Assembly (NCBI GenBank): GCA_000196815.1
Contig: FP929003.1
Span: 868,001 to 932,000, forward strand
Origin: Nitrospira defluvii
Lineage (GTDB): Bacteria; Nitrospirota; Nitrospiria; Nitrospirales; Nitrospiraceae
Direction of reading: 5' to 3'
DNA: 64,000 bases
A program made the translations under genes and the position numbers. Within the stretch, counting starts at the first letter, position 1. Each line of letters starts with the position of its first letter. Shown one piece after another: positions 1 through 64,000 of the stretch. The notes under the pieces are model-generated. The model made no database searches and was not told the origin of the DNA. It saw only the letters and a program-made list of their open reading frames with translations.

Positions 1-1
1 A

Positions 2-577
2 CTGGTGAAAACCGAGGAGGCCTTGCGGGACTTTCAGCGAAATAATAAAGCGGTGGCCGTCGAGGCGCAGTCCAAGGCCATGATCGAGGCTGCAGCCATG
101 ATCCAGGGGCAGATCACCGGCTACGAAGTGCAGCTGCAGGTGATGAGTGCGTACCTTTCTCCGGACAATCCCGATCTCTCGCGGGTCCGTTCCAGCATCG
201 AAGAGTTGAAGAAGCAGCTGGCCTTGCTGGAGTTCGGGAAAGGCTCGAAGGGCGCCTCGCCGGGAGACCGCCTGCATCCGGCCATGGTGACGGTGCCGGA
301 TCTGGCCCTGCAATACGGGCGATTGTTCCGTGAGTTGAAGGTACAGGAGACGCTCTATGCGTTGCTTACCTCGCAATATGAGCAGGCGAAAATTACCGAA
401 GCTCGTGATACGCCCACGGTTCAGGTGCTGGACCCGCCTGTCCCCGCCGACAAGCAGATCAAGCCGCGGGTCGTCTTCAATACGGCCGTGGCCGGTCTGT
501 TGGGGGCGTGTCTTGCGATCATCCTGGCCTATGGGCTGGAGGCGCGCGCCGGAAGAACTGCCGGTCTGCCCGGTTGA
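2..577 (+). CDS. Wzz/GNVR-type polysaccharide chain-length protein, C-terminal part
   Basis: This is the 3' part of a gene that begins before the window; the reading frame is open from base 2. The visible 190 or so residues are a long charged helical region followed by a conserved-looking segment with the sequence VLDPPVPADKQIKPR and one C-terminal membrane helix (around VFNTAVAGLLGACLAIILAYG). A coiled-coil periplasmic arm, a proline-rich turn and a final inner-membrane helix are the layout of Wzz/GNVR co-polymerases, which set the chain length of exported polysaccharides. The start and the first membrane helix are outside the window. The family call is made from layout and motif only. Confidence 0.7.
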   Translation: MVKTEEALRDFQRNNKAVAVEAQSKAMIEAAAMIQGQITGYEVQLQVMSAYLSPDNPDLSRVRSSIEELKKQLALLEFGKGSKGASPGDRLHPAMVTVPDLALQYGRLFRELKVQETLYALLTSQYEQAKITEARDTPTVQVLDPPVPADKQIKPRVVFNTAVAGLLGACLAIILAYGLEARAGRTAGLPG

Positions 578-695
578 TCCCGCCGAAATTGACGATTTTT
601 CAATCGCAATGGTAGAATCCGCGCGGTTTGTCTGCTAGAAGGCCGGCAGTCTCAGTCGTACGGTACATTCACATTCACCAGAATAGGAGAGAGGG

Positions 696-1712
696 ATGGC
701 TGTTCCAGTCTCCCAGATGTATACAGTGACCAAGTACGTGTTGACCCAGAAACTCCGGGGGGTCAAACGGTATCCGCTCGTGCTCATGCTCGAGCCCCTG
801 TTTCGTTGCAACCTCGCCTGCGCGGGGTGCGGCAAGATTCAATATCCTGATCATGTCCTGGATAAGCGGTTGACCCCGGCGCAATGTTGGGCTGCGGCCG
901 ACGAATGCGCCGCGCCCATCATCAGTATTCCGGGCGGTGAACCGTTGATCCATCCCGAGATGCCCGAGATCGTGCGCGGGCTCGTGGAGCGTCAGAAATA
1001 CGTCTATCTGTGCACGAATGCGATTTTGATGGAACGGAAGCTCGATGAGTATCCCGCGTCGAAATTTCTGACGTTCAGTGTGCACATGGACGGCCTGCGG
1101 GACGAACACGACCTGGCGGTCTGCCGGGACGGGGTCTACGATGTGGCGGTGAAGGCGATCAAGGCGGCGCTCAAGCGGGGGCATCGTGTCACGACCAACA
1201 CGACGTTGTTCGACGACGCAAATCCCGAACGTGTCCGGAAGTTTTTCGATGAAATGATGGGGCTGGGCGTCGAAGGGATGATGATCTCACCCGGATATAG
1301 CTATCAGAAGGCCCCGGATCAACAACATTTTCTCAAGCGCAGTCGCACCACGGAATTGTTCTCCAAGATTCTGGGCAATCGGAAGCGCGGGTGGCAGTTT
1401 AACCAGTCGCCGCTGTTCCTGGAGTTCCTGATGGGCAAGCGCGAGTATCAATGCACCCCCTGGGGGAACCCCACGTACAACGTCTTCGGCTGGCAGCGCC
1501 CCTGTTATTTGCTGCAGGAGGGCTATGCGTCGAGCTTCCGGGAGTTGATGGAACAGACGAACTGGGATTCCTATGGCACCGGGCGCAACGAGAAGTGCGC
1601 GGATTGCATGGTCCATTGCGGGTACGAGGCTTCGGCGGTGGAAGATACGTTCGGGTCGTTCTCCGGCTTTGCCAAGACCGTGAAGATCACCCTGTTGCCG
1701 AATGCGCGCTAG
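696..1712 (+). CDS. hpnH: Radical SAM hopanoid protein HpnH (adenosylhopane synthase)
   Basis: The 338-residue protein has the radical SAM cluster motif CNLACAGC near residue 33, in the family's CxxxCxxC spacing, followed by the SAM-contact segment SIPGGEPL. A C-terminal cysteine-rich part (CADCMVHCG) matches the HpnH family, and the length is normal for it. HpnH joins the 5'-deoxyadenosyl group of SAM to diploptene to give adenosylhopane, the first step of side-chain extension of bacteriohopanepolyols. A clear ribosome binding site (AGGAGAGAGGG) precedes the ATG. No other hopanoid gene is next to it in this window, so the rest of the pathway must be elsewhere. Confidence 0.93.
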   Translation: MAVPVSQMYTVTKYVLTQKLRGVKRYPLVLMLEPLFRCNLACAGCGKIQYPDHVLDKRLTPAQCWAAADECAAPIISIPGGEPLIHPEMPEIVRGLVERQKYVYLCTNAILMERKLDEYPASKFLTFSVHMDGLRDEHDLAVCRDGVYDVAVKAIKAALKRGHRVTTNTTLFDDANPERVRKFFDEMMGLGVEGMMISPGYSYQKAPDQQHFLKRSRTTELFSKILGNRKRGWQFNQSPLFLEFLMGKREYQCTPWGNPTYNVFGWQRPCYLLQEGYASSFRELMEQTNWDSYGTGRNEKCADCMVHCGYEASAVEDTFGSFSGFAKTVKITLLPNAR

Positions 1713-1744
1713 CCGGAGCGAAGACGATCGTGATTCCTGCAGCT

Positions 1745-1783
1745 GTGAAGCGGTTCGGTCGCTGAGCCGGCCGAACGCTTCAC
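1745..1783 (+). other. Strong hairpin between hpnH and the next gene
   Basis: GTGAAGCG + TTCGG pairs with CCGAA + CGCTTCAC, an almost perfect 13-bp stem with one bulged G. No T-run follows, so a simple rho-independent terminator is unlikely. It could stabilise the 3' end of the hpnH message or reduce readthrough. Confidence 0.55.
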
Positions 1784-1813
1784 GCATCACCCTCTAGACG
1801 ATACGAGATACCT

Positions 1814-2203
1814 ATGACCGACGCGAAATACCATGCGCCGGAGACCGGCAGCCTTGAAGGCCGGGTCTTTCGGCCGGCCTCCCTTACGGAACTGGCGGAG
1901 GCGATCGAGCTGGCATTTGATTACCGTGGCGATATCACCGTGGAATTGAAGTCGGGTGGGCAGGTGACGGGATATCTCTTCAATCGCACCGCGACGGGTG
2001 AGCAACCCACCATGGAGATTTTTCCGGCGACCAGCAGTGGCACGCTGACGATTCCATTTTCCGAGGTGGCGGCGATCGCCTTCACCGGTGAGGACACGGC
2101 CACCGGCAAGTCCTGGGAAGCCTGGATCACAAAAAAGGAATCGGAGCGGCGGAAGGATATCGATCGCGCCGCTGCGGAAGCCAAGTCACGCGGCCATCTG
2201 TGA
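1814..2203 (+). CDS. Conserved-looking small cytoplasmic protein, function unknown
   Basis: A 129-residue protein without signal peptide or membrane helix. The middle part (ITVELKSGGQVTGYLF followed by a strand-rich stretch) looks like a small beta-barrel of the SH3/Sm type, where a polar loop GGQVTGYL links two strands. The C-terminal third is charged and helical (KKESERRKDIDRAAAEAK). It starts 101 bp after hpnH on the same strand, with a strong hairpin between. No family name can be given with confidence; a nucleic-acid-binding or scaffold role would be a guess. Confidence 0.7.
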   Translation: MTDAKYHAPETGSLEGRVFRPASLTELAEAIELAFDYRGDITVELKSGGQVTGYLFNRTATGEQPTMEIFPATSSGTLTIPFSEVAAIAFTGEDTATGKSWEAWITKKESERRKDIDRAAAEAKSRGHL

Positions 2204-2369
2204 GCGTTCGCGTCGCTGATTCGCCGCCTACCTTCCATTGTGTGTGACCAGCGCGCTTGTCCGCGCCAGTAGCTGCAATTCATCCACGCGAGTCCTCCAT
2301 TTTCGCCGCTCGTTTCATGGTTGCTCCCTCCGTTTGACTCCATCCATTTGTTGACAAAGAGGGGGGGCT

Positions 2370-3026
2370 ATGCTAGAAGAGTCGGCCTCAAATTTGGGGC
2401 GAGTCCGTGTCGATGGGGCCTCTCATAATCAGGCTCTGGGCGGGATGTTTGTGAGGCCGAAAACCAGTCCGGCACGGGTCATACGTATGCGATGGCGGAG
2501 AGCGACGAGCAGGAACACCGCCTCGCACGTCATGGTCGTTTGGGGCCTGATCGCGACTCTTTTTGTGCCGTCGGTTTTGTTCGCCAGTCATGCCGCCGAC
2601 CATCGATTTACCGTCGAAGGGTTTGTGTGCGGAAAAGACGGCCGGCCAGGCGCCAACGTTGAGGTCCTGGTCAAGGATACGCGGATCACGGTCGGTCAGA
2701 CTGTGACGACAGATGGTGACGGGTACTATAAAGTCACCCTGCACCTTCATAACGATAATGTTGGTGACCCGCTGTTGGTTGAGGCCGGCGGGGAGCAAAA
2801 GAATTTTAAGATCCAGTTCGATCCGAACGATCTGGAGACGGAACGTAAGCTTCGGGTTGATTTCGGTAGCGGGTGCGAGCGCGATCTTGGTCCTCCGCAG
2901 TGGTTGTTGTACGGGCTGGGGATCGCGGCTGTTGCTATTGTGGGATGGATTGGGCTAAAGATCTCCCGCAAGCGGATGCGAGAAGAGCAACGGCGAAAGA
3001 AGGGACAGGGCAAGCGGCAGAAATAG
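2370..3026 (+). CDS. Exported protein with carboxypeptidase-regulatory-like domain and C-terminal membrane anchor
   Basis: The frame gives 218 residues. A hydrophobic signal-type helix (VVWGLIATLFVPSVLFASHA) sits about 55 residues in, so translation could also begin at the ATG at 2487, which gives a normal signal peptide; the upstream ATG at 2370 is preceded by a G-rich ribosome binding site and is kept here. After the signal comes a beta-sandwich of about 100 residues like the carboxypeptidase-regulatory/transthyretin fold (GFVCGKDGRPGANVEVLVKD, TVTTDGDGYYKVTL). Then one membrane helix and a very basic tail (KISRKRMREEQRRKK). The layout suggests a periplasmic domain held to the inner membrane. 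A strong terminator lies just downstream, so it is probably not cotranscribed with the respiratory genes. Confidence 0.75.
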   Translation: MLEESASNLGRVRVDGASHNQALGGMFVRPKTSPARVIRMRWRRATSRNTASHVMVVWGLIATLFVPSVLFASHAADHRFTVEGFVCGKDGRPGANVEVLVKDTRITVGQTVTTDGDGYYKVTLHLHNDNVGDPLLVEAGGEQKNFKIQFDPNDLETERKLRVDFGSGCERDLGPPQWLLYGLGIAAVAIVGWIGLKISRKRMREEQRRKKGQGKRQK

Positions 3027-3118
3027 GGCACGGTCCGTGGGGCATTGTTCCTCGCCGGATCGATTAGCAAGAAGTAGGCGGGGAAGTCCAAACGTGACCT
3101 CGTTGTATTGTGAGTCTT

Positions 3119-3169
3119 GACGCTTTTGCTGTGGCTGCTCATTGCGCCGCAGGGAAGCGTCTTTTTTTT
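3119..3169 (+). terminator. Rho-independent terminator before the respiratory operon
   Basis: GACGCTT pairs with AAGCGTC, an inner stem CTGTGGC/GCCGCAG extends it, and eight T residues follow directly. This is a classic intrinsic terminator on the + strand and separates the upstream gene from the respiratory operon. Confidence 0.8.
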
Positions 3170-3243
3170 CTGTCGATGGTAATGGTAATGGGTGTCGGTG
3201 CTTGAGAGGGCGCCGGCATGAAGAAAGGAGCGGGAACTTTTTT

Positions 3244-3750
3244 ATGAAACAGGCAGGCATGAAGAGATTGGCTCTGATGGTTGGCATTCTTGGTTTTGGT
3301 TTTGGCGTCGCCGCCTGCGGTGGCGGCGGTGAAGGGGGAGGCGAAGGTCCGGTGGTTCCGCCGCCGCCTGCTCCCGCCGAATATGCCGACAAGCATATGC
3401 CTGCTGGTTGGTGGACAGATCCGAAAATCGTCGAGGAAGGTCGTGAGTTGTACATTGGCGGCAAGAATCCCGACGTCAACTGTGCCAGCTGCCATGGTAA
3501 GGACGGCAAGCCGGTCAAGGCGGGGGCCCGGGATTTTCGCAACGGCGATCGTATGAAATTGTACTCGGACTCGGTCTGGTTCTGGCGCATTTCCGAGGGC
3601 GTTCCCAACACCAAGATGAAGCCCTGGAAGAGCAAGTTGTCCGAAGAGGATCGTTGGAAGATATTGGCGTTTGAGCGTTCCTTCGGTTTGGCGGGTAAGG
3701 GCTGGGATGCCAATAAGAAGGATTGGGTACCTGCTGATCAGGTGAAGTAA
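3244..3750 (+). CDS. Monoheme cytochrome c lipoprotein (first gene of the bc/bd-like operon)
   Basis: A 168-residue exported protein. The ATG at 3244 is chosen because it gives a compact signal peptide ending in the lipobox VAAC; an AGGAG sits 13 bases upstream, and the in-frame ATG at 3142 would give an unlikely N-terminus. A glycine-rich then proline-rich tether follows the lipid cysteine. One heme site, CASCH, lies at residues 80-84, with a later methionine in NTKMKPWKSKL as a likely axial ligand. It belongs to the small class I cytochromes c. As the first gene of the cluster it probably serves as a membrane-tethered electron carrier for the complex encoded downstream. Confidence 0.85.
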   Translation: MKQAGMKRLALMVGILGFGFGVAACGGGGEGGGEGPVVPPPPAPAEYADKHMPAGWWTDPKIVEEGRELYIGGKNPDVNCASCHGKDGKPVKAGARDFRNGDRMKLYSDSVWFWRISEGVPNTKMKPWKSKLSEEDRWKILAFERSFGLAGKGWDANKKDWVPADQVK

Positions 3751-3815
3751 CTCACGCCGGGTTCGGTTCGAGTCACGGGTCAATCGGTTGGAATGAGGAG
3801 GAGCGGCGAGACATC

Positions 3816-5519
3816 ATGAAAATCTGGCAGCGCTGTTTGTTGGTTATGTTCGCGCTAGTGGCGATATTGGGAGGGGTGGCATACGCCCAGGCTCCCAGTG
3901 CGCCCCCCGTGGAGTTCCCTTATACCGGGAACCGAACGGCGGTATGGATCGTCGCTCAACTCCACATTCTTTTTGCGGGATTCATTCTCGGGGCCCCGAT
4001 TTTCGTCGTGATCTCCGAGTGGTTGGGGTATCGCAAGCAGGATCCTCGCTATGACCGGTTGGCGAAGGAGGTCACCAAGGTCACGGTCATTCTCTACAGT
4101 ATGACGGCGTTGACTGGCGGCCTCTTTATCTTCGTCTTGCTCGCGACGTATCCGCAGTTCACGACTTGGCTCATCAATCACTTCTTCCTGATTTTTGCCG
4201 TGGTCTATCCGCTGTTGTTTATCGGTGAGACCATCGTGCTCTACATGTACTTCTATACCTGGGATGCGTGGAAGGGCGAGAAGAAGGCGCGGCACATCGC
4301 GTTGGGCGTCTTGCTGAATCTCATCGGTTCAATCACGCTCTTCGTGATCGACGCTCCTACTTCCTTCATGAATACGCCTGTGAGGGCGGAGGGTATCTCG
4401 CCGGCAGAATTTTTGGCCACCGCCTCTCTGTGGGACAAGGTCTTCAACTACAGCTGGATGCCGCTCAATTTGCACCGTCTGGTGGGGAACGTCACGTTCG
4501 GCGGATTTGTGGCGGGCTTGATCGCGGCGTACATGTTCATGGGCGCCAAAAAGGACGAAGAGCGCGCGTACTACGATTGGATGGGCTTCGTCGGCAACAT
4601 GATCGGCGTCGGCGCCTTGTTGTTCCTTCCCTTCATGGGCTATCTGCTGGCGTATGAGCTTTGCGATTACGACGCCTCCATCTGCCCGTACATGATGGCC
4701 GACCAGCTCTCAATGTTCTTTGAGATGCAGGGCGCCATGATCGGTCTTATCTTTCTGGCCAGTAATTACTATATCTGGCTCAGTATGAAGCGGATCGAGG
4801 GGGTCGAGCGGGTGAGGATGACGGTCATCGCGCCGATCGTGATGGTCTTGCTGCCCATCGTCATGACGAAGGTGCTGACCGACTATCCTGTTCCTGATGC
4901 GACCTCGTTGGCGTTCCTCCTGCCGCTCTTGTTGGCGCCGGTTGTCCTTGGACGGTTTATTCCTCTGACGGTATCGTCCAGCACGGTCATCAAGGTAGGT
5001 TTCCTGATGGTCGTCGTGGGGAATGCGATCTGGATGACGCCGCATGGTTTTGTGCCCACCGGAGCCAAGCTGGTGGCGGAGTTGGAGTTGCCATCCGACT
5101 GGAACTTCCTCGCACTGATGCCGGCGAAGAACTCGGCCGCGTTCACTCTGGTGTTCGTCACGGTCGTCAATTATGTGATCTATAACCGGGCGGTCTCGCA
5201 GGGCACGATTGTGTGGGGGAAAATCGACTTCGCCTCTCAGTTCGTCCTGGTCTTCCTGGCGTTCAGCGCGATTTGGACCATGGGTCTGATGGGCGCCGTG
5301 CGATCGCTGCTGCGGAAGTATTTTCATGCCTACAACCTGCTGCCGGATTTCACCGCCGAGTCCTTTACGCCGACGCTCTCGTACTCGGCTTGGTGGATCA
5401 CTGGCATTACCATCGTTTTTTACGCAGTCGTCAGCTTTGCCATCATCGTGACATTGCGCCCCTCGGACTCAAAGGGTCATGCGCACGAGGGAAGCCCTGT
5501 TCCGGCAGGAGCTAAGTAG
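3816..5519 (+). CDS. Cytochrome bd-like subunit I (CydA-related), copy 1
   Basis: A 567-residue polytopic protein with an N-terminal signal-like helix (ending VAYAQAP) and about a dozen further membrane helices. Features shared with CydA are a helix starting QLHILFAGF, an ETIVLYMYFYTWD segment like the CydA helix that carries a conserved acidic residue, and NLHRLVGNVTFGG, a likely heme histidine. The usual GRQPW motif is replaced by WMTPHG. No cydB-like gene follows. Similar proteins are known from Nitrospira genomes, where their role is unsettled. Within an operon of Rieske, cytochrome b and cytochrome c genes, it could be a heme-b membrane subunit linking quinone and cytochrome c rather than a complete oxidase. 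The start has a good ribosome binding site (GAGGAGCGG). Confidence 0.85.
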   Translation: MKIWQRCLLVMFALVAILGGVAYAQAPSAPPVEFPYTGNRTAVWIVAQLHILFAGFILGAPIFVVISEWLGYRKQDPRYDRLAKEVTKVTVILYSMTALTGGLFIFVLLATYPQFTTWLINHFFLIFAVVYPLLFIGETIVLYMYFYTWDAWKGEKKARHIALGVLLNLIGSITLFVIDAPTSFMNTPVRAEGISPAEFLATASLWDKVFNYSWMPLNLHRLVGNVTFGGFVAGLIAAYMFMGAKKDEERAYYDWMGFVGNMIGVGALLFLPFMGYLLAYELCDYDASICPYMMADQLSMFFEMQGAMIGLIFLASNYYIWLSMKRIEGVERVRMTVIAPIVMVLLPIVMTKVLTDYPVPDATSLAFLLPLLLAPVVLGRFIPLTVSSSTVIKVGFLMVVVGNAIWMTPHGFVPTGAKLVAELELPSDWNFLALMPAKNSAAFTLVFVTVVNYVIYNRAVSQGTIVWGKIDFASQFVLVFLAFSAIWTMGLMGAVRSLLRKYFHAYNLLPDFTAESFTPTLSYSAWWITGITIVFYAVVSFAIIVTLRPSDSKGHAHEGSPVPAGAK

Positions 5520-5558
5520 TCGGTCACCATACTGGAAGGGCGGTAAGCGAGGGTATTC

Positions 5559-6365
5559 ATGGGAAACGTGATTAAGAAAATGGTAGTGGGAATCGTGCTC
5601 GGAGGGATTTTGTTCGGCGCGACCAATGCGCTGGGCTTTCCCTTTGTCTTTCAGGCGCTCTTCTTTGGTTATGCCATGTTGGGCGCCATCGTCTTCATGA
5701 TTCTCGATTTTCCGACACTGAAGCCCTTCGGAGGCGTCAAAGCCGTCGGGGCCTTGCTCGTGTTCTATGCCATCCTCTCCGTGGTGTACATCGCCGGCGC
5801 ATCGATGTGGCCGCAGTACGATCCCGAAGATGAGAAGGGCAAGATCGAGAAGATTCTCAAGCCCAAGCGGGAGCATTACGAGGCCGGCAAAGTCGAGGTT
5901 CTATTGCAGCGCGCCAAGGCGCTCGATGAAAAGGCCAAAGAGCTGACCGCGCGATTGCAGGCCCTGGGCGCCGCGCAGGCCCCGGCGGATCAAAAGGCCG
6001 GTGGAGAGGCTGCGCCGACGGCGACGACCGCCGCTTCTGGTGGGGATATCGCCAAGCTCGGTGAAGAGCAATGGCAGCTGCAGGAATGCTACAACTGCCA
6101 CAAGTTGAACGGTGAAGGCGGGAAAAAGCGCGGTCCTGAATTGGACAATATCGGCAACCTTCTGCCTGCTGCGGAAATTGCCCGGAAGATTCTCGATCCC
6201 AAGAGCTACAAGGCGGAAGGCTTTGAACAGGAGTACGAGAAGGGCAAAATGCCCGATAAGTATAAGGACCTGATGGAGCCGAAGGATGTGGAAGCTTTGG
6301 CTGTCTGGTTGGCTGGTTACAAGAACGCTTCGGTCAACACGCCGAAGCCGATCAAGATGAAGTGA
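5559..6365 (+). CDS. Membrane-anchored monoheme cytochrome c
   Basis: A 268-residue protein with three or so N-terminal membrane helices, then a charged helical stretch (roughly residues 85-135) and an Ala/Thr-rich linker. The C-terminal domain is a cytochrome c with heme site CYNCH at residues 177-181 and a KGKMPDKYKDLM segment that offers the distal methionine. The gene sits 39 bases after the bd-like subunit and its stop codon overlaps the region of the next start, so it is part of the operon. The role inferred from position is that of the cytochrome c1-type heme subunit of the complex. It is not homologous to classic cytochrome c1 over its length as far as can be seen. Confidence 0.85.
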   Translation: MGNVIKKMVVGIVLGGILFGATNALGFPFVFQALFFGYAMLGAIVFMILDFPTLKPFGGVKAVGALLVFYAILSVVYIAGASMWPQYDPEDEKGKIEKILKPKREHYEAGKVEVLLQRAKALDEKAKELTARLQALGAAQAPADQKAGGEAAPTATTAASGGDIAKLGEEQWQLQECYNCHKLNGEGGKKRGPELDNIGNLLPAAEIARKILDPKSYKAEGFEQEYEKGKMPDKYKDLMEPKDVEALAVWLAGYKNASVNTPKPIKMK

Positions 6366-6370
6366 GCATC

Positions 6371-7309
6371 ATGCAGCCGAAACTGAAATCCAAAGTTCGA
6401 TGTACGGACGGTGAAGTCGGGGAGGTGCGCCGGGTCATTATGGACCCGCTCTCCCACGAAATCAGCCATATCGTGGTCGGCGTCGGCGCGGCCGATTCGG
6501 TCGAGCGCCAGGTTCCTATGGGGCAGGTGCATGGAGTGACCGACGAGGTCGTGACGCTTCGTGGCACCTCGGCAGAGTATGCGACGTTGCCGGTCTTTAA
6601 CCGGGACGAGTATGTAACCACGCATGAAGTGGAAATCGCTCACCTCGAGGAGCGTATCCATGTCACCCCAGGTGAAGTGCTTGTTCCGTTCCCTGAGCTT
6701 GAGCGTAGCGTCAAGCGTCGCACTTTCTTCATGAACTTCACGCACGCCATCGGTTTTTTGATTGGTCTGCCTATCGCATTTCCCGTGCTGCGCTACCTGA
6801 TGAAGCCGATGTATGCTCCGTTCGACAATCAATGGCTCAAGATCGGCAACTCCGGAAAAATTAAGCAAGATGATGTTGGCGTCCAGTTCAAATACAAGCG
6901 GAAGATTAAAGAAGCCTACATGCCGGAGCAGGAAATCGACAAAAACGTCTGGGTCTTGAAAGCGACTCCGAAGGTCTTGGAGACCGTGTATCAAGGCAAG
7001 GACATGGAGTTTCACGACGCGGCCGGAAAACTTATCTGGACCAATAAGAAAGACGTGCCCTACATCGCGTATTCCGGCAAGTGTCCTCACTTGGGGTGCG
7101 GGTTCAAGTGGCGGACTCACAAAACTCTGGGGCAGGTCTTCCTGTGTCCCTGTCACTTGAGTATCTATGACGCCGCCGGCAAAGTCCTCGATGGGCCGGC
7201 TCCCCGCGCGTTGGATCCGCTTCCCATTAAGGTTACTGCAACGGGCGACATCACCATTATCGATATGGAATTCAAGGCGGGCACGAAGGCCCAGGTTCGG
7301 ATTGTCTAA
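6371..7309 (+). CDS. Rieske iron-sulfur protein with an N-terminal PRC-barrel-like domain
   Basis: A 312-residue protein from the ATG at 6371; a GTG at 6362 overlaps the previous stop and is an alternative. Residues 1-80 look like a PRC-barrel (VRCTDGEVGEVRRVIMDPLS and following strands). A membrane helix lies near residues 121-143. The C-terminal Rieske domain has CPHLGC at 238-243 and CPCHLS at 259-264, which supply the two Cys and two His ligands of the 2Fe-2S cluster. The usual Gly of CPCHGS is Leu here. In bc complexes this subunit takes the first electron from quinol and passes it to a c-type heme. The PRC fusion places an extra cytoplasmic-type domain before the membrane helix, which is unusual for a Rieske protein. 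Confidence 0.93.
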   Translation: MQPKLKSKVRCTDGEVGEVRRVIMDPLSHEISHIVVGVGAADSVERQVPMGQVHGVTDEVVTLRGTSAEYATLPVFNRDEYVTTHEVEIAHLEERIHVTPGEVLVPFPELERSVKRRTFFMNFTHAIGFLIGLPIAFPVLRYLMKPMYAPFDNQWLKIGNSGKIKQDDVGVQFKYKRKIKEAYMPEQEIDKNVWVLKATPKVLETVYQGKDMEFHDAAGKLIWTNKKDVPYIAYSGKCPHLGCGFKWRTHKTLGQVFLCPCHLSIYDAAGKVLDGPAPRALDPLPIKVTATGDITIIDMEFKAGTKAQVRIV

Positions 7310-8425
7310 ATGGATACGACTACGCAGCCGACGACCACTCAGCCCTCAGCCATTGAAAAAGTCTTAGCCTTTGTCGACGAGCGCGTCGGGCTGAAGACTC
7401 TGCAAGCCAAAATGCTCAACGAGCCCGTCCCCGGCGGGTCTCGATGGGCCTATGTATTTGGCTCCGTCCTGCTCTTTATTTTCATCATGCAGGCGGTCAC
7501 TGGCATTCTGTTGATGTTCTATTACGTGCCGACCGCAGACCATGCCTATGCGAGCACCCAGTACATCATCCACTCGGTGGATTACGGCTGGTTCCTGTTG
7601 AGCTATCACTTCTGGGGCTCAACGGCGATGGTCGTGTGCGTGTTCGCGCACATGTCTCAAGTCTTTCTCTGGGGCGCTTACAAAAAACCGCGAGAACTCA
7701 TCTGGTTGGTCGGTTTGGCCCTCTTCGGCATTGTGATGGGATTCGGGTTTACCGGCTATCTGTTGCCATGGGATCAACGGGCCTACTGGGCCACGACGGT
7801 CGGCGTCGAGATCATGGACAAGACGCCGCTCCTCGGCGATTTCATGGCGCGTTTCCTGAAGGGTGGCGCGACGCCAGGCCAGATGACGCTGAGTCGCTTC
7901 TTTGTCATCCATGTCATGGTCCTTCCGGCGGCCTTGATGGGATTGGCGGGACTGCATCTCTTCCTGTTCCGTAAGGCCGGCCCTGCCGGACCCTTCCGTG
8001 GGAGCGTGGAAGAAATTAAGGCTAAGACCGACTATTTCTTCCCCCGTCAAATCTGGAAAGACATTGTTGGGATGGTGGCGGTGTTCCTGTGCATCTGTAG
8101 CCTCGCGTTCTGGGAGCCGATTGTGCTTCTGGAAGAAGCCACGCCAGACCCCGGAGATTACCATCCGGAGCCTGAATGGTACTTCCTTTTCCTCTTCCAG
8201 CTGCTGCGGCTCAAAGTCTTTGCCGGCGAATTCGGGCAGTTCCTCGGTGCTATCGCGCTGCCCGGTGCGTTCATGGCGTTGCTTGCCGCATTGCCCTTCA
8301 TTGATCGGGATCCGGAGCGGAATATCTTCAAACGACCGATCGCCTTGATCGGATGGATTGTGGTCATGGCGAGCATTTTGATTTTCACCGTGGCGGCAAT
8401 CATCAACCGCGAATTTCTGGAATAG
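7310..8425 (+). CDS. Cytochrome b subunit of a bc-type complex
   Basis: A 371-residue integral membrane protein whose ATG follows the Rieske stop codon without a gap. It joins the cytochrome b6-like part (SYHFWGSTAM, GFTGYLLPWDQRAYWATTV, FFVIHVMVLPA with heme histidines) to the subunit IV-like part carrying the quinol-site motif PEPEWYFLFLFQLLR. The fused, roughly 370-residue form is typical of bacteria outside the cyanobacteria. It binds two b hemes and carries the Qo and Qi sites that move electrons between quinone and the Rieske protein. In a nitrite oxidiser such a complex may run in reverse to reduce quinone; that is inference from physiology, not from the sequence. Confidence 0.95.
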   Translation: MDTTTQPTTTQPSAIEKVLAFVDERVGLKTLQAKMLNEPVPGGSRWAYVFGSVLLFIFIMQAVTGILLMFYYVPTADHAYASTQYIIHSVDYGWFLLSYHFWGSTAMVVCVFAHMSQVFLWGAYKKPRELIWLVGLALFGIVMGFGFTGYLLPWDQRAYWATTVGVEIMDKTPLLGDFMARFLKGGATPGQMTLSRFFVIHVMVLPAALMGLAGLHLFLFRKAGPAGPFRGSVEEIKAKTDYFFPRQIWKDIVGMVAVFLCICSLAFWEPIVLLEEATPDPGDYHPEPEWYFLFLFQLLRLKVFAGEFGQFLGAIALPGAFMALLAALPFIDRDPERNIFKRPIALIGWIVVMASILIFTVAAIINREFLE

Positions 8426-8443
8426 GCGGAGGATCTTGGGCAC

Positions 8444-9466
8444 ATGACTGGTCGAGAGACGATGTCGTCATTTAAATTGGGGCTTAGCATTCTCTGGCCG
8501 GCCTGCTGGACCGCCCTGCCGATCAAGATGGCGTTTGCCATGTTGTTTATGGCGATGGGGACGATCCATCTGGAAACGAAACTCGGCATTACCTTCCTGA
8601 TGCTGCTCATGACTCCGGTGAGCGTCTTTGCATTTTTCGTGATCTCGCTAGGCGTCGGCTTCCATTTCGGAGAAGGAACCGGCCTCCCGTTATTGTTCCT
8701 GGTCTGCATTCCCGTCGACATTTGGTCGCTGGGCCTGGTTGCCCGTACCGTATTTCTGGAACGTCTGCGGCTTGAGCCCCCTGCCTCACTGGGTGTCGGC
8801 TTGTGGGTTCGCTTCGCGGTCGCCGGGGCCATCTATCTTCCCTTCTTGTGGGTAGTGCAGGGCGGCGCAACGGATCTCGCTCGTTCGATCGTCAAGTCCA
8901 TATTGGATACGGATATGCTCAAGCATATGCCGGTTGCTGAGCGAATCGGTTTGGAATTTACGGCCTGGGGCAGTGCGTCATTGGTGGTTCTCCTGGCCCT
9001 GACCTATATCGGCCTTTCGATCCTTGGAAAGCTGGTTGAAGGGCGCGCTGCCAATGCCCAACCGGCCGGGGACACTTACCAGGAACTTATCTCGCGCTGG
9101 GATATGATCCGCGTGCCCGCTGATCAGAGCTTGATGTTGACTGCCTTTACGGCCGCCGGCGCAGTGCTGAGTATCCTATTCTGGGCCGTGCTTCCGGTCT
9201 CCACTCCGCACCCGCATGAATGTTGTAAGCCTGCTGCCGAGACGGTGGCTCCGCCCTTCGACGCCCAAAAGTCTCTCTCAAAAGGCGAGAAGGCATTCAA
9301 GGATGCGGAACTGAAGATTGCCGCGATCGAACAGCGATCGGCAGAAGACGAAAAAGACAAACAGAAGGGCGGCAAGGACAAAGCCGGTGTTAAGGAGAGC
9401 TCTCCCAAGAACGAAGGCAAGCCTGCGCAGCCAGCAGCCGGAAAACCGGCGGGAAGCGGCAAATGA
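8444..9466 (+). CDS. Polytopic membrane protein of the bc/bd-like operon, function unknown
   Basis: A 340-residue protein with about six membrane helices and a hydrophilic, very Lys/Ala/Pro-rich tail from about residue 270 (KDKQKGGKDKAGVK). Just after the last helix is the cluster HPHECC, which could bind a metal or heme but is not a known motif. ATG 8444 has GGAGG 11 bases upstream; ATG 8462 is an alternative with GAGAG close by. It lies between cytochrome b and the second bd-like subunit, so it is probably a structural partner of the complex. It is not a CydB: its helices carry no CydB-like pattern that I recognise. Confidence 0.75.
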   Translation: MTGRETMSSFKLGLSILWPACWTALPIKMAFAMLFMAMGTIHLETKLGITFLMLLMTPVSVFAFFVISLGVGFHFGEGTGLPLLFLVCIPVDIWSLGLVARTVFLERLRLEPPASLGVGLWVRFAVAGAIYLPFLWVVQGGATDLARSIVKSILDTDMLKHMPVAERIGLEFTAWGSASLVVLLALTYIGLSILGKLVEGRAANAQPAGDTYQELISRWDMIRVPADQSLMLTAFTAAGAVLSILFWAVLPVSTPHPHECCKPAAETVAPPFDAQKSLSKGEKAFKDAELKIAAIEQRSAEDEKDKQKGGKDKAGVKESSPKNEGKPAQPAAGKPAGSGK

Positions 9467-9494
9467 CATCATGGCGAATGACGAGGTGAGAACA

Positions 9495-11375
9495 ATGATG
9501 AACCAGGGTCAGATCGTCACAAATCACGGGCGCCAACTCGCGGGCCGAGCCGCCCTCCTGGCCGGATGTGCTGCACTGGTGGCATGGGCGGGGATGCCGG
9601 ACGTCGCTTTCGCTCAGGAAGCCGCCCCACAGGCTCCGACCGCGTATCGCGATATCCCGTATATCGGCAGTCGAAACCTTGTCTGGATCATCGCCCAGCT
9701 CCATTTGCTGCTCGCCGGCTTCGTGCTTGGCGTGCCGATCTTTGCCTGGTTGTGCGAAATCGTCGGCTGGAAATCAGGCGATAAGCGTTATGACAAGCTG
9801 GCCAAAGAGTTTACCAAGCTCTTGACGTCTTCATACGCCACGACGGCCCTGTTCGGCGGAATTCTGCTGTTCCTGCTCATCGGCTTCTATCCGAAGTTGA
9901 TGGCCTATCTCACGGATATCTTTTTCCCATCCTTTCTCGTCTACTGCGGTCTCTTCCTTGTGGAAACGGCCACACTGTACTTGTACTGGTACGGGTGGGA
10001 CGCCATGGCCGAGGGTAGCGGGAAGAAGTTTCACATTTTCTTGGGATTCCTCCTTAATGTGTTCGCGTTCTTCATCATGATCGTGCCCAACTCGTGGGCG
10101 ACGTTCCAGTCCAGTCCGGTGGTGATTTCGGAGGGCAGCGATTTCGCACGGGCCTGGGCGGCGACGTGGAATCCGACCTGGTGGCCGGTGAACATTCACC
10201 GCTTGATCGCCAACGTGGTGCTCGGTGGTTATATTTGCGGCGCGTACGCCGGCATCCGGTATCTGTCGGCCAAAAGCCAGGAAGAGCGCTATCACTACGA
10301 TTGGATGGGCTACGTCGGAAACTTTATCGGCGTGTTCGGCCTCTTGCCTCTTCCGTTCGCTGGGTACTGGTTGATGCGTGAAATTTACCAGTACAACCAG
10401 CAGATGGGTATCACGCTCATGGGCGGATTCCTTTCCTGGTTGTTCATTCTGCAGGCAATGTTGATCGGTGTGCTCTTCCTGGGCTCCAACTACTACTTCT
10501 GGCTCGGAATCACCCATCGAATCCCGGGGTCGGAAACGCAATATCGCAAACCGATTATGGCGATGTTGATCATTCTTCTGCTCTGTCTCGGTGTGTGGAT
10601 GACCCCGCACTCCCTCGTTGCCAGCTTGGAAGAGGCCCAAAAGATGGGCGGCACGCACCATCCCTTGTTGGGCGTATTCGGTGTCATGTCGGCCAAAATG
10701 ACCGTCTCCAACCTCATGGTGCTCGTCACCTTCATGAGCTTCATTATGTATTGGCGTGCGGGTAAGCAAGACACCGCCGGATGGGCCAAGGCCGCAAAGG
10801 CTCTGATGGGTGGTGTGCTCGGGTTGGCAGCCATAGCAGTCATCGTGCTCGGTGTCTGGGGTTACTTCGTTCCCGCTATTATCCGTATCAATTACTTCTC
10901 TACGTCTCAGGTGGGTATCGTCATCTTTGTGATGCTGACGATTACTCCGCTCACCGCGCTCCTTCTCAAGAGCGCCAAGACCACCACCGAAATGGTGTGG
11001 GGAAGAATGCCGCCCCGCGCCGGCTATGCGCTGGTATTGAACGCGGTCATGGTCATCCTGCTCATGACCCTCATGGGCTATGCGCGTTCTTCATCCCGCG
11101 TTCACTGGCACATCTACGGTGTGATGCGCGATTCCTCCCAGTACGCCTTTTCTCCCGCCCTTGGTTATGCGGCTGCGCTCATGGCACTGAACACGTTCTT
11201 GTTCTGTATGTTGGTGGCCTTTATTTTCTGGGTTGCCACGATGGGAGACAAGGCCAAAGCCGCCGCCGGCACCAAGGGGTCGGTAGAGCCGGGAGCCATT
11301 CCCGCGATGGCCGGCGGGTCGCCGGCGCTGGATGGGCCTGAGGCCGATGCTTCCGAGGAAAAACGTCCGGTCTGA
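9495..11375 (+). CDS. Cytochrome bd-like subunit I (CydA-related), copy 2
   Basis: A 626-residue relative of the protein at 3816-5519. The start at 9495 is favoured by GAGGTGAG eight bases upstream; ATG 9471 is an alternative. A signal-like helix ends in VAFAQEA, then come about 12-14 membrane helices. Both copies share PYxGxRxxVWIxAQLH, the EERxxYDWMGxVGN segment and the unusual WMTPH motif in place of GRQPW, so they arose by duplication and then diverged. The His in NIHRLIANVVLGG is a likely heme ligand. Copy 2 is longer, with an extended C-terminal tail. Again no CydB is encoded nearby. A paired, heterodimer-like arrangement of the two copies is possible. Confidence 0.85.
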   Translation: MMNQGQIVTNHGRQLAGRAALLAGCAALVAWAGMPDVAFAQEAAPQAPTAYRDIPYIGSRNLVWIIAQLHLLLAGFVLGVPIFAWLCEIVGWKSGDKRYDKLAKEFTKLLTSSYATTALFGGILLFLLIGFYPKLMAYLTDIFFPSFLVYCGLFLVETATLYLYWYGWDAMAEGSGKKFHIFLGFLLNVFAFFIMIVPNSWATFQSSPVVISEGSDFARAWAATWNPTWWPVNIHRLIANVVLGGYICGAYAGIRYLSAKSQEERYHYDWMGYVGNFIGVFGLLPLPFAGYWLMREIYQYNQQMGITLMGGFLSWLFILQAMLIGVLFLGSNYYFWLGITHRIPGSETQYRKPIMAMLIILLLCLGVWMTPHSLVASLEEAQKMGGTHHPLLGVFGVMSAKMTVSNLMVLVTFMSFIMYWRAGKQDTAGWAKAAKALMGGVLGLAAIAVIVLGVWGYFVPAIIRINYFSTSQVGIVIFVMLTITPLTALLLKSAKTTTEMVWGRMPPRAGYALVLNAVMVILLMTLMGYARSSSRVHWHIYGVMRDSSQYAFSPALGYAAALMALNTFLFCMLVAFIFWVATMGDKAKAAAGTKGSVEPGAIPAMAGGSPALDGPEADASEEKRPV

Positions 11376-11441
11376 TCGGGAAGATGATCTTCCTCTGGTC
11401 ACCAGGGGTGGGTCGTGATCATTATCCTTTGTTGAGGACTT

Positions 11442-12062
11442 ATGAGTGAAGTAGTCAAACTGCAGTTAATCGGTCTCTGTGTCATCGGACTCGGAACAGT
11501 GATCCTCCTGTTCATCAAGGGGCAATTCATTCGGGTCATTGGTTTCGTGGCGATCGTGCTGGGACTGTTTTCATTGGTCGCTCTGGCCGTTCCCCAGATG
11601 GCTTCATTGCCACCGGCTGAAGAAAGTATCAACATCGCCGATATCAAGACGCCGACGGACATGGCGACGATCGGGCAGAAGATTTTCTTCAGCAAGGGCC
11701 AGTGTGCGCTCTGCCACTCCATCGGCCCGAGCGAATCGGCACGTTGTCCGGATTTGAAGGGCATCGGGGCCAAGCTCTCCCGCGAGTTCATTTTTGAGAG
11801 TTTGACCGAACCGCAAGCGTATCTCTACCTGGACTACCGACATGAGGGCGTTCCGAAGGAGTATCCGGCCCGGATGCCCTATATCAACAAGAATCCAATC
11901 GGTCTGTCGAAGAACGAAATTTTATCTGTCATCGCGTTCCTGCAACAGATGAGCGGAGAGCCGATCAGTGTGAGTCCTGCGGAATTAGATTTGCCGCGGC
12001 CGACTCCGACGCCGGTAAAAGCAGCTGATGCCGGGGCGCTCACGATGGCACAGGCTCGATAG
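11442..12062 (+). CDS. Membrane-anchored monoheme cytochrome c
   Basis: A 206-residue protein with two adjacent N-terminal membrane helices (residues about 6-25 and 29-50), then a cytochrome c domain with CALCH at residues 88-92 and a likely distal methionine in ARMPYINK. A proline-rich C-terminal tail follows. It lies 66 bases after bd-like copy 2 with a small perfect hairpin (GGAAGA-TGA-TCTTCC) in the gap. It probably works as one of several heme modules in the periplasmic part of the complex. Confidence 0.85.
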   Translation: MSEVVKLQLIGLCVIGLGTVILLFIKGQFIRVIGFVAIVLGLFSLVALAVPQMASLPPAEESINIADIKTPTDMATIGQKIFFSKGQCALCHSIGPSESARCPDLKGIGAKLSREFIFESLTEPQAYLYLDYRHEGVPKEYPARMPYINKNPIGLSKNEILSVIAFLQQMSGEPISVSPAELDLPRPTPTPVKAADAGALTMAQAR

Positions 12063-12089
12063 TTCTCGGTGAAGTAGAGGAGGGTGGTT

Positions 12090-12815
12090 ATGGGAGGCGT
12101 ACTCGTTCGACCGGTTATTCTAACGGTCTGCATTTATCTGTTCTTAAAGTTTATCGTCCCGAATCTGCCGCATTCTGCGCCGTTGCCTTCGAGCTTGATT
12201 TTCCTGTACTTGATGCTGACGACTGCCGGAATCGTCATTTTCGCCACTCTGAGCGGCGCATCGAAAGACGCATTTTTCGGCCCGATCCTTCGCTTCCTCA
12301 CCGGCGAAGGCGGGGGGGCTCTGAGCAGTGCGCGGTATCTGGTGCTGGCATTATTTCCATTATTGGTCGGCTGGCAGACATACGGCAGCACAGCATCGAG
12401 CGATGCCCCACCGGGTGAAAATCGCACGATTCATCCCGCTCCTCCCGGTGAGTATACCGGTCTTTCCAATCCCGTTCCGAAGACGCTGGACAATATCAAT
12501 TATGGCAAGGGGCTCTACGCCTCGCGTTGTTCGCCATGCCACGGCAACTTCGATGGGAAGGGTTTCGCTGCGGCGGGATTCACGCCGCCGCCGGCTAACT
12601 TTAAGGATCCGACGACGATCGCCATGCTGCAGGAAAGCTATCTCTTCTGGCGGATTAAGAAGGGAGGCGTAGGCCTTCCTGTCGAAGGGATGCCTTGGAA
12701 GACGGCTATGCCGCGATGGGAACTGGAAATGTCCGATGAGGATATCTGGAAAGTTATTATGGGCGAATATGACGGGGCCGGACAGAAACCAAGAACGTGG
12801 GATGAGTCCGAGTAA
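12090..12815 (+). CDS. Membrane-anchored monoheme cytochrome c
   Basis: A 241-residue protein. ATG 12090 is preferred to an in-frame GTG at 12084 because GAGGAGGG is placed correctly for the ATG. The N-terminal half has three membrane helices; the C-terminal half is a cytochrome c domain with CSPCH at residues 147-151. The segment FWRIKKGGVGLPVEGMPWKTAMPRW resembles the first cytochrome of the operon (FWRISEGVPNTKMKPWKSKL), so the two domains are paralogous although one is a lipoprotein and the other has membrane helices. It belongs to the same operon. Confidence 0.85.
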   Translation: MGGVLVRPVILTVCIYLFLKFIVPNLPHSAPLPSSLIFLYLMLTTAGIVIFATLSGASKDAFFGPILRFLTGEGGGALSSARYLVLALFPLLVGWQTYGSTASSDAPPGENRTIHPAPPGEYTGLSNPVPKTLDNINYGKGLYASRCSPCHGNFDGKGFAAAGFTPPPANFKDPTTIAMLQESYLFWRIKKGGVGLPVEGMPWKTAMPRWELEMSDEDIWKVIMGEYDGAGQKPRTWDESE

Positions 12816-12855
12816 TTTCTCCGATCAGGGACTGCTGAGCAATTAAGGGGAGCGT

Positions 12856-13683
12856 ATGGCACGAGTGAGGAGACCAGGAACGAGTTGGTGGGTTGGGGCC
12901 GTCGGCCTTGTGGGACTGTGCGTGGCCGCCCAGGTGCAGCCGGCCTATAGCCAGCAGAGCGTGTCGGTGCGCGCCGCGCTCGTGAAGGGATCCCTTCCGG
13001 CAGATGATCCGACGGCAGCGGCCTGGGCGACCGCTGCGGTGTCGGAATTCCCGATGTCTCCTCAGGTCCATTGGCCGGTCCGTATTACCGATGTCACGGC
13101 CAAAAGCGTCAAAGTTCGCGGACTTCATGACGGGACCACCGTGGCCATCATGGTGGAGTATACCGATCCATCCGAGGATCCTGATGATGCGGCGGCCCTG
13201 GAATTCATGGTCGGCGACACCAAGGCCCATTTTGCCCACGGCCAGCCGATGGCCCAGGTAGAGGGCGGCCCGGTCAATATCTGGTATTGGAAAAACAAGG
13301 ACGGTAAGGGCGCAGACCTGGGAGCCAAAGGTTTCGGCACGCTGAAACCGCACGGCCACCAGGATGTGAAAGCCAAAGGCGTCTACCAGGGCGGGGTCTG
13401 GAAAGTGGTCTTCTCTCGTACATTGAACACGGAGCACGTGGCCGAGGATACGCAATTCCAACCCGGGCAGTTCGCCAGCATCGCGTTTGCCGTCTGGGAC
13501 GGTAAGAAGATGGAGACCGGGCAGCCGAAGGAAAAGGGGTCTGAAAAGGCCATTTCATCCTGGTGGTATTTCCGGGCCGATGCGCCGCCGGACTATTCGC
13601 CGTACATGTATGCATTACTCGCGGTGGCCTTAGCGTTGGGCTTTGAGTTGGTCCTCGTGAGACGTTTAAAGAAAGGGTCGTGA
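12856..13683 (+). CDS. NxrC-like heme b protein (ethylbenzene dehydrogenase gamma-type domain)
   Basis: A 275-residue exported protein with a Sec-type signal peptide (ending AYSQQ), a strand-rich domain of about 200 residues and one C-terminal membrane helix with a basic end (RRLKKGS). The domain fits the family of gamma subunits of type II DMSO reductase-like enzymes (ethylbenzene dehydrogenase, chlorate reductase), to which the proposed NxrC of nitrite oxidoreductase also belongs; features are VTAKSVKVRGLHDGTTVAIMVEYTD, WYWKN and SWWYFRAD. Those proteins bind one b heme and move electrons from a molybdoenzyme. No nxrA or nxrB gene is in the window. Its place here suggests either an NxrC that docks on the respiratory complex or a heme subunit of the complex itself. 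Confidence 0.78.
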   Translation: MARVRRPGTSWWVGAVGLVGLCVAAQVQPAYSQQSVSVRAALVKGSLPADDPTAAAWATAAVSEFPMSPQVHWPVRITDVTAKSVKVRGLHDGTTVAIMVEYTDPSEDPDDAAALEFMVGDTKAHFAHGQPMAQVEGGPVNIWYWKNKDGKGADLGAKGFGTLKPHGHQDVKAKGVYQGGVWKVVFSRTLNTEHVAEDTQFQPGQFASIAFAVWDGKKMETGQPKEKGSEKAISSWWYFRADAPPDYSPYMYALLAVALALGFELVLVRRLKKGS

Positions 13684-13685
13684 GC

Positions 13686-14699
13686 ATGAGGGCGTGGCGA
13701 AGAATACGCGTATTTGGAGCGGTCGCAGTGGTCGTCGGACTCTCGGGCCTCATCGGAGCCGGGGGTTGTTCGATGTTTCAGAACGAACAATCCGCGAAGG
13801 GCAAGAAACTCTATGCTCACTATTGCATGCATTGCCACGGTGAAAATGGAAGACAGAATGAGGGGTTCAATTGGTCCTCAATGACCGACCCGAAACCGAA
13901 GGACTTGTCCAATAAATCTGAAATGGGCACGTTCAAAGACGAAGATATCTTCGCCACGATCTCGCGCGATATGAAGGATACGAGCCCGAACGGCGATAAG
14001 ATCGGCGACGATGAGTTTGCTGTTCCCACCATGCCGACCTTCAAGTACACGTTGTCAGAGGAAGAAATCTGGGGCATCGTCGGCTATGTGCGCTCCTTGC
14101 ATGGTAAGAAGTTGGAATTTAACGTCGAGGGTCGCAAGAAAGAGCTCCAAGACGCCCAGCAGTCCGCTGAGCAAAAGTATAAAGAGGCGGAGCGGTTAGA
14201 GCAGGAAGCCGAGAAGAAAGCCAGCGACGAGGCAGACAAGAAGGGCGTGGAAGTCGACGATAACGCCTACGCCAAAGAAATGCAGGCGATGGGCCAAGCC
14301 AAAAAGGAACTGGACCTGGCGACGGCAGCGGTGACGAATTTCACCACCCGGCCAGGAAAGGGCGTCAATATTGCCCGTCCCGACCTCAATATGAAGCCAG
14401 ATGCGGCCGCGAAACTGGTGGAAGTCGGCAAGCAGATTTATGTCACCAAGTACGGCTGCAACGGATGCCACAAGATCGGTGACGAGGGTGGGAAGGTTGG
14501 TCCTGCGTTGGATCGTGCCGGATACCGTTTGAATCCAACCTGGGTCTACCGGTGGCTGCGCAACCCGCAAGCCATGAAGCCTGATACGCGGATGCCGAGC
14601 TTGGGATTGAATGACGCGGATGCGAAGGCGGTGGCTCTCTATCTGAAAACCCTTCGCGCTCCGAAGCCCGATCAGCCACTCGGGAAAGTGGGCGAATAG
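13686..14699 (+). CDS. Diheme cytochrome c, lipoprotein-like, with coiled-coil linker
   Basis: A 337-residue exported protein starting three bases after the previous stop. The N-terminus is a signal sequence ending in GAGGC, close to a lipobox. Two cytochrome c domains carry CMHCH at residues 47-51 and CNGCH at residues 258-262. Between them lies a long charged helical stretch (around residues 150-205, rich in Lys, Glu, Ala and Gln) that should form a coiled coil and keep the two hemes apart. The second domain resembles those at the ends of electron chains to oxidases (GPALDRAGYR, TRMPSLGL). It is the last gene of the operon and faces the convergent ubiA-like gene with 4 bases between. Confidence 0.85.
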   Translation: MRAWRRIRVFGAVAVVVGLSGLIGAGGCSMFQNEQSAKGKKLYAHYCMHCHGENGRQNEGFNWSSMTDPKPKDLSNKSEMGTFKDEDIFATISRDMKDTSPNGDKIGDDEFAVPTMPTFKYTLSEEEIWGIVGYVRSLHGKKLEFNVEGRKKELQDAQQSAEQKYKEAERLEQEAEKKASDEADKKGVEVDDNAYAKEMQAMGQAKKELDLATAAVTNFTTRPGKGVNIARPDLNMKPDAAAKLVEVGKQIYVTKYGCNGCHKIGDEGGKVGPALDRAGYRLNPTWVYRWLRNPQAMKPDTRMPSLGLNDADAKAVALYLKTLRAPKPDQPLGKVGE

Positions 14700-14703
14700 C
14701 CGA

Positions 14704-15639
14704 CTAAGGAGTGTGAGTTAGGGTTCCGATCCAGATACCGACGAGGATTGCTACGCCCGAATAGACATGCTGTTTAAACATCGCGAAAGCGATTTGGGGA
14801 CTGACGGGCGCTTGTAATCGTCGCACTTGCCACAGGAAGACTCCGGTCGGCATGGCCAGCATTAGATAATATCCCATCCGGAGGCCGGACAACCGCCCGG
14901 CCACTACCAGACACACTACCATTCCCACCAGGAACAGCCCCACGGCTACCGGGACGGCCTCTCCGAAGAGAAGCGCGGATGATTTCACGCCGATGCGGCG
15001 GTCATCCTCGCGGTCTTGCAGCGCATAGATCGTATCGTACGCGATGGCCCAGCAGGTCGTTGCGGCAAAAAGCCACCATGCCGGCGCCTCGATCGAGCCG
15101 CGTGAGGCAGCCCAGGCCATGACGGCTCCCCAACCGAAGGCAATGCCCAGCACCCCTTGCGGAATCTGAATCCACCGTTTGCTGAAGGGGTAGATCGCCG
15201 CCAGCAAGAGCGCGATAGGACTCAATAGCATCGTGATGGGATTGAGCGTGATCACCAGCGCGGTCGCGATCAGTGTCAGGCCCAGTGCGACGAGTAGTGC
15301 CTGTCGGGGTGCAAGTCGACCGTCGGCGAGCGGTCGAGTGCGGGTGCGTGCGACATGCTTATCGAAATTGCGATCGGCCAGGTCGTTCAGGACCACGCCG
15401 AGACTGCGCATCACGAAGGCCCCTAGAGTAAAGACGGACAACAGCCACATCGGCGGTCGGCCCTCATTGGCGAGGACTAAGGACCACAGGCTGGGCAACA
15501 GTAAGAGCCAGGTGCCGGATTGATTCCGCAGTCGGATCAGGTCGGCCACCGCACTCCAGGACCATGCGGGCGCTGAGCGGTGAGTTGAAGGACTCGCGTT
15601 CACGCGCTGGACCATAACCGAGCACAGGAGGACTGTCAA
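14704..15639 (-). CDS. ubiA: UbiA-family polyprenyltransferase
   Basis: A 311-residue membrane protein with eight or so helices and both Asp-rich motifs of the family: NDLADRNFD from residue 85 (NDxxDxxxD) and YDTIYALQDREDDRR around residue 200. These bind the Mg-diphosphate of the prenyl donor. UbiA-type enzymes attach a polyprenyl chain to an aromatic ring in quinone synthesis. The closest fit by motif is 4-hydroxybenzoate polyprenyltransferase, but enzymes of the futalosine menaquinone route (MqnP) have the same motifs, so the exact substrate is open. The gene converges on the respiratory operon. The symbol is tentative. Confidence 0.8.
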   Translation of the reverse strand: MTVLLCSVMVQRVNASPSTHRSAPAWSWSAVADLIRLRNQSGTWLLLLPSLWSLVLANEGRPPMWLLSVFTLGAFVMRSLGVVLNDLADRNFDKHVARTRTRPLADGRLAPRQALLVALGLTLIATALVITLNPITMLLSPIALLLAAIYPFSKRWIQIPQGVLGIAFGWGAVMAWAASRGSIEAPAWWLFAATTCWAIAYDTIYALQDREDDRRIGVKSSALLFGEAVPVAVGLFLVGMVVCLVVAGRLSGLRMGYYLMLAMPTGVFLWQVRRLQAPVSPQIAFAMFKQHVYSGVAILVGIWIGTLTHTP

Positions 15640-15655
15640 CGCGGCATCGCGTTGG

Positions 15656-15685
15656 TTGTTATGTCTTCGTGAGATTGGGTATAAC
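15656..15685 (+). promoter_or_regulatory. Candidate sigma-70 promoter for the pseudo-caspase lipoprotein
   Basis: TTGTTA and TATAAC are separated by 18 bases. The expected start of transcription, near 15692, lies upstream of the GTG at 15731 and supports that start over earlier in-frame codons. Confidence 0.45.
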
Positions 15686-15730
15686 GAAACTATTGTGCAG
15701 TTATCTATGTGCCGAGGAAGAGGAACACGC

Positions 15731-17659
15731 GTGAGGCAGCGGTCGAGGTCTTCCCTCGCCTTTCTGCTGCTTGCGCTATGCGTGTCGAGCGGATGCCAAT
15801 TCTTCGGTCAGCGGGGAAACCTGCCCACTCATTACAATCTTCCGCTTACCGTCCAGCTTCGGATGGATCAGAGTATCGCTGCAGCGTCGCTGGACTATCG
15901 CGATGCTTGTGGCCAGGCCCTCGCGCTGCCCATTCGTGACGGGTTAGAAACCCAATTGAAAAAGCGCATGGGGCAGGTCTTCGAACGAGTACATCTTGCG
16001 CCAGGTCCATCGACGGGCGCCGTGGATGGGGTGGTGGATACCGCGTTAGGATTCCGCCAGGTCGATCTGTTCATTCCTCGTAAGGCCAATAAATCCTATC
16101 CTGCGACGGTCACGCTGGGGATGGAGTTTTCGTATACCGACGACCGTGGTGCGGTCCTCGTGAGCAAGAAATTGCAGAGCGCTGCAACCGGGGAGGTCGA
16201 GGCGCGGGCGGAAAGCTGTGCTATCAGCGGCCTCGACAAAGTGGCGGAAGAGGCGGCCGCCAAGCTTGTGGAAGGTATGGCGCAACAGCTGGGGACTGCC
16301 ACCAAAATTCGCGAGCAGGCACAGTTCAGAAAGGGTGGCGACAGGGGACCCCTGCTGCCTGCTTCCGTGCCGCCTGCGGCACCGGCAGCAGCTCCATTGG
16401 CGGCCACACCGGCGGTTCCACCTGTTGCCGGCTCCACGCCGAAGGCCGCAGCTCCGGCTTCGGTTATCCCATCCGGGTCGACCCAACTCTCGTTCCGCAC
16501 CATCATCCGGGACGACAACCAGAATCATGTCCTTGAGCAACGTGAGTCGTTCAGTGTGGAGTTCGAAGTCAAGAACGAAGGGGCCGTAGTTGCGGAGGGG
16601 GTCGAAGTCGAACTGAGCGGTCATGCCGCGATCGTCGGTGGCCTGAAGTCGCCGGTCTCGCTGGGGACGCTGCAGCCGGGTGAAGTCCGCCGCGTGGCTG
16701 TTGACGGCAAGGTGGGTGCGGTGGCCGACACCGAGCAAGCCGAGTTGATCTGTGCCCTGCGAGCGTCTGCCAACGTCCTGCTCCCGTCGGCCAAGAAATT
16801 TTTTGTCGCGATACGTCCTGATGCCGGTGCCGCTGTGGAGGTGTTATCGGTCGATGTGGACCAACTCCCGAGCAGAAATGGAAAATCGGCGCAACCGAAC
16901 AGTGTCGGGATCGCAATCGGTGTCGGCGCGTTCCGGGATCCGGCCGTGCCGGCGGTGAGGTTTGCGGCACACGATGCTGAGGTCATGGGCGGGTACTTCA
17001 AGACCGCTCTGGGCGTTCCTCCGCAAAAGGTGAAGGTGCTGTCCGACGCCAAAGCGCTTAAAGACGATTTGATCGAGGTGTTTGAGCAGTGGTTGCCGAA
17101 GCAGGGCGGTCCGCAGGCGACCGTGTATATTTATCTGTCCGGCCGGGCTGTGGTGGATCAAGAGACCGGGGTTGTCTCGTTGCTGCCCTACGATGGGACG
17201 CGGGCCGCGGCCTCCCGGACGTTTTCCCTCGCCCGGCTTCAGCGGGCGCTGACCAAGGCCTCCGTGAAGCAGGCCGTGTTGATGCTGGATCTTTCCCTGG
17301 AGCCGTCGTCCGGTTCCGACCCGGGCCGGGTGGTCCCTCCGCGATGGACCCAACAGGATTCAGGCGGGGAGCCGGACCGGACCATGCTGATGATCGGAAA
17401 CTCCGGCATGCAGGAAGCGCAAGCCTTTCAGCCTGGACAACATGGGTTGTTCACCTATTTTCTCTTGAAAGGGTTGCGAGGGGCAGCCGACCTCGACAAA
17501 AGTGGAAACGTGCTGACCGGAGAGCTGTGCGCCTATGTGCATGGACAAGTCAGTGCCGTGACCCAGACGCAGGCCGGTAATCCGCAACAGACGATTTGCC
17601 TGCCTGCGGCCGGTGAGGGGGCATCTCTTCGGGGAATCTCAGTGACGAAAACGCGGTAA
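15731..17659 (+). CDS. Lipoprotein with a catalytically dead caspase-like domain
   Basis: A 642-residue protein. The GTG at 15731 is chosen because GAGGAAGAGG lies seven bases upstream and it gives a clean lipoprotein signal peptide with the lipobox SSGC. Residues about 30-200 are an unknown domain, followed by an Ala/Pro linker, a CARDB-like beta-sandwich (about 255-365) and a C-terminal domain of peptidase C14 type (IAIGVGAF, VRFAAHDAEVMGGYF, VYIYLSG, LLPYDG). In active relatives the motif SGHG carries the catalytic His and DxCxSG the Cys. Here SGRA has Arg472 instead of His, and LDLSL has Ser522 instead of Cys. The protein therefore should not cut peptides and may act as a binding or scaffold protein at the membrane. 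Confidence 0.75.
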   Translation: MRQRSRSSLAFLLLALCVSSGCQFFGQRGNLPTHYNLPLTVQLRMDQSIAAASLDYRDACGQALALPIRDGLETQLKKRMGQVFERVHLAPGPSTGAVDGVVDTALGFRQVDLFIPRKANKSYPATVTLGMEFSYTDDRGAVLVSKKLQSAATGEVEARAESCAISGLDKVAEEAAAKLVEGMAQQLGTATKIREQAQFRKGGDRGPLLPASVPPAAPAAAPLAATPAVPPVAGSTPKAAAPASVIPSGSTQLSFRTIIRDDNQNHVLEQRESFSVEFEVKNEGAVVAEGVEVELSGHAAIVGGLKSPVSLGTLQPGEVRRVAVDGKVGAVADTEQAELICALRASANVLLPSAKKFFVAIRPDAGAAVEVLSVDVDQLPSRNGKSAQPNSVGIAIGVGAFRDPAVPAVRFAAHDAEVMGGYFKTALGVPPQKVKVLSDAKALKDDLIEVFEQWLPKQGGPQATVYIYLSGRAVVDQETGVVSLLPYDGTRAAASRTFSLARLQRALTKASVKQAVLMLDLSLEPSSGSDPGRVVPPRWTQQDSGGEPDRTMLMIGNSGMQEAQAFQPGQHGLFTYFLLKGLRGAADLDKSGNVLTGELCAYVHGQVSAVTQTQAGNPQQTICLPAAGEGASLRGISVTKTR

Positions 17660-17775
17660 GAGCAAAACGCTGCGGTCAGTGCGTGCTGTTATGGAGACCT
17701 CTTGCGGGAAGCCCCGGGAGGGTACAGATGGTCGATTTCTTTTGTGGCAAAGTGTACAAAGATCGCATCTCTGCA

Positions 17776-17805
17776 TTGACAGGTGTTTCACGTCCTGAGT
17801 AAGAT
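17776..17805 (+). promoter_or_regulatory. Candidate promoter for tRNA-Thr
   Basis: A consensus TTGACA is followed after 18 bases by TAAGAT, about 40 bases before the tRNA. The -35 box is perfect and the -10 box matches four of six positions. Confidence 0.5.
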
Positions 17806-17844
17806 CGCCCTTCTGATTCGCGAAGGACGTATTGTGTTGGGCAA

Positions 17845-17920
17845 GCCGGCGTAGCTCAGTTGGCAGAGCAGCGGTTTCGTAAACCGCAGGTCGGTGGTTC
17901 GATTCCACTCGCCGGCTCCA
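17845..17920 (+). tRNA. tRNA-Thr (anticodon CGT)
   Basis: A 76-base cloverleaf. The acceptor arm GCCGGCG pairs with CGCCGGC, followed by T and an encoded CCA. The anticodon stem GCGGT/ACCGC closes the loop TTCGTAA, so the anticodon is CGT and reads ACG. The T arm has GGTTCGATTCC. The 3' 49 bases are repeated at 38157-38205, which marks this gene as the integration site of the island to its right. Confidence 0.96.
17872..17920 (+). repeat. attL-type direct repeat (3' part of tRNA-Thr)
   Basis: These 49 bases, from the anticodon stem to the CCA end, recur without mismatch at 38157-38205 in the same orientation. The match stops exactly after CCA. This is the usual footprint of tyrosine-recombinase integration into the 3' end of a tRNA gene, which leaves the tRNA intact. 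Confidence 0.9.
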
Positions 17921-18030
17921 TAAAATCAGCAAGATAGGCGATTCGACTGACACTACTAATAAGCCGAGTGTTCAGCAAATGTTCAGTGCTCGATAATCCC
18001 GCAGTTGCTTCAGGATTATAATAGTAAGTT

Positions 18031-18162
18031 ATGACCATTATCGCCTTTGCGGTGGCAATTGCTGGAACAGGACTCATCGCTAAGGTGTTCCCCAAGGCGA
18101 TGACTCGGATCTTCGAGCGCTATCCTCAACATTTCAGACCTCGGACTTACAGCCAGAGCTGA
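18031..18162 (+). CDS. Possible 43-residue single-helix membrane protein
   Basis: An ATG-started frame of 43 residues that begins with a hydrophobic helix (IIAFAVAIAGTGLIAKVF) and ends in a basic, aromatic tail (RIFERYPQHFRPRTYS). Small proteins of this shape exist in many islands, but no good ribosome binding site is present and no relative is known to me. The frame could be chance. Confidence 0.3.
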   Translation: MTIIAFAVAIAGTGLIAKVFPKAMTRIFERYPQHFRPRTYSQS

Positions 18163-18179
18163 CTCACTCGTTTCGCCCG

Positions 18180-18486
18180 CTATCTTTCATTAAGCTGCAA
18201 TAAGCAGGAACGCGGCCATGCGTGGGCTGGTCGGTGTACGGCTGCAGCCTCATGCCGACTGACGCCTGAGACGCCCGATCGATTATTCTTCTTCCTGATA
18301 CGGCAAAGCTTGGTGCGCGTCAACGCGAGCAGGGTTTGTACGAGGGGCTCTCGGTGCGCCATCGCGACGGCCGAGGCTTGGCCTTTCCCTCTCGCTGAAA
18401 TAGCGGTGGTGGATCCGATTCCGGCGAAGAACGCGTACGAGCCAGGCATGGGTGCGGGCGTCGTTAATCCGACTGATCTGGTTCAT
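18180..18486 (-). pseudogene. Frameshifted AP2-domain-like DNA-binding protein
   Basis: Two overlapping frames on the minus strand together make one protein of a known bacterial AP2-like type. The first frame begins at 18486 and gives ISRINDARTHAWLVRVLRR and HHRYFSERE; the second gives LTRTKLCRIRKKNNRSGVSGVSRHE and ends at 18180. In intact relatives these parts are continuous, with the NNxSGVxGVSR signature of AP2 domains in the second half. A frameshift near 18360-18400 breaks it. AP2-type proteins in bacteria often travel with homing endonucleases and integrases. The position next to the tRNA end of the island fits a relic of the mobility region. Confidence 0.6.
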
Positions 18487-18888
18487 GGGCCGCTTGCATA
18501 TTCCGCTGTTGAGAAAATTCTTAACTGCCCAATTCAAAAAATAAGTCGGGAAAAGCTTCGGGAAATGAGGCCGCTGGTAAAGGGTCACGCCGCCCTTTTA
18601 AGGCAGGCAATCCATCACCAAACCATTACTTAAAGTCTGAAAAAAATGAATTCGGCTCCCTTTTCTTGGAAAAATCCGCTCTGGACGCCGTCATGGCTCA
18701 ATGTCTAGATCCTGGGAATACCTAGATGGAATACTTGTATTTCCCCCTCTGCCCACCACCTTCTCGAACGCAGACCTACAGTCCCGCTCGCCGCGACAAT
18801 TAAGCAGTTTAGCTCCGATGAATCATGCATTGACAAAACGATGGCGTTTTCTTACCGTACCTCCAACTTTACGCCCAAAGAGGTTCCT
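18487..18888. other. Gene-free stretch, A+T-rich
   Basis: I see no supported gene here. A TTGACA at 18830-18835 with a weak TACCGT 17 bases later could be the promoter of the Trypco2-like gene that starts at 18889. Confidence 0.4.
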
Positions 18889-19485
18889 ATGCCTAACTAC
18901 CTAATTTCAATAATTATTGCGATAGGCGGTCTAATCTCCTCTTGTCAAACTGTTTCAGCAGACGGAACTAAACGAGACTCTTTGCCAGTTGATGAATTAC
19001 TCACAAAAGTACAGGCCGCTCTTATAACAGTTCAAGATGAAGCGGAAGGTGAGGCTTTGCCTCCGCTCTATAGCGTCAACCTCGACATATCGACACAGTT
19101 CGTCATCGATGGAACTGGCAAGATCAATCTATATGTAATTACTCTCGGTGGAGGCGGAGGAAAGGAGTCTGGACAACTGTTAAAGCTTACCCTGGTCCCC
19201 CCGAAGCCGGGATCTAAAATGCCACACTCCACAGATAACATCTCCGTTGGTTTGGCCAAACTAATTCTTTCGGCAGCTGAAGCCGCAAAGAAGGCGAAAC
19301 TACGAAAACCCCCGCTGACGTTAACCGAGATGTCGGCTCAGATACGTTTCGTTGTTAGGCTGAATGCAGAGGGCGGGGCCAAATTCGAAATAGCTCCTGT
19401 AGGATTTGAATTGGGAGGAAAAGTCAATTCGACCGAAATTCAGGAACTGACCGTCTTGTTTAAGGAAAAGCAGGTAGACAAATGA
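18889..19485 (+). CDS. Trypco2-like lipoprotein, partner of the adjacent trypsin-like protease
   Basis: A 198-residue protein from ATG 18889, which has AGAGG just upstream and gives a lipoprotein signal (IIIAIGGLISSC). The mature part starts with LPVDELLTKVQAALITVQDE and continues with strands (VNLDISTQFVID, GKINLYVITLGGGGGKESGQLLKLTL). This order of a helix and an amphipathic beta-sheet ending in a Gly-rich turn fits Trypco2, a small domain named for its co-occurrence with trypsin-like proteases. A helical segment and a second strand pair follow (SAQIRFVVRLN, GGAKFEIAPVGFELGGK), possibly a second copy. Its stop overlaps the protease start as ATGA, so the two are translated together. Known Trypco2 proteins are mostly cytoplasmic; a lipoprotein form is unusual. 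Confidence 0.65.
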   Translation: MPNYLISIIIAIGGLISSCQTVSADGTKRDSLPVDELLTKVQAALITVQDEAEGEALPPLYSVNLDISTQFVIDGTGKINLYVITLGGGGGKESGQLLKLTLVPPKPGSKMPHSTDNISVGLAKLILSAAEAAKKAKLRKPPLTLTEMSAQIRFVVRLNAEGGAKFEIAPVGFELGGKVNSTEIQELTVLFKEKQVDK

Positions 19486-21113
19486 GGCTACACAATCGAG
19501 TGGTCCTAATACTATTGTCTGCGATTTCACTGATTGGTGCACCATGGGCAGTGAAGTCTTATGCTCAAATGTTCGACCCCTTCGAATGTGGAGAGTTCTA
19601 TTACCGATGGTTTAGTGATCCATTTGAGGCGCTCAGGCTTGTGGATTCGGGATTGTTGAGAATCAAAATTAATGGCGAGCTCGGAACAGGCTTTTTGATC
19701 GACGAAAAGAGGGGTTATGTCTTGACCGCCAAGCATGTAGTGGCTGCAGCGATAGGGACCACAACGCCTCCGAAGATTACAGGTGCATTCAAATACGAGC
19801 CTGACAAATGGTTTGTACTAACGTATGACAACGAAGCTCAGAAGGACGACGTAGCCCTTCTGAGGTTTGAACCAAACGACGCTTCGAAAAATGTGAAGCG
19901 GTTGGACCTGAGTCTCGAATTGCCCCCCGCAGGGACGCAAGTCGCTATAGCAGGATTCGCGTTCGGGGATCCGAAGCTTACTAGCGATACAGGAAGAGCT
20001 TCAGAAATTTTGAACCGACAGTTTGAAGTGCGGGCAAATACTTTTCAGGGAGATAGCGGGGGGCCCGTTATTGACCACTGGGGACTTGTTGTAGGTGTAA
20101 TAACGGACGGAAGGCAACGCGGGATTGCGGTTGCATCTCCAACCGTCGCCTTTAGAAGCCTTTTGATGGATAAAATACCTCCCAGTCAAAGGGCGAAAGA
20201 ATCCATGTCAATAATTGCCTCTGGCAAATTCTCCAAGAACTTTGTAGATACCTTTCGTCCAACACATCCAGACGGTGCGACCACTGCAAATCTAGATCTG
20301 GTACAGCTCATGACCAGCTTAAGTCAGGATGATAAGATCAAACTGAATGATGACTTCCGAAAAGCGGTATCGTGCCCTGTGCATAGAGCGGCTGAAGATA
20401 GACAATTATCCTTCGCTGCTGCTGAAACTATAGCTCCAATGATTGCCAAGTTTTCGAGCCCTAAGGATGCGGCAAAGAGTTTGTTGTCGAGCGCACTTAT
20501 TCTATCTAAGCTGGGAGAGGCTACAACTGCTTCGACTCGCTTTGACCAGGCTGAGAGTGCATATTTCAATGCGATGCTGGCTTACGTCGACAATAAAAAA
20601 CCAACACTTCTCGACGCTTGTCCCGCTACTCGGCCTACGGAGGTTGGTACGGTCTTTTTAAGAGACCTCCACATCTTTCAAACAGACGCCCCGTCAACCG
20701 CTCAAACTGACTGCAAACTGCCTTATCAAGATCAAGAATTGGCAGATCTTATAGCCAGTTACAATTCGGCACGTCTTTGGCGAATAGCCAATAGCATGAA
20801 GCCAACCCCACAAATCGACGTTCAGGCAATTGAAAAGAGCTCAGCGTGGGGAGCATTGATGGCTACCGATACCACAACGTACTCAAGGAATATCATCAAC
20901 ATAGGAGGCAGTTCGTTGGTAAAGAACGATCGGAAAACTGCACGGGCAGCTTTTGCTACGTCATGGCAGGCAGGCATTAGGACAGAGGAAGTTCTCAAGA
21001 ATTACCATGCCGCCACACCTGAGCATTCCGGAGAATCGTATTCGGAATCCGCAGCCAGTATAAATTCTGCAAAAACTTTATCCAGTTCCGATCTTAAGAT
21101 ACTTGCCCGGTAG
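19482..21113 (+). CDS. Exported trypsin-like serine protease with a long helical C-terminal part
   Basis: A 543-residue protein with a signal peptide (ending KSYAQ) and a trypsin-fold domain over residues about 55-250. The catalytic triad is visible: His85 in LTAKHVV, Asp123 in KDDVALLRF and Ser192 in QGDSGGPV. There is no PDZ domain. The last 290 residues are mostly helical and may form TPR-like repeats (FSSPKDAAKSLLSSALILSKLGEATTASTRF), a likely substrate- or partner-binding part. It overlaps the Trypco2-like gene by four bases. The base composition is markedly A+T-rich, which supports horizontal transfer. Substrate unknown. Confidence 0.82.
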   Translation: MRLHNRVVLILLSAISLIGAPWAVKSYAQMFDPFECGEFYYRWFSDPFEALRLVDSGLLRIKINGELGTGFLIDEKRGYVLTAKHVVAAAIGTTTPPKITGAFKYEPDKWFVLTYDNEAQKDDVALLRFEPNDASKNVKRLDLSLELPPAGTQVAIAGFAFGDPKLTSDTGRASEILNRQFEVRANTFQGDSGGPVIDHWGLVVGVITDGRQRGIAVASPTVAFRSLLMDKIPPSQRAKESMSIIASGKFSKNFVDTFRPTHPDGATTANLDLVQLMTSLSQDDKIKLNDDFRKAVSCPVHRAAEDRQLSFAAAETIAPMIAKFSSPKDAAKSLLSSALILSKLGEATTASTRFDQAESAYFNAMLAYVDNKKPTLLDACPATRPTEVGTVFLRDLHIFQTDAPSTAQTDCKLPYQDQELADLIASYNSARLWRIANSMKPTPQIDVQAIEKSSAWGALMATDTTTYSRNIINIGGSSLVKNDRKTARAAFATSWQAGIRTEEVLKNYHAATPEHSGESYSESAASINSAKTLSSSDLKILAR

Positions 21114-21341
21114 CTTTCTTGGAGCCGGATACATAATTTTCTTCAGTCTGCCGACCACCCCTCTAAATGAATCCAACCTCCACGTTGCACTTCACGAATG
21201 TGACTGACGTCCGCCCCGAAAACCACGGGAGGTCACAACTTGAATGTCAGAAGTAGAGGTACACATCAGCTCAGGCAGCGTATCGATTTCGATATGTGCT
21301 TCAATGGCCAACTTCTAAGCTGTACAATCCTGGATTACCCT

Positions 21342-21352
21342 TGACCTTCCCC
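21342..21352 (+). repeat. IS3 left inverted repeat
   Basis: TGACCTTCCCC, the inverse of the right end. The match extends one T outward to give 12 bp. Confidence 0.8.
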
Positions 21353-21416
21353 CCGAGAACTAGACCATTGGCTAGGAAGTCAGACTGTGCTGAGATGGGG
21401 TCCACAGGAGGGGCCC

Positions 21417-21683
21417 ATGACACGGAAACGGCAGACGGAGGAACAGATCATTGCAGTGCTCAAGGATGCCCAGGCGGGCATTGGGGGCCACGAGCTCTGC
21501 CGCAAGCACGGCATCTCAGATGCGACCTTCTATAAGTGGCGAGCGAAATATGCTGGGCTGGAAGTCAGTGATGTGAAGAAGCTGCGCCAGTTGGAAGACG
21601 AAAACCGTCGGCTGAAACAGATGGTCGCGGAGCAAGCGCTGGACATCCAGGCGCTGAAGGCCGTCACCGCAAAAAACTGGTAG
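21417..21683 (+). CDS. IS3-family OrfA (HTH protein)
   Basis: An 88-residue protein from ATG 21417 with AGGAGGGG upstream. It has the typical IS3 order: EEQIIAVLKDAQAG, helix-turn-helix ELCRKHGISDATFYKWRAKY, then a leucine-zipper-like helix (LRQLEDENRRLKQMVAEQALDIQALK) and a final KNW. It binds the IS ends and pairs with OrfB after frameshifting. The frame is intact. Confidence 0.9.
   Translation: MTRKRQTEEQIIAVLKDAQAGIGGHELCRKHGISDATFYKWRAKYAGLEVSDVKKLRQLEDENRRLKQMVAEQALDIQALKAVTAKNW
21671..21677 (+). promoter_or_regulatory. Programmed -1 frameshift site between OrfA and OrfB
   Basis: The heptamer AAAAAAC is in the A-AAA-AAC phase of the OrfA frame. A -1 slip skips the TAG at 21681 and continues as LVAPKAKRTAAQWMAERFG, the natural start of OrfB, producing the OrfAB fusion transposase. 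Confidence 0.75.
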
Positions 21684-22553
21684 CGCCCAAGGCGAAGCGA
21701 ACGGCGGCCCAGTGGATGGCCGAGCGCTTTGGGCTGAGTCAGCGACGAGTGTGCCGTTTAATCATGCTCGATCGGAACGCGCTGCGGTTCGCAGTCTTCG
21801 CAGTCGACGCAAGGAGGATGCGGCCCTGCAGACGTGGATTCGAGAGATTGCGGCAACCAAGCGGCGCTATGGGTGTCCCCGGATCTATGTCCGGTTACGG
21901 CGGGAAGGCTGGCGCGTGAATCATAAGAAGGTGGAACGGATCTATTATCCCGACGAGGGGCTGTCGTTACGGCGACGGCGGCGGAAGAAGCTGGCCGCGG
22001 TGCCGCGGGTCGCGCTCCCACGGCCGACGCAGCCGGGGCGCTGTTATGCGCTGGATTTCGTGCATGATCGGCTGGTGACGGGTCGACGGTACAAATGCTT
22101 GACGATGACCGATCTGTGTTCCAAGGAAGTTCCGGTGATTGAAGTGGATGTGTCGATCGGCGGGCACGGGTGTGCCGGATTCTGGATCGGGTGTTTCTGA
22201 CTCGCCCGCTGCCGGAGACGCTGATCCTGGATAACGGGCCTGAATTCGCGGGAATGGCACTCGATGCCTGGGCGGCGCAACATGGCGTGCATCTGCACTT
22301 CATTCAGCCCGGGAAGCCAGTACAGAATGCGTTCATCGAGAGTTTCAACGGCAAGTTTCGGGATGAATGTCTCAACGAACACTGGTTTATGACGTTGCAA
22401 GAAGCGCAGCTTGTGATGGAGGCGTGGCGGCGGGAATACAATGAAGAACGGACGCACAGCGCAATTGGGGATGTTACACCCCAGCAGTTCATTCGTAACC
22501 ATCAAGCCGGGGCCCATCGGACACAGGACTCAACGACCTTGACCGTGGTGTAA
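21677..22553 (+). pseudogene. IS3-family OrfB transposase with two frameshifts
   Basis: The protein can be followed across three frames. The first part, LVAPKAKRTAAQWMAERFGLSQRRVCRLIMLDRN, shifts near 21785 to RSRRKEDAALQTWIREIAATKRRYGCPRIYVRLR and the catalytic core start (ALDFVHDRLV), then shifts again near 22165 to [11 protein letters not shown] and [18 protein letters not shown]. The D, D and E of the DDE triad are therefore split over two frames. The sequence is otherwise well kept, so decay is recent. Confidence 0.85.
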
Positions 22554-22559
22554 CAAACG

Positions 22560-22570
22560 GGGGAAGGTCA
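22560..22570 (+). repeat. IS3 right inverted repeat
   Basis: GGGGAAGGTCA, the inverse of the left end at 21342-21352. Confidence 0.8.
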
Positions 22571-22694
22571 ACACAGGCATCACGTATGAACTGGCAAAGA
22601 TTGTCCAAACAACCGGAGCCACTATCGAGTCTACTGATGCGATGATCTGCCTAAAAAGCCTCTGAAAAGGCCATTCGTTCATCGAACGGCAATC

Positions 22695-23555
22695 TTAGTT
22701 CCCATCATCTGTGATGACCGCCAGTTCTTCCAACTCTTGCCGCGTCAGCGGTCTGACTCCCGACGTGGTCGTCGCGAAAATATGATCGAGCAGTTTGCTG
22801 CTCACTCGGCGTTGCTGCACCATCTGCATCCAACGTCTGCTCAGAAGTGCGGATCTTCGCTCGATTTCCTGCAGGTCGCCCTGGATATATCCTCCAAGAA
22901 GCTTGCAAAGTAAGTATTCTCCATTTTTGTTGAGCTGTGCGATGCGAGACTGCAACTCCAGTAGCTGCGAATTGAGGTGGGGTACTTCCTTCGCAAGGGC
23001 CTCTGCATTCTCTGAATCCTCTGAATAGACCTTGCGCACTTTCTCTTGAGACAATTGTGGAAGCTTTCGTACTGTTTTCAGCAAATTGCAGGCAAAGCCT
23101 GCTTCTCCCCCACTCGAGAACCCCGTGAATCCATGGACCTCATAGCTTCCGTTTGGATGAATAGTTCTTCTGATGCCTCCCAAGAATGCAAGGGTACAGG
23201 CACTAATGCAGCGGCTACCGGCAGGAACATGTGTGTGAAATCGATAGTCCGCGATTGTTTGGGCGATCTCAAACGCTGCCTCCACATTACCGCCATCCGA
23301 TGTAAACTCAATTCTCGTGATGGCGCGATGTTTGACGAGGCAGGATTCGAGTTCTGTCTTGAAGCGTGGACCATCAGTTGGACCAAACTCGTCGTGCACC
23401 GCCAAAATGGCTCCTGATGGCTTGTCGGGAATGCAGGTGAACTTGAGTCCTTGCGGCTCAGAAGCGGGAGCAGCCCACACATCGGCGTAGAGCAATAGCG
23501 TCACAAAAAAAATCGCATTGATCAGCACTAGAGTATCACGCAACCGCGTCCCCAT
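22695..23555 (-). CDS. Exported ClpP-like (crotonase-fold) protein
   Basis: A 286-residue protein with an N-terminal signal helix (LVLINAIFFVTLLLYADVWAA). The core FTSDGGNVEAAFEIAQTI followed by CISACTLAFLGG has the ClpP/crotonase pattern of periplasmic proteins in COG3904: a Gly-Gly-Asn loop for the oxyanion hole and a Ser (Ser118) at the start of the next helix. His141 in YEVHGF is a possible catalytic partner. The C-terminal 130 residues are helical and charged. It is the last gene of a four-gene minus-strand operon of exported proteins; a protease role is inferred from fold and the Ser/His pair. Confidence 0.72.
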   Translation of the reverse strand: MGTRLRDTLVLINAIFFVTLLLYADVWAAPASEPQGLKFTCIPDKPSGAILAVHDEFGPTDGPRFKTELESCLVKHRAITRIEFTSDGGNVEAAFEIAQTIADYRFHTHVPAGSRCISACTLAFLGGIRRTIHPNGSYEVHGFTGFSSGGEAGFACNLLKTVRKLPQLSQEKVRKVYSEDSENAEALAKEVPHLNSQLLELQSRIAQLNKNGEYLLCKLLGGYIQGDLQEIERRSALLSRRWMQMVQQRRVSSKLLDHIFATTTSGVRPLTRQELEELAVITDDGN

Positions 23556-23573
23556 CTGTGGTCTGTGTAAATC

Positions 23574-24320
23574 TTATGCGGGTTTAACGTCGACCCGTTG
23601 GTATTCGCCATTTTCTCCCATACAGGCGGTGGAGACCTGCATCACTTCCTTTCCATCCTTGGTTACAACTTCGCGAATTTTCGCACAATGTGACGTCTGT
23701 CCGGCCTGAGCAGCGCTGGATGGAACCGAACCGATGTAGACGGCCTTGCCGCTGGTAGTGCCTTCAGCCCACGCCTTCGCCGCTTGTTCTTTATTAGCAG
23801 CGTCGTCCATCTCGCGTACCTTCTCTTGTTCACGAACCGAACGTTCTGGTTCAGTAGCCGGTGGCGGTAAACTCTTATACCGATCGGCCACCTGCTGGCG
23901 GGCTTGTTCGGCTTGCGTAGCGCCGTCACGAGCCGCCTGTTGGAAAACTTCTTCCTGTCGCTTTTGTTCGCGTTCATTGAGTATCTGACCGATCCCGGTC
24001 ACGGCAAGCCCGACCGCACATCCGGCTGCTCCGATAATACCTGCTCGCTTTAGACTTTCGCTTGTAGGGCCCGAAACTCTAGATTTGGAAGATCCGGATT
24101 TGTTCGCGCCTTGAACGTTCTTCCAGAGATCCCACGCCAAGCTAGCCCCTGCGCCCAAGGTTGCACCGCCCACGCAGGCCCCGGCATAGTTGGGGCTCCC
24201 CTGGTTGTTCTGTCCAGAAAGCCCTTGGCAACTCGTAAGAAATAGGCAGCCCGCTAGCCCAAGGACCACGCTACGTCTGCCGCAGATCCCCATCGAAGAT
24301 TTCTCAGGTATGAACATCAT
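23574..24320 (-). CDS. Lipoprotein with glycine-zipper segments
   Basis: A 248-residue protein. The ATG at 24320 has GGAGG five bases upstream; the signal peptide proper starts at Met10 (24293) and ends in the lipobox LTSC. Two Gly/Ala-rich segments (AGACVGGATLGAGASLAWDLW and AGIIGAAGCAVGLAVTGIG) resemble glycine zippers that insert into or lie on membranes. A long charged helix rich in Gln, Arg and Glu follows, and the C-terminal part ends in ACMGENGEYQRVDV, like the end of other envelope lipoproteins. It lies 18 bases before the ClpP-like gene in the transcription order, so the two are linked. Confidence 0.72.
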   Translation of the reverse strand: MMFIPEKSSMGICGRRSVVLGLAGCLFLTSCQGLSGQNNQGSPNYAGACVGGATLGAGASLAWDLWKNVQGANKSGSSKSRVSGPTSESLKRAGIIGAAGCAVGLAVTGIGQILNEREQKRQEEVFQQAARDGATQAEQARQQVADRYKSLPPPATEPERSVREQEKVREMDDAANKEQAAKAWAEGTTSGKAVYIGSVPSSAAQAGQTSHCAKIREVVTKDGKEVMQVSTACMGENGEYQRVDVKPA

Positions 24321-24350
24321 GATTCCTCCATTTGTACAAGCGACGCATGA

Positions 24351-25451
24351 TCACTGGCATCGTGACGATGATAACGACTCTGATTCAATGGATGTCGATG
24401 CACTTTTCCGGAGGCGATCCACTAGAGCTACTTGGTGACGCAACTTCGTTTCGGTGCCGTCCAGATGGTTCTTGGTGTCTCGATAGGTAGAAGTGAGGCG
24501 CTGGCAACGTTCCAGCTCTCGCCGGGGAGTCGCTTGTATCTCTTGGATTTCTTTTTCCCATCGAGCGGTTTCTTCAGCAAAGGCCTGGACCACTCGTGTC
24601 TCACACTCTCCTGTCAATGCACGAAACCGAGCTATGGTGGCTTCATAAAGCATCCACCGCTCCCCCTCTTCTGGCGCGATCCGGAAGGCATGGACCTCCC
24701 TGGGGCCTGGTCCTATGTGATAATTCATCCGTTTTTGTCTGGCTGTCTGAGACGCGTGAGTCTTCCAGACTTCCGAACGGTTGACTATTTGATAGTATGT
24801 GGAAGCGGTGGGCCCAAGCAGTTCTTCCCACGCGGCGGCGCATACGGCTGCTGCCAGAGGTCCGCGCTCTGTTTCGACAACTGCATCTATCGGCCGTTCC
24901 GGCAATGACAAGGTCCCACTTTCCCGACACTGTTCCGGCACCCGAGCGTCAAACGCACCTAAAGTGCGTTCTGCTTGTGTAATGGCATTGCGTGCTGCGC
25001 GCTCCTCGGCGACGAGGTGTTGGGCCTCCTGTTCAGCCTGTTTGACGGCAGCCATTCTCAGCAGTTCGGCCTCCCAGAGACGGTTCCGGAAGGTGTATTG
25101 CTGTGGACCTGATGCTTCCGATCGGATTGGAATGGGGCCCCCGGTCCCGACGATCATCAGGCAAATTCCCTGCGTGCCGGACAACCCATCGGGGAATGGC
25201 AGGGCAAACCGCAAGGCTCCCGTTTTGGGATCGATGTCGGCCCGGCTCAGCGAAGAGGTCCGCGATCGGCCATTTTGCCAGTCTGCGGCATTGATCAACG
25301 AATAGGCTCCATAGTACCGGTCCTTCTCAGCCATCGGCCGTAGAATCACGGTGTGACTCGTGCCTGTCAGATTGGAACCGCAACCTGCCGTTGCACACAA
25401 CAGCAGGCCGACACAGAGAACCTCAGCGAGGTGCCGCTCAGCTTTGCGCAT
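24351..25451 (-). CDS. Lipoprotein with long coiled-coil parts, function unknown
   Basis: The start at 25451 is chosen because it gives a normal lipoprotein signal (VLCVGLLLCATAGC); an ATG at 25508 would add 19 residues before it. The protein is 366 residues, with a strand-rich first part (HTVILRPMAEKDRYYG, GICLMIVGTGG) and two helical, charged regions at about 125-165 and 270-350 (EEIQEIQATPRRELERCQRL is one segment in outline). It overlaps the end of the gene before it by 14 bases. I do not recognise the family. It sits in the middle of an operon whose four products are all exported. Confidence 0.7.
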   Translation of the reverse strand: MRKAERHLAEVLCVGLLLCATAGCGSNLTGTSHTVILRPMAEKDRYYGAYSLINAADWQNGRSRTSSLSRADIDPKTGALRFALPFPDGLSGTQGICLMIVGTGGPIPIRSEASGPQQYTFRNRLWEAELLRMAAVKQAEQEAQHLVAEERAARNAITQAERTLGAFDARVPEQCRESGTLSLPERPIDAVVETERGPLAAAVCAAAWEELLGPTASTYYQIVNRSEVWKTHASQTARQKRMNYHIGPGPREVHAFRIAPEEGERWMLYEATIARFRALTGECETRVVQAFAEETARWEKEIQEIQATPRRELERCQRLTSTYRDTKNHLDGTETKLRHQVALVDRLRKSASTSIESESLSSSRCQ

Positions 25452-26850
25452 GCTCACGTAATGCTTGGCTAAGGTTCTTGCAGGCATGAAAGTTCGCATT
25501 CTCATCAAGTATGCTCTGGTCCGTAAAGTTGCCTAGGAAGGGCAGTTTGAACTGATTCATGTTTCCTTCCCCCTGTACAAAATATTTTGCGCAGAGGGTT
25601 GCGGTATACCGAGACTGAAAATCCCGCAGCAAAGTGGAGTATTCTCCCCTCGTCTCCTCTCCGAACAGGCTAATGACCTTCCAGTACAGAAAAACAGAAT
25701 CGGACTCAGCGGAGTGCCCTGCTTTTTCAGCTACTGTGCTGCCCAGAAGATAAAAGATTGTCGATGGATTTCCTGTGAGCCTGGCTTCCATTTGGTTTTG
25801 AACTTGCGGCAAAAACTGTGAGGATCTCCGCATTTGCCGTACCACCCCTTCGAGCGCGTTCGATTGAATGGCCAAGGCTTGGCCGAACGTTCCCTCTAAC
25901 AGATACAGCAACATCTCATATTGCTTTTGGGTGGTGATGCTCTGCTTCAGCTCGTCAACAATCTCCTGCGTCTTGAGGAGCTTGAGCAATTCGAGACATC
26001 CGACGACGTGCCTTGAGGAACGGTCACGTTGATGAACCAGTGGCACTCTGGTCATCCAGTCATCGCAAAACACGAGGTCGATGGTCACGCTATGGGACAG
26101 GACTTGGTGCCTGGCGAGCGCGGAAAAATGCCGCTGGATATGGGGCCGCAACGTAACCGCGGACTCATAGACAACTTGGTTGAACTTTCTCGTATTTTCG
26201 TTCGGGTGCTGAACCAGTGAGGTGGGCGGGTCCGGAACTCGCACGATCGCTGGGGCGCCTGCCGGCTGACTGCCAAGCTTTTCCACAGCTGCCGTTTGAG
26301 TAGCCAGGTCATCAAACTGTTCCTCTGAAATTGACCGATAGGCTTGTTCGCGGACTCGCCCCACGGATAGTCCTTGCCTCGCCACTTGATAACGGCTGTT
26401 GGAAAAGACGATCTCATCGTAATCGTCACCATCCTCGGAATGATACAGGGTCCGTGGTGATGTGCTTCCTGTAAGCGGAGCAAGATAGAGCGGGTGATGG
26501 TTGGCGGGAAAGCTGGATATCATGTGGAAACCATCGGCGCCTCCTTGCACCACAAAGCCCAAGCAGGTTGATTGAAGTGCGCAGGACGAATCGTGTTGCT
26601 TGAGAATCACAATGGCATCGACGAATGCATCGCGGTTCAAGTGCACCCAGTGGACAAATGGTTTGTACCCCGCGCGCGACTCTTTTCGCAGGTTCAGTTC
26701 GTTCGAGATGAGAGCAGCTAATTGTTTGTGTCTGACGGCAGGGTCATTCTCAGCGCGGCTTGCCGGTGGGGTTACAATCTGTAGTGCTGTAATGAGGAGC
26801 GTGGATAGTAATAGAAACACCAGGAGGTTTATGCGGGGTTCTGGTCGCAT
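25438..26850 (-). CDS. Exported protein of unknown function, first gene of the envelope operon
   Basis: A 470-residue protein with a signal helix (LLVFLLLSTLLITALQIVTPP). The first mature part, KPFVHWVHLNRDAFVDAIVILKQ, CLGFVVQGG and SEDGDDYDEIVFSN, looks like a small alpha/beta domain with an acidic loop. The rest, from about residue 200, is mainly helical with six cysteines spread along it, some of which could form disulfides. No enzymatic motif is evident. It begins the minus-strand operon 26850-22695 whose products are one soluble or anchored exported protein, two lipoproteins and a ClpP-like protein. Confidence 0.7.
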   Translation of the reverse strand: MRPEPRINLLVFLLLSTLLITALQIVTPPASRAENDPAVRHKQLAALISNELNLRKESRAGYKPFVHWVHLNRDAFVDAIVILKQHDSSCALQSTCLGFVVQGGADGFHMISSFPANHHPLYLAPLTGSTSPRTLYHSEDGDDYDEIVFSNSRYQVARQGLSVGRVREQAYRSISEEQFDDLATQTAAVEKLGSQPAGAPAIVRVPDPPTSLVQHPNENTRKFNQVVYESAVTLRPHIQRHFSALARHQVLSHSVTIDLVFCDDWMTRVPLVHQRDRSSRHVVGCLELLKLLKTQEIVDELKQSITTQKQYEMLLYLLEGTFGQALAIQSNALEGVVRQMRRSSQFLPQVQNQMEARLTGNPSTIFYLLGSTVAEKAGHSAESDSVFLYWKVISLFGEETRGEYSTLLRDFQSRYTATLCAKYFVQGEGNMNQFKLPFLGNFTDQSILDENANFHACKNLSQALREHAQS

Positions 26851-27058
26851 AGCACTATGGACAATGTCCCACTCAGAGTCTCAAGATTATGGGCGAGCAG
26901 TATATTCCAAACCAGGTATTTTTGTGCAATAGAAAATATGACAGCTTTGTAGTTCGATCCTCACAGAGGGGAGGAAAGTTTATTAATGCAGTTCAATATT
27001 TGATTTCGAAGCGTGTCGGATCCTGTCGTCACGAGAGATATGGAGCCAGAGGGCGAGA

Positions 27059-27490
27059 CCCCGACAATCTCTGCGCGGGCGTGACCAAGGTCTGTCGGAA
27101 TGAGCCGGAGTTGAACCCGACTTGTGCCGATCTGGCCCAGGACTACGGGCTTGCCGTGATCTCAGCCCTTCTTCAGTCTGGCCGAACTCAACGCCGCGCT
27201 GGCCGCGCCCCTCGACGTCTTGAATCGCCGTCCCTTCAAGCAGCGCCCCGGATGTCGGCAGTCCGTCTTCGAGACCGTGGACCAGCCGGCGCTCCAACCG
27301 CTCCCGATTGAGCCCTATGTCTAGGCCGAGAGGCGCACGGCGCGGGTGACTATCGATTCGCACGTGGGATTGAGGGGCGCTACTACAGCGCCCCCTCGCC
27401 CTTAGTGCATCGGGCGCTGGATGTGCGGCTCACGGCGACGACCGTCGAGTGTTTCCACAAGGGCCAGCGGGTGGCGAGTCATCTGCGAAG
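27059..27490 (+). pseudogene. istA: IS21-family IstA transposase remnant
   Basis: Pieces of IstA can be read in sequence across frames: DNLCAGVTKVCRNEPELNP, TCADLAQDYGLAVI, then a missing stretch, LAELNAALAAPLDVLNRR, PFKQRPGCRQSVFETVDQPA, a stop, TARVTIDSHV, another shift, and RALDVRLTATTVECFHKGQR. The final part is the characteristic C-terminal beta domain of IstA. Internal deletion, at least one stop and two shifts make it dead. No IstB is present. Confidence 0.8.
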
Positions 27491-27895
27491 CGGACATTTA
27501 TATAAAAATGGTTGGATTTGCTTGAGCAAGAGGTTGATTCCTCCTGAGGGAAAGAGTAATCTGCGCGCGTCTCGATGCATGCACTGCTGGTTGCTCTGGG
27601 ATTGGACACCTGGAGGGAACGGTTAGATGAGATTAAGATCTCGACGCTGTTCCATTCTGGCTGCTCCCCCGATCCTTTCGCACGCGCCCCTTCTGTTTCA
27701 GACCCTCGGAATCTCGATTAATGTTTGCTGCCTGAGTGGAACCGAATTGGGGGACCTCCCGTATCTCCCTGAAGCCCTCGCCATCCCGAAGCAGTCCTGG
27801 GATTCTATTACCCATTGGTCTGATAGTCTCTCTTCTGAAATCTTAGATTTTATTTTCAGGGCAGGATCTGTGAGCTTTTCTCAAGGAGGTGGCTC
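27491..27895. other. Non-coding stretch after the IS21 remnant
   Basis: Open frames here are short and do not look like proteins. The last 15 bases hold the AGGAGGTG ribosome binding site of the next gene. Some of it may be further IS debris that I cannot identify. Confidence 0.4.
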
Positions 27896-28345
27896 ATGAA
27901 AATCATACCCGTGCTCTCATTGGCCGCATGTGTTAGTTGGCAAATACCATGTGTATCATCCTGGGCTGCACCCGCCTATCCTGAACCATCTGAACAAGAG
28001 ATGCGCCAGGCGATTGAACAGGCGATGGTTCAACGGGGAGGCACGCAGACTCGTCCCGGTGAAATCAGCGTCGATAATCCTATTAATGGAATGACGATGA
28101 GCATCACTGCTTTTACAAAGTTAGGCTGTGAGCCGGCGAATCGTGGACCAGGGTACGTGTGCTCGTATCATGTCAAGACGAAGATGAGCGCGCATTCAAA
28201 TGAAGGGTCGCGGCAGGGGGATAATCATGCCGCCGCAGTCAATCAATTGCTGCGAGCCATGATGGGGGGGCAAGAAGATGTGGCTGATACTGCGACCCGC
28301 CGCTTCTTGCGAATGGGGAATGAATGGGTCATATCGAGGGAGTAA
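27896..28345 (+). CDS. Small exported protein, function unknown
   Basis: A 149-residue protein with a signal peptide ending SSWAA and a strong ribosome binding site (AGGAGGTG, seven bases before ATG). The mature part has a helix (PSEQEMRQAIEQAMVQR), strands with two cysteines (KLGCEPANRGPGYVCSYHVK) that may form a disulfide, and a charged C-terminus ending in MGNEWVISRE. The pattern is like small secreted proteins that respond to envelope conditions, but no family is recognised. It lies 31 bases before the large beta-helix membrane protein and is likely in the same operon. Confidence 0.72.
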   Translation: MKIIPVLSLAACVSWQIPCVSSWAAPAYPEPSEQEMRQAIEQAMVQRGGTQTRPGEISVDNPINGMTMSITAFTKLGCEPANRGPGYVCSYHVKTKMSAHSNEGSRQGDNHAAAVNQLLRAMMGGQEDVADTATRRFLRMGNEWVISRE

Positions 28346-28376
28346 CAAAAAACCGTCCTCGAGAAGGGTAGTCACA

Positions 28377-30749
28377 ATGTCGATTACCGACGCGCTGATC
28401 CATCTGTTGATCTCGGTGGAAGAAGGCAAGACCGCTGCCTTTGCGGAAAATTCTTCCGATCGAGTTATTCACGCGGAATGGATCCGGCATCTCGTGCTGG
28501 GATTGCCATGGCCGATCGAGGTGCATGAGCGATGGAAGCAAAAGGATTCCACTCACATAATTCCGGGGGGCGGCAGCTCCGTGCCGATCGGTCATACCGG
28601 ACTGCGTATTCGTAACGCACAAATTATTGGCTCTCTCGATCTTTCGGGCTGCGGTTCGACGCAATCGCCACTGCCCGCGCTGTCCCTTGAGGAGTGCAGC
28701 TTCGAAGGGGACGGAGACGAAAATCCCAGTATTGATTTGTCCAGGGCTTCGCTGTGTGGCCTGAATCTCAAAAAGTCTCGGTTCCGGCATTTGCGAGGCG
28801 TCGGTATGACGGTAACTGGATCGGTCGATATATCTGGTCTTCGCCCGATTGAGCAAAACGATCATGCAATATGCTGGTGCAATATGTCTGCATCCATTAT
28901 TCATGGCAGCATCCTGGCCGACGCCGTTGAACTATGTGCTCCAAAGCGTACGGACTGCGACGGGCCTCATGACTACTCGGAAATGGATTGGACTCTAAAC
29001 TTATATGGGAGTCGTATCGAAGGCTCCGTGAGAATCCGTAATAACTCAGCGGTAAATGGCGGTTTAATGTTGGATAGGGCTCGTGTCGCAGGCGACATTG
29101 CGCTTAATGAGGTTGAAGTGACTCCGCGCTTTGAAAGTCCCGCTGTATCACTCGATCGCACTCGTGTTCATGGGAACCTCACACTGATTAATTTGCGTTG
29201 TAGTGGTCTGCTTTGGCTGTTTTTCTGCGAAGTTGATGGATCATGCGACCTCATGGGGGGAAAGATATCCGGAAGTATACTGAAAGGACCTGGAATATCG
29301 GCTTCACTTTACGCAAAGGGCATGTCAGTGCGAGGCTGGACAACCTTATGGGGAGTCAATGTCGATAAGCCAATTTGTCTTGAGGATGCAAAGATCGGTG
29401 GCAATTTGATTGTGAGAGAGGTCAATGTGTCGCCAAGCGTTGAAGTTGAGAAAGGCCCATATTCGGTCAAGGAAGGTGGACTGGTTGCGTGCGGAGCGCG
29501 CGTGGGGGAAACTCTCATTGTGCTGGGAGATAATAAGTTTTCGAAGGGTATCAACCTGACGGATGTTCACTGTTCTATGCTGCAAGATGATCCATCGGAT
29601 TGCGAGAGGACTAAGCCAATTCGGATTGACGGATTTCGATATGAGCGGATCCATGATGAGAAAGGTTCCATTAATGATCCTCTACAGGTTGAGGCCCGGC
29701 TCAAGTGGTGGCTGCCGAAGGACGACCTGTATCGTCCTCAACCTTACGTTCAACTTGCCCAAGTGCTCGCAAATCACGGTCAAGATGCGTTCGTTAGAAG
29801 AGTATTAACTGCGAAAGCCGAGCAAGATGCCGCTCAAGCATGGAATGACAAGCTAAATCAGCCTCCTCCACGTAAGGGGCAACAAGATGCAGGTCAAGCA
29901 TGGAATGACGAGCCGAAACAGGCTACTTCATGGCGCGAGCAATCCGTGAAATTAATAAAATGGTGTGGTCGCAAGGCTTTCTACTATTTTATCGTTTGTC
30001 CTTTTGGGTTCTTTTTTGACTTTGGTCTCTCACCGACCAAGGCTGTGGCCACTGTGATGGCGTTCATCGCGATGGGCTGGGCTCTATTTGCTTTCATGGA
30101 CAGTCGAAATGCTTTGGTCGTTGCGCAGACCCCGGTGACGACCCTGGTACACAAGGACGAGGCGGATCCTAATAAATTCAAGTTTGCATCTGCCTTTGTG
30201 AGTAAGGCAGTGCCCAGGAGCGAGTCAGAAGCAGTGAATGGCCCAGCGTCGGTGCAAAGTCCCCTGTCCAGCAATGTCTCGACGCCTTCGAAGAACTCCG
30301 TACCTACCAATAAGCCGGCGCCAGTCGAAGGGCGGGTATCAGCGCAAAAGCCGGTAACCGTGAAAGTGCCCCCGCCAGTGATAAAACCGGCGCCAGTCAA
30401 AGAAGAGGCATCGCTCGCAGCACTACAGCCTGTTCAAAAGCCGGTAACTGCGCATACGTCGGCAGGAGGGAAGGAAAATCAACACAACGACTACTCCGAT
30501 TCCGATGTTCCCTGCAGAGACAGCATCCGTTTGCTCGTGTATGCGGCTGATGTGTTTATCCCATTGGTTGACCTTCGGGAAGAGGGGAAGTGCGATATCG
30601 ACCAAGCTAAAGGATCGGAGGCGTCTAATTTAGAGATCACGGCCTTTCGCCTCATCAAGGCCCTTTATGCTATCCTCGGATGGTTAGTAACCGGAGCGGC
30701 GGTAGTAACCGTCTCCGGCGTCATGCGGCACCGCTTATTGCGTGACTAG
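28377..30749 (+). CDS. Large beta-helix membrane protein with proline-rich linker
   Basis: A 790-residue protein from the ATG at 28377. Residues about 75-430 are repeats of about 20 residues of the type LxxCxFxGDLDLSxxxL, IxGSVxI, IxGDIxL, predicted to form a right-handed beta-helix; similar proteins in actinobacteria are often labelled membrane-associated oxidoreductase without proof. A helical part follows with a near-repeat (EQDAAQAWND and QQDAGQAWND, 60 bases apart). Then come two membrane helices, a Pro/Val/Lys-rich linker with repeats of KPAPVK/KPVTVK type, a cysteine-containing segment and a final membrane helix. Some frame upstream of 28377 is open but lacks a ribosome binding site. 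Function unknown; the fold suggests surface or protein binding. Confidence 0.72.
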   Translation: MSITDALIHLLISVEEGKTAAFAENSSDRVIHAEWIRHLVLGLPWPIEVHERWKQKDSTHIIPGGGSSVPIGHTGLRIRNAQIIGSLDLSGCGSTQSPLPALSLEECSFEGDGDENPSIDLSRASLCGLNLKKSRFRHLRGVGMTVTGSVDISGLRPIEQNDHAICWCNMSASIIHGSILADAVELCAPKRTDCDGPHDYSEMDWTLNLYGSRIEGSVRIRNNSAVNGGLMLDRARVAGDIALNEVEVTPRFESPAVSLDRTRVHGNLTLINLRCSGLLWLFFCEVDGSCDLMGGKISGSILKGPGISASLYAKGMSVRGWTTLWGVNVDKPICLEDAKIGGNLIVREVNVSPSVEVEKGPYSVKEGGLVACGARVGETLIVLGDNKFSKGINLTDVHCSMLQDDPSDCERTKPIRIDGFRYERIHDEKGSINDPLQVEARLKWWLPKDDLYRPQPYVQLAQVLANHGQDAFVRRVLTAKAEQDAAQAWNDKLNQPPPRKGQQDAGQAWNDEPKQATSWREQSVKLIKWCGRKAFYYFIVCPFGFFFDFGLSPTKAVATVMAFIAMGWALFAFMDSRNALVVAQTPVTTLVHKDEADPNKFKFASAFVSKAVPRSESEAVNGPASVQSPLSSNVSTPSKNSVPTNKPAPVEGRVSAQKPVTVKVPPPVIKPAPVKEEASLAALQPVQKPVTAHTSAGGKENQHNDYSDSDVPCRDSIRLLVYAADVFIPLVDLREEGKCDIDQAKGSEASNLEITAFRLIKALYAILGWLVTGAAVVTVSGVMRHRLLRD

Positions 30750-30889
30750 CGGCCTTGCGGCTGTGCCCAAGCTAACCGTGTACGGACCCCGAGTAGTGAA
30801 GCCGTTACTGATCGAGTTGCCGATGATGTAGGTGTTGCCGTTGAGAGAGGGGGCTTTCTTTAACCTTACAACCTATAAGGAGGAAGAAT

Positions 30890-31138
30890 ATGGACCCAGC
30901 AAGTGCGGAGCTTATCAGAGCCAGGATTGATGCATTGCAAAACATGTCAAAGACCGAACCACATCTTCGCAACGAGATCAGAACGAATGTGACCGGATTT
31001 TTTGAGAAGCACGGCCTTATAGACAACAACCACAGTATCGAGCGTACACGATCTGAAGCTCGTCACAATGCAGGCGCTATCCACCTTTGTCCCTGGCACA
31101 CCTGCGCAGCAACCCGGCATGGTATGCCTCAGTCGTAA
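30890..31138 (+). CDS. Candidate lanthipeptide precursor
   Basis: An 82-residue peptide with an excellent ribosome binding site (AAGGAGG, six bases before ATG). The first 43 residues are a charged helical leader with IDALQN at residues 13-18, which fits the Ile/Leu-x-x-Leu-Gln leader motif recognised by class III synthetases (labyrinthopeptin has ILELQN at a similar place). The C-terminal part holds Ser49, Thr53, Ser55, Thr71, Thr75 and Ser82 and only two cysteines, Cys67 and Cys72, enough for one or two thioether rings, plus four His. The stop is three bases before the synthetase start. Leader motif, position and composition all fit; the core boundary cannot be set by eye. Confidence 0.72.
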   Translation: MDPASAELIRARIDALQNMSKTEPHLRNEIRTNVTGFFEKHGLIDNNHSIERTRSEARHNAGAIHLCPWHTCAATRHGMPQS

Positions 31139-31141
31139 GAA

Positions 31142-33817
31142 TTGACTTCCTCTCGGCGGCAATGCGTGGCGGAAACCTTTTCCGCCACGCTCGAGAAATG
31201 TTCGGCAAACCTTCCTGCTCATTGGCTCACCTGTGATTGGGCTCAAGGCTCCCTCTCCTGGCGCTCGTTCTCACTTTCGGATAGGTTGCTTCCTGCACAA
31301 GGCTGGAAACTGCACGTGTCGGCAGGAGCGGCCGAGGCCGCCGGTATGTACTCATTGGTCATTCCCCGTCTCCTACAACTAGAAGCTGCCTTCAAGGTCG
31401 CCCGTAACCTTGATGACGTTGTCTTTATTAATTCGGGGGATGGAGGCGTGACCCAATTGGGAAAAGTGATGACCATCTACCCAATGAGTGATCATCACGC
31501 CAGAGAAATTGTGCTGGAGGTCGATCGTGTTTGGCCGCGAAGTCGTGGTCCCGAAGTTCAGAGCGATTTGCACATCCGGCCGGGATCGGCCGTATCGTTG
31601 CGTTATGGAACGTTCACTTCGCCGACGGTCGTAGTCAACGAATCCGGACTATACGAGTTTGCGTTGTGTGGTTCGAATGGCACGCTGGTCCCTGATAGAC
31701 GACAGAATCAGGGAGAGCAACCGCAACTTGCGACGCCTCCACCTATTGATGGTTGTCGGCCTCGTCAACATCCAGTAAAGCTCCAAGTTCCCTTCATCGC
31801 CAACGAGAAGGAGTTTGTTGCTTTAACGTCATTGAGCGAATCCCCTAGCAAGCAAATATTTCTGGGCCTTGCAATCGACACACTTCAAAGTGTGATCATT
31901 AAGGTGGGTATTCCGGGAGTTGCCGGCGATCACAGAGGCCTCGATGTCAGGGATCGCCTGAGGAAAGAGTTTTCCGTTCTCTCGGCGCTTTCAGGAGAAA
32001 TCGGGCTTGCGCCGAGACCACTTGAGTGGTTCGAGCATGAATGGCCGATAGCGGTTACGGAAGATTTTAGAGGTAGAATCGTTGCGGAGCTGAGTCGAGC
32101 GCAGCAGATATCATCTTTGACTTCCCTTGCACATGCAGTGGTTCGGTTGCACGGAGCCGGGTTCGTTCATGGTGACATCAAGCTTGAGAATGCGGTGCTT
32201 CGAGGACAACATGTGGGACTGATCGACTTTGAGTTAGCAGAGCATGAAGGCGAGGTGGCAGGGGTAGGAGGTACAAGAGGGCATTTGGCAGCAGAGGTTA
32301 CGGCCGATGCTGAAGCGGCCTTCTCGCGGGACATCTACGCCCTTGGTGGTTGTCTGGCTCATGCATGCCTGGGGGTTCCGCCAGGATTATTGCCCGCCGG
32401 CATCGGGAAGCTCAGAGGATTCTTGCAACTTGAAGGTTTACAGCCGGCCGCTAAGCTGATCAGCGATTTGTGTCACGCCGATCCTGTAAGGCGCCCAAGC
32501 GCTAAGGATGCTGAAGATGCGATATCCGTTCGGATCACGCCGCTCTCATCACGGTCGATAACCCGCGGATGGCCGAGCAGTAGGGAAGATCTCAACTGGT
32601 GTCGTCGGTCAAGTATCGGCGCAGGTGGTTTGGCGGCCAGATATTGGCGAGAACAAGGGGGGGGAGGATGGAGTAACGACCATTTCATGCGATCCTTTAT
32701 CTGCGAGGGCATTAATATTGGTGCGGCTGGCATTGTGCTCGGTCTCATTGCTATTGAGACAGCCCTTAACCGGTCTGATTTTAGTGGACAGATACTGCAA
32801 GGAGCGGAGTGGCTAAGCGCAAGACCACCTCTGGGCAAAGCCGTTGGATTTTTCACGGGGGATGCTGGAGTCGCGGTTGCCCTGGCTCTTTGCGGACAGC
32901 GCCTCCATAACCAGAAATACCTTGTTGCTGCGAAGAAACGGTTCGAATCGGCCTGCGCGAATTCTCGTGAACTTGACTTGTTTTCTGGTACAGCTGGAGT
33001 GCTGTGGGCAGGTTGTATCCTGAACGATATTTTGAAAGCATCATGGCCGTTAGAGTCAGTACGTGATCGTGTACAGCATATAAATCGATACTTGCGTAAT
33101 GCAGATGGGATTCCGGTTTGGTCGCTAGAGCTAGGATCGGATGTTTCTTACTTGGGATGTGCGCACGGCTCTGCTGGCATCGCCATGGCACTTGGATGCT
33201 GGGGGCAACGCGCCGCAGACCAAGATTGCAGTGAGATTGCCATGCGAACGTTTCAGCAGATAGCGAAACAGGGGCCGACCGAAGACGGGCGGGCATTAAG
33301 AATGACCGCCGACTCTCAGCGGCATCATGCCGCTGGGAATTGGTGCCATGGGGTCGCTGGGTACCTGTGGGCTATTCTGCAAGCTTTTGGAGATACGCCC
33401 GCTCTTCGCGAGGAGATCGACTGGGCGGTGGGCATTCTCAAAGAGCAGCCATCAGTGGGCACTCCTACCTACTGCCACGGATTGGCCGGACAGCTCGAAT
33501 TGTGGCGTATGCTCAGTGGAATCCGGCGTTTCCAAACATTTGCGGCGGCCCGTGCAGTAAAGGTGGCGCGTGCTCTACGCTGTGCCCATAGCAAACAGGA
33601 CGGAGCGTGCGTTTGGGTTTCTGATGATCCTGACGTGGTCACTCCTGATCTCTGGATCGGCTTTCTTGGGCCTGCAACTGCATTGGCCCTTCATGCATCC
33701 CGAAGCTGCTGGCCTTTGTTATCAGGAGAGTGGCTGACTGCCTGCTGTAATTCAGAAAGTCGGCACGGACAAGATATGTCGGTAGTAGGAGGGAAAAAAG
33801 CTGATACGAATGGATGA
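31142..33817 (+). CDS. Lanthipeptide synthetase, LanL/LanKC type (lyase-kinase-cyclase)
   Basis: An 891-residue protein with three parts. The N-terminal lyase-like region has GWKLHVSA with Lys56 and His58, the residues expected to eliminate phosphate from phospho-Ser/Thr. The kinase has VIIKVG near residue 250, HGDIKLEN at 343-350 and IDFE at 361-364. The C-terminal LanC-like domain has CAHGSAG at 673, WCHG with Cys735, and YCHG with Cys778 and His779, a full zinc set. Zinc ligands favour class IV (LanL); class III LanKC proteins usually lack them, although the precursor motif is class III-like. The start is a weak TTG (31142) or GTG (31166), in contrast with the strong site of the precursor. 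It would phosphorylate, dehydrate and cyclise the peptide. Confidence 0.88.
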   Translation: MTSSRRQCVAETFSATLEKCSANLPAHWLTCDWAQGSLSWRSFSLSDRLLPAQGWKLHVSAGAAEAAGMYSLVIPRLLQLEAAFKVARNLDDVVFINSGDGGVTQLGKVMTIYPMSDHHAREIVLEVDRVWPRSRGPEVQSDLHIRPGSAVSLRYGTFTSPTVVVNESGLYEFALCGSNGTLVPDRRQNQGEQPQLATPPPIDGCRPRQHPVKLQVPFIANEKEFVALTSLSESPSKQIFLGLAIDTLQSVIIKVGIPGVAGDHRGLDVRDRLRKEFSVLSALSGEIGLAPRPLEWFEHEWPIAVTEDFRGRIVAELSRAQQISSLTSLAHAVVRLHGAGFVHGDIKLENAVLRGQHVGLIDFELAEHEGEVAGVGGTRGHLAAEVTADAEAAFSRDIYALGGCLAHACLGVPPGLLPAGIGKLRGFLQLEGLQPAAKLISDLCHADPVRRPSAKDAEDAISVRITPLSSRSITRGWPSSREDLNWCRRSSIGAGGLAARYWREQGGGGWSNDHFMRSFICEGINIGAAGIVLGLIAIETALNRSDFSGQILQGAEWLSARPPLGKAVGFFTGDAGVAVALALCGQRLHNQKYLVAAKKRFESACANSRELDLFSGTAGVLWAGCILNDILKASWPLESVRDRVQHINRYLRNADGIPVWSLELGSDVSYLGCAHGSAGIAMALGCWGQRAADQDCSEIAMRTFQQIAKQGPTEDGRALRMTADSQRHHAAGNWCHGVAGYLWAILQAFGDTPALREEIDWAVGILKEQPSVGTPTYCHGLAGQLELWRMLSGIRRFQTFAAARAVKVARALRCAHSKQDGACVWVSDDPDVVTPDLWIGFLGPATALALHASRSCWPLLSGEWLTACCNSESRHGQDMSVVGGKKADTNG

Positions 33818-34637
33818 GTATCAACACACATTCCTTGTTGATGGCGTAGTTTACATCAGCAAGGCTCTTGACCAACGAGGGATCGAGGCTGCGGAGGGTG
33901 CTTTTCGTTGGACGTTAAGCCATCCCGGACCGGGAGCCAGATACGTGTTGGCAGGCCGGCCAGGTGCATTCTTTCAGGATCACGCTAACCCGAATGCGAT
34001 CACAGCCTACCGCTCTCTGCTCTGTGAAACGCCACTGTCCAAATTAGTGGCGGATGTGCTTGGCACTCAGAATCTTTGGTTGCTCTACGAACAGATCTGG
34101 CTCAAAGAAGGCTGTGAAACACTTCCAACACCCTGGCACCAAGATCTGCCGTATGTTCCGATGAGCGGGGAGCATCTGGCTACGGTCTGGCTCACATTGG
34201 ATCCTGTTCGTAAAGACAAGTCTCTTGAATTTGTACGCGGGTCACATCGTGGGCCTCTTTTTAACCCCACTGCGTTCAATGCTACCGACTCCACCGCCGC
34301 GATGTTTGAAGCAGGAGTATGGCCGCCTTTACCCGATATTGAGTCGAAGCGCGAGCAATACGATATTGTTTCCTGGGCGGTTGAACCTGGCGATGTGATC
34401 ATCTTTCACCCCGCCATACTGCACGGTGGTGCACCGACTTGTTCTGGAGAAAAACGGCGCACAATCTCGCTTCGTTTTTTTGGCGATCACGCCTTCTGTG
34501 CTGAACGACCGGAGAAAGGCGTGGCGGAGGTAGACCGACTGCTGGTCGAGCAAGATACTAGCGATCCAATGAGGCAGATGGCCAAGCTCCAACCCGGTAC
34601 GCTGTTCCGCCACCCGGGATTTCACAAAGTGGTGTAA
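33810..34637 (+). CDS. PhyH-type Fe(II)/2-oxoglutarate dioxygenase
   Basis: A 275-residue protein overlapping the synthetase end by eight bases, so the two are likely co-translated. It has the iron triad of the phytanoyl-CoA dioxygenase family: His110 and Asp112 in PWHQDLPY, His205 in LHGGAP, and an Arg (Arg217) after it for 2-oxoglutarate. Nothing in it resembles the halogenase variant, since the Asp is kept. In natural-product clusters such enzymes hydroxylate amino acid side chains or peptides. Here the natural substrate may be the modified peptide of the adjacent genes. Confidence 0.85.
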   Translation: MDEYQHTFLVDGVVYISKALDQRGIEAAEGAFRWTLSHPGPGARYVLAGRPGAFFQDHANPNAITAYRSLLCETPLSKLVADVLGTQNLWLLYEQIWLKEGCETLPTPWHQDLPYVPMSGEHLATVWLTLDPVRKDKSLEFVRGSHRGPLFNPTAFNATDSTAAMFEAGVWPPLPDIESKREQYDIVSWAVEPGDVIIFHPAILHGGAPTCSGEKRRTISLRFFGDHAFCAERPEKGVAEVDRLLVEQDTSDPMRQMAKLQPGTLFRHPGFHKVV

Positions 34638-34741
34638 GTTCGTGCTTCGAATGGTTGATGGGAATGTCTCAGTGCGAATGCGGGCTCTCTCAGTGAATAG
34701 TCGAAATTAGTGCCTGAAGACCAGGACGGGATAATGGGGCT

Positions 34742-35620
34742 ATGATGCGCTTCCGCAAGCTCGGCGGGGCATTGGGTGCCGAGGTGACAGGTCTTAACCT
34801 GCAGACACCTCTTGGTCGGTGCGAGGCCGACCAGTTGACGAAGGAGTGGTTTCGACACGGTGTGCTGGTCTTTCGAGGGCAAATGATCACCGATGAAGAG
34901 CATGTGCGCTTCGCCCGTCGTTTTGGTCGCCTTGAAACTTTCACCCAGCCAAACGGTATTGCTTCTTTTGTTCCCGAGATCTTTTGCTCGGCCAACACGG
35001 ACGAGTCAGGGCGGCTACTGCCGTCCGACGATGAGCGAATCAAAATGCTACGGTTGAATTGGCTGTGGCACATCGACAGTTCTTATCGCGCAATGCCTGT
35101 TAAGGGGGTAGTCCTGCGGGCCCTCCATGTAGCCGAGGAAGGCGGCGATACGATCTTTGCCGACAATGTCGCAGCGTTTGAAGCATTACCCGGCACCATA
35201 AAGACACGTATCGAGGGTCTCAGGGCGATCCATAACTTCGCGTATCTAGTCCGCCAGCAAGGAGGCGATTTGCGCCCGGAGGAGGTGGCAAGTTTGCCGC
35301 GTGCTGAGCATCCCCTAGTCCGTCGGCATGCGGATGGACGTCGATCGCTGTATCTGAGTCCGCCCTACATGGAAAAGATCGTGGGATGGAGCGAGGCCGA
35401 CAGTTGTGCGTTGCTCCACGAGCTGATGGCCTGGGCAACGCAGGAGCGGTTCCTCTTCCGTCACCGCTGGCAGCTGCATGATGTGATCATGTGGGATAAT
35501 GCGTGGACCATGCATTGCGTCACCCCATACGACGTTGCTCGTCACAGACGCGTCGTACACGGTGTCACGATTCTTGGAGAGGAGCCTGTCCTTCCCATGA
35601 AGGCTATTCCACAACCTTAG
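34742..35620 (+). CDS. TauD/TfdA-family Fe(II)/2-oxoglutarate dioxygenase
   Basis: A 292-residue protein with the family fold: GAEVTGLNLQTPL at the start, the iron ligands His110 and Asp112 in LWHIDSSY, distal His258 in WTMHCVTPYD and Arg269/Arg270 for 2-oxoglutarate. Relatives such as TauD and TfdA hydroxylate small sulfonates or aryl ethers, but many members act in peptide natural products. It follows the PhyH gene by 104 bases on the same strand, with no transporter or sulfonate gene around, which makes tailoring of the lanthipeptide the more likely role. It converges with the 572-residue gene to its right. Confidence 0.87.
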   Translation: MMRFRKLGGALGAEVTGLNLQTPLGRCEADQLTKEWFRHGVLVFRGQMITDEEHVRFARRFGRLETFTQPNGIASFVPEIFCSANTDESGRLLPSDDERIKMLRLNWLWHIDSSYRAMPVKGVVLRALHVAEEGGDTIFADNVAAFEALPGTIKTRIEGLRAIHNFAYLVRQQGGDLRPEEVASLPRAEHPLVRRHADGRRSLYLSPPYMEKIVGWSEADSCALLHELMAWATQERFLFRHRWQLHDVIMWDNAWTMHCVTPYDVARHRRVVHGVTILGEEPVLPMKAIPQP

Positions 35621-35791
35621 CTTTCAATCACTAATAACGAATGCAATTGCGGAGAAACCGGGTATTGCCTTGAATTTGTATTGAATGCTGGTTACGAGTA
35701 TTGCCAAACATGTGTTTGGACTTGCGAAGTACGTAATCGTGCTCTACTCAACCTGCGATAGTCCGCAATCGGTTTCCGATACTCGACGGGT

Positions 35792-37510
35792 TTAAGGATG
35801 ATCGTTCATGTGATCGCTGCGGGATGGGTCGTGCTCATCTGCCAATGGGGAGGTGAGCAGCGCCAGTAATCCCAAGACGAACTTATCGTGGATATCCTGC
35901 CGATAATACGATCCGAGGGCAGTGAAATAGGATGAGACTCGCGATGCCGGGTTTTGCGTATCGATGAGGAATTCGGATATCTGGCTTAGTTGGCTGAAGT
36001 AGTCTCTCGGATCGGCAGCGTGGTCGCATTGGAGGTAGCACAGGCATCGCTGGCTGCGCAATTGAAACGCTGCCTCTCGACAGGTGGACGCCAACTCACT
36101 GTAATTGGAGCGACCGACGGTGGCGGGATAGTTATCAGTGATGCCGCTGCCTTCACGTGAGACTTGCAGGAACGCCTTCCCCGAGCTGATCATCAGGCTA
36201 GACGTGGCTTGACCTTCAAACAGCCCTGGAAGCGCACTTCGCACATAAAAGGCGTTGTACACATCCGCCGGCACGGGACCGAGCAGCGCCATAATGATAT
36301 CGTGATGGGTGGCGAGGCTCATCGTCGTTTCGAGAGCCGACGAAATATCAACCGTGCCACACTTTGAGTCGTAACCCGACAAATATGTGATACGGGAACC
36401 TCGTTCAATCCAGGGCCTCGCATGTCGTGCCGTTTCGACGACGAACTGGTCCAATCGCTCGGCTGACAATTGATCTTCACTACCCTGAACCCTGGCATAT
36501 TCTTGCTTGAGCGCAGTCCGAAAGGTACTGAGTTCAACATTCCCAGACGCGAGATCGTGGGCGAACGGCGTTAACAATGCCTCGAAATGTGGAATGGCTG
36601 TTGGCTTATTAAAAAAGCAAGCCATGATCGGGCGCCTAAGGGTTTGTTGAACACTAAAGGCAATGAAAAGGATGTTCATGGCCATTTCGGCGATCTGGTC
36701 GCGAAATTGGTGCAGCCCGTAGAGTGGCCAGAGGGCAAGGACGCTGTTTTCTTCCCAGGCTCGGCAGACGGCTCGTGCATTCCTCGTGCTGATTTGGAGG
36801 TCCTGGTCGAAGTCTTGGATGGTGGAATACCAATTCCAGGTCTGCTCCGATACGTTGGCGCACAAGGAAGGTGGAACTGTAACAGGGAGGTTCCGAAAGG
36901 AGGAATGGGCATCCACCATATAGAAGTATTGCCCCTGGGGCGTTTCAACCCTGGAACTTGCATAATGTGGATCGGCCTTCTTAGATGCCTCATCGTCCCA
37001 GAGATATGGCTGGAGTCGAAGAAAGCATGTAACCTTGAGCTCTCTAGCGAAGTTGATCGACATGTCGTCCGCTCCACCGGTGAAGCCCAGGGGCACTTCG
37101 ACCCTGAGGCGGTCACGGTCTCCGTAGGGAAGAAAGGAGATGTGGCGACATGGGCCGTAGGTCAGTACCGATGTGTCGATCCATCGCGGATCCAACCCCG
37201 GCAAGAGCACGGCTAACTTGTACGCTGTGCTGTTCGGTGGCAGGTTGAGGTTTTCGGCGAAGATAATGCGGATTCGTCCGGCATAGCCTGTTCTGTCAAT
37301 CAGTCGTCTCATGAGGTTGACTGAAGCGGCCTGATGGCCAAAATGGTGTGTCCCGTCTATGAAGAACCGAATTTCTTTTTGATCGTTGATGAGCGAGAAC
37401 ACGTCCTGGAGAACCCGCGTCGTCTCAGGATCTTCCCCCATTTCCATTTGCAGGAAAGTCTCAACAATGTGTCTAAAGTGCTCCATGTGATCGGCGGACA
37501 ATCTTTTCAC
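35792..37510 (-). CDS. 572-residue protein of unknown function beside the lanthipeptide cluster
   Basis: No signal peptide and no clear membrane helix. The N-terminal half starts with a helix and then IRFFIDGTHHFGHQAASVNLM, GYAGRIRIIFAENL and further strands, an alpha/beta (Rossmann-like) pattern with His/Gly-rich loop such as glycosyltransferases have. A second alpha/beta half follows: RPIMACFFNKPTAIPHFEALL, SRITYLSGYD, HDIIMALLGPVP. Together this is like two Rossmann domains with a helical C-terminus, as in GT-B enzymes, but no signature motif is present and I cannot name a family. It is convergent with the TauD gene and may be a separate unit of the island. Confidence 0.65.
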   Translation of the reverse strand: MKRLSADHMEHFRHIVETFLQMEMGEDPETTRVLQDVFSLINDQKEIRFFIDGTHHFGHQAASVNLMRRLIDRTGYAGRIRIIFAENLNLPPNSTAYKLAVLLPGLDPRWIDTSVLTYGPCRHISFLPYGDRDRLRVEVPLGFTGGADDMSINFARELKVTCFLRLQPYLWDDEASKKADPHYASSRVETPQGQYFYMVDAHSSFRNLPVTVPPSLCANVSEQTWNWYSTIQDFDQDLQISTRNARAVCRAWEENSVLALWPLYGLHQFRDQIAEMAMNILFIAFSVQQTLRRPIMACFFNKPTAIPHFEALLTPFAHDLASGNVELSTFRTALKQEYARVQGSEDQLSAERLDQFVVETARHARPWIERGSRITYLSGYDSKCGTVDISSALETTMSLATHHDIIMALLGPVPADVYNAFYVRSALPGLFEGQATSSLMISSGKAFLQVSREGSGITDNYPATVGRSNYSELASTCREAAFQLRSQRCLCYLQCDHAADPRDYFSQLSQISEFLIDTQNPASRVSSYFTALGSYYRQDIHDKFVLGLLALLTSPLADEHDPSRSDHMNDHP

Positions 37511-38156
37511 TTCTGAGCAAGGGTGGGTTCTAGGGTAGACTGTTTATCATGGCGGAGACGAATGGCCAAGTGCGTGGGCGAAATACTGCTTTATTAGAAC
37601 CTGTCTCAAAATAGCTGAGCTTATGAGAAAGCCATTTTCATGGGCCGACATGTTGCCCCGATGCAATCCCAACAACAAATCCGTGCTTCGCCGGTTCTAA
37701 CACTGGTGCCAATTGATGTGCGGTGCGAGATTCTGGCCCAGTTGGCGAATACGTTGCGCGAGGAAGCGCCCTTGATGAGCGCGAGAGTTATCGATGCCAC
37801 GTTTTCGACAGCAAAGGGCGATGCTGGGCGCCTCACCAGTGCATCAACTGAAAGCCTTGGGATTGACCGGATTCGGCGAGCGCTAGATTGAATTCAGCAT
37901 CTCTGCCCTCAAAGAGAAAGCACCGAAACCGTCAAAGGGATATTTGATTTTGCCGGCAAGTGAGAAGGCGGATAAAAGCTAAAAATAGCATGGTTTCGGT
38001 CAGTGCAGGTTTGATTTATCCCGCATTATGGACGTGACAAAATCGTGACGGGCTATGCCGGAATCGGCAGGATCTTGTTTGAAAATTGTTAATCTCATGT
38101 TTTGATAATGTCCGGGAGACCATTTATAAAATCAATACGTTATGGTAGTAACGTGC
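37511..38156. other. Right end of the island without a supported gene
   Basis: A short frame at 37640-37891 (part: MSARVIDATFSTAKG) has a hint of a transposase but nothing decisive. A sequence starting ACCTGTCTCAAAA near 37600 looks like an IS5-type end, again weakly. This stretch, next to the attachment repeat, may contain decayed mobility genes. Confidence 0.35.
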
Positions 38157-38205
38157 CGGTTTCGTAAACCGCAGGTCGGTGGTTCGATTCCACTCGCCGG
38201 CTCCA
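38157..38205 (+). repeat. attR-type direct repeat (tRNA-Thr 3' fragment)
   Basis: A 49-base exact copy of 17872-17920 including the CCA end. No acceptor 5' half, D arm or promoter precedes it, so it is a fragment, not a tRNA gene. Confidence 0.9.
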
Positions 38206-38419
38206 GAAATATCCACGACGTTTCAACCAGTTGGCGGTTTGCGACACCGCTGCTCTCGCCTCTGAATTCTGCCAGTGTAACCGCGAGTCTAACGGTCTGG
38301 TTCTCGAAGTAGGCCGGATGTGTGTGCGCCCCGCCAAGAGCGAGGCGCGCAATGATGAGTATCGCGCGGCATCGATGTGCGTCAGATTCTGCAGTTCGAG
38401 ATTCACCACAAGACTCGTG

Positions 38420-38737
38420 TCACTTCAATCCGAGCCAATCATCTTCATGCTGATCACATTTCGTCCAGGCATGTAGTGCGGCGCCCATTCCTGCTCCCAC
38501 CATGGCGAATGGCATTGCCACAACGAAGAGCGGCAGCCCGATCCCGTAACCGACCCACTGCAGCGCGACATTGTCACGTTTCTCGCCGTTGGCTATCACG
38601 CGTTTTGCGGGGTAGAGGGGGAATGTGCCGTATGCCGCACCGAGGCTGGCACTTTCACCCACCGTTCGGCAGCGTCCGTAGCTCAGTTCTGGTAGCAGCA
38701 CGAGTAGAAGCATGAACATCAGCACATTCAGTTTCAT
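38420..38737 (-). CDS. Small exported protein with a Gly/Ala-rich hydrophobic segment
   Basis: A 105-residue protein with a signal peptide (MLLLVLLPELSYG) and one further hydrophobic segment (LPLFVVAMPFAMVGAGMGAAL), which could be a membrane helix. One Cys pair (CRTVGE and KCDQH). Its ATG overlaps the stop of the upstream short frame as ATGA. Function unknown; it lies in the flank just outside the island. Confidence 0.6.
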   Translation of the reverse strand: MKLNVLMFMLLLVLLPELSYGRCRTVGESASLGAAYGTFPLYPAKRVIANGEKRDNVALQWVGYGIGLPLFVVAMPFAMVGAGMGAALHAWTKCDQHEDDWLGLK

Positions 38738-38952
38738 GTCGGATCACTCCCGTCGCGCATCGTGGATATATGAACCCCATATTTGAGTGAGTCGCCAAAT
38801 TTAAAGAACGCAAGATATACGCCACAACTCTGATCGCTGCTTACGCGGGCTTCACGCGCAGCATCAATCGGTCTCATCTTCCCCTCCGGCGCGGTTGCGT
38901 GCCATGTGGTTCCGCGACCTGTACTGCAGCATGGTGTTTCTCGGCCATACAA
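38734..38952 (-). CDS. Possible 72-residue protein coupled to the next gene
   Basis: The frame ends in ATGA overlap with the next start, which is the main support. The part PEGKMRPIDAAREARVSSDQ, then CGVYLAFFKFGDSLKYGVHI, could be a small folded domain. The start is uncertain and the N-terminal part is not convincing; it may be the end of a longer, frameshifted gene. Confidence 0.4.
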   Translation of the reverse strand: MYGRETPCCSTGRGTTWHATAPEGKMRPIDAAREARVSSDQSCGVYLAFFKFGDSLKYGVHISTMRDGSDPT

Positions 38953-39178
38953 GGTGAGCGATTTTGCTCGCTGCGCTCAGGGCGATCCCGCTCGGCAAGC
39001 TCGCTCCCTTCGATTTCGAGTGCGAAAAACTGCCGCTCGATGTGAGGAGGCCCCGAGCCATTCGATGCCAGATCCGGCCGAACCGGTGAAGGAAGTGGTG
39101 CTGTGTGTGCGATAGGACAGGGTCGAGGCGAGAGGCAATGCGGCCGCCGACTATGCGCAGGCCCGCTAGGGATCGATG

Positions 39179-39625
39179 TCAGAGGCTGGTGTGGCCTGAG
39201 TGAAGGAATCGTCGATCACGGAGAGGTTCGGCTCTAATAACTGCAGAGTCCCGAACCGGTGGAAGACCTATAGAAGGGTGGGGGCGACGAATCTGGTGCC
39301 TCGTCCCGCTGATGGTTATTTCCGTCAGCACGCCCCCATCGTTCTCTGTGGCATGCCGGCCGAAGCTCGGATCCGACGTGATCAGGCCTGCCCTATCTTT
39401 CATGCTCTCAATGGATGGATAGTCGCTACGCAAAAGGTGAACGGCCTGTACCACCATTTCTCCGAAGCAGAGGCTGACGGTAACAAGTACAAGAACGATG
39501 GTGCCGGAGGCGAGGATGGTAGCAGGTCGATTGGATGAAACTGGTGCTTCTTCACTGACGGATGGCCCACAGCAAGGGGTATCTGACGGACCCTTGGCGT
39601 TCTGGTGCGCCCCATTGCGTTTCAT
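39179..39625 (-). CDS. Possible small membrane protein, end of the two-component operon
   Basis: A 148-residue frame with one predicted membrane helix (ATILASGTIVLVLVTVSLCFGEMVV) after a short cytoplasmic N-terminus of about 35 residues. The rest is polar and of low complexity. It follows, with 42 bases between, a short membrane protein downstream of the kinase-regulator pair on the same strand. The ribosome binding site is weak, so the start is not sure. No family recognised. Confidence 0.45.
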   Translation of the reverse strand: MKRNGAHQNAKGPSDTPCCGPSVSEEAPVSSNRPATILASGTIVLVLVTVSLCFGEMVVQAVHLLRSDYPSIESMKDRAGLITSDPSFGRHATENDGGVLTEITISGTRHQIRRPHPSIGLPPVRDSAVIRAEPLRDRRFLHSGHTSL

Positions 39626-39667
39626 CGGGAATATCCGTCCATGTCGAGGCGTGCTCGTGAGGAGCGA

Positions 39668-39802
39668 TCAGTGTTTGGCCCCGATCAGTTCGAGGACGAG
39701 AATGGCAACGACAGCAAGAAACAGAATGGCAGATGCCAGAGCCAGTTTTTTGTATTGGTGGTTCTTCAGGCTCAGTTCACTGAAGGTTTTAGGCGCAGAC
39801 AT
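39668..39802 (-). CDS. 44-residue single-helix membrane protein
   Basis: The start at ATG 39802 is chosen because GAGGGA lies about eight bases before it; the frame is open much farther upstream without a good start. The protein has a polar N-terminus (SAPKTFSELSLKNHQYKK), a helix (LALASAILFLAVVAILVLELIG) and a short end. The shape is that of small membrane subunits or regulators. It lies 40 bases after the stand-alone phosphoacceptor-domain gene and may act with the sensor system. Confidence 0.6.
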   Translation of the reverse strand: MSAPKTFSELSLKNHQYKKLALASAILFLAVVAILVLELIGAKH

Positions 39803-39842
39803 GAGTCGTGTCCCTCGGTAACGTCTCTTGAAGGCGAGCGGA

Positions 39843-40184
39843 TTATGCGTTGTGGCCCTGCACATCCGACGCCAAGGCACGGAGTTGCCGGAGCGTCCGG
39901 TCGAGGATGTGGAAGCTATCGGCAACCTGTTGTGCATGCGGCGGAGCATCCGGACGTTCCGGCTGTTTCCCAAGTTCGTAGAGGCGCAGTGTGATCAACG
40001 GAAGAGTGTGTCTGATCTCAGCGTGCAAATCGCGGACAAGTGCACCCCGTTCAAATTCCCCGGCCTCTTGCAGACTGTGAGAGAGAACTCGTAAGCGATC
40101 GTTGGCCTCGGACAGTATCGTCGTGGACGCCATCTCCAGGTGCTCCAGTTCGGTCAGTGCAGCCTTCATCGATTCCGAGTCCAT
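39843..40184 (-). CDS. Stand-alone histidine-kinase dimerization/phosphoacceptor domain
   Basis: A 113-residue protein made of a HisKA_3-type helix pair only. It aligns with the same region of the kinase encoded at 40969-42504: ANDRLRVLSHSLQEAGEFERGALVRDLHAEIRH here against ANSRLRILSRRLMEIQELERRAIARDLHDEIGQ there (both shown in outline), and DSFHILDRTLRQLRALASD against DSLQILDQVLRHIRNLALD. The phosphoacceptor His54 is kept; the following Asp, needed for kinase chemistry, is Ala55. There is no ATPase domain. It could pair with the kinase, act as a phosphate relay or compete with it. It is 141 bases downstream of the response regulator, same strand. Confidence 0.75.
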   Translation of the reverse strand: MDSESMKAALTELEHLEMASTTILSEANDRLRVLSHSLQEAGEFERGALVRDLHAEIRHTLPLITLRLYELGKQPERPDAPPHAQQVADSFHILDRTLRQLRALASDVQGHNA

Positions 40185-40325
40185 TGCGGCTTTGCTCTCT
40201 CTGATGGTCCCATAATACTAGCCGCTGGTAGGGTGCCATAATGGGCCATACCGGCGGAATCAGGGATACCCTGGAAATCGATCCAATTACACCTGAGGAT
40301 GGGTGGGACTTCGGCGTTGCGGGGG

Positions 40326-40976
40326 CTAGTCAGACTGGACGAGACCGGTGCGAATGGCGAGCCGGACCAGTCCCGGTACATCGTGGATATCGAGTCGCTC
40401 CATGAGCTGCGCGCGGTGGGTTTCGACGGTTTTCACACTCAGATCAAGACGTTGTGCGATCTGCTTGGTCGAGCATCCCTCTGCGATCAGTTGGAGAATT
40501 TCACGCTGGCGACCGGTCAGCCGTGCCAGAGGGCCTGTCTGCGCTTCACCTTGTTGACAATAGGCATCGACGGCAAACTTGGTCATGCTCGGTGTCAGGT
40601 AGGTCTCGCTCCGCCATACGGCTTTGATGGCTAATTCCAGTTCATTGCGATCCGCGTCTTTGAGCAAATAACCGGCGGCGCCTGCGCGAAGCGCCTCTTT
40701 GAGATACTCCTCGTTTGTATACATAGAGAGCATCAAAATCTTGGTCCTTGGAGACTCCTGTCGAATGCGGCGGGTCGCTTCGAGGCCGTTCATGCCCGCC
40801 ATGGCAATATCCATGAGCACGACATCGGGGTCGAGCTCCTTTGCGAGCTTCGTGGCGCTTCGACCGTCGCTGACCTCTCCGATCACGAGGATCCCCTCGA
40901 TTTTTTCCAGCAACACCCGGAAGCCTGCGCGCACCAGCGTGTGATCTTCGACAAGGAGTACCCGTATGTTATTCAT
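40326..40976 (-). CDS. NarL/FixJ-type response regulator
   Basis: A 216-residue regulator with a receiver domain (acidic pair Glu10-Asp11, phosphoacceptor Asp56 in VLMDIAM, Thr/Ser and Lys in LSMY and LLKDAD) and a C-terminal LuxR-type HTH (LTGRQREILQLIAEGCSTKQ then IAQRLDLSVKTVETHRAQLM). The gene overlaps the kinase end by eight bases, so both are made together. The target genes are not known; no binding site is evident in this window. Confidence 0.95.
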   Translation of the reverse strand: MNNIRVLLVEDHTLVRAGFRVLLEKIEGILVIGEVSDGRSATKLAKELDPDVVLMDIAMAGMNGLEATRRIRQESPRTKILMLSMYTNEEYLKEALRAGAAGYLLKDADRNELELAIKAVWRSETYLTPSMTKFAVDAYCQQGEAQTGPLARLTGRQREILQLIAEGCSTKQIAQRLDLSVKTVETHRAQLMERLDIHDVPGLVRLAIRTGLVQSD

Positions 40977-42504
40977 GTTCTGTCTCGGCCGACTCAGGAC
41001 CTATCGGAAATGTCGCGCGAATTTCAGTTCCGGTCGACGGGGCTGATTGGATCACCATGTGTCCTCCTGCAAGACGCACCCGTTCTTCCATCCCGGAGAG
41101 CCCCACACTCGTCCCCGCACGAGCGCCCGTGCGGATGAGGTTCGAGTCAAACCCGATCCCGTTGTCGCGGATAATAAGGTCGAGTTGCCGGCGACCCATT
41201 TCAAGACGAACTTCCACGACTGTTGCTTTCGCATGCCGCGCGACATTCGTCAAGGCCTCCTGGGTGAGCCGAAAACAGGAGATTTCCACTTCCGGAGAGG
41301 GGCGCGTCATCACCTCATCGGCCAGAAACTGAACCTTCCATCCGGCACGTTCGGCCTGTCTGCCGATATACCATCTCAGCGCAGGGACGAGGCCCAGTTC
41401 ATCAAGCATGGAGGGCCTCAAGTCCAACGCCAGGTTGCGTATGTGCCGGAGCACTTGATCGAGGATTTGCAGGCTGTCGGAAAGCGGTTTGCCGTCTGCC
41501 GCGGCCGTCGAACCGTCGCGCTGCTCGCCAAGCTCACGCAGGTTCATTTTGATGGCCGTCAACGCTTGTCCGATCTCATCATGCAAATCCCGGGCGATCG
41601 CGCGACGTTCCAACTCTTGGATTTCCATCAGCCGCCTGGAGAGGATGCGCAAGCGGCTATTGGCGTCACTCAATGCCGCCGTGCGTTCCGCCACACGATG
41701 CTCCAATTCTTCATGTGCGGCTGTGAGCGCCTCTTGCGCCCGTTTTTGTTCGGTAATGTCCGTATTCAGCTCGAGGCTTGCGCTGGCTGCGCCATCTGAG
41801 TTTTTGAGCAACGTCCACCGGCTGGAGACGGTGATCCTCCGGCCGTGTCGAGTCGTGTGCAGGAGTTCCCCGGCCCAGTAGCCCTTCGCCAAAAAGGTCT
41901 TTTTGATGTCCGCCAACGGCTGCGGAAACGTGGTTTTTAAAAAATCATGGATATAGGCGCCGGCGGCTTCCTTGCTGGTCCACCCATAGAGGCGCACCGC
42001 CCCGTCATTCCAATAGTCGATCGTATCGCGCTCCAAGTCGCGGACTAGAATCGCATCGTTGGCGAGGTCGAGCAGTTTCGCGTGATGCTGGAGCACGTCG
42101 TTCGACCGTATCTCTTTGCGAATTTCCTGAAGCACCAGGACATAGCCCGCGATCTGACCTGATCCGTTCGGGAAGGCGCTGATCGAGAGGTGAACCGGAA
42201 GGGTGTGGCCATTGCGGTGAAGATAGGTCCAATCATGCTCTGTCGTATGGCCCGGTTCGGCGTTCGCGACGATGATTTGAAATATGTCCGTCGTCCCGGT
42301 TGCCGGTTTGGATGTGCATGCGGCAGCACGTTGCTGCAATTCACTTGGATCATGTAATGCCGCGAGGGGAAGCGCCCCCACGACCTCTTCCGCGGAATAC
42401 CCTAAGAGGCGCTCAGAGGCCTCGTTGAAGCTCGCAATAATTCCGGTCGGGGAGGTTGAGAGTATGGCAAGCGTCTGCCGCCGGTTGCGATGTCTCTCGC
42501 CCAT
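40969..42504 (-). CDS. Cytoplasmic PAS-PAS histidine kinase (NarX/DegS-like HisKA_3 family)
   Basis: The start at 42504 has a good GGAGG six bases upstream; a TTG at 42561 and an ATG at 42531 are weaker alternatives. The 511-residue protein has no membrane helix. It contains two PAS domains (the first around IIASFNEASERLLGYSAEEVV, the second around VRDLERDTIDYWNDGAVRLY, with a PAC end ELNTDITEQKRAQ), a coiled linker, the phosphoacceptor helix RDLHDEIGQALTAIKMNLRE and a HATPase domain with RLTQEALTNVARHA, RDNGIGFD and GLSGMEERV. As a soluble PAS sensor it may detect redox state, oxygen or a small ligand. Its partner is the overlapping regulator. Confidence 0.93.
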   Translation of the reverse strand: MGERHRNRRQTLAILSTSPTGIIASFNEASERLLGYSAEEVVGALPLAALHDPSELQQRAAACTSKPATGTTDIFQIIVANAEPGHTTEHDWTYLHRNGHTLPVHLSISAFPNGSGQIAGYVLVLQEIRKEIRSNDVLQHHAKLLDLANDAILVRDLERDTIDYWNDGAVRLYGWTSKEAAGAYIHDFLKTTFPQPLADIKKTFLAKGYWAGELLHTTRHGRRITVSSRWTLLKNSDGAASASLELNTDITEQKRAQEALTAAHEELEHRVAERTAALSDANSRLRILSRRLMEIQELERRAIARDLHDEIGQALTAIKMNLRELGEQRDGSTAAADGKPLSDSLQILDQVLRHIRNLALDLRPSMLDELGLVPALRWYIGRQAERAGWKVQFLADEVMTRPSPEVEISCFRLTQEALTNVARHAKATVVEVRLEMGRRQLDLIIRDNGIGFDSNLIRTGARAGTSVGLSGMEERVRLAGGHMVIQSAPSTGTEIRATFPIGPESAETEHE

Positions 42505-42769
42505 CTCGCCCTCCGTTCCTTCCGCTTCCATTTCTGGAGGAATATGGTGGTTGTCCGTCAACGGGCACTTCGTAGGCTAGCATTAGATTTCTTCCAATTG
42601 CTATCGGCGTCAGATGACTGTCGGCTACGGCGCCGGGCGGTTCCATCCCGGTGTTCATCATCAGGATCGCAATGGGAAGGCACTGAATCAAAAATGATCG
42701 AGTCGAAGCGGTCAGAGGCCTCTCTGCGGCACGGGTAGCGGCCGGGGCGTTTTCGTGAATGTCGATGGG

Positions 42770-45700
42770 TCAGGACGCACGCGCGGTGACAGCAGCGGCT
42801 GGGTCGTCATATGTGACGGACGTGTCCGTGTCGTGCGGGAAGGACGCGCCCAACTGAATCTTGCGCGAGGAGCCATGCAGGGTCACCCGCATCGCATGTC
42901 CGTCCCATCGCCAATCGATTGAGCCGCCGGGAAGCGCAAGATTCGAGACCATCATCGAGTGTGAGATCCAGGCCTGGGGAACGCCTGCGCCGATCACCAC
43001 GGTGGGCTCCGCCGCGCCGTCATCCACATAGGCCAGCATGTCTTGCTGCAACAGCAAGAGCAACGCCGCCGTCTCATAATCGGGAGACACGACGGACTGA
43101 TTGCGCCACCCTCTGACGTATTGCCAGCCATCCGCCACATCGGTGGTCGCCGGCCGCGGCATATCCCACGTGTACAGCCCGGGCGATGCCTGTTGAGTCC
43201 AGAGTCGGTCCAGCGAAGCCCAGACGGCGTCCGGTTGCCCCTGTCGCAAGGCCAGATGAGCGTCGCTCAGTTGGGCCGCGATAGGTGCGTGGTCGGAAGA
43301 GGGCCGATAGACCGTCAATGTTTGCCCCAATTGATCGCGACTCGACGGTGTCGACGATGCTGTTCCCAGGCTGACCGTCGAGACCCTGGCGTCGGAGCCG
43401 CCATTGCGGTTTCGGCGTTGCCAATTGTTGCGTAACGTGTGGGCATGATTCCGCCAGCCTGTCGCGTACCGGTGCTTGCCCAGCCGTTCGGCAAATTCGG
43501 CCGCGGCAAGCAAGCCGCGATAGCTCACCGCATTGACGTACAGCGAGGGCCACTCGTCCCCGACACGGCCTACGATCAGTCCGTCGTGTGCCGGTTTGGC
43601 CAGCACACTTTTCGTTATCTGCTGTCCGTGTTGGAGGTCGTACGGAGAGGGTACGGCAAAAGATTCTTCGATGGGGGCGCGAGCCGTCAGCATGGCCTCA
43701 ATGCGTTGGGTCTTGCGGAGCACATGAGGCCACAACCACTGATCGTGCTCATGATCGGCAATGTAATTCGCGGACGTGGTCAGGGCCCAGATGGTCAACC
43801 CGGGCGCATCGGCTTCGGGCCCGTTCCCACCGGCAAAATCGTGTGTTGCCAGATATTGGGCCAGTACGCGGCTGACGCGAGGATCACCCGCTCGCGCGAG
43901 GGCGGTCGCGATATAGGCCCCCTGCCTCTGCCAGGCGCGATAGAAAAACGTGGGGTCTCCGGGTCTGGTTTCACGGCCGATCAGACTCATCATCAGGTGA
44001 TCGATTTGCGCATTCATGGATGCCTGAAAGCGTTGATCAGGAAGATCGAGCCGGACTCGCTCAGGCGAATTTCTGTACCATCGCTGCATTTGAATGGGAA
44101 TCCGTAAGTCGGACAAGATGAGCCGGTATTCCTCTCCCGCCTCCGAGACGGGCCCCGGTAGCGCAAGACGCGCGTAACCCCAGCCGGACGCATCGGCCCA
44201 GGACCGGTTCGTCGATACAGACGTCATCCAGTTCACGGTCTGCTCGTCTCCGAGAGCGACCTTCGCAGGAGCAGGCGTGACGCGGACGGTCCAACGACGA
44301 TTGATGTCGAGCTGCTCGCCGTCCCAGCCCAACTCGGTGACCGGTCCTCCGGCGGGCCCGACGCTGCGAATCACAATCACCGGGGTGTGGGACGTACGGT
44401 TCTTGAACCGCAGCTCCCAATGGGTGGCGTCCAGTCTGGTCCAGGTGGCGTCATAGTAGGGCGTCCGGGTCGCGATGGCGGGAACATGAGGATGGGGGGA
44501 CGGTTCGAATGTCTGCTGAATGTCTTTGAGCGGCACCGACTGGCTGGTGACGAGCGGGCGTCCCTCGGCATCGCAGAGCCAGAGCGAAACACCGAAACTC
44601 GGGGCCTGCGGACTGAAGTCTCCACCGGGCTCGTGATAGGCATGTTCGGCTTCAGGAGCGCCGGGCACGCCCATCGGGATATGCCCGACCGATCGGGGCC
44701 AGGGGCGGTCCGGATCGTTCCGCATCAGGCTGGTCATCGCGTCGCGTTGCGGTGTGAAGTGGGTCGCGGACTCCGTGGCCTGCCGGAATTGCTGCCAGTT
44801 GTTGATGCCGGCGCACAGGGCGAGGAGGCCCGCAAGGACGAGCACCGCCCGGCGTCCCGGGCTGAGTGTCCCCAGCGCGGCGAGGGCGATGAGAAGAGGG
44901 GTGAAATTCAGACTGTAGGTGAAGGTTTCTTCCCCGTAGACCATGTGCAGCGACAGTTCGAACAACAACAGGGTTGCCAGCACGAGGCGGAAGCGCACCT
45001 GGCGATCCATCGTCACCAGCCGCCAGAGTCCGTTGAGGAGTAAGGCCGACCACAGGCAGACGGCGATCAACCCGAGCGAGCCCGCCGACCCGGGAGGGGA
45101 AAATTGAAACGCCAGGCGTTGCGCCAGACGAACGGAGTCGTCGCCGACCTGAATGTACCCATCGTCATCGATGAACCGTATCGCCGGAGCGACAAGGGTG
45201 TGGAAGACAAACGACGAGGCGATGTTGCTCGCGTGTCCGGACTGGGGATGGTTGATCCAGTTGGCCTCCTTGCGGCTGCCGATGAAAAACTCCGCGGAGG
45301 GGAAGATGAACTTTTGCGCGCCCCACAAGAGCACCACCAGGCAGAAGGCATTGATGGAGAGTTGTACCGCCTGTTTGAACGGCCAGCGCGCCAGCGTCGT
45401 CAGGAGGCCGGCCATCCAATTCGTGACCGTGATGCTGAGGGTGAAGGCGCTGGCGAGCACATAGGGCAGGGCGCCGACTCGATGCTGTTCGGCGAGCAAG
45501 AGCAGGGCGAGCGCAACCATGATCGACCAGGAGCCCCAGGTGTAGGAGTTGGGCACAGGAAGCCAAAAGATGGCCGAGGCACTGGAGAGCCCGAGTGCCG
45601 TGAAGACGCAGGCATCGAGCGTCCGGCAGCCGAGCAGGCGCAGCAGGAGATACAACGTCCCTATCCAGATGCCTCCGAGGATGCTGGTCACGTACAAGAC

Positions 45701-46087
45701 GGCTCTGAGCGGAGGGATCGCGAGCGTGTGCTTCACCAGATAGACGGGGACGAACGTGAGGATCGAGAACAGGGGATGGACGGAGGTCCGTGAGTGGTCA
45801 TCGGTGGTGGAGGTCATGTTCGAGACTTCACGAACCGTGTCTGATTCAAACCAAAAGTCCATCGATTGCAGCAGGAAGGCAGGGGTCATATCGGCAATGA
45901 GGAGACAGGCCATGCCGACCGAGAGGGTCAGGCCTGCGGCAATCACCCAGTCCGTTCGCTTCAACCGCGCGTGATGATGCGGTTGCTCAGGGGCGGGGGA
46001 GGGCGAACCCTCGGAGTCCTTGTCCGGGAACTCCGGCTCCGGATAGGGAAGCACGCGTGCTGTATTGCCGTCTCTCACGAAACCCAT
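42770..46087 (-). CDS. Large membrane protein with a C-terminal six-hairpin glycosidase-like domain
   Basis: A 1105-residue protein. After a cytoplasmic Pro/His-rich N-terminus it has about ten membrane helices to residue 430, an arrangement like GT-C glycosyltransferases or PMT-type proteins, including an acidic first loop (ESDTVREVSNMTSTTDDHS). A strand-rich periplasmic domain follows (about 500-640), and then a helical toroid (about 690-1050) with segments such as FYRAWQRQGAYIATALARAGD, SPYDLQHGQQITKS, YVNAVSYRGLLAAAEFAERL and GWQYVRGWRNQSVVS, which look like six-hairpin glycosidases. One polypeptide thus seems to pair a polysaccharide-synthesis-type membrane part with a hydrolase-like part. 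No catalytic residues can be claimed. A GT87-type gene is divergent from it. Confidence 0.7.
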   Translation of the reverse strand: MGFVRDGNTARVLPYPEPEFPDKDSEGSPSPAPEQPHHHARLKRTDWVIAAGLTLSVGMACLLIADMTPAFLLQSMDFWFESDTVREVSNMTSTTDDHSRTSVHPLFSILTFVPVYLVKHTLAIPPLRAVLYVTSILGGIWIGTLYLLLRLLGCRTLDACVFTALGLSSASAIFWLPVPNSYTWGSWSIMVALALLLLAEQHRVGALPYVLASAFTLSITVTNWMAGLLTTLARWPFKQAVQLSINAFCLVVLLWGAQKFIFPSAEFFIGSRKEANWINHPQSGHASNIASSFVFHTLVAPAIRFIDDDGYIQVGDDSVRLAQRLAFQFSPPGSAGSLGLIAVCLWSALLLNGLWRLVTMDRQVRFRLVLATLLLFELSLHMVYGEETFTYSLNFTPLLIALAALGTLSPGRRAVLVLAGLLALCAGINNWQQFRQATESATHFTPQRDAMTSLMRNDPDRPWPRSVGHIPMGVPGAPEAEHAYHEPGGDFSPQAPSFGVSLWLCDAEGRPLVTSQSVPLKDIQQTFEPSPHPHVPAIATRTPYYDATWTRLDATHWELRFKNRTSHTPVIVIRSVGPAGGPVTELGWDGEQLDINRRWTVRVTPAPAKVALGDEQTVNWMTSVSTNRSWADASGWGYARLALPGPVSEAGEEYRLILSDLRIPIQMQRWYRNSPERVRLDLPDQRFQASMNAQIDHLMMSLIGRETRPGDPTFFYRAWQRQGAYIATALARAGDPRVSRVLAQYLATHDFAGGNGPEADAPGLTIWALTTSANYIADHEHDQWLWPHVLRKTQRIEAMLTARAPIEESFAVPSPYDLQHGQQITKSVLAKPAHDGLIVGRVGDEWPSLYVNAVSYRGLLAAAEFAERLGKHRYATGWRNHAHTLRNNWQRRNRNGGSDARVSTVSLGTASSTPSSRDQLGQTLTVYRPSSDHAPIAAQLSDAHLALRQGQPDAVWASLDRLWTQQASPGLYTWDMPRPATTDVADGWQYVRGWRNQSVVSPDYETAALLLLLQQDMLAYVDDGAAEPTVVIGAGVPQAWISHSMMVSNLALPGGSIDWRWDGHAMRVTLHGSSRKIQLGASFPHDTDTSVTYDDPAAAVTARAS

Positions 46088-46453
46088 GTCTATTCAAGTA
46101 GTTAGAGCGGGGGTGCGATGCGGCACAACCCCGACAATAAGAAATCGGTTGTTTGGGTTGTGGACTGAAGCAGGGAGGAGTCGCGGATCGGGTACGGAAC
46201 GGGGAGATGCCGCAGCAGGTTCGGGATCAGGCGCCTCTCTATCCTGGCCGTGAGTTGGAGCGTCAGGGGGTCGACGGGACATTGTGTATACTTTGAATCA
46301 GATGACCCCGACTACACCGACTCCTCCGGGAGCGACATGCTGCGGCCTGGATCGGGAACCGGCCCGGTTGCTGCAATGCCTCGGGCCGACAGTGTAGACA
46401 AATCCTTCCTCGGTGGCGCTGAGACAGGACGGGCGAGATAGGCGGTTAATTCC
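46088..46453. other. Divergent intergenic region
   Basis: This 366-bp gap separates the large minus-strand membrane protein from the GT87-like gene and must hold both promoters. No clear consensus boxes or convincing genes are seen. Confidence 0.4.
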
Positions 46454-47815
46454 ATGCATCAGTATGCGATCTTTTATGGAGCAGCTGCTCTGGCAGTGGT
46501 GGTGTGGTGTTTCACGTTTCGATATGGTTCAGCCCGAGCGCCCTTTCTCGCAATCCTGGGCGTCATCCTGAGCGGTCTTGTGTTTTGGACCTGGCAAGTC
46601 TCCGAGCCCTCCGTTCTGTTTTCCGATTTCAACGTCGCTTATTACCCGGCCGGCCGCGCGATTCTTGAAGATCTCCCTCACCTGTTCGTACGCTGCTGGG
46701 ATACGCCGGTGTGCGGGTTTGTGAATATTCCCATTGTCGCCTTTTTCTTTACCCCCTTCTCATTTCTGACGCTTCGGCATGCACAGTGGTTGTTGATGGG
46801 CCTTTCGGCGGTGAGCCTTGTCATGAGCCTCGCCCTTCTCTGGTCGCTGACGGATCGAACCTGGTCCGGAAGGTGGGCCATGCTCCTGCTGTTCGCGATG
46901 AACGGGCCGCTCGTCTACAGCCTCAAAGAGGGCAATCTGACTCACTTCGCCCTGTTGTTGTTGATTGCCGGTGTCGTCTGCCTGGACAAAACGTGGGATC
47001 GAAGCGCGGGGAGCTGTTTTGCGCTGGCGGCGATCATCAAGCTGCCGCTGTTGCTGTTTGCGGTGTATTTCTTCGGCAAGCGGCGTTGGGCTGCGGTGTT
47101 CGGCTATGGCCTGACCCTGTTGACCGTGACGGGTCTGTCGATCTGGTACGCCGGGTGGGCCAGCCATGTAGCCTGGTATCGGGAGGTGATCCTGCCGCTG
47201 TCCGACAAGGGAATTGCCGCGTTTAATGTGCAATCGGTGCAGGGGCTGCTGCTGCGGCTGCAGGATGGTGTCCGGTTGTACGATTGGAAGCCTGTGCCGG
47301 TGCCCGGGGATGTCGGAGTGGCAGGGCAGGCCTGTGCGGCTTTGTTCGTCGGGTTGTCCGCTCTGCTGTTTCTTCGGAGTCCCGGTCTGCAGGTTCGAGA
47401 GACGACGAATCTTGAGTTGTCGATGGTGCTCTGTCTCTCCTTGATCATCAGCCCGATTTCCTGGACGCACTACTATCTGCTGCTGTTGCTGCCGTTGTCG
47501 TTGTACGTGGGCAACCGCCTGCCGGTCGCAAATCATGGCGGATGGGCGGTGGGGATGACGTTGTGCCTGTTGCTCATCTCGCCTCCGGTCACGTTTTCAG
47601 GGCCGGATCAAGCGGCCGGCGACCAGATCGCGACGTTGTTTCTCTCTCACTATGTGATCGGGGCTATCCTCTTGTGGGGGCTGTGCGGGTACGCCCGTTG
47701 GTCTGTTGCGAATGTCAGCCGTCTACGACTGGTGGCTGCACGTTCAGGGCCTCCCGCTCCGGTCAGGGCAGATCGGCCGCACGAGTCTGACGAGCCTCAG
47801 ACGCGATCTGCCTAA
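46454..47815 (+). CDS. GT87 (DUF2029) polyprenol-phosphate-dependent glycosyltransferase
   Basis: A 453-residue membrane protein with about eleven helices. The first periplasmic loop has SDFNVAYYPAGRAIL, the Asp-containing start of the GT87/DUF2029 family, followed by NIPIVAFFFTPFSFL and, later, LKEGNLTHFALLLLIAG, KLPLLLFAVYFF and ISPISWTHYYLLLLLP. These match the pattern of mannosyltransferases of the PimE type. Such enzymes transfer a hexose from a polyprenyl-phosphate donor to a glycan on the outer side of the inner membrane. The acceptor in this organism is unknown. A ribosome binding site (AGGCGG) precedes the ATG. Confidence 0.82.
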   Translation: MHQYAIFYGAAALAVVVWCFTFRYGSARAPFLAILGVILSGLVFWTWQVSEPSVLFSDFNVAYYPAGRAILEDLPHLFVRCWDTPVCGFVNIPIVAFFFTPFSFLTLRHAQWLLMGLSAVSLVMSLALLWSLTDRTWSGRWAMLLLFAMNGPLVYSLKEGNLTHFALLLLIAGVVCLDKTWDRSAGSCFALAAIIKLPLLLFAVYFFGKRRWAAVFGYGLTLLTVTGLSIWYAGWASHVAWYREVILPLSDKGIAAFNVQSVQGLLLRLQDGVRLYDWKPVPVPGDVGVAGQACAALFVGLSALLFLRSPGLQVRETTNLELSMVLCLSLIISPISWTHYYLLLLLPLSLYVGNRLPVANHGGWAVGMTLCLLLISPPVTFSGPDQAAGDQIATLFLSHYVIGAILLWGLCGYARWSVANVSRLRLVAARSGPPAPVRADRPHESDEPQTRSA

Positions 47816-47936
47816 GCAGGCCCATTCATGAGTCCTTTCCACGTGGTCTGATCCTCTCGCCAAGCGGGTCGTTTCTCATTCGACTTCCTCGAAGAACGGC
47901 AAGCAGGACTGTGCTCATGAACATCTCCCACGGCAG

Positions 47937-48539
47937 TCAGGAATGGCCGCGATCCAGGACCCGCTCGGCCCGCACCACGTAGCGTAGCGGCCCGCCGGCT
48001 TGGATCGCATCGAAGGGAAAACAGGTCACCAGCACCAGATCCTCTGTGTCTTGACCTGTCGGAATGAGCTCTCGCCGTGAATCCATGACTCGCTGTTCGA
48101 TGATTCGATAGTGCAGTGTGGTCCCGTCGGTTCCCGTCAGGTCGAGCTGATCGTTCGGGTGTACTGCTCTCAAAAAGCGAAAATGCGTGTCGCGGTGACC
48201 GGTCAACATCACCGTGCCCTCCTGCCCGGGCAGAGCGCTGGAGGTGACGTGGCCGGGACCGAATGCCAGGGTCCGGCCAGACGCGCCGGCGAGGACGATC
48301 AAATCTACCGACGGGTGTTGCATGCGGAGCCGCGCAACCGGCCAGGTATCGGCCCATGGCCAGGGTTTCGGCATCGGCTCGCCCGTCAGAGCGCGGGACC
48401 AGGCCCGCTGCAGCAGAACCTGCGCGAGCCTGGCCTTGGCATAGATCCACGATCCTTCCCAGACCTGCCAGCCGCCGATGGCGAGAAGTCCCGCTATCAA
48501 TATCGTCAGCAGACGGGAGCCCGGTCTGAATCGACTCAT
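47937..48539 (-). CDS. Dedicated sortase
   Basis: A 200-residue protein starting at ATG 48539, which overlaps the previous stop as ATGA. After an N-terminal membrane helix the sortase domain has His115 in TGHRDTHF, Cys173 in VTCFPF and the Arg of LRYVVRAERV (Arg187 or Arg190), the complete catalytic set. This is the kind of sortase found alone in Gram-negative bacteria next to a single target protein (the marine proteobacterial type, TIGR03784). It cuts the target sorting signal in the adjacent gene and joins the protein to an unknown nucleophile in the envelope. Confidence 0.88.
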   Translation of the reverse strand: MSRFRPGSRLLTILIAGLLAIGGWQVWEGSWIYAKARLAQVLLQRAWSRALTGEPMPKPWPWADTWPVARLRMQHPSVDLIVLAGASGRTLAFGPGHVTSSALPGQEGTVMLTGHRDTHFRFLRAVHPNDQLDLTGTDGTTLHYRIIEQRVMDSRRELIPTGQDTEDLVLVTCFPFDAIQAGGPLRYVVRAERVLDRGHS

Positions 48540-50674
48540 ACGACTGCCCGGCGGAATGGCCACAGCAAGCAGGACAACAGAAGTGCCGCTGCCCCCATCA
48601 CAATGTGCAGGTGTCCGTCGGTCGCAGTTCTCGGGAGGTTCGCGAGCGCGGTGAGGTCCTGCGTCCGCGCCGGATTAGTCGTGTGGTCGCGCTCAGCAGC
48701 CGGGGAGTCTGTCGGTCTGGCAGGAGTGATATCGACAGCGACCAGACTGGTGTATCGGCTGACCAGGTGGTGGGTAAGGGCGACGTCCAGCACGGCCTTT
48801 CGGATCGTCTCTTCAGCGCCGCCCTTGTAGGTCTCATCCATGAGCGCCGCAATCTTTTGCCTGGCCCAGTAAACCGAGAGCCCTCCATGAGCGGTCGCAT
48901 TGTTGAACGAGATCGGGAGTGACCAGGCTGCGCTTCCGATCCGTCCGTGCAGCATGGCCTGGGGAGGCAGCGAATCGGCTTTCAGTGCCAGCACGATGGG
49001 TTCGCCCTCATAGAGATCCGTGATGGTTGCCGGGAATTGTTCGAGTCCCGACCATCCGGTTGCATCGAGGGTGATGTCGTTGAGCACCGGATGCTCAAGT
49101 TTTCTGAACAGACCATCCAGCTTGTCCTTTACCTCATTCACATTGCCGATGTAGGTGAAGGTGCCGCGGCCTGTTTCGGCAGCTTTCCGCATCAGATGAC
49201 TGTTAGGCGTGGAGCCGATCCCGATGGTGAACAGGCGTCTGCTGCCCACGCGCTGGTGCAGCAGTTCGAAGAGCTCCTCCTCATTGCCGACCTGTCCGTC
49301 GGTGATGAGAATGATCTGCTGGAGCCGTGCGCTGTCCTGCGGGCTCTTGAGGGCCTGTCTCAAGGCCGGAAGTATTTCCGTTCCCCCGTCGGCCGCGAGG
49401 TGTTCCGTGTACCGGATGGCTTGTTGCATTGATTTGGTCGTCACGGGCTGCGGTATGGGGAACAACGACCGGACCGTGTGGTTGAATTGAATGATGTTGA
49501 AGCGATCCTGTGTGGTCAGCCGCGAGAGGGCGGCCGTTAATGATCCCTTGGCCTGTTCGATGGACGCGCCGGCCATGGATCCCGATCGGTCGATGATGAA
49601 GGTGATGTCCCGCGGAACTCGCGCCGTTGTCTCACGATGCTGTGTCGGTGGAACAAGCATCAGCATGGCATAGCTTGTGCCGTCTTTCTGTTCGGTAAAG
49701 ACGGTGGCCATCGGTTCGGTTCGCGGCGCCGGATGCCAGATGAGTTGGAAATCCCGATCAGCCGGGACCGTATCTTCCCGGAGACTGATCTGGTATCCGC
49801 CGTCCTGATCCTGAAGGCTGATGATCGGGTGAAACGGCGACTCCACCCGGGCAAGAGGAAAGCCCGGGTGGAGCGAGAGCGAGAGGCTTAGGGGGTTGAT
49901 CGTGCCGTCCTCGGGTTGGTGTATGGGCGGCGTAATCCGTGAGGCATCGGGGACACGATCGGTGCCCGGACTGGTGCCGGATCCCTGAGGATCCTGTCCT
50001 TCGACGATCACCGGGACGCCTGGGATGTACCGCGGCCCGATGGCCATGGGGAAGCGGAGTTGAAACCGGTCATTCTCGTAGCGGACGGTTTCCTGATATT
50101 CGAGCTCGATCGTCACATGTTCACCGGGTCCGATATTCGCGACTGAAGTGGTAAACAGATTCGGCCGTTCCTGTTCGACCAGGCCGGTCCGCTTCCCATC
50201 TCGCTTGGCCTGGTCGTAGACCTTTTTCGCCTCCGCCCGTTCCTTGATCCGGCCTTCAATGATCCGCTCCCCGATTTTCATGCGGAGATAATCCACCGCG
50301 GCCGTCTCGGGCAGAGGGAACACGTAGATCCCTTCCAGCCAGTCGCCTTTCTTCCTGCTCGGATTGGTAAAATCCTGCCGTACGGTCGCGCGAGCAATCG
50401 TCCCGGTGACCGCAATGTGCACGTCCGTCTTGAGGATGGGCGCCGGTGTATAACGTCCGGCTTGGTCGGTTCTGAACATCAACGTGCCTTCCGTCACATC
50501 GGTGAGGCCCATGGTGGGAATGATGCCGGTATGGAGGGATTCATCCGGTTCGGCGCAGGAGGTGGCCGGAAGGGGAGCGCCAAGTGCCAATGACAGAAAG
50601 AACGCACAGAGCGTGAGGCGGGCTGCAGAGGTTGTTGCGCGCTGTCGGAGAGGGCAGAAGCGGTCATTCAGCAT
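48536..50674 (-). CDS. VIT/VWA-domain surface protein, dedicated sortase target
   Basis: A 712-residue exported protein of the marine proteobacterial sortase-target type (TIGR03788). After a signal peptide (about residues 15-40) it has a VIT domain (TDVHIAVTGTIARATVRQDF to about residue 195), then a VWA domain with the metal-site motif DRSGSMAG (DxSxS). The C-terminus is a sorting signal: LPRTA, a hydrophobic helix (HIVMGAAALLLSCLLWPF) and a final RR. The LPxTG Gly is Ala here. Such proteins resemble inter-alpha-trypsin inhibitor heavy chains and likely bind partners on the surface. The ribosome binding site is GAGGA. It is translated together with the sortase. Confidence 0.9.
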   Translation of the reverse strand: MLNDRFCPLRQRATTSAARLTLCAFFLSLALGAPLPATSCAEPDESLHTGIIPTMGLTDVTEGTLMFRTDQAGRYTPAPILKTDVHIAVTGTIARATVRQDFTNPSRKKGDWLEGIYVFPLPETAAVDYLRMKIGERIIEGRIKERAEAKKVYDQAKRDGKRTGLVEQERPNLFTTSVANIGPGEHVTIELEYQETVRYENDRFQLRFPMAIGPRYIPGVPVIVEGQDPQGSGTSPGTDRVPDASRITPPIHQPEDGTINPLSLSLSLHPGFPLARVESPFHPIISLQDQDGGYQISLREDTVPADRDFQLIWHPAPRTEPMATVFTEQKDGTSYAMLMLVPPTQHRETTARVPRDITFIIDRSGSMAGASIEQAKGSLTAALSRLTTQDRFNIIQFNHTVRSLFPIPQPVTTKSMQQAIRYTEHLAADGGTEILPALRQALKSPQDSARLQQIILITDGQVGNEEELFELLHQRVGSRRLFTIGIGSTPNSHLMRKAAETGRGTFTYIGNVNEVKDKLDGLFRKLEHPVLNDITLDATGWSGLEQFPATITDLYEGEPIVLALKADSLPPQAMLHGRIGSAAWSLPISFNNATAHGGLSVYWARQKIAALMDETYKGGAEETIRKAVLDVALTHHLVSRYTSLVAVDITPARPTDSPAAERDHTTNPARTQDLTALANLPRTATDGHLHIVMGAAALLLSCLLWPFRRAVV

Positions 50675-50721
50675 AGGATCCTCGTTTCGTCATAGTTGTG
50701 GATGATCGATTGACGGCGGGT

Positions 50722-50756
50722 GTCCCCGGGAAGGACCTGGTGTCGTTCCCGGAGAC
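50722..50756 (-). other. Hairpin between the OmpA-like and target genes
   Basis: CCGGGAA pairs with TTCCCGG around a 13-base loop, and a further GTC/GAC pair lies outside one mismatch. No T-run follows in the direction of transcription. It may lower expression of the downstream genes or protect the upstream message. Confidence 0.4.
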
Positions 50757-50772
50757 AATCCCCGGCAGCTGC

Positions 50773-51594
50773 TCAGTTGCCGTCGGTTGGCTCGGAAGTG
50801 AGTTCTGCCGGCTGGGAGGTTGTGAGCGGAAGGCTCTCGTTGCTCGCGTCGCTCGCGTCGCTCTGCCCTGCTTCAATTGAGAGGTCGAGGTTGTTCGAGA
50901 ACGGATCGGCCGCCGTTTCAGGGGCGACGGGAGGAACCACCAGGTGTTCCTGGCCGATCTTTCGCATCTCCACGTGTACCCGCCGGTTCATCCGGCGGCA
51001 GACGTCGCTGTTGTCGATGCAGAGGGCGCCTTCTTCACCCAGGCTCACGGTGCGGATCGACGACTCCGGCACACCTAGCGCCATCAAGTGTTGTTTGACG
51101 GTCTCGGCGCGCTTCATGCCCAGGATCTTGTTGAAGCTTCTCGAACCCTGTTGATCGGTATAGCCCTGGAGCAGGATGCCCCAATCCCGCTCGCTCTTGA
51201 GGAATTCCGCGTGGCGCTGCAAGGCGGCCTTGCCGTCATCGGTCAATCCCTTGCGGCCGATTTCAAAGTGAATATCGTCGTGCAGGATGTCGGTACTTCG
51301 AATCGCCAACGGGGCTGTGTCCACATGGGTCGTTGGAATCGAGGCTGAGACCGGCGCGTGGTCTGTGGAGTCTTTCAGGACTTGCGAGACCTGGCTACTA
51401 TTGAGGGCTTCTGCCGACGGGTTGCTATGGGCTGCCTCATCGGCCTGGGAGTAGTACCAGAATGCGGACACGACGACGGCGAGGAAGAACACCAAGCCGC
51501 TCATGATATAGACATCCTTCACGTCCTTTTCCGGTCCCATGACGGCGGGAGAAACTGGTCCTGCGCTGACACTGGCTACGGGGGCTTTCTGCAT
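50773..51594 (-). CDS. OmpA-family protein of the sortase system (PdsO-like)
   Basis: A 273-residue protein with a short cytoplasmic start, one membrane helix (YIMSGLVFFLAVVVSAFWYYS), a Ser/Pro-rich linker and an OmpA/MotB domain (about residues 105-225). The domain has DIHFEIGRKGLTDDGKAAL, LLQGYTDQQGSRSFNKIL and CRRMNRRVHVEM, including the Asp and Arg that bind diaminopimelate of peptidoglycan. A disordered acidic tail follows, with a short DASDAS repeat. OmpA-family partners of this kind (PdsO) are known beside dedicated sortases. Here it precedes the target and sortase on the same strand. Ribosome binding site AAGGAG. Confidence 0.82.
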   Translation of the reverse strand: MQKAPVASVSAGPVSPAVMGPEKDVKDVYIMSGLVFFLAVVVSAFWYYSQADEAAHSNPSAEALNSSQVSQVLKDSTDHAPVSASIPTTHVDTAPLAIRSTDILHDDIHFEIGRKGLTDDGKAALQRHAEFLKSERDWGILLQGYTDQQGSRSFNKILGMKRAETVKQHLMALGVPESSIRTVSLGEEGALCIDNSDVCRRMNRRVHVEMRKIGQEHLVVPPVAPETAADPFSNNLDLSIEAGQSDASDASNESLPLTTSQPAELTSEPTDGN

Positions 51595-52064
51595 GATTGC
51601 CTGCTCCTTGTGTTATAGGGCCGGGGTCTACCGGCCCGTCGGTTTCTGATAGATGAATCGACTGACCCTTGTGTTGCGGGGCCGGCTTGGTGATCCTCAC
51701 CTCCTTCCTGCCGGGCTGCCCGCCGTTGGCCGGTGGGTAGAGCAAGGCGGAGGCCAGCGACCCTAACGAGGATGACGATTGGAAATGGCAGTCAAAACAA
51801 AGAGTTGCGAAAGCGTTGTCGATGCGAGTGAACAGCGATTCATGCGGGGATCAGCGGGGATGCGGGGATAGCCCCGCATCAAGAAGCCTGGTAGACGAGG
51901 TGGAGTAAGAAGCGACCGCGTACCTCCCGCGAAGGAAACCTATCCGGCCCTGGCGTCGTTGCTGGAAATGTTTTGTGAGGGTCCGCTGCTGCGGTAACAT
52001 GGCCCGAAAAGCCGCCGACACCTGTTCGGAACAGGGATAGGGATGGGGCGTGAGGAGTCGTTGA
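51595..52064. other. Divergent regulatory region of the sortase operon
   Basis: This 470-bp gap separates the sortase operon (-) from the secreted protein gene (+). It contains the sigma-54-type promoter at 51741-51756 and an expected leader of about 135 bases for the minus-strand operon. No convincing gene is seen. Confidence 0.5.
51741..51756 (-). promoter_or_regulatory. Candidate sigma-54 promoter of the sortase operon
   Basis: On the minus strand the sequence TGGCCTCCGCCTTGCT matches TGGC-N8-TTGCW: the GG at -24 and GC at -12 are separated by exactly ten bases. It lies about 150 bases upstream of the OmpA-like gene. A sigma-54 activator gene is 2.4 kb away (54146-56851), which makes a functional link plausible. 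Confidence 0.55.
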
Positions 52065-52877
52065 ATGAAAAAGTCTCTTCTACTGTTGTTGCTGCTGTGG
52101 GCCGCGATGTTCCCTTTGGCACAGGCGGGGGATTACCAGTTGATCATCGGCGAGCAGGTGGACGTGTGTGAAGCCTGTAAACGCAATCTGGAGGGGATGA
52201 CGGTGCATCCGGCTTGTGAGCGGGATTATAGCGATCAACTTGGACTGGAAGCTCCTGAGTGGAAGCCGTTCGATGTGGGCGGCCATATCGGTGCGATGGA
52301 ACGAGTGCTGCGGTATCTTGCGACCGGTGATGAGTTTACCGATGACAGATACAAGTCGGATGATGATCGAGACGCAGATCTGGTACGAAGAATCGGTATG
52401 AAGGAGGAGCCCTGGGCCTATTGGGCTCAGGTTGATATCAACAACGACGGGAAGGCTGAACCGGTGCTGAAGCTCCATTCGGCGCTCTGCAAACTAAGAA
52501 ATGGCGGATCTATCGGCCAAGCCTATTCTGCTCCCATTGTGGTGCTCAATGAGGATCTCAGTGGCATCGATCGTGCCCTGACCGATCTCGTGGTTCAGAA
52601 CCCTCGCAAGGAGGAAACGGTGGCCGGCACAACCAATTACCAGCTCTACGGAGTGTTCAGCTTCAAGGGGGAAATGTATTTCGACCGTTGGAATGACACC
52701 GACAGTGGAGATGAGAGCGAGCGCTTTACCCTGAGTATTTATGAGGCCAAGGGGAACACCACTCGAACGCTGTGCCAGATGAAAGAACTGCAGGTGAGAA
52801 GGTGGTCGCCCGGCAAGCCCTGCGCATTCCGCCACTGTCCCCCCGCGAAGCCGTTTCCCGTGCGTCTCACCCCCTGA
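52065..52877 (+). CDS. Secreted protein of unknown function
   Basis: A 270-residue protein with a signal peptide (LLLLLLLWAAMFPLAQA). The mature part has a Cys-x2-Cys (VCEACKRNL) near its start and a calcium-binding-like stretch (DINNDGKAEPVL), similar to EF-hand-like loops of FG-GAP proteins. The rest is strand-rich with Asp- and Glu-rich loops. The sequence YWAQVDINNDGKAEPVLKL recalls exported lysozyme-inhibitor-like or VCBS-repeat proteins, but no family is assigned. The ribosome binding site GAGGAG lies before the ATG. Confidence 0.72.
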   Translation: MKKSLLLLLLLWAAMFPLAQAGDYQLIIGEQVDVCEACKRNLEGMTVHPACERDYSDQLGLEAPEWKPFDVGGHIGAMERVLRYLATGDEFTDDRYKSDDDRDADLVRRIGMKEEPWAYWAQVDINNDGKAEPVLKLHSALCKLRNGGSIGQAYSAPIVVLNEDLSGIDRALTDLVVQNPRKEETVAGTTNYQLYGVFSFKGEMYFDRWNDTDSGDESERFTLSIYEAKGNTTRTLCQMKELQVRRWSPGKPCAFRHCPPAKPFPVRLTP

Positions 52878-52916
52878 TTCAGCCGACTGTCGCCATTCTT
52901 CCCGGACGAACCTCGC

Positions 52917-54038
52917 TCATCGAATCCCCAGCCGCCAGAGCGATGTGATCTCTGCCGCTCGAGCGGCGCGGAGCGGATCGGCCTGATCGGAGGCGCGGGG
53001 ATGATGCGGCCGGATATCGGTCTTGCCGAGGACGACGAGTCCGGCTTGATCGAACATGGCGAGCAACTCCGCCCTGGTTCTCAATTCCAGATGTTCGGCC
53101 AGGTCGGACAGCAGGAGCCAGCCCTCTCCTCCCGGTTCCAGGTGAGCCGCCAGCCCGTTGAGAAAGCCGGTCAACATGCGACATTCCGGATCGTAGATCG
53201 CCTGTTCGATCGGGGAGGTCGGCCGTGCCGGGACCCAAGGCGGATTGCAGAGCACGAGTGGCGCCTTGCCTTCAGGAAAAAGATCCGCCTGTACGACTTC
53301 CACGCGATCGATCAGTTCCAGCCGGGCAAGATTTTCACGGGCGCACGCCAGGGCGCGAGGGTCTTGGTCGGTGGCAACGATGTGTGAGACGCCACGGCGG
53401 GCCAACACAGCCGCCAACACGCCGGTGCCGGTGCCGATGTCGAAGGCGAGGACACTGGAAGGTAGCGGCGCGTCGGCGACCAGATCTACGTACTCGCTGC
53501 GAATCGGCGAAAACACGCCATAGTGGGGATGGATTCGATCGCCGAGGGCAGGGACGACAATTCCGTTCTTACGCCATTCATGCGCACCCACCAGTCCCAG
53601 AAGTTCTCGAAGCGACACCAGGGCCTGCCCTTCGCCGGGACCATAGGCCTCCGTGCAGGCGAGTCGAAGATCGGGAGCGCGGCGGAGCGGAATTTCGTAG
53701 TCTCCCTCAAGCGGCACCAGGAGCATGCCTAGTATGCGGGCGCGGCGAGACTGAGTCTGCCGATGAAAATGAAAGGACTCTGACGGCGACGTGCCGGGTT
53801 TGGGGGGATGGCGGTCCGCGCGCCTCGCCATGGCGTTGAGTAACTGCCGGGCATTCTGGAAATCGCCCCGCCAGAGCAACGCGGTTCCCTCGCAGGCCAG
53901 GCGGTGGGCCGCGTCGGCGGTCATGCTGTCGTCGGCAATGGTCACACGCGCGGGCGGCGGGGCTCCCCATTCCGAGCGCCAGCGCGCGGAGCAGGGCTGA
54001 CCTGCTTCGGTCCAGCTGACCAGTGGAATCGCACTCAC
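52917..54038 (-). CDS. Class I SAM-dependent methyltransferase (MTS/HemK-like)
   Basis: A 373-residue cytoplasmic protein starting with GTG. The C-terminal half is a Rossmann-fold methyltransferase with FDIGTGTGVLAAVLARRG for SAM binding, ATDQDPRALACARENL, and NPPW near residue 265, the motif of enzymes that modify side-chain amides or exocyclic amines (PrmB/HemK/RsmC group). The N-terminal 190 residues form a separate domain unlike the HemK helical one, as RlmG/RsmC-type proteins also have extra N-terminal domains. The substrate may be a ribosomal RNA or protein. It is not operon-linked with the regulator upstream in an obvious way. Confidence 0.75.
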   Translation of the reverse strand: MSAIPLVSWTEAGQPCSARWRSEWGAPPPARVTIADDSMTADAAHRLACEGTALLWRGDFQNARQLLNAMARRADRHPPKPGTSPSESFHFHRQTQSRRARILGMLLVPLEGDYEIPLRRAPDLRLACTEAYGPGEGQALVSLRELLGLVGAHEWRKNGIVVPALGDRIHPHYGVFSPIRSEYVDLVADAPLPSSVLAFDIGTGTGVLAAVLARRGVSHIVATDQDPRALACARENLARLELIDRVEVVQADLFPEGKAPLVLCNPPWVPARPTSPIEQAIYDPECRMLTGFLNGLAAHLEPGGEGWLLLSDLAEHLELRTRAELLAMFDQAGLVVLGKTDIRPHHPRASDQADPLRAARAAEITSLWRLGIR

Positions 54039-54145
54039 GACAGGACCTTGTCCGCGGTGCGTCGTACGTTTGAACGAATGTCCGGCACGGTGTGTCTCCT
54101 CAATAGAGGTCAGGTCTGGAATGAGCGTCGGTGAGTCGAGGTATT

Positions 54146-56851
54146 CTACCCGAAATGTTGTCGGACCAGGGTCTCGACGGATTTGAAATGCCGTTCGGGG
54201 AGATTTTTGAAGCGTCGCTTACAATCGAGCAGGGCTTCTTCCGCGGTGGTGAAGGGCGTGATCGTGTCCAGCAGATGGCCGTAGTAGTCCATCAGCTTGA
54301 GTTCGACGGTGCGTAGTAACGATGGATCGCCTGCCAGAGCGGAGGCTGCTTTGGTCTGATCTCTTCCCGACTCCACGAGTGCCTGAAAGCAGAGGCCCTT
54401 CAGCCGTTGTGTGACGGTGCTGCGATCCCACCCCAGAGACTTGGCTGTCGCCTGCATATCGAACCGGTGTTGGCGCAACCGGCCCAGCACCGCGACGTCG
54501 CCGGCCGGATCGGGGAGGAGCGGTATGGCCCCGGTCGCGGCGACGGTGGGCGAAGGCTGCCTTGAGAGGCGGAGGTCGGCTGTAGTGATGATCGGTCCGT
54601 CGGAGAGCGCGATCGCCTGTTCGAGACACTGGAGGAGCTCTCGCACGTTGCCTTTCCAGACCTGCTGTTGGAGCGTCGTCATCGCTTCTTCGGAGAGCCG
54701 GATGTTTGTGTGTGCCGGGTGCTTCGCTGCGTCCCGCACACAGGATTCTGCGAGGGGCGGAATGTCATCGGGCCGGTCCCGCAGCGGCGGCAGGTGCAGG
54801 ACGAGGCCCTTGAGCCGAAAATACAGGTCCTCACGGAACCAGCCTTCCGACACGCCGCGCTGAAGATCTTTGTTGGTCGCGGCCACGATACGGACATCGA
54901 CCGTGGTAGGAGTCGTCGCGCCGACGCGATAGAAGGTCCGGTCCTGCAGCACTCGCAACAGCTTGCTTTGATGGTCGAGGCGAAGGTCGCCGATTTCGTC
55001 CAGAAAGATGGTGCCGTGATGCGCGAGTTCGAAATAGCCTTTGCGATCCGTCAGCGCGCCGGTGAAGCTACCTCGCACGTGGCCGAAGAGTTCACTCTCG
55101 AAGAGTTCCGGGGAGATCGCCGCCATATTGACGGCGATGAACGGCTTGGGTGCCCGCGGGCTCAGACGGTGCACGGCGCGCGCAAACAACTCTTTGCCTG
55201 TTCCCGGTTCGCCGGTGATGAGGACTGTGACGGTGGTGCGGGCGCCTTTCTTAAGATCGCGAAACATGGTCAGCATGGCAGCGTTTCTGGTGATGATGCC
55301 CAACGGCCCGCATTCCCGGCGCAGGAGTTCCTGTTCCGCATTTCCCAGAGGCGCTGAAGCAATCGTTGCGGCGCGCATGCTCTGAAGCTGCCGTTCGAGC
55401 TCATCCATCCGCTGCCGCGTGGCTTCTTCCTGCGCCTGCGCGTCGGCGATTTTGAGCTGCAGCTCGGCGGCGAACTTGGTCGATTCGGCTTCCCTGGAGG
55501 CCGAATGAGACATGCCAGCGCGGGCCGATTCCAGGTCTTCTTCCAGGGATTCCACTACTGTCTCCCGGTAGATCAGTGCTTCACGAACCGCCACCAGATT
55601 CTGCTGAACCTGCAGCATATCCTGCTCCAGTAGTGCCAGGCGCCGGGTTGCGACGATCTGCCCCAGCAGACTGGTCGCCACCAGCACAGTAAGAGCGGCG
55701 GTGACAGGCATCACAAAGGGCAGAACCCAATGGGCCTTGGTGAGTGAGACCAGACCGATGGCCAGATAGAGCAGGAGGCTGCCGGTACCCAGGAGCAAGC
55801 CCCTCCAATCAGGCCACCGGAGGACCATCCAGGCGACAGAGAGACAAAGGGCAATGGTCAGCAACAGTCGTTGCATCGGAGAAAGCTCCCGTATCCAGTC
55901 CTGCGTGAGCAGTGTGTGGAGCAGGTGCGCCTGAGTGAGCATGTCCGAGGCATCGTCGCCGGAAGGGAGAGTGCGTTCCGGTTGCGTGCGTGGTTGGGTG
56001 AGCAAAAAGACGACGTTGCCGTTCGCCAGCGTGCTGAGCGCCTCGTTATCCTTCCGGTCGAGGAGGCGGGAAAGTTCCAGCACGGTGATGGTGTGGAACG
56101 CGGCGGGACGTTGCTGTCCGGCGAAGTTGAGCAAGAGTCGGCCTCGACGGTCGAGCGGCATCGTCAGGGAGCCCGTCGCACCGCCGGGCCACCGCGCGTT
56201 CTGCACTCGAACCTGTCCGGTGCGGCGTTCCACCTGATCGAAGGGCACCTGCCAGAATGTGGCGGCTAACGAGAAGCCCAGGGCAGGGAGTTCGTCCGTC
56301 CCGGTGCCGTGAAAGAGCCCGGCCCGGCGCGCAATGCGATCGGGGTCCAGGACCGGCTGTATGGCGCTTCGGCCCGGCGTGAAGCTGCGTGGGGGAACAG
56401 CGGAGGGAGCCGTCTCCTGTTCGCCCGGAGCCGTCGAAAATGCGGGATAGGAGACGGTTCCGGCGGAGGTTACTGCTTCGGTCAGTAAGGCGTCACTGAC
56501 GGCGCCGCCGAGGTTGGGAGGGCTCGGGAGGTCGAGCGGAATATCGACCCCGATCGCTGCCGCTCCCGCATCGTGCAATCCTGTGATGAGCCTGGCGGGA
56601 AGACTGCGATCCCACATGCCGGCACCGAACTGTTGTTCGCTGGCCTGGTCTCTTATGACCAGAAGCAGGTGCGAGTCGGGGGCCGGCTGCGAGCGGAGTC
56701 GCATCCAGGTGTCGTAGGGTGCCCATTCGAGCGCGTGGTAGGTCACCGGCGCCGGCGCCCATAGGATTTCGGTGAGGGCGACGGAGGCCAGCGCCATGAC
56801 GACGGCTTGCAGCCAGACATTCCTGACGAACAGGCGAGTGGCTATTTGCAT
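54146..56851 (-). CDS. CHASE2-containing sigma-54 transcription activator
   Basis: A 901-residue protein with a single N-terminal membrane helix, a CHASE2 sensor domain in the periplasm (to about residue 310, SHLLLVIRDQ, GAAAIGVDIPLDLPSP), three more membrane helices, a coiled coil (about 405-500) and an NtrC-type AAA+ domain. The latter has GEPGTGKE (Walker A), GSFTGA in place of GAFTGA, and GTIFLDEIGDL (Walker B). A C-terminal helix-turn-helix-like part ends the protein (ATAKSLGWDRSTVTQRLKGL). CHASE2 is usually found in kinases and cyclases; its direct fusion to a sigma-54 activator makes this a one-component membrane sensor. The sortase operon with its sigma-54-type promoter is an obvious candidate target. 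Confidence 0.88.
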   Translation of the reverse strand: MQIATRLFVRNVWLQAVVMALASVALTEILWAPAPVTYHALEWAPYDTWMRLRSQPAPDSHLLLVIRDQASEQQFGAGMWDRSLPARLITGLHDAGAAAIGVDIPLDLPSPPNLGGAVSDALLTEAVTSAGTVSYPAFSTAPGEQETAPSAVPPRSFTPGRSAIQPVLDPDRIARRAGLFHGTGTDELPALGFSLAATFWQVPFDQVERRTGQVRVQNARWPGGATGSLTMPLDRRGRLLLNFAGQQRPAAFHTITVLELSRLLDRKDNEALSTLANGNVVFLLTQPRTQPERTLPSGDDASDMLTQAHLLHTLLTQDWIRELSPMQRLLLTIALCLSVAWMVLRWPDWRGLLLGTGSLLLYLAIGLVSLTKAHWVLPFVMPVTAALTVLVATSLLGQIVATRRLALLEQDMLQVQQNLVAVREALIYRETVVESLEEDLESARAGMSHSASREAESTKFAAELQLKIADAQAQEEATRQRMDELERQLQSMRAATIASAPLGNAEQELLRRECGPLGIITRNAAMLTMFRDLKKGARTTVTVLITGEPGTGKELFARAVHRLSPRAPKPFIAVNMAAISPELFESELFGHVRGSFTGALTDRKGYFELAHHGTIFLDEIGDLRLDHQSKLLRVLQDRTFYRVGATTPTTVDVRIVAATNKDLQRGVSEGWFREDLYFRLKGLVLHLPPLRDRPDDIPPLAESCVRDAAKHPAHTNIRLSEEAMTTLQQQVWKGNVRELLQCLEQAIALSDGPIITTADLRLSRQPSPTVAATGAIPLLPDPAGDVAVLGRLRQHRFDMQATAKSLGWDRSTVTQRLKGLCFQALVESGRDQTKAASALAGDPSLLRTVELKLMDYYGHLLDTITPFTTAEEALLDCKRRFKNLPERHFKSVETLVRQHFG

Positions 56852-57029
56852 GGGTCGTGGCGACTAGCGGGATGTTAAACAGGTCCGTTGATGTCCACAT
56901 CCATCGCCTGCATGGCGCAATGGGTTCTGTCGAACGGACTGTGCGAACATCCTGCGAGCGGTGCTGCTCCTGCCCGTGAGACATACCGTCCGGCATGTCG
57001 AGGCCATTGAAATTGTGTCCAACAGCTTA

Positions 57030-58304
57030 CTACGGTTTCGGAGTCTCGGGGGTGATTTCGTCGAGAATACGTTTGACCTCTTCCCGCGGCATCCCCTTCA
57101 GATAACTTTTGGCCTTGGCGAGGTCCGGTGCCAGGCCGAGCCCTTTGGCGTAGATGCGAGCCAGGGCCGTGCGTGAAGGAATCGCGCCGTCGGCCGCGGT
57201 GGATTCCAGATAACTCAGAATCCATTGTCCATGGGGGGGAAGCTGGCCGTCGAGGCCCTGCTCGTAGAGCTGGACCAGTGCCGCGTGCGAGATGTCGTTG
57301 AGCGCATAGGCTTCCCGCAGCAGGACCGGCAGGGCCTCGCCGGTGCGCCCTTGCTTGAGCAAGGTCGTGCCGACGGTTTCTGTGGCCTGGTCCCCCCGGT
57401 CCAGATCGGGGAAATCCAGCCAGAGCTGATCGCAGTAATTCTTGAAGGCTTCCGCCGCCGCCTTGGATTGTTTTGTCTGCAGATTCCCTTTGACCGCTGC
57501 CAGCCGCCGGAGTTGGGTCAGCGCCTGAGCCGCTTCCGGCAGTCCCTGCTCAAAGGCCCGCGCCCACCAGGTGATGGCCATGATCTGGCTCTTTTCCACG
57601 CCCTGGCCTGAGCGGTAGGCGTTACCGAGAAAGTATTGAGCTTTGGCCAATCCTGCCAGCGCGGCGGATTCCAGTTCCTGCGCCGCGTCCTTGTCCCGTC
57701 CCGCCACTTTCAAGACCAGTCCGAGCCGGTAGTGAGCTTCGGCAAAGTCCGCTTTGAGTCGCAGGGCTTCCTGATAGGCCTTGATGGCAGATTGGACATT
57801 GCCGCGGGTGTAATGAATCGTCCCCATGCTGTAATGGGCCTGCACGAGGGTCGGATCCAGGCGGACGGCTTCCTGGAGTTCCGTCATGGCGTTGCGCCAG
57901 TCTTGCTTGGCCATGAGTGCGGTGCCCAAATCGAGATGAGCCTGCGCAACGGTCGGATGGAATCGCAGGGCGGTCCGGTATTCGTCGATGGCGCCATCGG
58001 TATCGCCCAACTGGAAAAGGGTTCGGCCCAGCGTGAGGCGTGGCTCCTGGGCATCGGGTTCGAGGTGTAAGGCTTGGCGAGCCTGGGTCAGGGTCTCCAA
58101 CAGGCTGAGGGGCACGGGCGCTGGAATCGGCGTCGGCAATGCCGGCTGAGCAATGGATTCAGGAGGGAGCGGCTCTTCTCGAATCGGTTCCGGGGCCGGG
58201 ATCGCCGAGGGGTCTTCTTGCGCGCCGGCCCAGGCCGGGTGGATGAGCAACGCCACGGCCAGGATCACAGGCCACCCTCCCTTGGTGGCGTGGTGCAGAA
58301 ACAT
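57030..58304 (-). CDS. Exported TPR/Sel1-repeat protein
   Basis: A 424-residue protein from ATG 58304, which gives a signal peptide (GGWPVILAVALLIHPAWAGA); the frame is open far upstream but lacks a convincing start. A Pro-rich stretch follows, then TPR repeats from about 75 to 215 (ARQALHLEPDAQEPRLTLGRTLFQ, YRTALRFHPTVAQAHLDLGT, YQEALRLKADFAEAHYRLGL) and Sel1-type repeats (AKAQYFLGNAYRSGQGVEKS, and ARIYAKGLGLAPDLAKAK near the end). Such superhelical proteins serve as docking scaffolds in the periplasm. It is the last gene of the 60168-57030 minus-strand operon. Confidence 0.82.
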   Translation of the reverse strand: MFLHHATKGGWPVILAVALLIHPAWAGAQEDPSAIPAPEPIREEPLPPESIAQPALPTPIPAPVPLSLLETLTQARQALHLEPDAQEPRLTLGRTLFQLGDTDGAIDEYRTALRFHPTVAQAHLDLGTALMAKQDWRNAMTELQEAVRLDPTLVQAHYSMGTIHYTRGNVQSAIKAYQEALRLKADFAEAHYRLGLVLKVAGRDKDAAQELESAALAGLAKAQYFLGNAYRSGQGVEKSQIMAITWWARAFEQGLPEAAQALTQLRRLAAVKGNLQTKQSKAAAEAFKNYCDQLWLDFPDLDRGDQATETVGTTLLKQGRTGEALPVLLREAYALNDISHAALVQLYEQGLDGQLPPHGQWILSYLESTAADGAIPSRTALARIYAKGLGLAPDLAKAKSYLKGMPREEVKRILDEITPETPKP

Positions 58305-58417
58305 AGGTGCTGGCAATCCTCCACATGAAAAAAGACGTTCCTTTATACACATAGACGAAGCGGAAATTCCACGGAATCTCGTATGAAACATCTGCCGGGA
58401 TAAGGTGCGGGGAGTAT

Positions 58418-59080
58418 TCAATGGTTGAGGAATGCGAGCGCGAGGACCATGGCGGCCAGCAGACCCAGGAGGCCCAGTATCAGGTAGCGCCACCAGGACA
58501 ATTGATCCTGAACCGGCATGAACCCCAGGCTGACGCCTTCCGCCAGCAACCAGTTTCTGAATTCCTGCGGGGCGACGAGGTTGAGTCCCCGTTCCGTGCA
58601 GGAGGTCATGAATCGATCCACAACCACGCCCTGCAGCGCCGTGCGAATCAGCCTTTCCAGCCAACGCGGGAGTCTCAGGCGGTCGGCGGTCTGAGTCACG
58701 CATCGGTCGACCATGGCCTCGTATTCCTGTCGAGCCATGGCAAGACTGCGTCCTGCCGAAGTTGACCCCGACTGCATGGCAGGCAAGGCATGGAGCCATT
58801 CCCGGAGCGTGAGTTCCAGCCGCTCCACCGTCTGTTGGGCTGCGCTCAACACCCCCGCAAGGGCGCCGCCGACCAGCGCACCGACAACGTACAGGGCCGT
58901 CAGCGACCAGCTGCCCACTGCGGCCCATGTGCCATGGGAGGATACCGTGCTGCTGTAATAGGCGGCAGCCCCTCCGACGACGGCGATCGAGACAAGCACG
59001 TGCAGGGGCAGAGACCAGAGCAGAGCCCGGAGGAATGTGCGGGGCCTCCTCGCGCTTGGTAGGGAAGGCTGATTCGCCAT
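58418..59080 (-). CDS. Membrane protein of unknown function
   Basis: A 220-residue protein with a basic N-terminus, two membrane helices at about residues 20-40 and 55-80, a helical soluble part (about 85-185, with the segment QEYEAMVDRCVTQTADRLRLPRWLERLIRTAL in outline) and a final helix (LILGLLGLLAAMVLALAFLN). The gene starts 18 bases after the HIT gene. Nothing identifies the family. Confidence 0.68.
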   Translation of the reverse strand: MANQPSLPSARRPRTFLRALLWSLPLHVLVSIAVVGGAAAYYSSTVSSHGTWAAVGSWSLTALYVVGALVGGALAGVLSAAQQTVERLELTLREWLHALPAMQSGSTSAGRSLAMARQEYEAMVDRCVTQTADRLRLPRWLERLIRTALQGVVVDRFMTSCTERGLNLVAPQEFRNWLLAEGVSLGFMPVQDQLSWWRYLILGLLGLLAAMVLALAFLNH

Positions 59081-59098
59081 CGTGGCCAGTCGACGATC

Positions 59099-59548
59099 TC
59101 AGAGGTTTACGGGGGACTGGTTTGGATGAAACGGCCAGATTTTCCTGAGGCGGTCGATTTCCGAAGCGAGTGCATCCGGTGCGAGTCGAACCGGTTCGTG
59201 CGCAATACGCCACACCGGTTCGAGCGGCGCGGGATCCTGAGGAAGGCGCGGAATCAGATGCCAATGAATATGCGGGAGCTGGTTACCGAGCAATTCATAA
59301 TTGATCTTTACGGCCTGCCACTTTTGCGCGAGCAGGGCCGCGACTCCGGACACTTCCTCCATGAGGCGACTGCGTTCGTCGCGAGAGAGGTGAAAGAGTT
59401 CCGTGGCGTGGCGTTTCAGGACGAGCACGGTCCAGCCGGGGAAGAACTGGTCGTCATGCAGGTAGGCCCGGGTGAGTTCGCAATCGGCGATCAAATGACT
59501 CCGGTCGGGCCAGGTGCCGACACAGGCCTTGCAGGCTGGGGTGCTCAT
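59099..59548 (-). CDS. HIT-family hydrolase
   Basis: A 149-residue protein with the HIT motif HIHWHLIPR (His93, His95, His97) and a CKAC pair near the N-terminus that in relatives binds zinc. The family splits nucleotide conjugates such as AppppA or AMP-lysine. Its ATG overlaps the stop of the upstream gene by four bases (ATGA). Confidence 0.9.
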   Translation of the reverse strand: MSTPACKACVGTWPDRSHLIADCELTRAYLHDDQFFPGWTVLVLKRHATELFHLSRDERSRLMEEVSGVAALLAQKWQAVKINYELLGNQLPHIHWHLIPRLPQDPAPLEPVWRIAHEPVRLAPDALASEIDRLRKIWPFHPNQSPVNL

Positions 59549-60168
59549 GGTTGACTCAGAGACTGGGCTTCTTGCGGCGTGATCAGGCCTTTTTTGATCA
59601 GTAGTTGAATCAGCTTGTCCGTGGTGGCCTTGTTCGGTGCGGCCGCGGTGGCAGCGGCCGCCGCCGGGCTCTTCTGTTTAGGTGCGTCACGTTTTTGCCC
59701 CATCACCCGGAAAGACGGGGTAAAGACCGCGACATAGTCCCGGTTCCGAATGCGGACGGTCACAGGGAGGCTCTCGCTGTTTGGGGTGAGGTCCGGCCCC
59801 GATCCTTGCGGGACGCGAAAAAACGGTCTTCCGTCCTCAGTGGTGCCGTCCTGGCCGATGATTTCCATTCTGTTCAGGAGGGATTCGCCGGTCAGGTTCT
59901 CACGATCCTGCCCACCGATATTGGTAATGCGATCCAGGACGATGATCAGGGAGTCGGCGATGAAGAGATCGGCGGAATTGTTGCGGACCGTCACATCGTA
60001 CCGGTATTCGCTCGAAAAATTATCCCGGCTGCGTAGGGTGACGAATGCGGCGGCTTTGCCGCTCAAATCGATCAGTTCGGCTGCGGCGGCGACCAGGGGC
60101 ATGAACGCGATGGCCAGTAGGAGGCAGGCGCTTCCCACAACAATGTGCATGGACCGCGTCTTCCCCAT
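59545..60168 (-). CDS. Exported beta-sandwich protein, function unknown
   Basis: A 207-residue protein starting at ATG 60168 behind GGGAGGGG. It has a signal peptide (SACLLLAIAFMPLVAAAAE), a strand-rich domain (YRYDVTVRNNSADLF, SLIIVLDRITNIGG, LPVTVRIRNRDYVAVFTP), then an Ala-rich linker and a short helical end KLIQLLIKKGLITPQEAQSL, a type seen at the ends of many outer-membrane and exported proteins. It overlaps the HIT gene by four bases and heads the operon. Confidence 0.72.
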   Translation of the reverse strand: MGKTRSMHIVVGSACLLLAIAFMPLVAAAAELIDLSGKAAAFVTLRSRDNFSSEYRYDVTVRNNSADLFIADSLIIVLDRITNIGGQDRENLTGESLLNRMEIIGQDGTTEDGRPFFRVPQGSGPDLTPNSESLPVTVRIRNRDYVAVFTPSFRVMGQKRDAPKQKSPAAAAATAAAPNKATTDKLIQLLIKKGLITPQEAQSLSQP

Positions 60169-60260
60169 GATCCCCTCCCGGTTGTCGGTCAGCATCGGCC
60201 TCAGAATAACAAAGCCCCGCAATGAGTGCGAGGAAATCCTCTGCCCGGGTCGTGGTTTGC

Positions 60261-60288
60261 TTGACACGTTCTTTTCACGGACGATATT
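60261..60288 (+). promoter_or_regulatory. Candidate sigma-70 promoter of the HD-domain gene
   Basis: A perfect TTGACA is followed by 16 bases and GATATT. It lies in the divergent region 60169-60326, with a leader of about 30 bases to the ATG at 60327. Confidence 0.5.
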
Positions 60289-60326
60289 CTGCCGTTCGGT
60301 CATCGACTGCGACTCATCACCCCTGC

Positions 60327-61214
60327 ATGGCACCTACACGTACGACGTCTCCTCCGCTGCTGGTTCCGCGGATACTCGTTTCTCAACTGCTGCATCTCTA
60401 TGACTATCCCGACCCGCGCCGACCCGGGCGGCTGATCAAGGGCTACGACTGTCCGCATGCTCTCCGGACGGCCCGGATGTGCGCCGCCGTGGCTCAGCGC
60501 ATGGGACACCCGCCGGCGCGAGTCAAACAGTACCAGATCGCCTGCATGCTGCATGATCTAGGCCGAGCCGGACTGGATCGACGGCTCTTCGGCCGGATCT
60601 GGTCATGGGCTCGCGCGCAGGGAATTCCCACCAGGCCGCGTGAATGGCGTGCGCTCCACCCGGAGACCCGCTATGGACGGGAAACCGAGGCCTTTGTTTC
60701 GCGATATCGAAGCGCAATGGAAGCGGCCGGCATCGAACTGAATCCCTGGGCCTGCGAGCAGGTGGAAATGCGATTGGGGTATGCCCGCAGATTGGCCGCC
60801 CGCTTACGCACCGTCAAACCGCGTCTTCGTGAACTTGCGGTCACCTGGTCGCCGTGGATGAGCCGGATCATGCTGTATTACTACTATCCCGAGAAGCTGA
60901 AAGGGGCGCAGCCCTGGGTCCGGGAGCTGGCGGAAATCCTGGTGGCCTGCGAACAGTTCGAGGCCTATAGCAATCAGCGTCGCGGGCGCGATTATTATGT
61001 GCGGAAGCGTGAAGATGTGTCGGAAGCGTTTGCCTATTTGGATGCCCTGCAAGGTGAAGGGATCATCAGTCGTCCCGTGGTCCAGGCCTTGCGGGCGCTT
61101 GCGGCGGAAGGGGTCTTCGATCGCGTATTGGAAGAGGCCAGGGGGCGGTCGTTGTCGAAACGCGAGCGTACGTTCCTGCGCCGGGCGGGTCAGGAGGCAG
61201 TACATGCCGGTTAG
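60327..61214 (+). CDS. HD-domain phosphohydrolase-like protein
   Basis: A 295-residue protein from ATG 60327; longer in-frame starts exist but have no ribosome binding site and the promoter lies between. The HD motif is visible: His in CPHALRTARMC and the His-Asp pair in CMLHDLGRAGLD. The helical remainder, YRSAMEAAGIELNPWACEQVEMRL and YSNQRRGRDYYVRKREDVSEAF, resembles HD-GYP-type proteins but lacks a clear GYP sequence. It may cleave a cyclic or other phosphate ester; the substrate is unknown. It overlaps the YjbQ gene by eleven bases. Confidence 0.75.
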   Translation: MAPTRTTSPPLLVPRILVSQLLHLYDYPDPRRPGRLIKGYDCPHALRTARMCAAVAQRMGHPPARVKQYQIACMLHDLGRAGLDRRLFGRIWSWARAQGIPTRPREWRALHPETRYGRETEAFVSRYRSAMEAAGIELNPWACEQVEMRLGYARRLAARLRTVKPRLRELAVTWSPWMSRIMLYYYYPEKLKGAQPWVRELAEILVACEQFEAYSNQRRGRDYYVRKREDVSEAFAYLDALQGEGIISRPVVQALRALAAEGVFDRVLEEARGRSLSKRERTFLRRAGQEAVHAG

Positions 61215-61626
61215 AAGTGTGTCGATGCAGGTGAAGATGCAGGGCGATTGCCGGGTGGAGAATATTACCGGGCAGGTCCAGGCGGCGTTGAAACAGACGC
61301 AATTGTGTGCCGGCATTCTCACGATTTTTATCAAGCACACGACCGCTTCCGTGTTGATCATCGAGGATGAGCCGGGTATCCGCGCCGACACGAAAGCCCT
61401 GTGGGAACGGTTGATTCCGGCCGATCCGGACTGGCAGCACAATGTGCGCAACGCGGGAGAGGACAACGGCCACAGCCACCAGCGCGGTCAATTGCAGGGG
61501 CAATCGCTCACCATTCCCTTCAACGACGGGGCGATGACGCTGGGCACCTGGCAGCAGATCGTCGTGCTGGATTTCGATACCCGCGCACGAACCAGGGACC
61601 TGGTGCTGCAGGTCATCGGTGAATAG
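61204..61626 (+). CDS. yjbQ: YjbQ/UPF0047 family protein
   Basis: A 140-residue protein of the YjbQ family, with KHTTASVLIIEDE, NGHSHQRGQLQGQSLTIPF and LGTWQQIVVLDFD, the conserved His, Glu and Gly positions of the trimeric fold. Some family members can make thiamine phosphate as a side activity, hence the name secondary thiamine-phosphate synthase; the true role is not settled. It overlaps both the HD gene and the start area of the HtrA gene, so the three form an operon. Confidence 0.9.
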   Translation: MPVRSVSMQVKMQGDCRVENITGQVQAALKQTQLCAGILTIFIKHTTASVLIIEDEPGIRADTKALWERLIPADPDWQHNVRNAGEDNGHSHQRGQLQGQSLTIPFNDGAMTLGTWQQIVVLDFDTRARTRDLVLQVIGE

Positions 61627-61627
61627 C

Positions 61628-62746
61628 ATGCGTCTGAGCCGGGCGAGGCGGAGAGGACAGCGGTTGAGGGCTGCGTTGGCGGCGGCGCTGACGATGGTGG
61701 TGTCATCGCCGGGCTGGCTTCCGGCTGCGGAGGGCACGAACGGGCTGTTGATTGCGCAATCTGCCGCGCCGACCGAGCTCAGTCCGGAGGAACAGGCGAC
61801 CATCGCCGTGTTTGAACGCGCCACCCGGTCCGTGGTGTTCATCGCCAACACGGCGATGCAGCGCGATCCCTGGTCGTTCAATCTGTTCGAAGTGCCGCAA
61901 GGCTCGGGGACGGGCTTCGTGTGGAGCCGGCAGGGCCACATCGTCACCAATTATCATGTTATTTACGGCGCGGATGCGATCACGGTCACCTTGGCCGATC
62001 GTACGGAATTCAAAGCAAAAGTCGTGGGCGCCGATCCGGATCACGATCTTGCGGTGCTGCAAATTCAGGCTTCCGAAGCCGCGCTCCAGCCGGTGATCAT
62101 CGGCAATTCCCAGTCGCTGCGTGTCGGTCAGAAGGTGCTGGCCATCGGCAACCCTTTCGGGCTCGACCATACTCTGACCACGGGAGTCGTGAGCGCTCTT
62201 GGCCGTACGATCAAGTCGATGAGCAACCGGACGATCGAAGGTGTGATTCAAACCGATGCGGCGATCAACCCGGGCAACTCCGGGGGACCGCTGCTGGACA
62301 GCGGCGGCCGGTTGATCGGCGTGAATACCCAGATCATGAGTCCGAGCGGTGCGTTTGCCGGCATCGGGTTCGCGGTGCCCGTCGATACGGTCAACCGGAT
62401 CGTGCCTGAATTGATCAAGCATGGAAAGCTGATCCGACCCGGACTGGGCATCTCGCTAGTGCCGGATGCCATGGCCCGGCGTTGGGGTGTCAAAGGCGTG
62501 ATCATCGGAAAGGTCGGCCGGGGGAGTATTGCCGAACGGATCGGGCTGCATGGGGCGCGTGAGACCGGCGGCGGCCGGATCGAGCTGGGCGACATTATTG
62601 TCGCGGTGGACGGCAAGCCGGTCGACACCATCGACGACCTGATGGATCTGATGGAACAGCACAAAGTCGGCGATGAGGTGACGATCGAGTACGTCCGGGG
62701 CAAACGTCGGCTCCAAGTGATCGCGCCGCTGCAGGCGGTCAATTGA
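61628..62746 (+). CDS. HtrA/DegP-family serine protease with one PDZ domain
   Basis: A 372-residue exported protease; ATG 61628 follows the YjbQ stop directly, and a GTG at 61619 is an alternative. After a signal peptide (RAALAAALTMVVSSPGW) the trypsin domain has the triad His110 (TNYHVI), Asp140 (DHDLAVL) and Ser218 (PGNSGGPL). One PDZ domain follows (GLGISLVPDAMARRWGVKGV, GDIIVAVDGKPV). The single PDZ is like DegS, but no N-terminal membrane anchor is sure. It should degrade damaged proteins in the periplasm. Confidence 0.92.
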   Translation: MRLSRARRRGQRLRAALAAALTMVVSSPGWLPAAEGTNGLLIAQSAAPTELSPEEQATIAVFERATRSVVFIANTAMQRDPWSFNLFEVPQGSGTGFVWSRQGHIVTNYHVIYGADAITVTLADRTEFKAKVVGADPDHDLAVLQIQASEAALQPVIIGNSQSLRVGQKVLAIGNPFGLDHTLTTGVVSALGRTIKSMSNRTIEGVIQTDAAINPGNSGGPLLDSGGRLIGVNTQIMSPSGAFAGIGFAVPVDTVNRIVPELIKHGKLIRPGLGISLVPDAMARRWGVKGVIIGKVGRGSIAERIGLHGARETGGGRIELGDIIVAVDGKPVDTIDDLMDLMEQHKVGDEVTIEYVRGKRRLQVIAPLQAVN

Positions 62747-62840
62747 TCTGCGGAGCCGCGGGAGCCGCAGAGGCTACCGCGACAGTGGAGTTGTGCTCTG
62801 TGTTAGGATGACCGGAGTTGGACCAGCCGGAGGAATTGAT

Positions 62841-64000
62841 ATGAGCGACCATCGAAATCCGGATCAGCCAGAGTCGGGCGGGCAACAGTCGCCGCGCCGT
62901 GAGGCCTCTGCCTCGTCTGATCCGATCGAACTGATAGAAGAATGTCTGGCGGCATTTCCGGACGGCGATCCGCGCCAGAAGCTGCTCTATAAATTGCGCC
63001 ATGTGGTGACGGCCCAGTCGGTTGCGAAGGACCGGCGCGACACCGAGTTGAAAAAACTCAACGAGGTGGTGGCCAAGTTGACGGCGCCCGCCAATCGAGT
63101 CGGTCTGCTGCTCGAAGTGCCAGCTGAAACTGTGGCTCGCATCGTCGTCGGAGGGGCGGAGTACTACGCCAACATCGACCCGCGTCTCCCGGTCGAGGAT
63201 CTGAAGATCGGCACGCAAATTCTGGTGAATGAGGCCTATACGGTGATCAAGGCCCTGGGATACGACCGCAACGGACCGGTGCTGAAGGTGGCCGAGGTGT
63301 TGCCGGATGGGCGCATTCGTTTCGAGCAGGATATGGGCCGGCAGGCGTTGATTCTGCAGCGGTCCAGCGATTTACTGGGGGTCGATCTCAAAGCCGGCGA
63401 CGAAGTCCGGATCGAGCCGACACACCGGATCGCCATCGAAAAGTTTGAAAATCGCCAGGCGAGGACGCACCTCCTCGATGAAGTGCCCAGTGTGACGTGG
63501 GAGCAAATCGGCGGGCAGCATCAGGCGATCGAAGCCATCCGGAAAGCCATCGAATATCCGCTGCTCCATGCCGACACGTTCACGAAATATCAATTCACGC
63601 AGCCGAAGGGCTTCCTGCTCTATGGACCGCCTGGTTGCGGTAAGACCTTGATCGGGCAGGCCGCAGCCGCCAGTCTGGCTCAGCTCGTCCGTGAATCACA
63701 GGGGCAGGCTGCTGCGGATGGCAAGTCGAAGAACCCGCCGGTCACGAGCGGCGCGTTCCTGCACATCAAGGGGCCGGAGATTTTGAACATGTGGCTGGGC
63801 GAATCCGAGCGGATCGTCCGCGACCTGTTTGCCAAGGCGCGCGCCAGACGGAAAGAGGGGGCCTTGCCGTTTATCTTCATCGACGAAGCCGAGTCCGTAT
63901 TGGGGACCAGGCGGTCGATGCGGTCGTTCAACATCAACAATACGCTGGTGCCGATGTTCTGCGCCGAAATGGACGGCATCGAGTCGCTGCAGGATGTGGT
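62841..64000 (+). CDS. arc: ARC/Mpa-type proteasomal AAA ATPase, 5' part
   Basis: The gene starts at ATG 62841 (GGAGG nine bases before) and runs off the window after about 386 codons. The N-terminal helix region (about residues 25-80, RRDTELKKLNEVVAKL) is the coiled coil that in Mpa/ARC recognises Pup; then come the OB folds and the AAA+ module with GPPGCGKT at 262-269 and FIDEAE near residue 346. Length, order and KPxGFLLYGPPG-type context fit ARC. Such ATPases unfold pupylated proteins for the 20S proteasome, which some Nitrospira have. The rest of the Pup system should follow downstream. Confidence 0.9.
   Translation, partial: MSDHRNPDQPESGGQQSPRREASASSDPIELIEECLAAFPDGDPRQKLLYKLRHVVTAQSVAKDRRDTELKKLNEVVAKLTAPANRVGLLLEVPAETVARIVVGGAEYYANIDPRLPVEDLKIGTQILVNEAYTVIKALGYDRNGPVLKVAEVLPDGRIRFEQDMGRQALILQRSSDLLGVDLKAGDEVRIEPTHRIAIEKFENRQARTHLLDEVPSVTWEQIGGQHQAIEAIRKAIEYPLLHADTFTKYQFTQPKGFLLYGPPGCGKTLIGQAAAASLAQLVRESQGQAAADGKSKNPPVTSGAFLHIKGPEILNMWLGESERIVRDLFAKARARRKEGALPFIFIDEAESVLGTRRSMRSFNINNTLVPMFCAEMDGIESLQDV

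What the first reader, a model, noticed from the sequence alone, without database searches (positions are those of the whole stretch)
30890..35620. Lanthipeptide-type cluster with two dioxygenases in a Nitrospira-like island
A short peptide with a strong ribosome binding site, an IDALQN leader motif and a Ser/Thr/Cys-containing tail is followed by a lyase-kinase-cyclase synthetase and, overlapping or close, PhyH and TauD dioxygenases. Lanthipeptides with two different Fe/2OG tailoring enzymes are rare, and I know of no described product from this phylum. There is no transporter or protease gene nearby, so export and leader removal must rely on other genes or on a novel path.
Basis: partly seen in the sequence, partly recalled or inferred. 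Interest (0 to 1): 0.82.

Follow-up and report, generated by a model that had tools for sequence, protein, structure and literature searches.

The report
Mobile lanthipeptide cluster in Nitrospira relative
A nitrite-oxidiser-like bacterium carries, on a chromosomal island inserted in a tRNA gene, a small gene set that probably makes a ring-containing, oxidised peptide with an enzyme from a little-studied branch of the lanthipeptide makers.

Summary
The four genes are real and collinear: precursor 30890-31138, lyase-kinase-cyclase synthetase 31142-33817, PhyH 33810-34637, TauD 34742-35620. They lie in a 9.7-kb block (27879-37591) found in one of 28 other genomes of the genus. There the precursor is kept in frame; its last 19 residues are identical (5 synonymous, 0 nonsynonymous codon differences), the leader 54% identical. 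The block also holds a 149-residue, an 823-residue and a convergent 572-residue protein. It sits in a tRNA-Thr island here (49-bp exact end repeats) and in a tRNA-Arg island with an integrase in the other species. The synthetase has the zinc ligands typical of class IV but misses both curated cut-offs. It falls in a branch with synthetases of several phyla; all nine rows of that branch have an NHLP-like precursor in the locus, against two weak hits in the other 73 loci. In 80 relatives' loci no PhyH relative and one distant TauD relative was found. The predicted core allows no ordinary Ser/Thr-before-Cys ring, so Cys-first rings or dehydration without rings are predicted. Chemistry is untested. 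Verdict: new variant of a known kind.

The parts
17845..17920 (+). tRNA-Thr (CGT), left boundary of the island; its last 49 bp (17872-17920) are one end repeat
   Evidence: ARAGORN; self-match 17872-17920 = 38157-38205, 100%, E 7.6e-23
38157..38205 (+). 49-bp exact copy of the tRNA-Thr 3' part, right boundary of the ~20.3-kb island (att-like repeat)
27879..37591 (.). 9.7-kb block shared collinearly with a second genome (G022), 74-79% nucleotide identity where blastn aligns (28847-29623 aligns only as protein); flanks in the fetched 35 kb of G022 are not shared
   Evidence: blastn; window ORFs against G022
27896..28345 (+). 149-aa protein with signal-peptide-like start (by eye), function unknown, 88% identical in G022
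   Evidence: no Pfam family
28278..30749 (+). 823-aa frame (real start probably downstream of 28345): beta-helix-like repeats, then a hydrophobic C-terminus (both by eye); 62% identical in G022
   Evidence: no Pfam family
30890..31078 (+). precursor, leader part (63 aa), NHLP-like, ends ..HNAGA (HNSGS in G022)
   Evidence: found in 2 of 29 genus genomes; HMM of six relatives' precursors ranks this and the G022 precursor first among 713 ORFs
31079..31138 (+). precursor, predicted core IHLCPWHTCAATRHGMPQS plus stop; 19 of 19 residues identical in G022, 5 synonymous and 0 nonsynonymous codon differences
31142..33817 (+). lanthipeptide synthetase (lyase-kinase-cyclase), class IV-like, with Zn ligands C735, C778, H779
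33810..34637 (+). PhyH-type Fe(II)/2OG dioxygenase; H110-x-D112 and H205 present; nearest solved relative MysH
   Evidence: 86% identical in G022
34742..35620 (+). TauD-type Fe(II)/2OG dioxygenase; H110-x-D112 and H258 present
   Evidence: 81% identical in G022
35792..37510 (-). 572-aa protein, convergent; found in the same 2 of 295 phylum genomes; related to the N-terminal part of a 4096-aa LysM/Ig-like protein of Azospirillum sp. B510
   Evidence: no Pfam family

Best explanation
A mobile (tRNA-island) lanthipeptide-type RiPP cluster. The 82-residue precursor is bound through its NHLP-like leader by the synthetase. The kinase domain phosphorylates Ser/Thr of the core, the lyase domain eliminates phosphate to give dehydroamino acids, and the zinc-bearing cyclase adds Cys thiols to them. 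In the predicted core no Ser/Thr lies before C4, and T8 directly precedes C9, so the most likely rings are Cys-first: C4 with T8 and C9 with T12. The PhyH and TauD enzymes then probably hydroxylate or otherwise oxidise core residues (His, Trp, Pro are candidates). Leader removal and export use genes elsewhere. Shown: genes, domains, conserved catalytic residues, conservation of the block, island borders. Inferred: every chemical step, their order, ring pattern, cleavage site and export.
For: Domains. Residues with known roles in these families are present and shared with the relatives: K56, H58, K108, R154, D345, N350 in 80 of 80 rows, K85 and D362 in 79, K254 and H675 in 77, C735 and C778 in 75, H779 in 72 (roles recalled). 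Precursor conserved in position and frame in G022; core 19/19 against leader 34/63 identical (Fisher p 6e-5, border chosen after seeing the alignment), dN 0 in the core. Same gene order over 9.7 kb in two different tRNA islands. PhyH and TauD are among the best-conserved proteins of the block (86%, 81%; dN/dS 0.09, 0.17) and keep their metal-binding triads. Relatives of the synthetase have NHLP-like precursors nearby; an HMM from six of these gives the window precursor 20.3 bits, the best of 2000 shuffles 7.1, and also finds two such frames in L028, which was not in the training set.
Against: The synthetase is below both NCBIfam cut-offs (356 of 650 bits class IV, 222 of 575 class III). The precursor matches no curated RiPP family. 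No exporter or protease is in the block; the single C39-domain hit of the genome looks like a non-proteolytic type I secretion form. In 80 relatives' loci no PhyH relative (best E 0.36) and one TauD relative 6.5 kb away (L063) was found, so the tie of the dioxygenases to the peptide rests on two genomes. The predicted core has no ordinary Ser/Thr-then-Cys pair with room for a ring.
Confidence: 0.72

Rival explanations
1. The synthetase modifies the precursor, but PhyH and TauD act on another substrate (a small molecule, lipid or something tied to the 572-aa protein), so the product is a plain lanthipeptide.
For: In 80 relatives' loci no PhyH relative and one distant TauD relative was found; TauD is closest in the PDB to small-molecule enzymes (2,4-D dioxygenase, taurine dioxygenase), PhyH to MysH, recalled as a small-molecule (mycosporine) enzyme.
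Against: PhyH overlaps the synthetase gene by 8 nt, and both oxygenases stayed with the block in both islands at 81-86% identity.
Confidence: 0.35
2. The modified peptide is not a secreted antagonist but a conserved functional molecule, such as a metal-binding peptide or a signal: the core (HxCxxHxC, then HGM) is rich in possible metal ligands and the dioxygenases tune it.
For: Core unchanged (dN 0) while the leader changes; three His, two Cys and one Met in 19 residues (sequence).
Against: Only two sequences and 19 residues; no metal transport family among the proteins of the block scanned.
Confidence: 0.2
3. Dehydration only: the cyclase closes no rings on this core, and the product is a dehydrated, oxidised linear peptide or one with a disulfide.
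For: Inside the predicted core the only Ser/Thr before a Cys is T8, adjacent to C9 (sequence).
Against: Zn ligands and the catalytic His of the cyclase are present; Cys-first rings are known in cinnamycin-type lanthipeptides (recalled); a Thr/Ser position upstream (RTR/RSR) is kept in both precursors and could serve if cleavage lies further upstream.
Confidence: 0.22
4. A decaying island remnant without function.
For: Found in 2 of 29 genus genomes; no convincing integrase beside the window copy; leader dN/dS 0.40.
Against: All frames open, catalytic residues present, dN/dS 0.07-0.17 for five genes (149-aa, synthetase, PhyH, TauD, 572-aa), 0.30 for the 823-aa gene and 0 for the core.
Confidence: 0.07

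Closest known systems
Class IV lanthipeptide synthetases (LanL; venezuelin and SgbL systems, names recalled)
   Same: Lyase-kinase-cyclase order, Zn ligands C-C-H and catalytic His, best curated match
   Different: 356 of the 650 bits required; NHLP-like leader, unlike the ALQxL-family precursors annotated beside the Kitasatospora LanL; separated from 25 actinobacterial rows by a 100/99 branch
Class III synthetases (LanKC)
   Same: Lyase-kinase-cyclase architecture; IDALQN resembles the LxLQ motif that PMC7268733 (passages read) gives for class III leaders
   Different: Class III enzymes are metal-independent (recalled; title of PMC10604976 in the listing), here the zinc ligands are present; weaker profile match, 222 of 575 bits
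Class II lanthipeptides and proteusins with NHLP/Nif11 leaders
   Same: Leader type of the relatives (L027 matches TIGR03793 at 8.7e-6, below cut-off); PMC7268733 (passages read) reports NHLP leaders for class II families
   Different: The synthetase here is of LanL/LanKC architecture, not LanM; PMC7268733 states that LanMs were the only lanthipeptide enzymes in Cyanobacteria, while L027 is a Xenococcaceae LanL-like enzyme beside an NHLP-like precursor
Fe/2OG-tailored lanthipeptides (duramycin, DurX) and the proteusin hydroxylase PoyI (PMC10373908, passages read)
   Same: An Fe(II)/2OG enzyme that acts on a lanthipeptide or proteusin precursor
   Different: Two different Fe/2OG families (PhyH and TauD) encoded together with a LanL-like enzyme; searches for class IV lanthipeptide + dioxygenase + LanL (no paper) and lanthipeptide + phytanoyl-CoA dioxygenase (one paper, on thioamide clusters, passages read) show no such system in the held library

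Membership tests
Lanthipeptide (any class) | Genetically encoded precursor with Ser/Thr and Cys beside a dehydratase/cyclase | tested here: met
Lanthipeptide (any class) | Lanthionine or methyllanthionine rings in the product | not testable with these tools
   needs mass spectrometry or NMR
Class IV (LanL) | Lyase, Ser/Thr kinase and LanC-like cyclase in one chain | tested here: met
   RamC_N, Pkinase, LANC_like; aligned over nearly the full length of NF038150 and NF038151 and to 8car residues 44-799
Class IV (LanL) | Zinc ligands Cys, Cys, His in the cyclase | tested here: met
   C735, C778, H779, with H675
Class IV (LanL) | Score above NCBI's curated class IV cut-off (NF038150) | tested here: not met
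   356.3 bits against 650; G022 334, L025 383, L026 345 also below
Class III (LanKC) | Score above NCBI's curated class III cut-off (NF038151) | tested here: not met
   221.7 bits against 575
NHLP leader (TIGR03793 and kin) | Match to the curated leader model | tested here: not met
   window and G022 precursors: no match; precursors of L025, L027, L029, L030 and L015 match NHLP-type models below cut-off, that of L026 none
NHLP leader (TIGR03793 and kin) | Similarity to leaders beside related synthetases | tested here: met
   HMM of six relatives: window 1.9e-5 and G022 8.7e-6, next ORF 0.37, of 713; 2000 shuffles at most 7.1 bits against 20.3. With two or four training rows the window is still first (0.0027, 0.0022), but the G022 precursor ranks third behind an unrelated ORF
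tRNA-integrated genomic island | tRNA gene, direct repeat of its 3' end at the far border, integrase | tested here: met
   G022: tRNA-Arg, 48-bp repeat (98%), Phage_integrase 5.5e-37. Window: tRNA-Thr and 49-bp repeat, but no convincing integrase
Fe(II)/2OG dioxygenases (PhyH, TauD) | Family match and HxD...H triad | tested here: met

The most novel reading that the evidence does not exclude
The synthetases of this branch (Nitrospira-type, Microbispora, Pseudonocardia, Xenococcaceae, Thermomicrobiales, Alphaproteobacteria, Haematobacter, Neobacillus) are a separate, cross-phylum class of lanthipeptide makers that combine a LanL-like enzyme with NHLP-like leaders; the Nitrospira member, spread by tRNA islands, makes a doubly oxidised peptide with Cys-first rings that serves the producer, perhaps as a metal-binding molecule, and not as a bacteriocin.
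Probability: 0.2. Interest if true: 0.82.

Novelty: new variant of a known kind. Interest (0 to 1): 0.62.

Why it matters
Nitrite-oxidising Nitrospira matter for wastewater treatment and soils. A 2022 survey (PMC9765116, passages read; supplements not seen) reports several RiPP clusters in every Nitrospira genome it compared, and its main text does not contain the word lanthipeptide. A LanL-like synthetase with an NHLP-type leader and two different Fe/2OG enzymes on a mobile island would open untested chemistry and is a compact, expressible four-gene set. If the branch with NHLP-like leaders holds up, it changes how classes III and IV are drawn.

Tried and rejected
The first genome-contig scan, with the synthetase alone, confirmed no relative; the second, with a three-row alignment, confirmed 97 and kept 80, so lower-scoring relatives were not seen. 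Cleavage by an in-trans C39 peptidase-transporter was considered because the predicted site reads G-A / G-S (GG in L025 and L026; no such site in L027, L029, L030): each of G000 and G022 has one C39-domain hit, but Thr stands where the catalytic Cys is expected (DTGLL; C39 motif recalled), and C39-domain hits occur in 27 of 29 genus genomes, so it is probably an ordinary type I secretion transporter; rejected. An in-trans M1 (AplP-like) protease remains possible: two M1 hits in each genome; PMC10885120 (passages read) describes such proteases for class III and IV. The 572-aa protein folded without an alignment gave pLDDT 39, unusable; no PDB sequence match at E up to 1, no viral relative. A GT-B glycosyltransferase reading of it, from motifs seen by eye, is not supported by any tool. 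The 823-aa protein as an exporter was dropped for lack of any transporter match. Promoter- and terminator-like sites were no more frequent than in shuffles. The amoA search was uninformative because no control rang.

Literature, held library only. Lanthipeptide + Nitrospira: 11 papers, 10 listed, judged by title and start of abstract, none on a Nitrospira lanthipeptide, not opened. Class IV lanthipeptide + dioxygenase + LanL: none. Lanthipeptide + phytanoyl-CoA dioxygenase: one, passages read. Three broader searches listed 15 of 98, 15 of 61 and 10 of 10 papers; proteusin + LanKC: two. Passages were read in PMC7268733, PMC10676384, PMC10885120, PMC8120280, PMC9765116 and PMC10373908; no paper was read whole.
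Full report
What is there. AAGGAGG stands six bases before the ATG of the 82-aa precursor; three bases separate its stop from the TTG start of the synthetase, PhyH overlaps the synthetase by 8 nt, and TauD starts 104 nt after PhyH. Pfam supports each enzyme: RamC_N, Pkinase and LANC_like in the synthetase, PhyH, TauD. The precursor matches no family at E up to 1 in Pfam and NCBIfam.

Conservation. A full-length relative of the synthetase occurs in 1 of the 60 relatives first searched (G022, same genus, 73% identity; the other matches there are kinase-only) and in 1 of the 28 other genomes of the genus (the same one). In G022 the precursor lies in the same place, with 34 of 63 leader and 19 of 19 core residues identical; codons of the core differ 5 times synonymously and never nonsynonymously, those of the leader 9 and 29 times. 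The core border was drawn after seeing the alignment, so the Fisher p of 6e-5 is indicative only. Gene by gene: 149-aa protein 88% identity, 823-aa 62%, synthetase 73%, PhyH 86%, TauD 81%, 572-aa 76%, all with dN/dS of at most 0.30; leader 0.40; core 0.

The unit is larger than four genes. Blastn shows a collinear block from 27879 to 37591, with a stretch (28847-29623) that aligns only as protein; outside it, in the fetched 35 kb of G022, only tRNA sequence matches. A protein comparison of window ORFs adds one far match, a sigma-54-type regulator (54146-56851). The 572-aa gene was found in the same 2 of 295 phylum genomes, the 823-aa gene in the same 2 of 29 genus genomes. RamC_N matches 4 of 295 phylum genomes and passes its cut-off in these 2. 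The 295 are a sample of the phylum, so further copies may exist.

An island. In the window, tRNA-Thr(CGT) lies at 17845-17920, and its last 49 bp recur exactly at 38157-38205; the block is inside, with lower G+C than the rest of the window (0.535 against 0.581). In G022 the block follows a tRNA-Arg(CCT) and a phage-type integrase (Pfam 5.5e-37), with a 48-bp repeat (98%) at the far side. Beside the window copy no convincing integrase was found: the best match, 23% identity and E 0.001 at 27506-27943, lies where a remnant would be expected but partly within the shared block. Two tRNA sites with different flanks mean that the block has moved between genomes or sites.

The enzyme. I picked 14 positions of the window enzyme whose roles are known in these families (recalled) and compared 80 full-length rows: lyase K56, H58, K85, K108, R154; kinase K254, D345, N350, D362; cyclase H675, C735, H736, C778, H779. 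Thirteen are shared by 72 to 80 rows, H736 by 34. The zinc ligands point to class IV, as does the profile score (356 bits class IV, 222 class III), but neither curated cut-off is reached; the same holds for G022, L025 and L026. The nearest relatives found are in Microbispora (39%) and Pseudonocardia (34%), then cyanobacterial, Thermomicrobiales and alphaproteobacterial enzymes at 28-29%.

A branch with NHLP-like leaders. In a tree of 34 rows that I picked from the 80, window, G022, L025-L030 and L059 lie on one side of a 100/99 branch and 25 actinobacterial rows on the other. The root is a midpoint and no characterised enzyme is included, so class names are not anchored on the tree; the Nitrospira-type rows also have an unusual amino-acid make-up. 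All nine rows have an NHLP-like precursor in the locus: window and G022, L025, L026, L027, L029, L030, L059 and, twice, L028. An HMM built from six of them (L025, L026, L027, L029, L030 and L015, the plasmid copy of L059) was not trained on window, G022 or L028. It ranks the window and G022 precursors first of 713 ORFs (1.9e-5, 8.7e-6; next 0.37) and finds the two L028 frames at about 5e-9 and 8e-9. With only two or four training rows the window stays first, but the G022 precursor falls behind an unrelated ORF. The window precursor scores 20.3 bits, the best of 2000 shuffles 7.1. Over 15094 frames of all 80 loci, the seven branch loci score 5e-9 or better; of the other 73 loci only L101 (0.006) and L097 (0.026) score below 0.05. 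An earlier, narrower scan of 470 ORFs near 77 synthetases had missed L028 and L059, whose frames are longer than its limit or further away. Curated NHLP models match relatives' precursors below cut-off only (L027 8.7e-6, others weaker, L026 none) and not those of window and G022. [quoted passage not shown]

The dioxygenases. Both keep the HxD...H triad. Tblastn of the window PhyH and TauD against the 80 relatives' loci (up to 8 kb on each side, some cut by contig ends) found no PhyH relative (best E 0.36) and one TauD relative, in L063 at 16819-17082 (E 9e-10), 6.5 kb from the synthetase. Other oxygenase families there would be missed. So two Fe/2OG enzymes are a feature of the Nitrospira-type block, not of the branch.

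Export and cleavage. Of 37 window ORFs scanned with Pfam (the threshold was 1e-6 in the last two) none is an ABC exporter; proteases are a trypsin-like gene in the island (19482-21113) and a trypsin-PDZ gene at 61619-62746. The single C39-domain hit of G000 and of G022 lacks the expected Cys, and C39-domain hits occur in 27 of 29 genus genomes. Two M1 peptidases per genome leave an AplP-like route open (PMC10885120, passages read).

Mechanism. The most likely course is leader-guided phosphorylation, elimination and thiol addition by the synthetase, oxidation by PhyH and TauD, and leader removal and export by genes elsewhere. In the core IHLCPWHTCAATRHGMPQS, T8 stands directly before C9 and no Ser/Thr before C4, so ordinary rings inside this core are not possible; Cys-first rings C4-T8 and C9-T12 are my prediction (precedent cinnamycin, recalled). 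If cleavage lies further upstream, the Thr/Ser kept at RTR/RSR could take part. None of this chemistry has been tested.

Bottom line. The observation and most of the interpretation stand. The finding is a new variant of a known kind, with good evidence for a maintained, mobile cluster and open chemistry.

Noticed in passing
35792-37510 and L105:12001-13464: The 572-aa protein is a free-standing relative (33%) of the N-terminal part of a 4096-aa LysM/Ig-like protein on Azospirillum sp. B510 plasmid pAB510d, which is followed by an ABC transporter gene; no known family.
   Followed up: partly
18841-21113: A trypsin-co-occurring domain protein (Trypco2) and a trypsin-like protease lie side by side in the tRNA-Thr island, outside the shared block.
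   Followed up: no
21712-22200: Frame that reads like part of an IS3-type transposase (judged by eye), inside the island.
   Followed up: no
L027:209-3112: LanL-like synthetase with an NHLP-like precursor in a Xenococcaceae cyanobacterium, although PMC7268733 reports only LanM enzymes from Cyanobacteria.
   Followed up: partly
L028:6911-7588 and 12424-12816: Two NHLP-like precursor frames on either side of one LanL-like synthetase in a Thermomicrobiales MAG; the second ends in a Cys-rich tail.
   Followed up: no
L025:7995-10604 and L026:7632-10619: The two nearest relatives have Arg in place of the kinase Lys (K254 of the window enzyme).
   Followed up: no
L015:7336-7776: Haematobacter precursor with two near-identical Cys-rich core repeats in one frame, beside a LanL-like synthetase on a plasmid.
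   Followed up: no
3816-14699: bd-oxidase-like, Rieske, cytochrome b and cytochrome c genes just left of the island, which fits a Nitrospira-type respiratory cluster (recalled).
   Followed up: no
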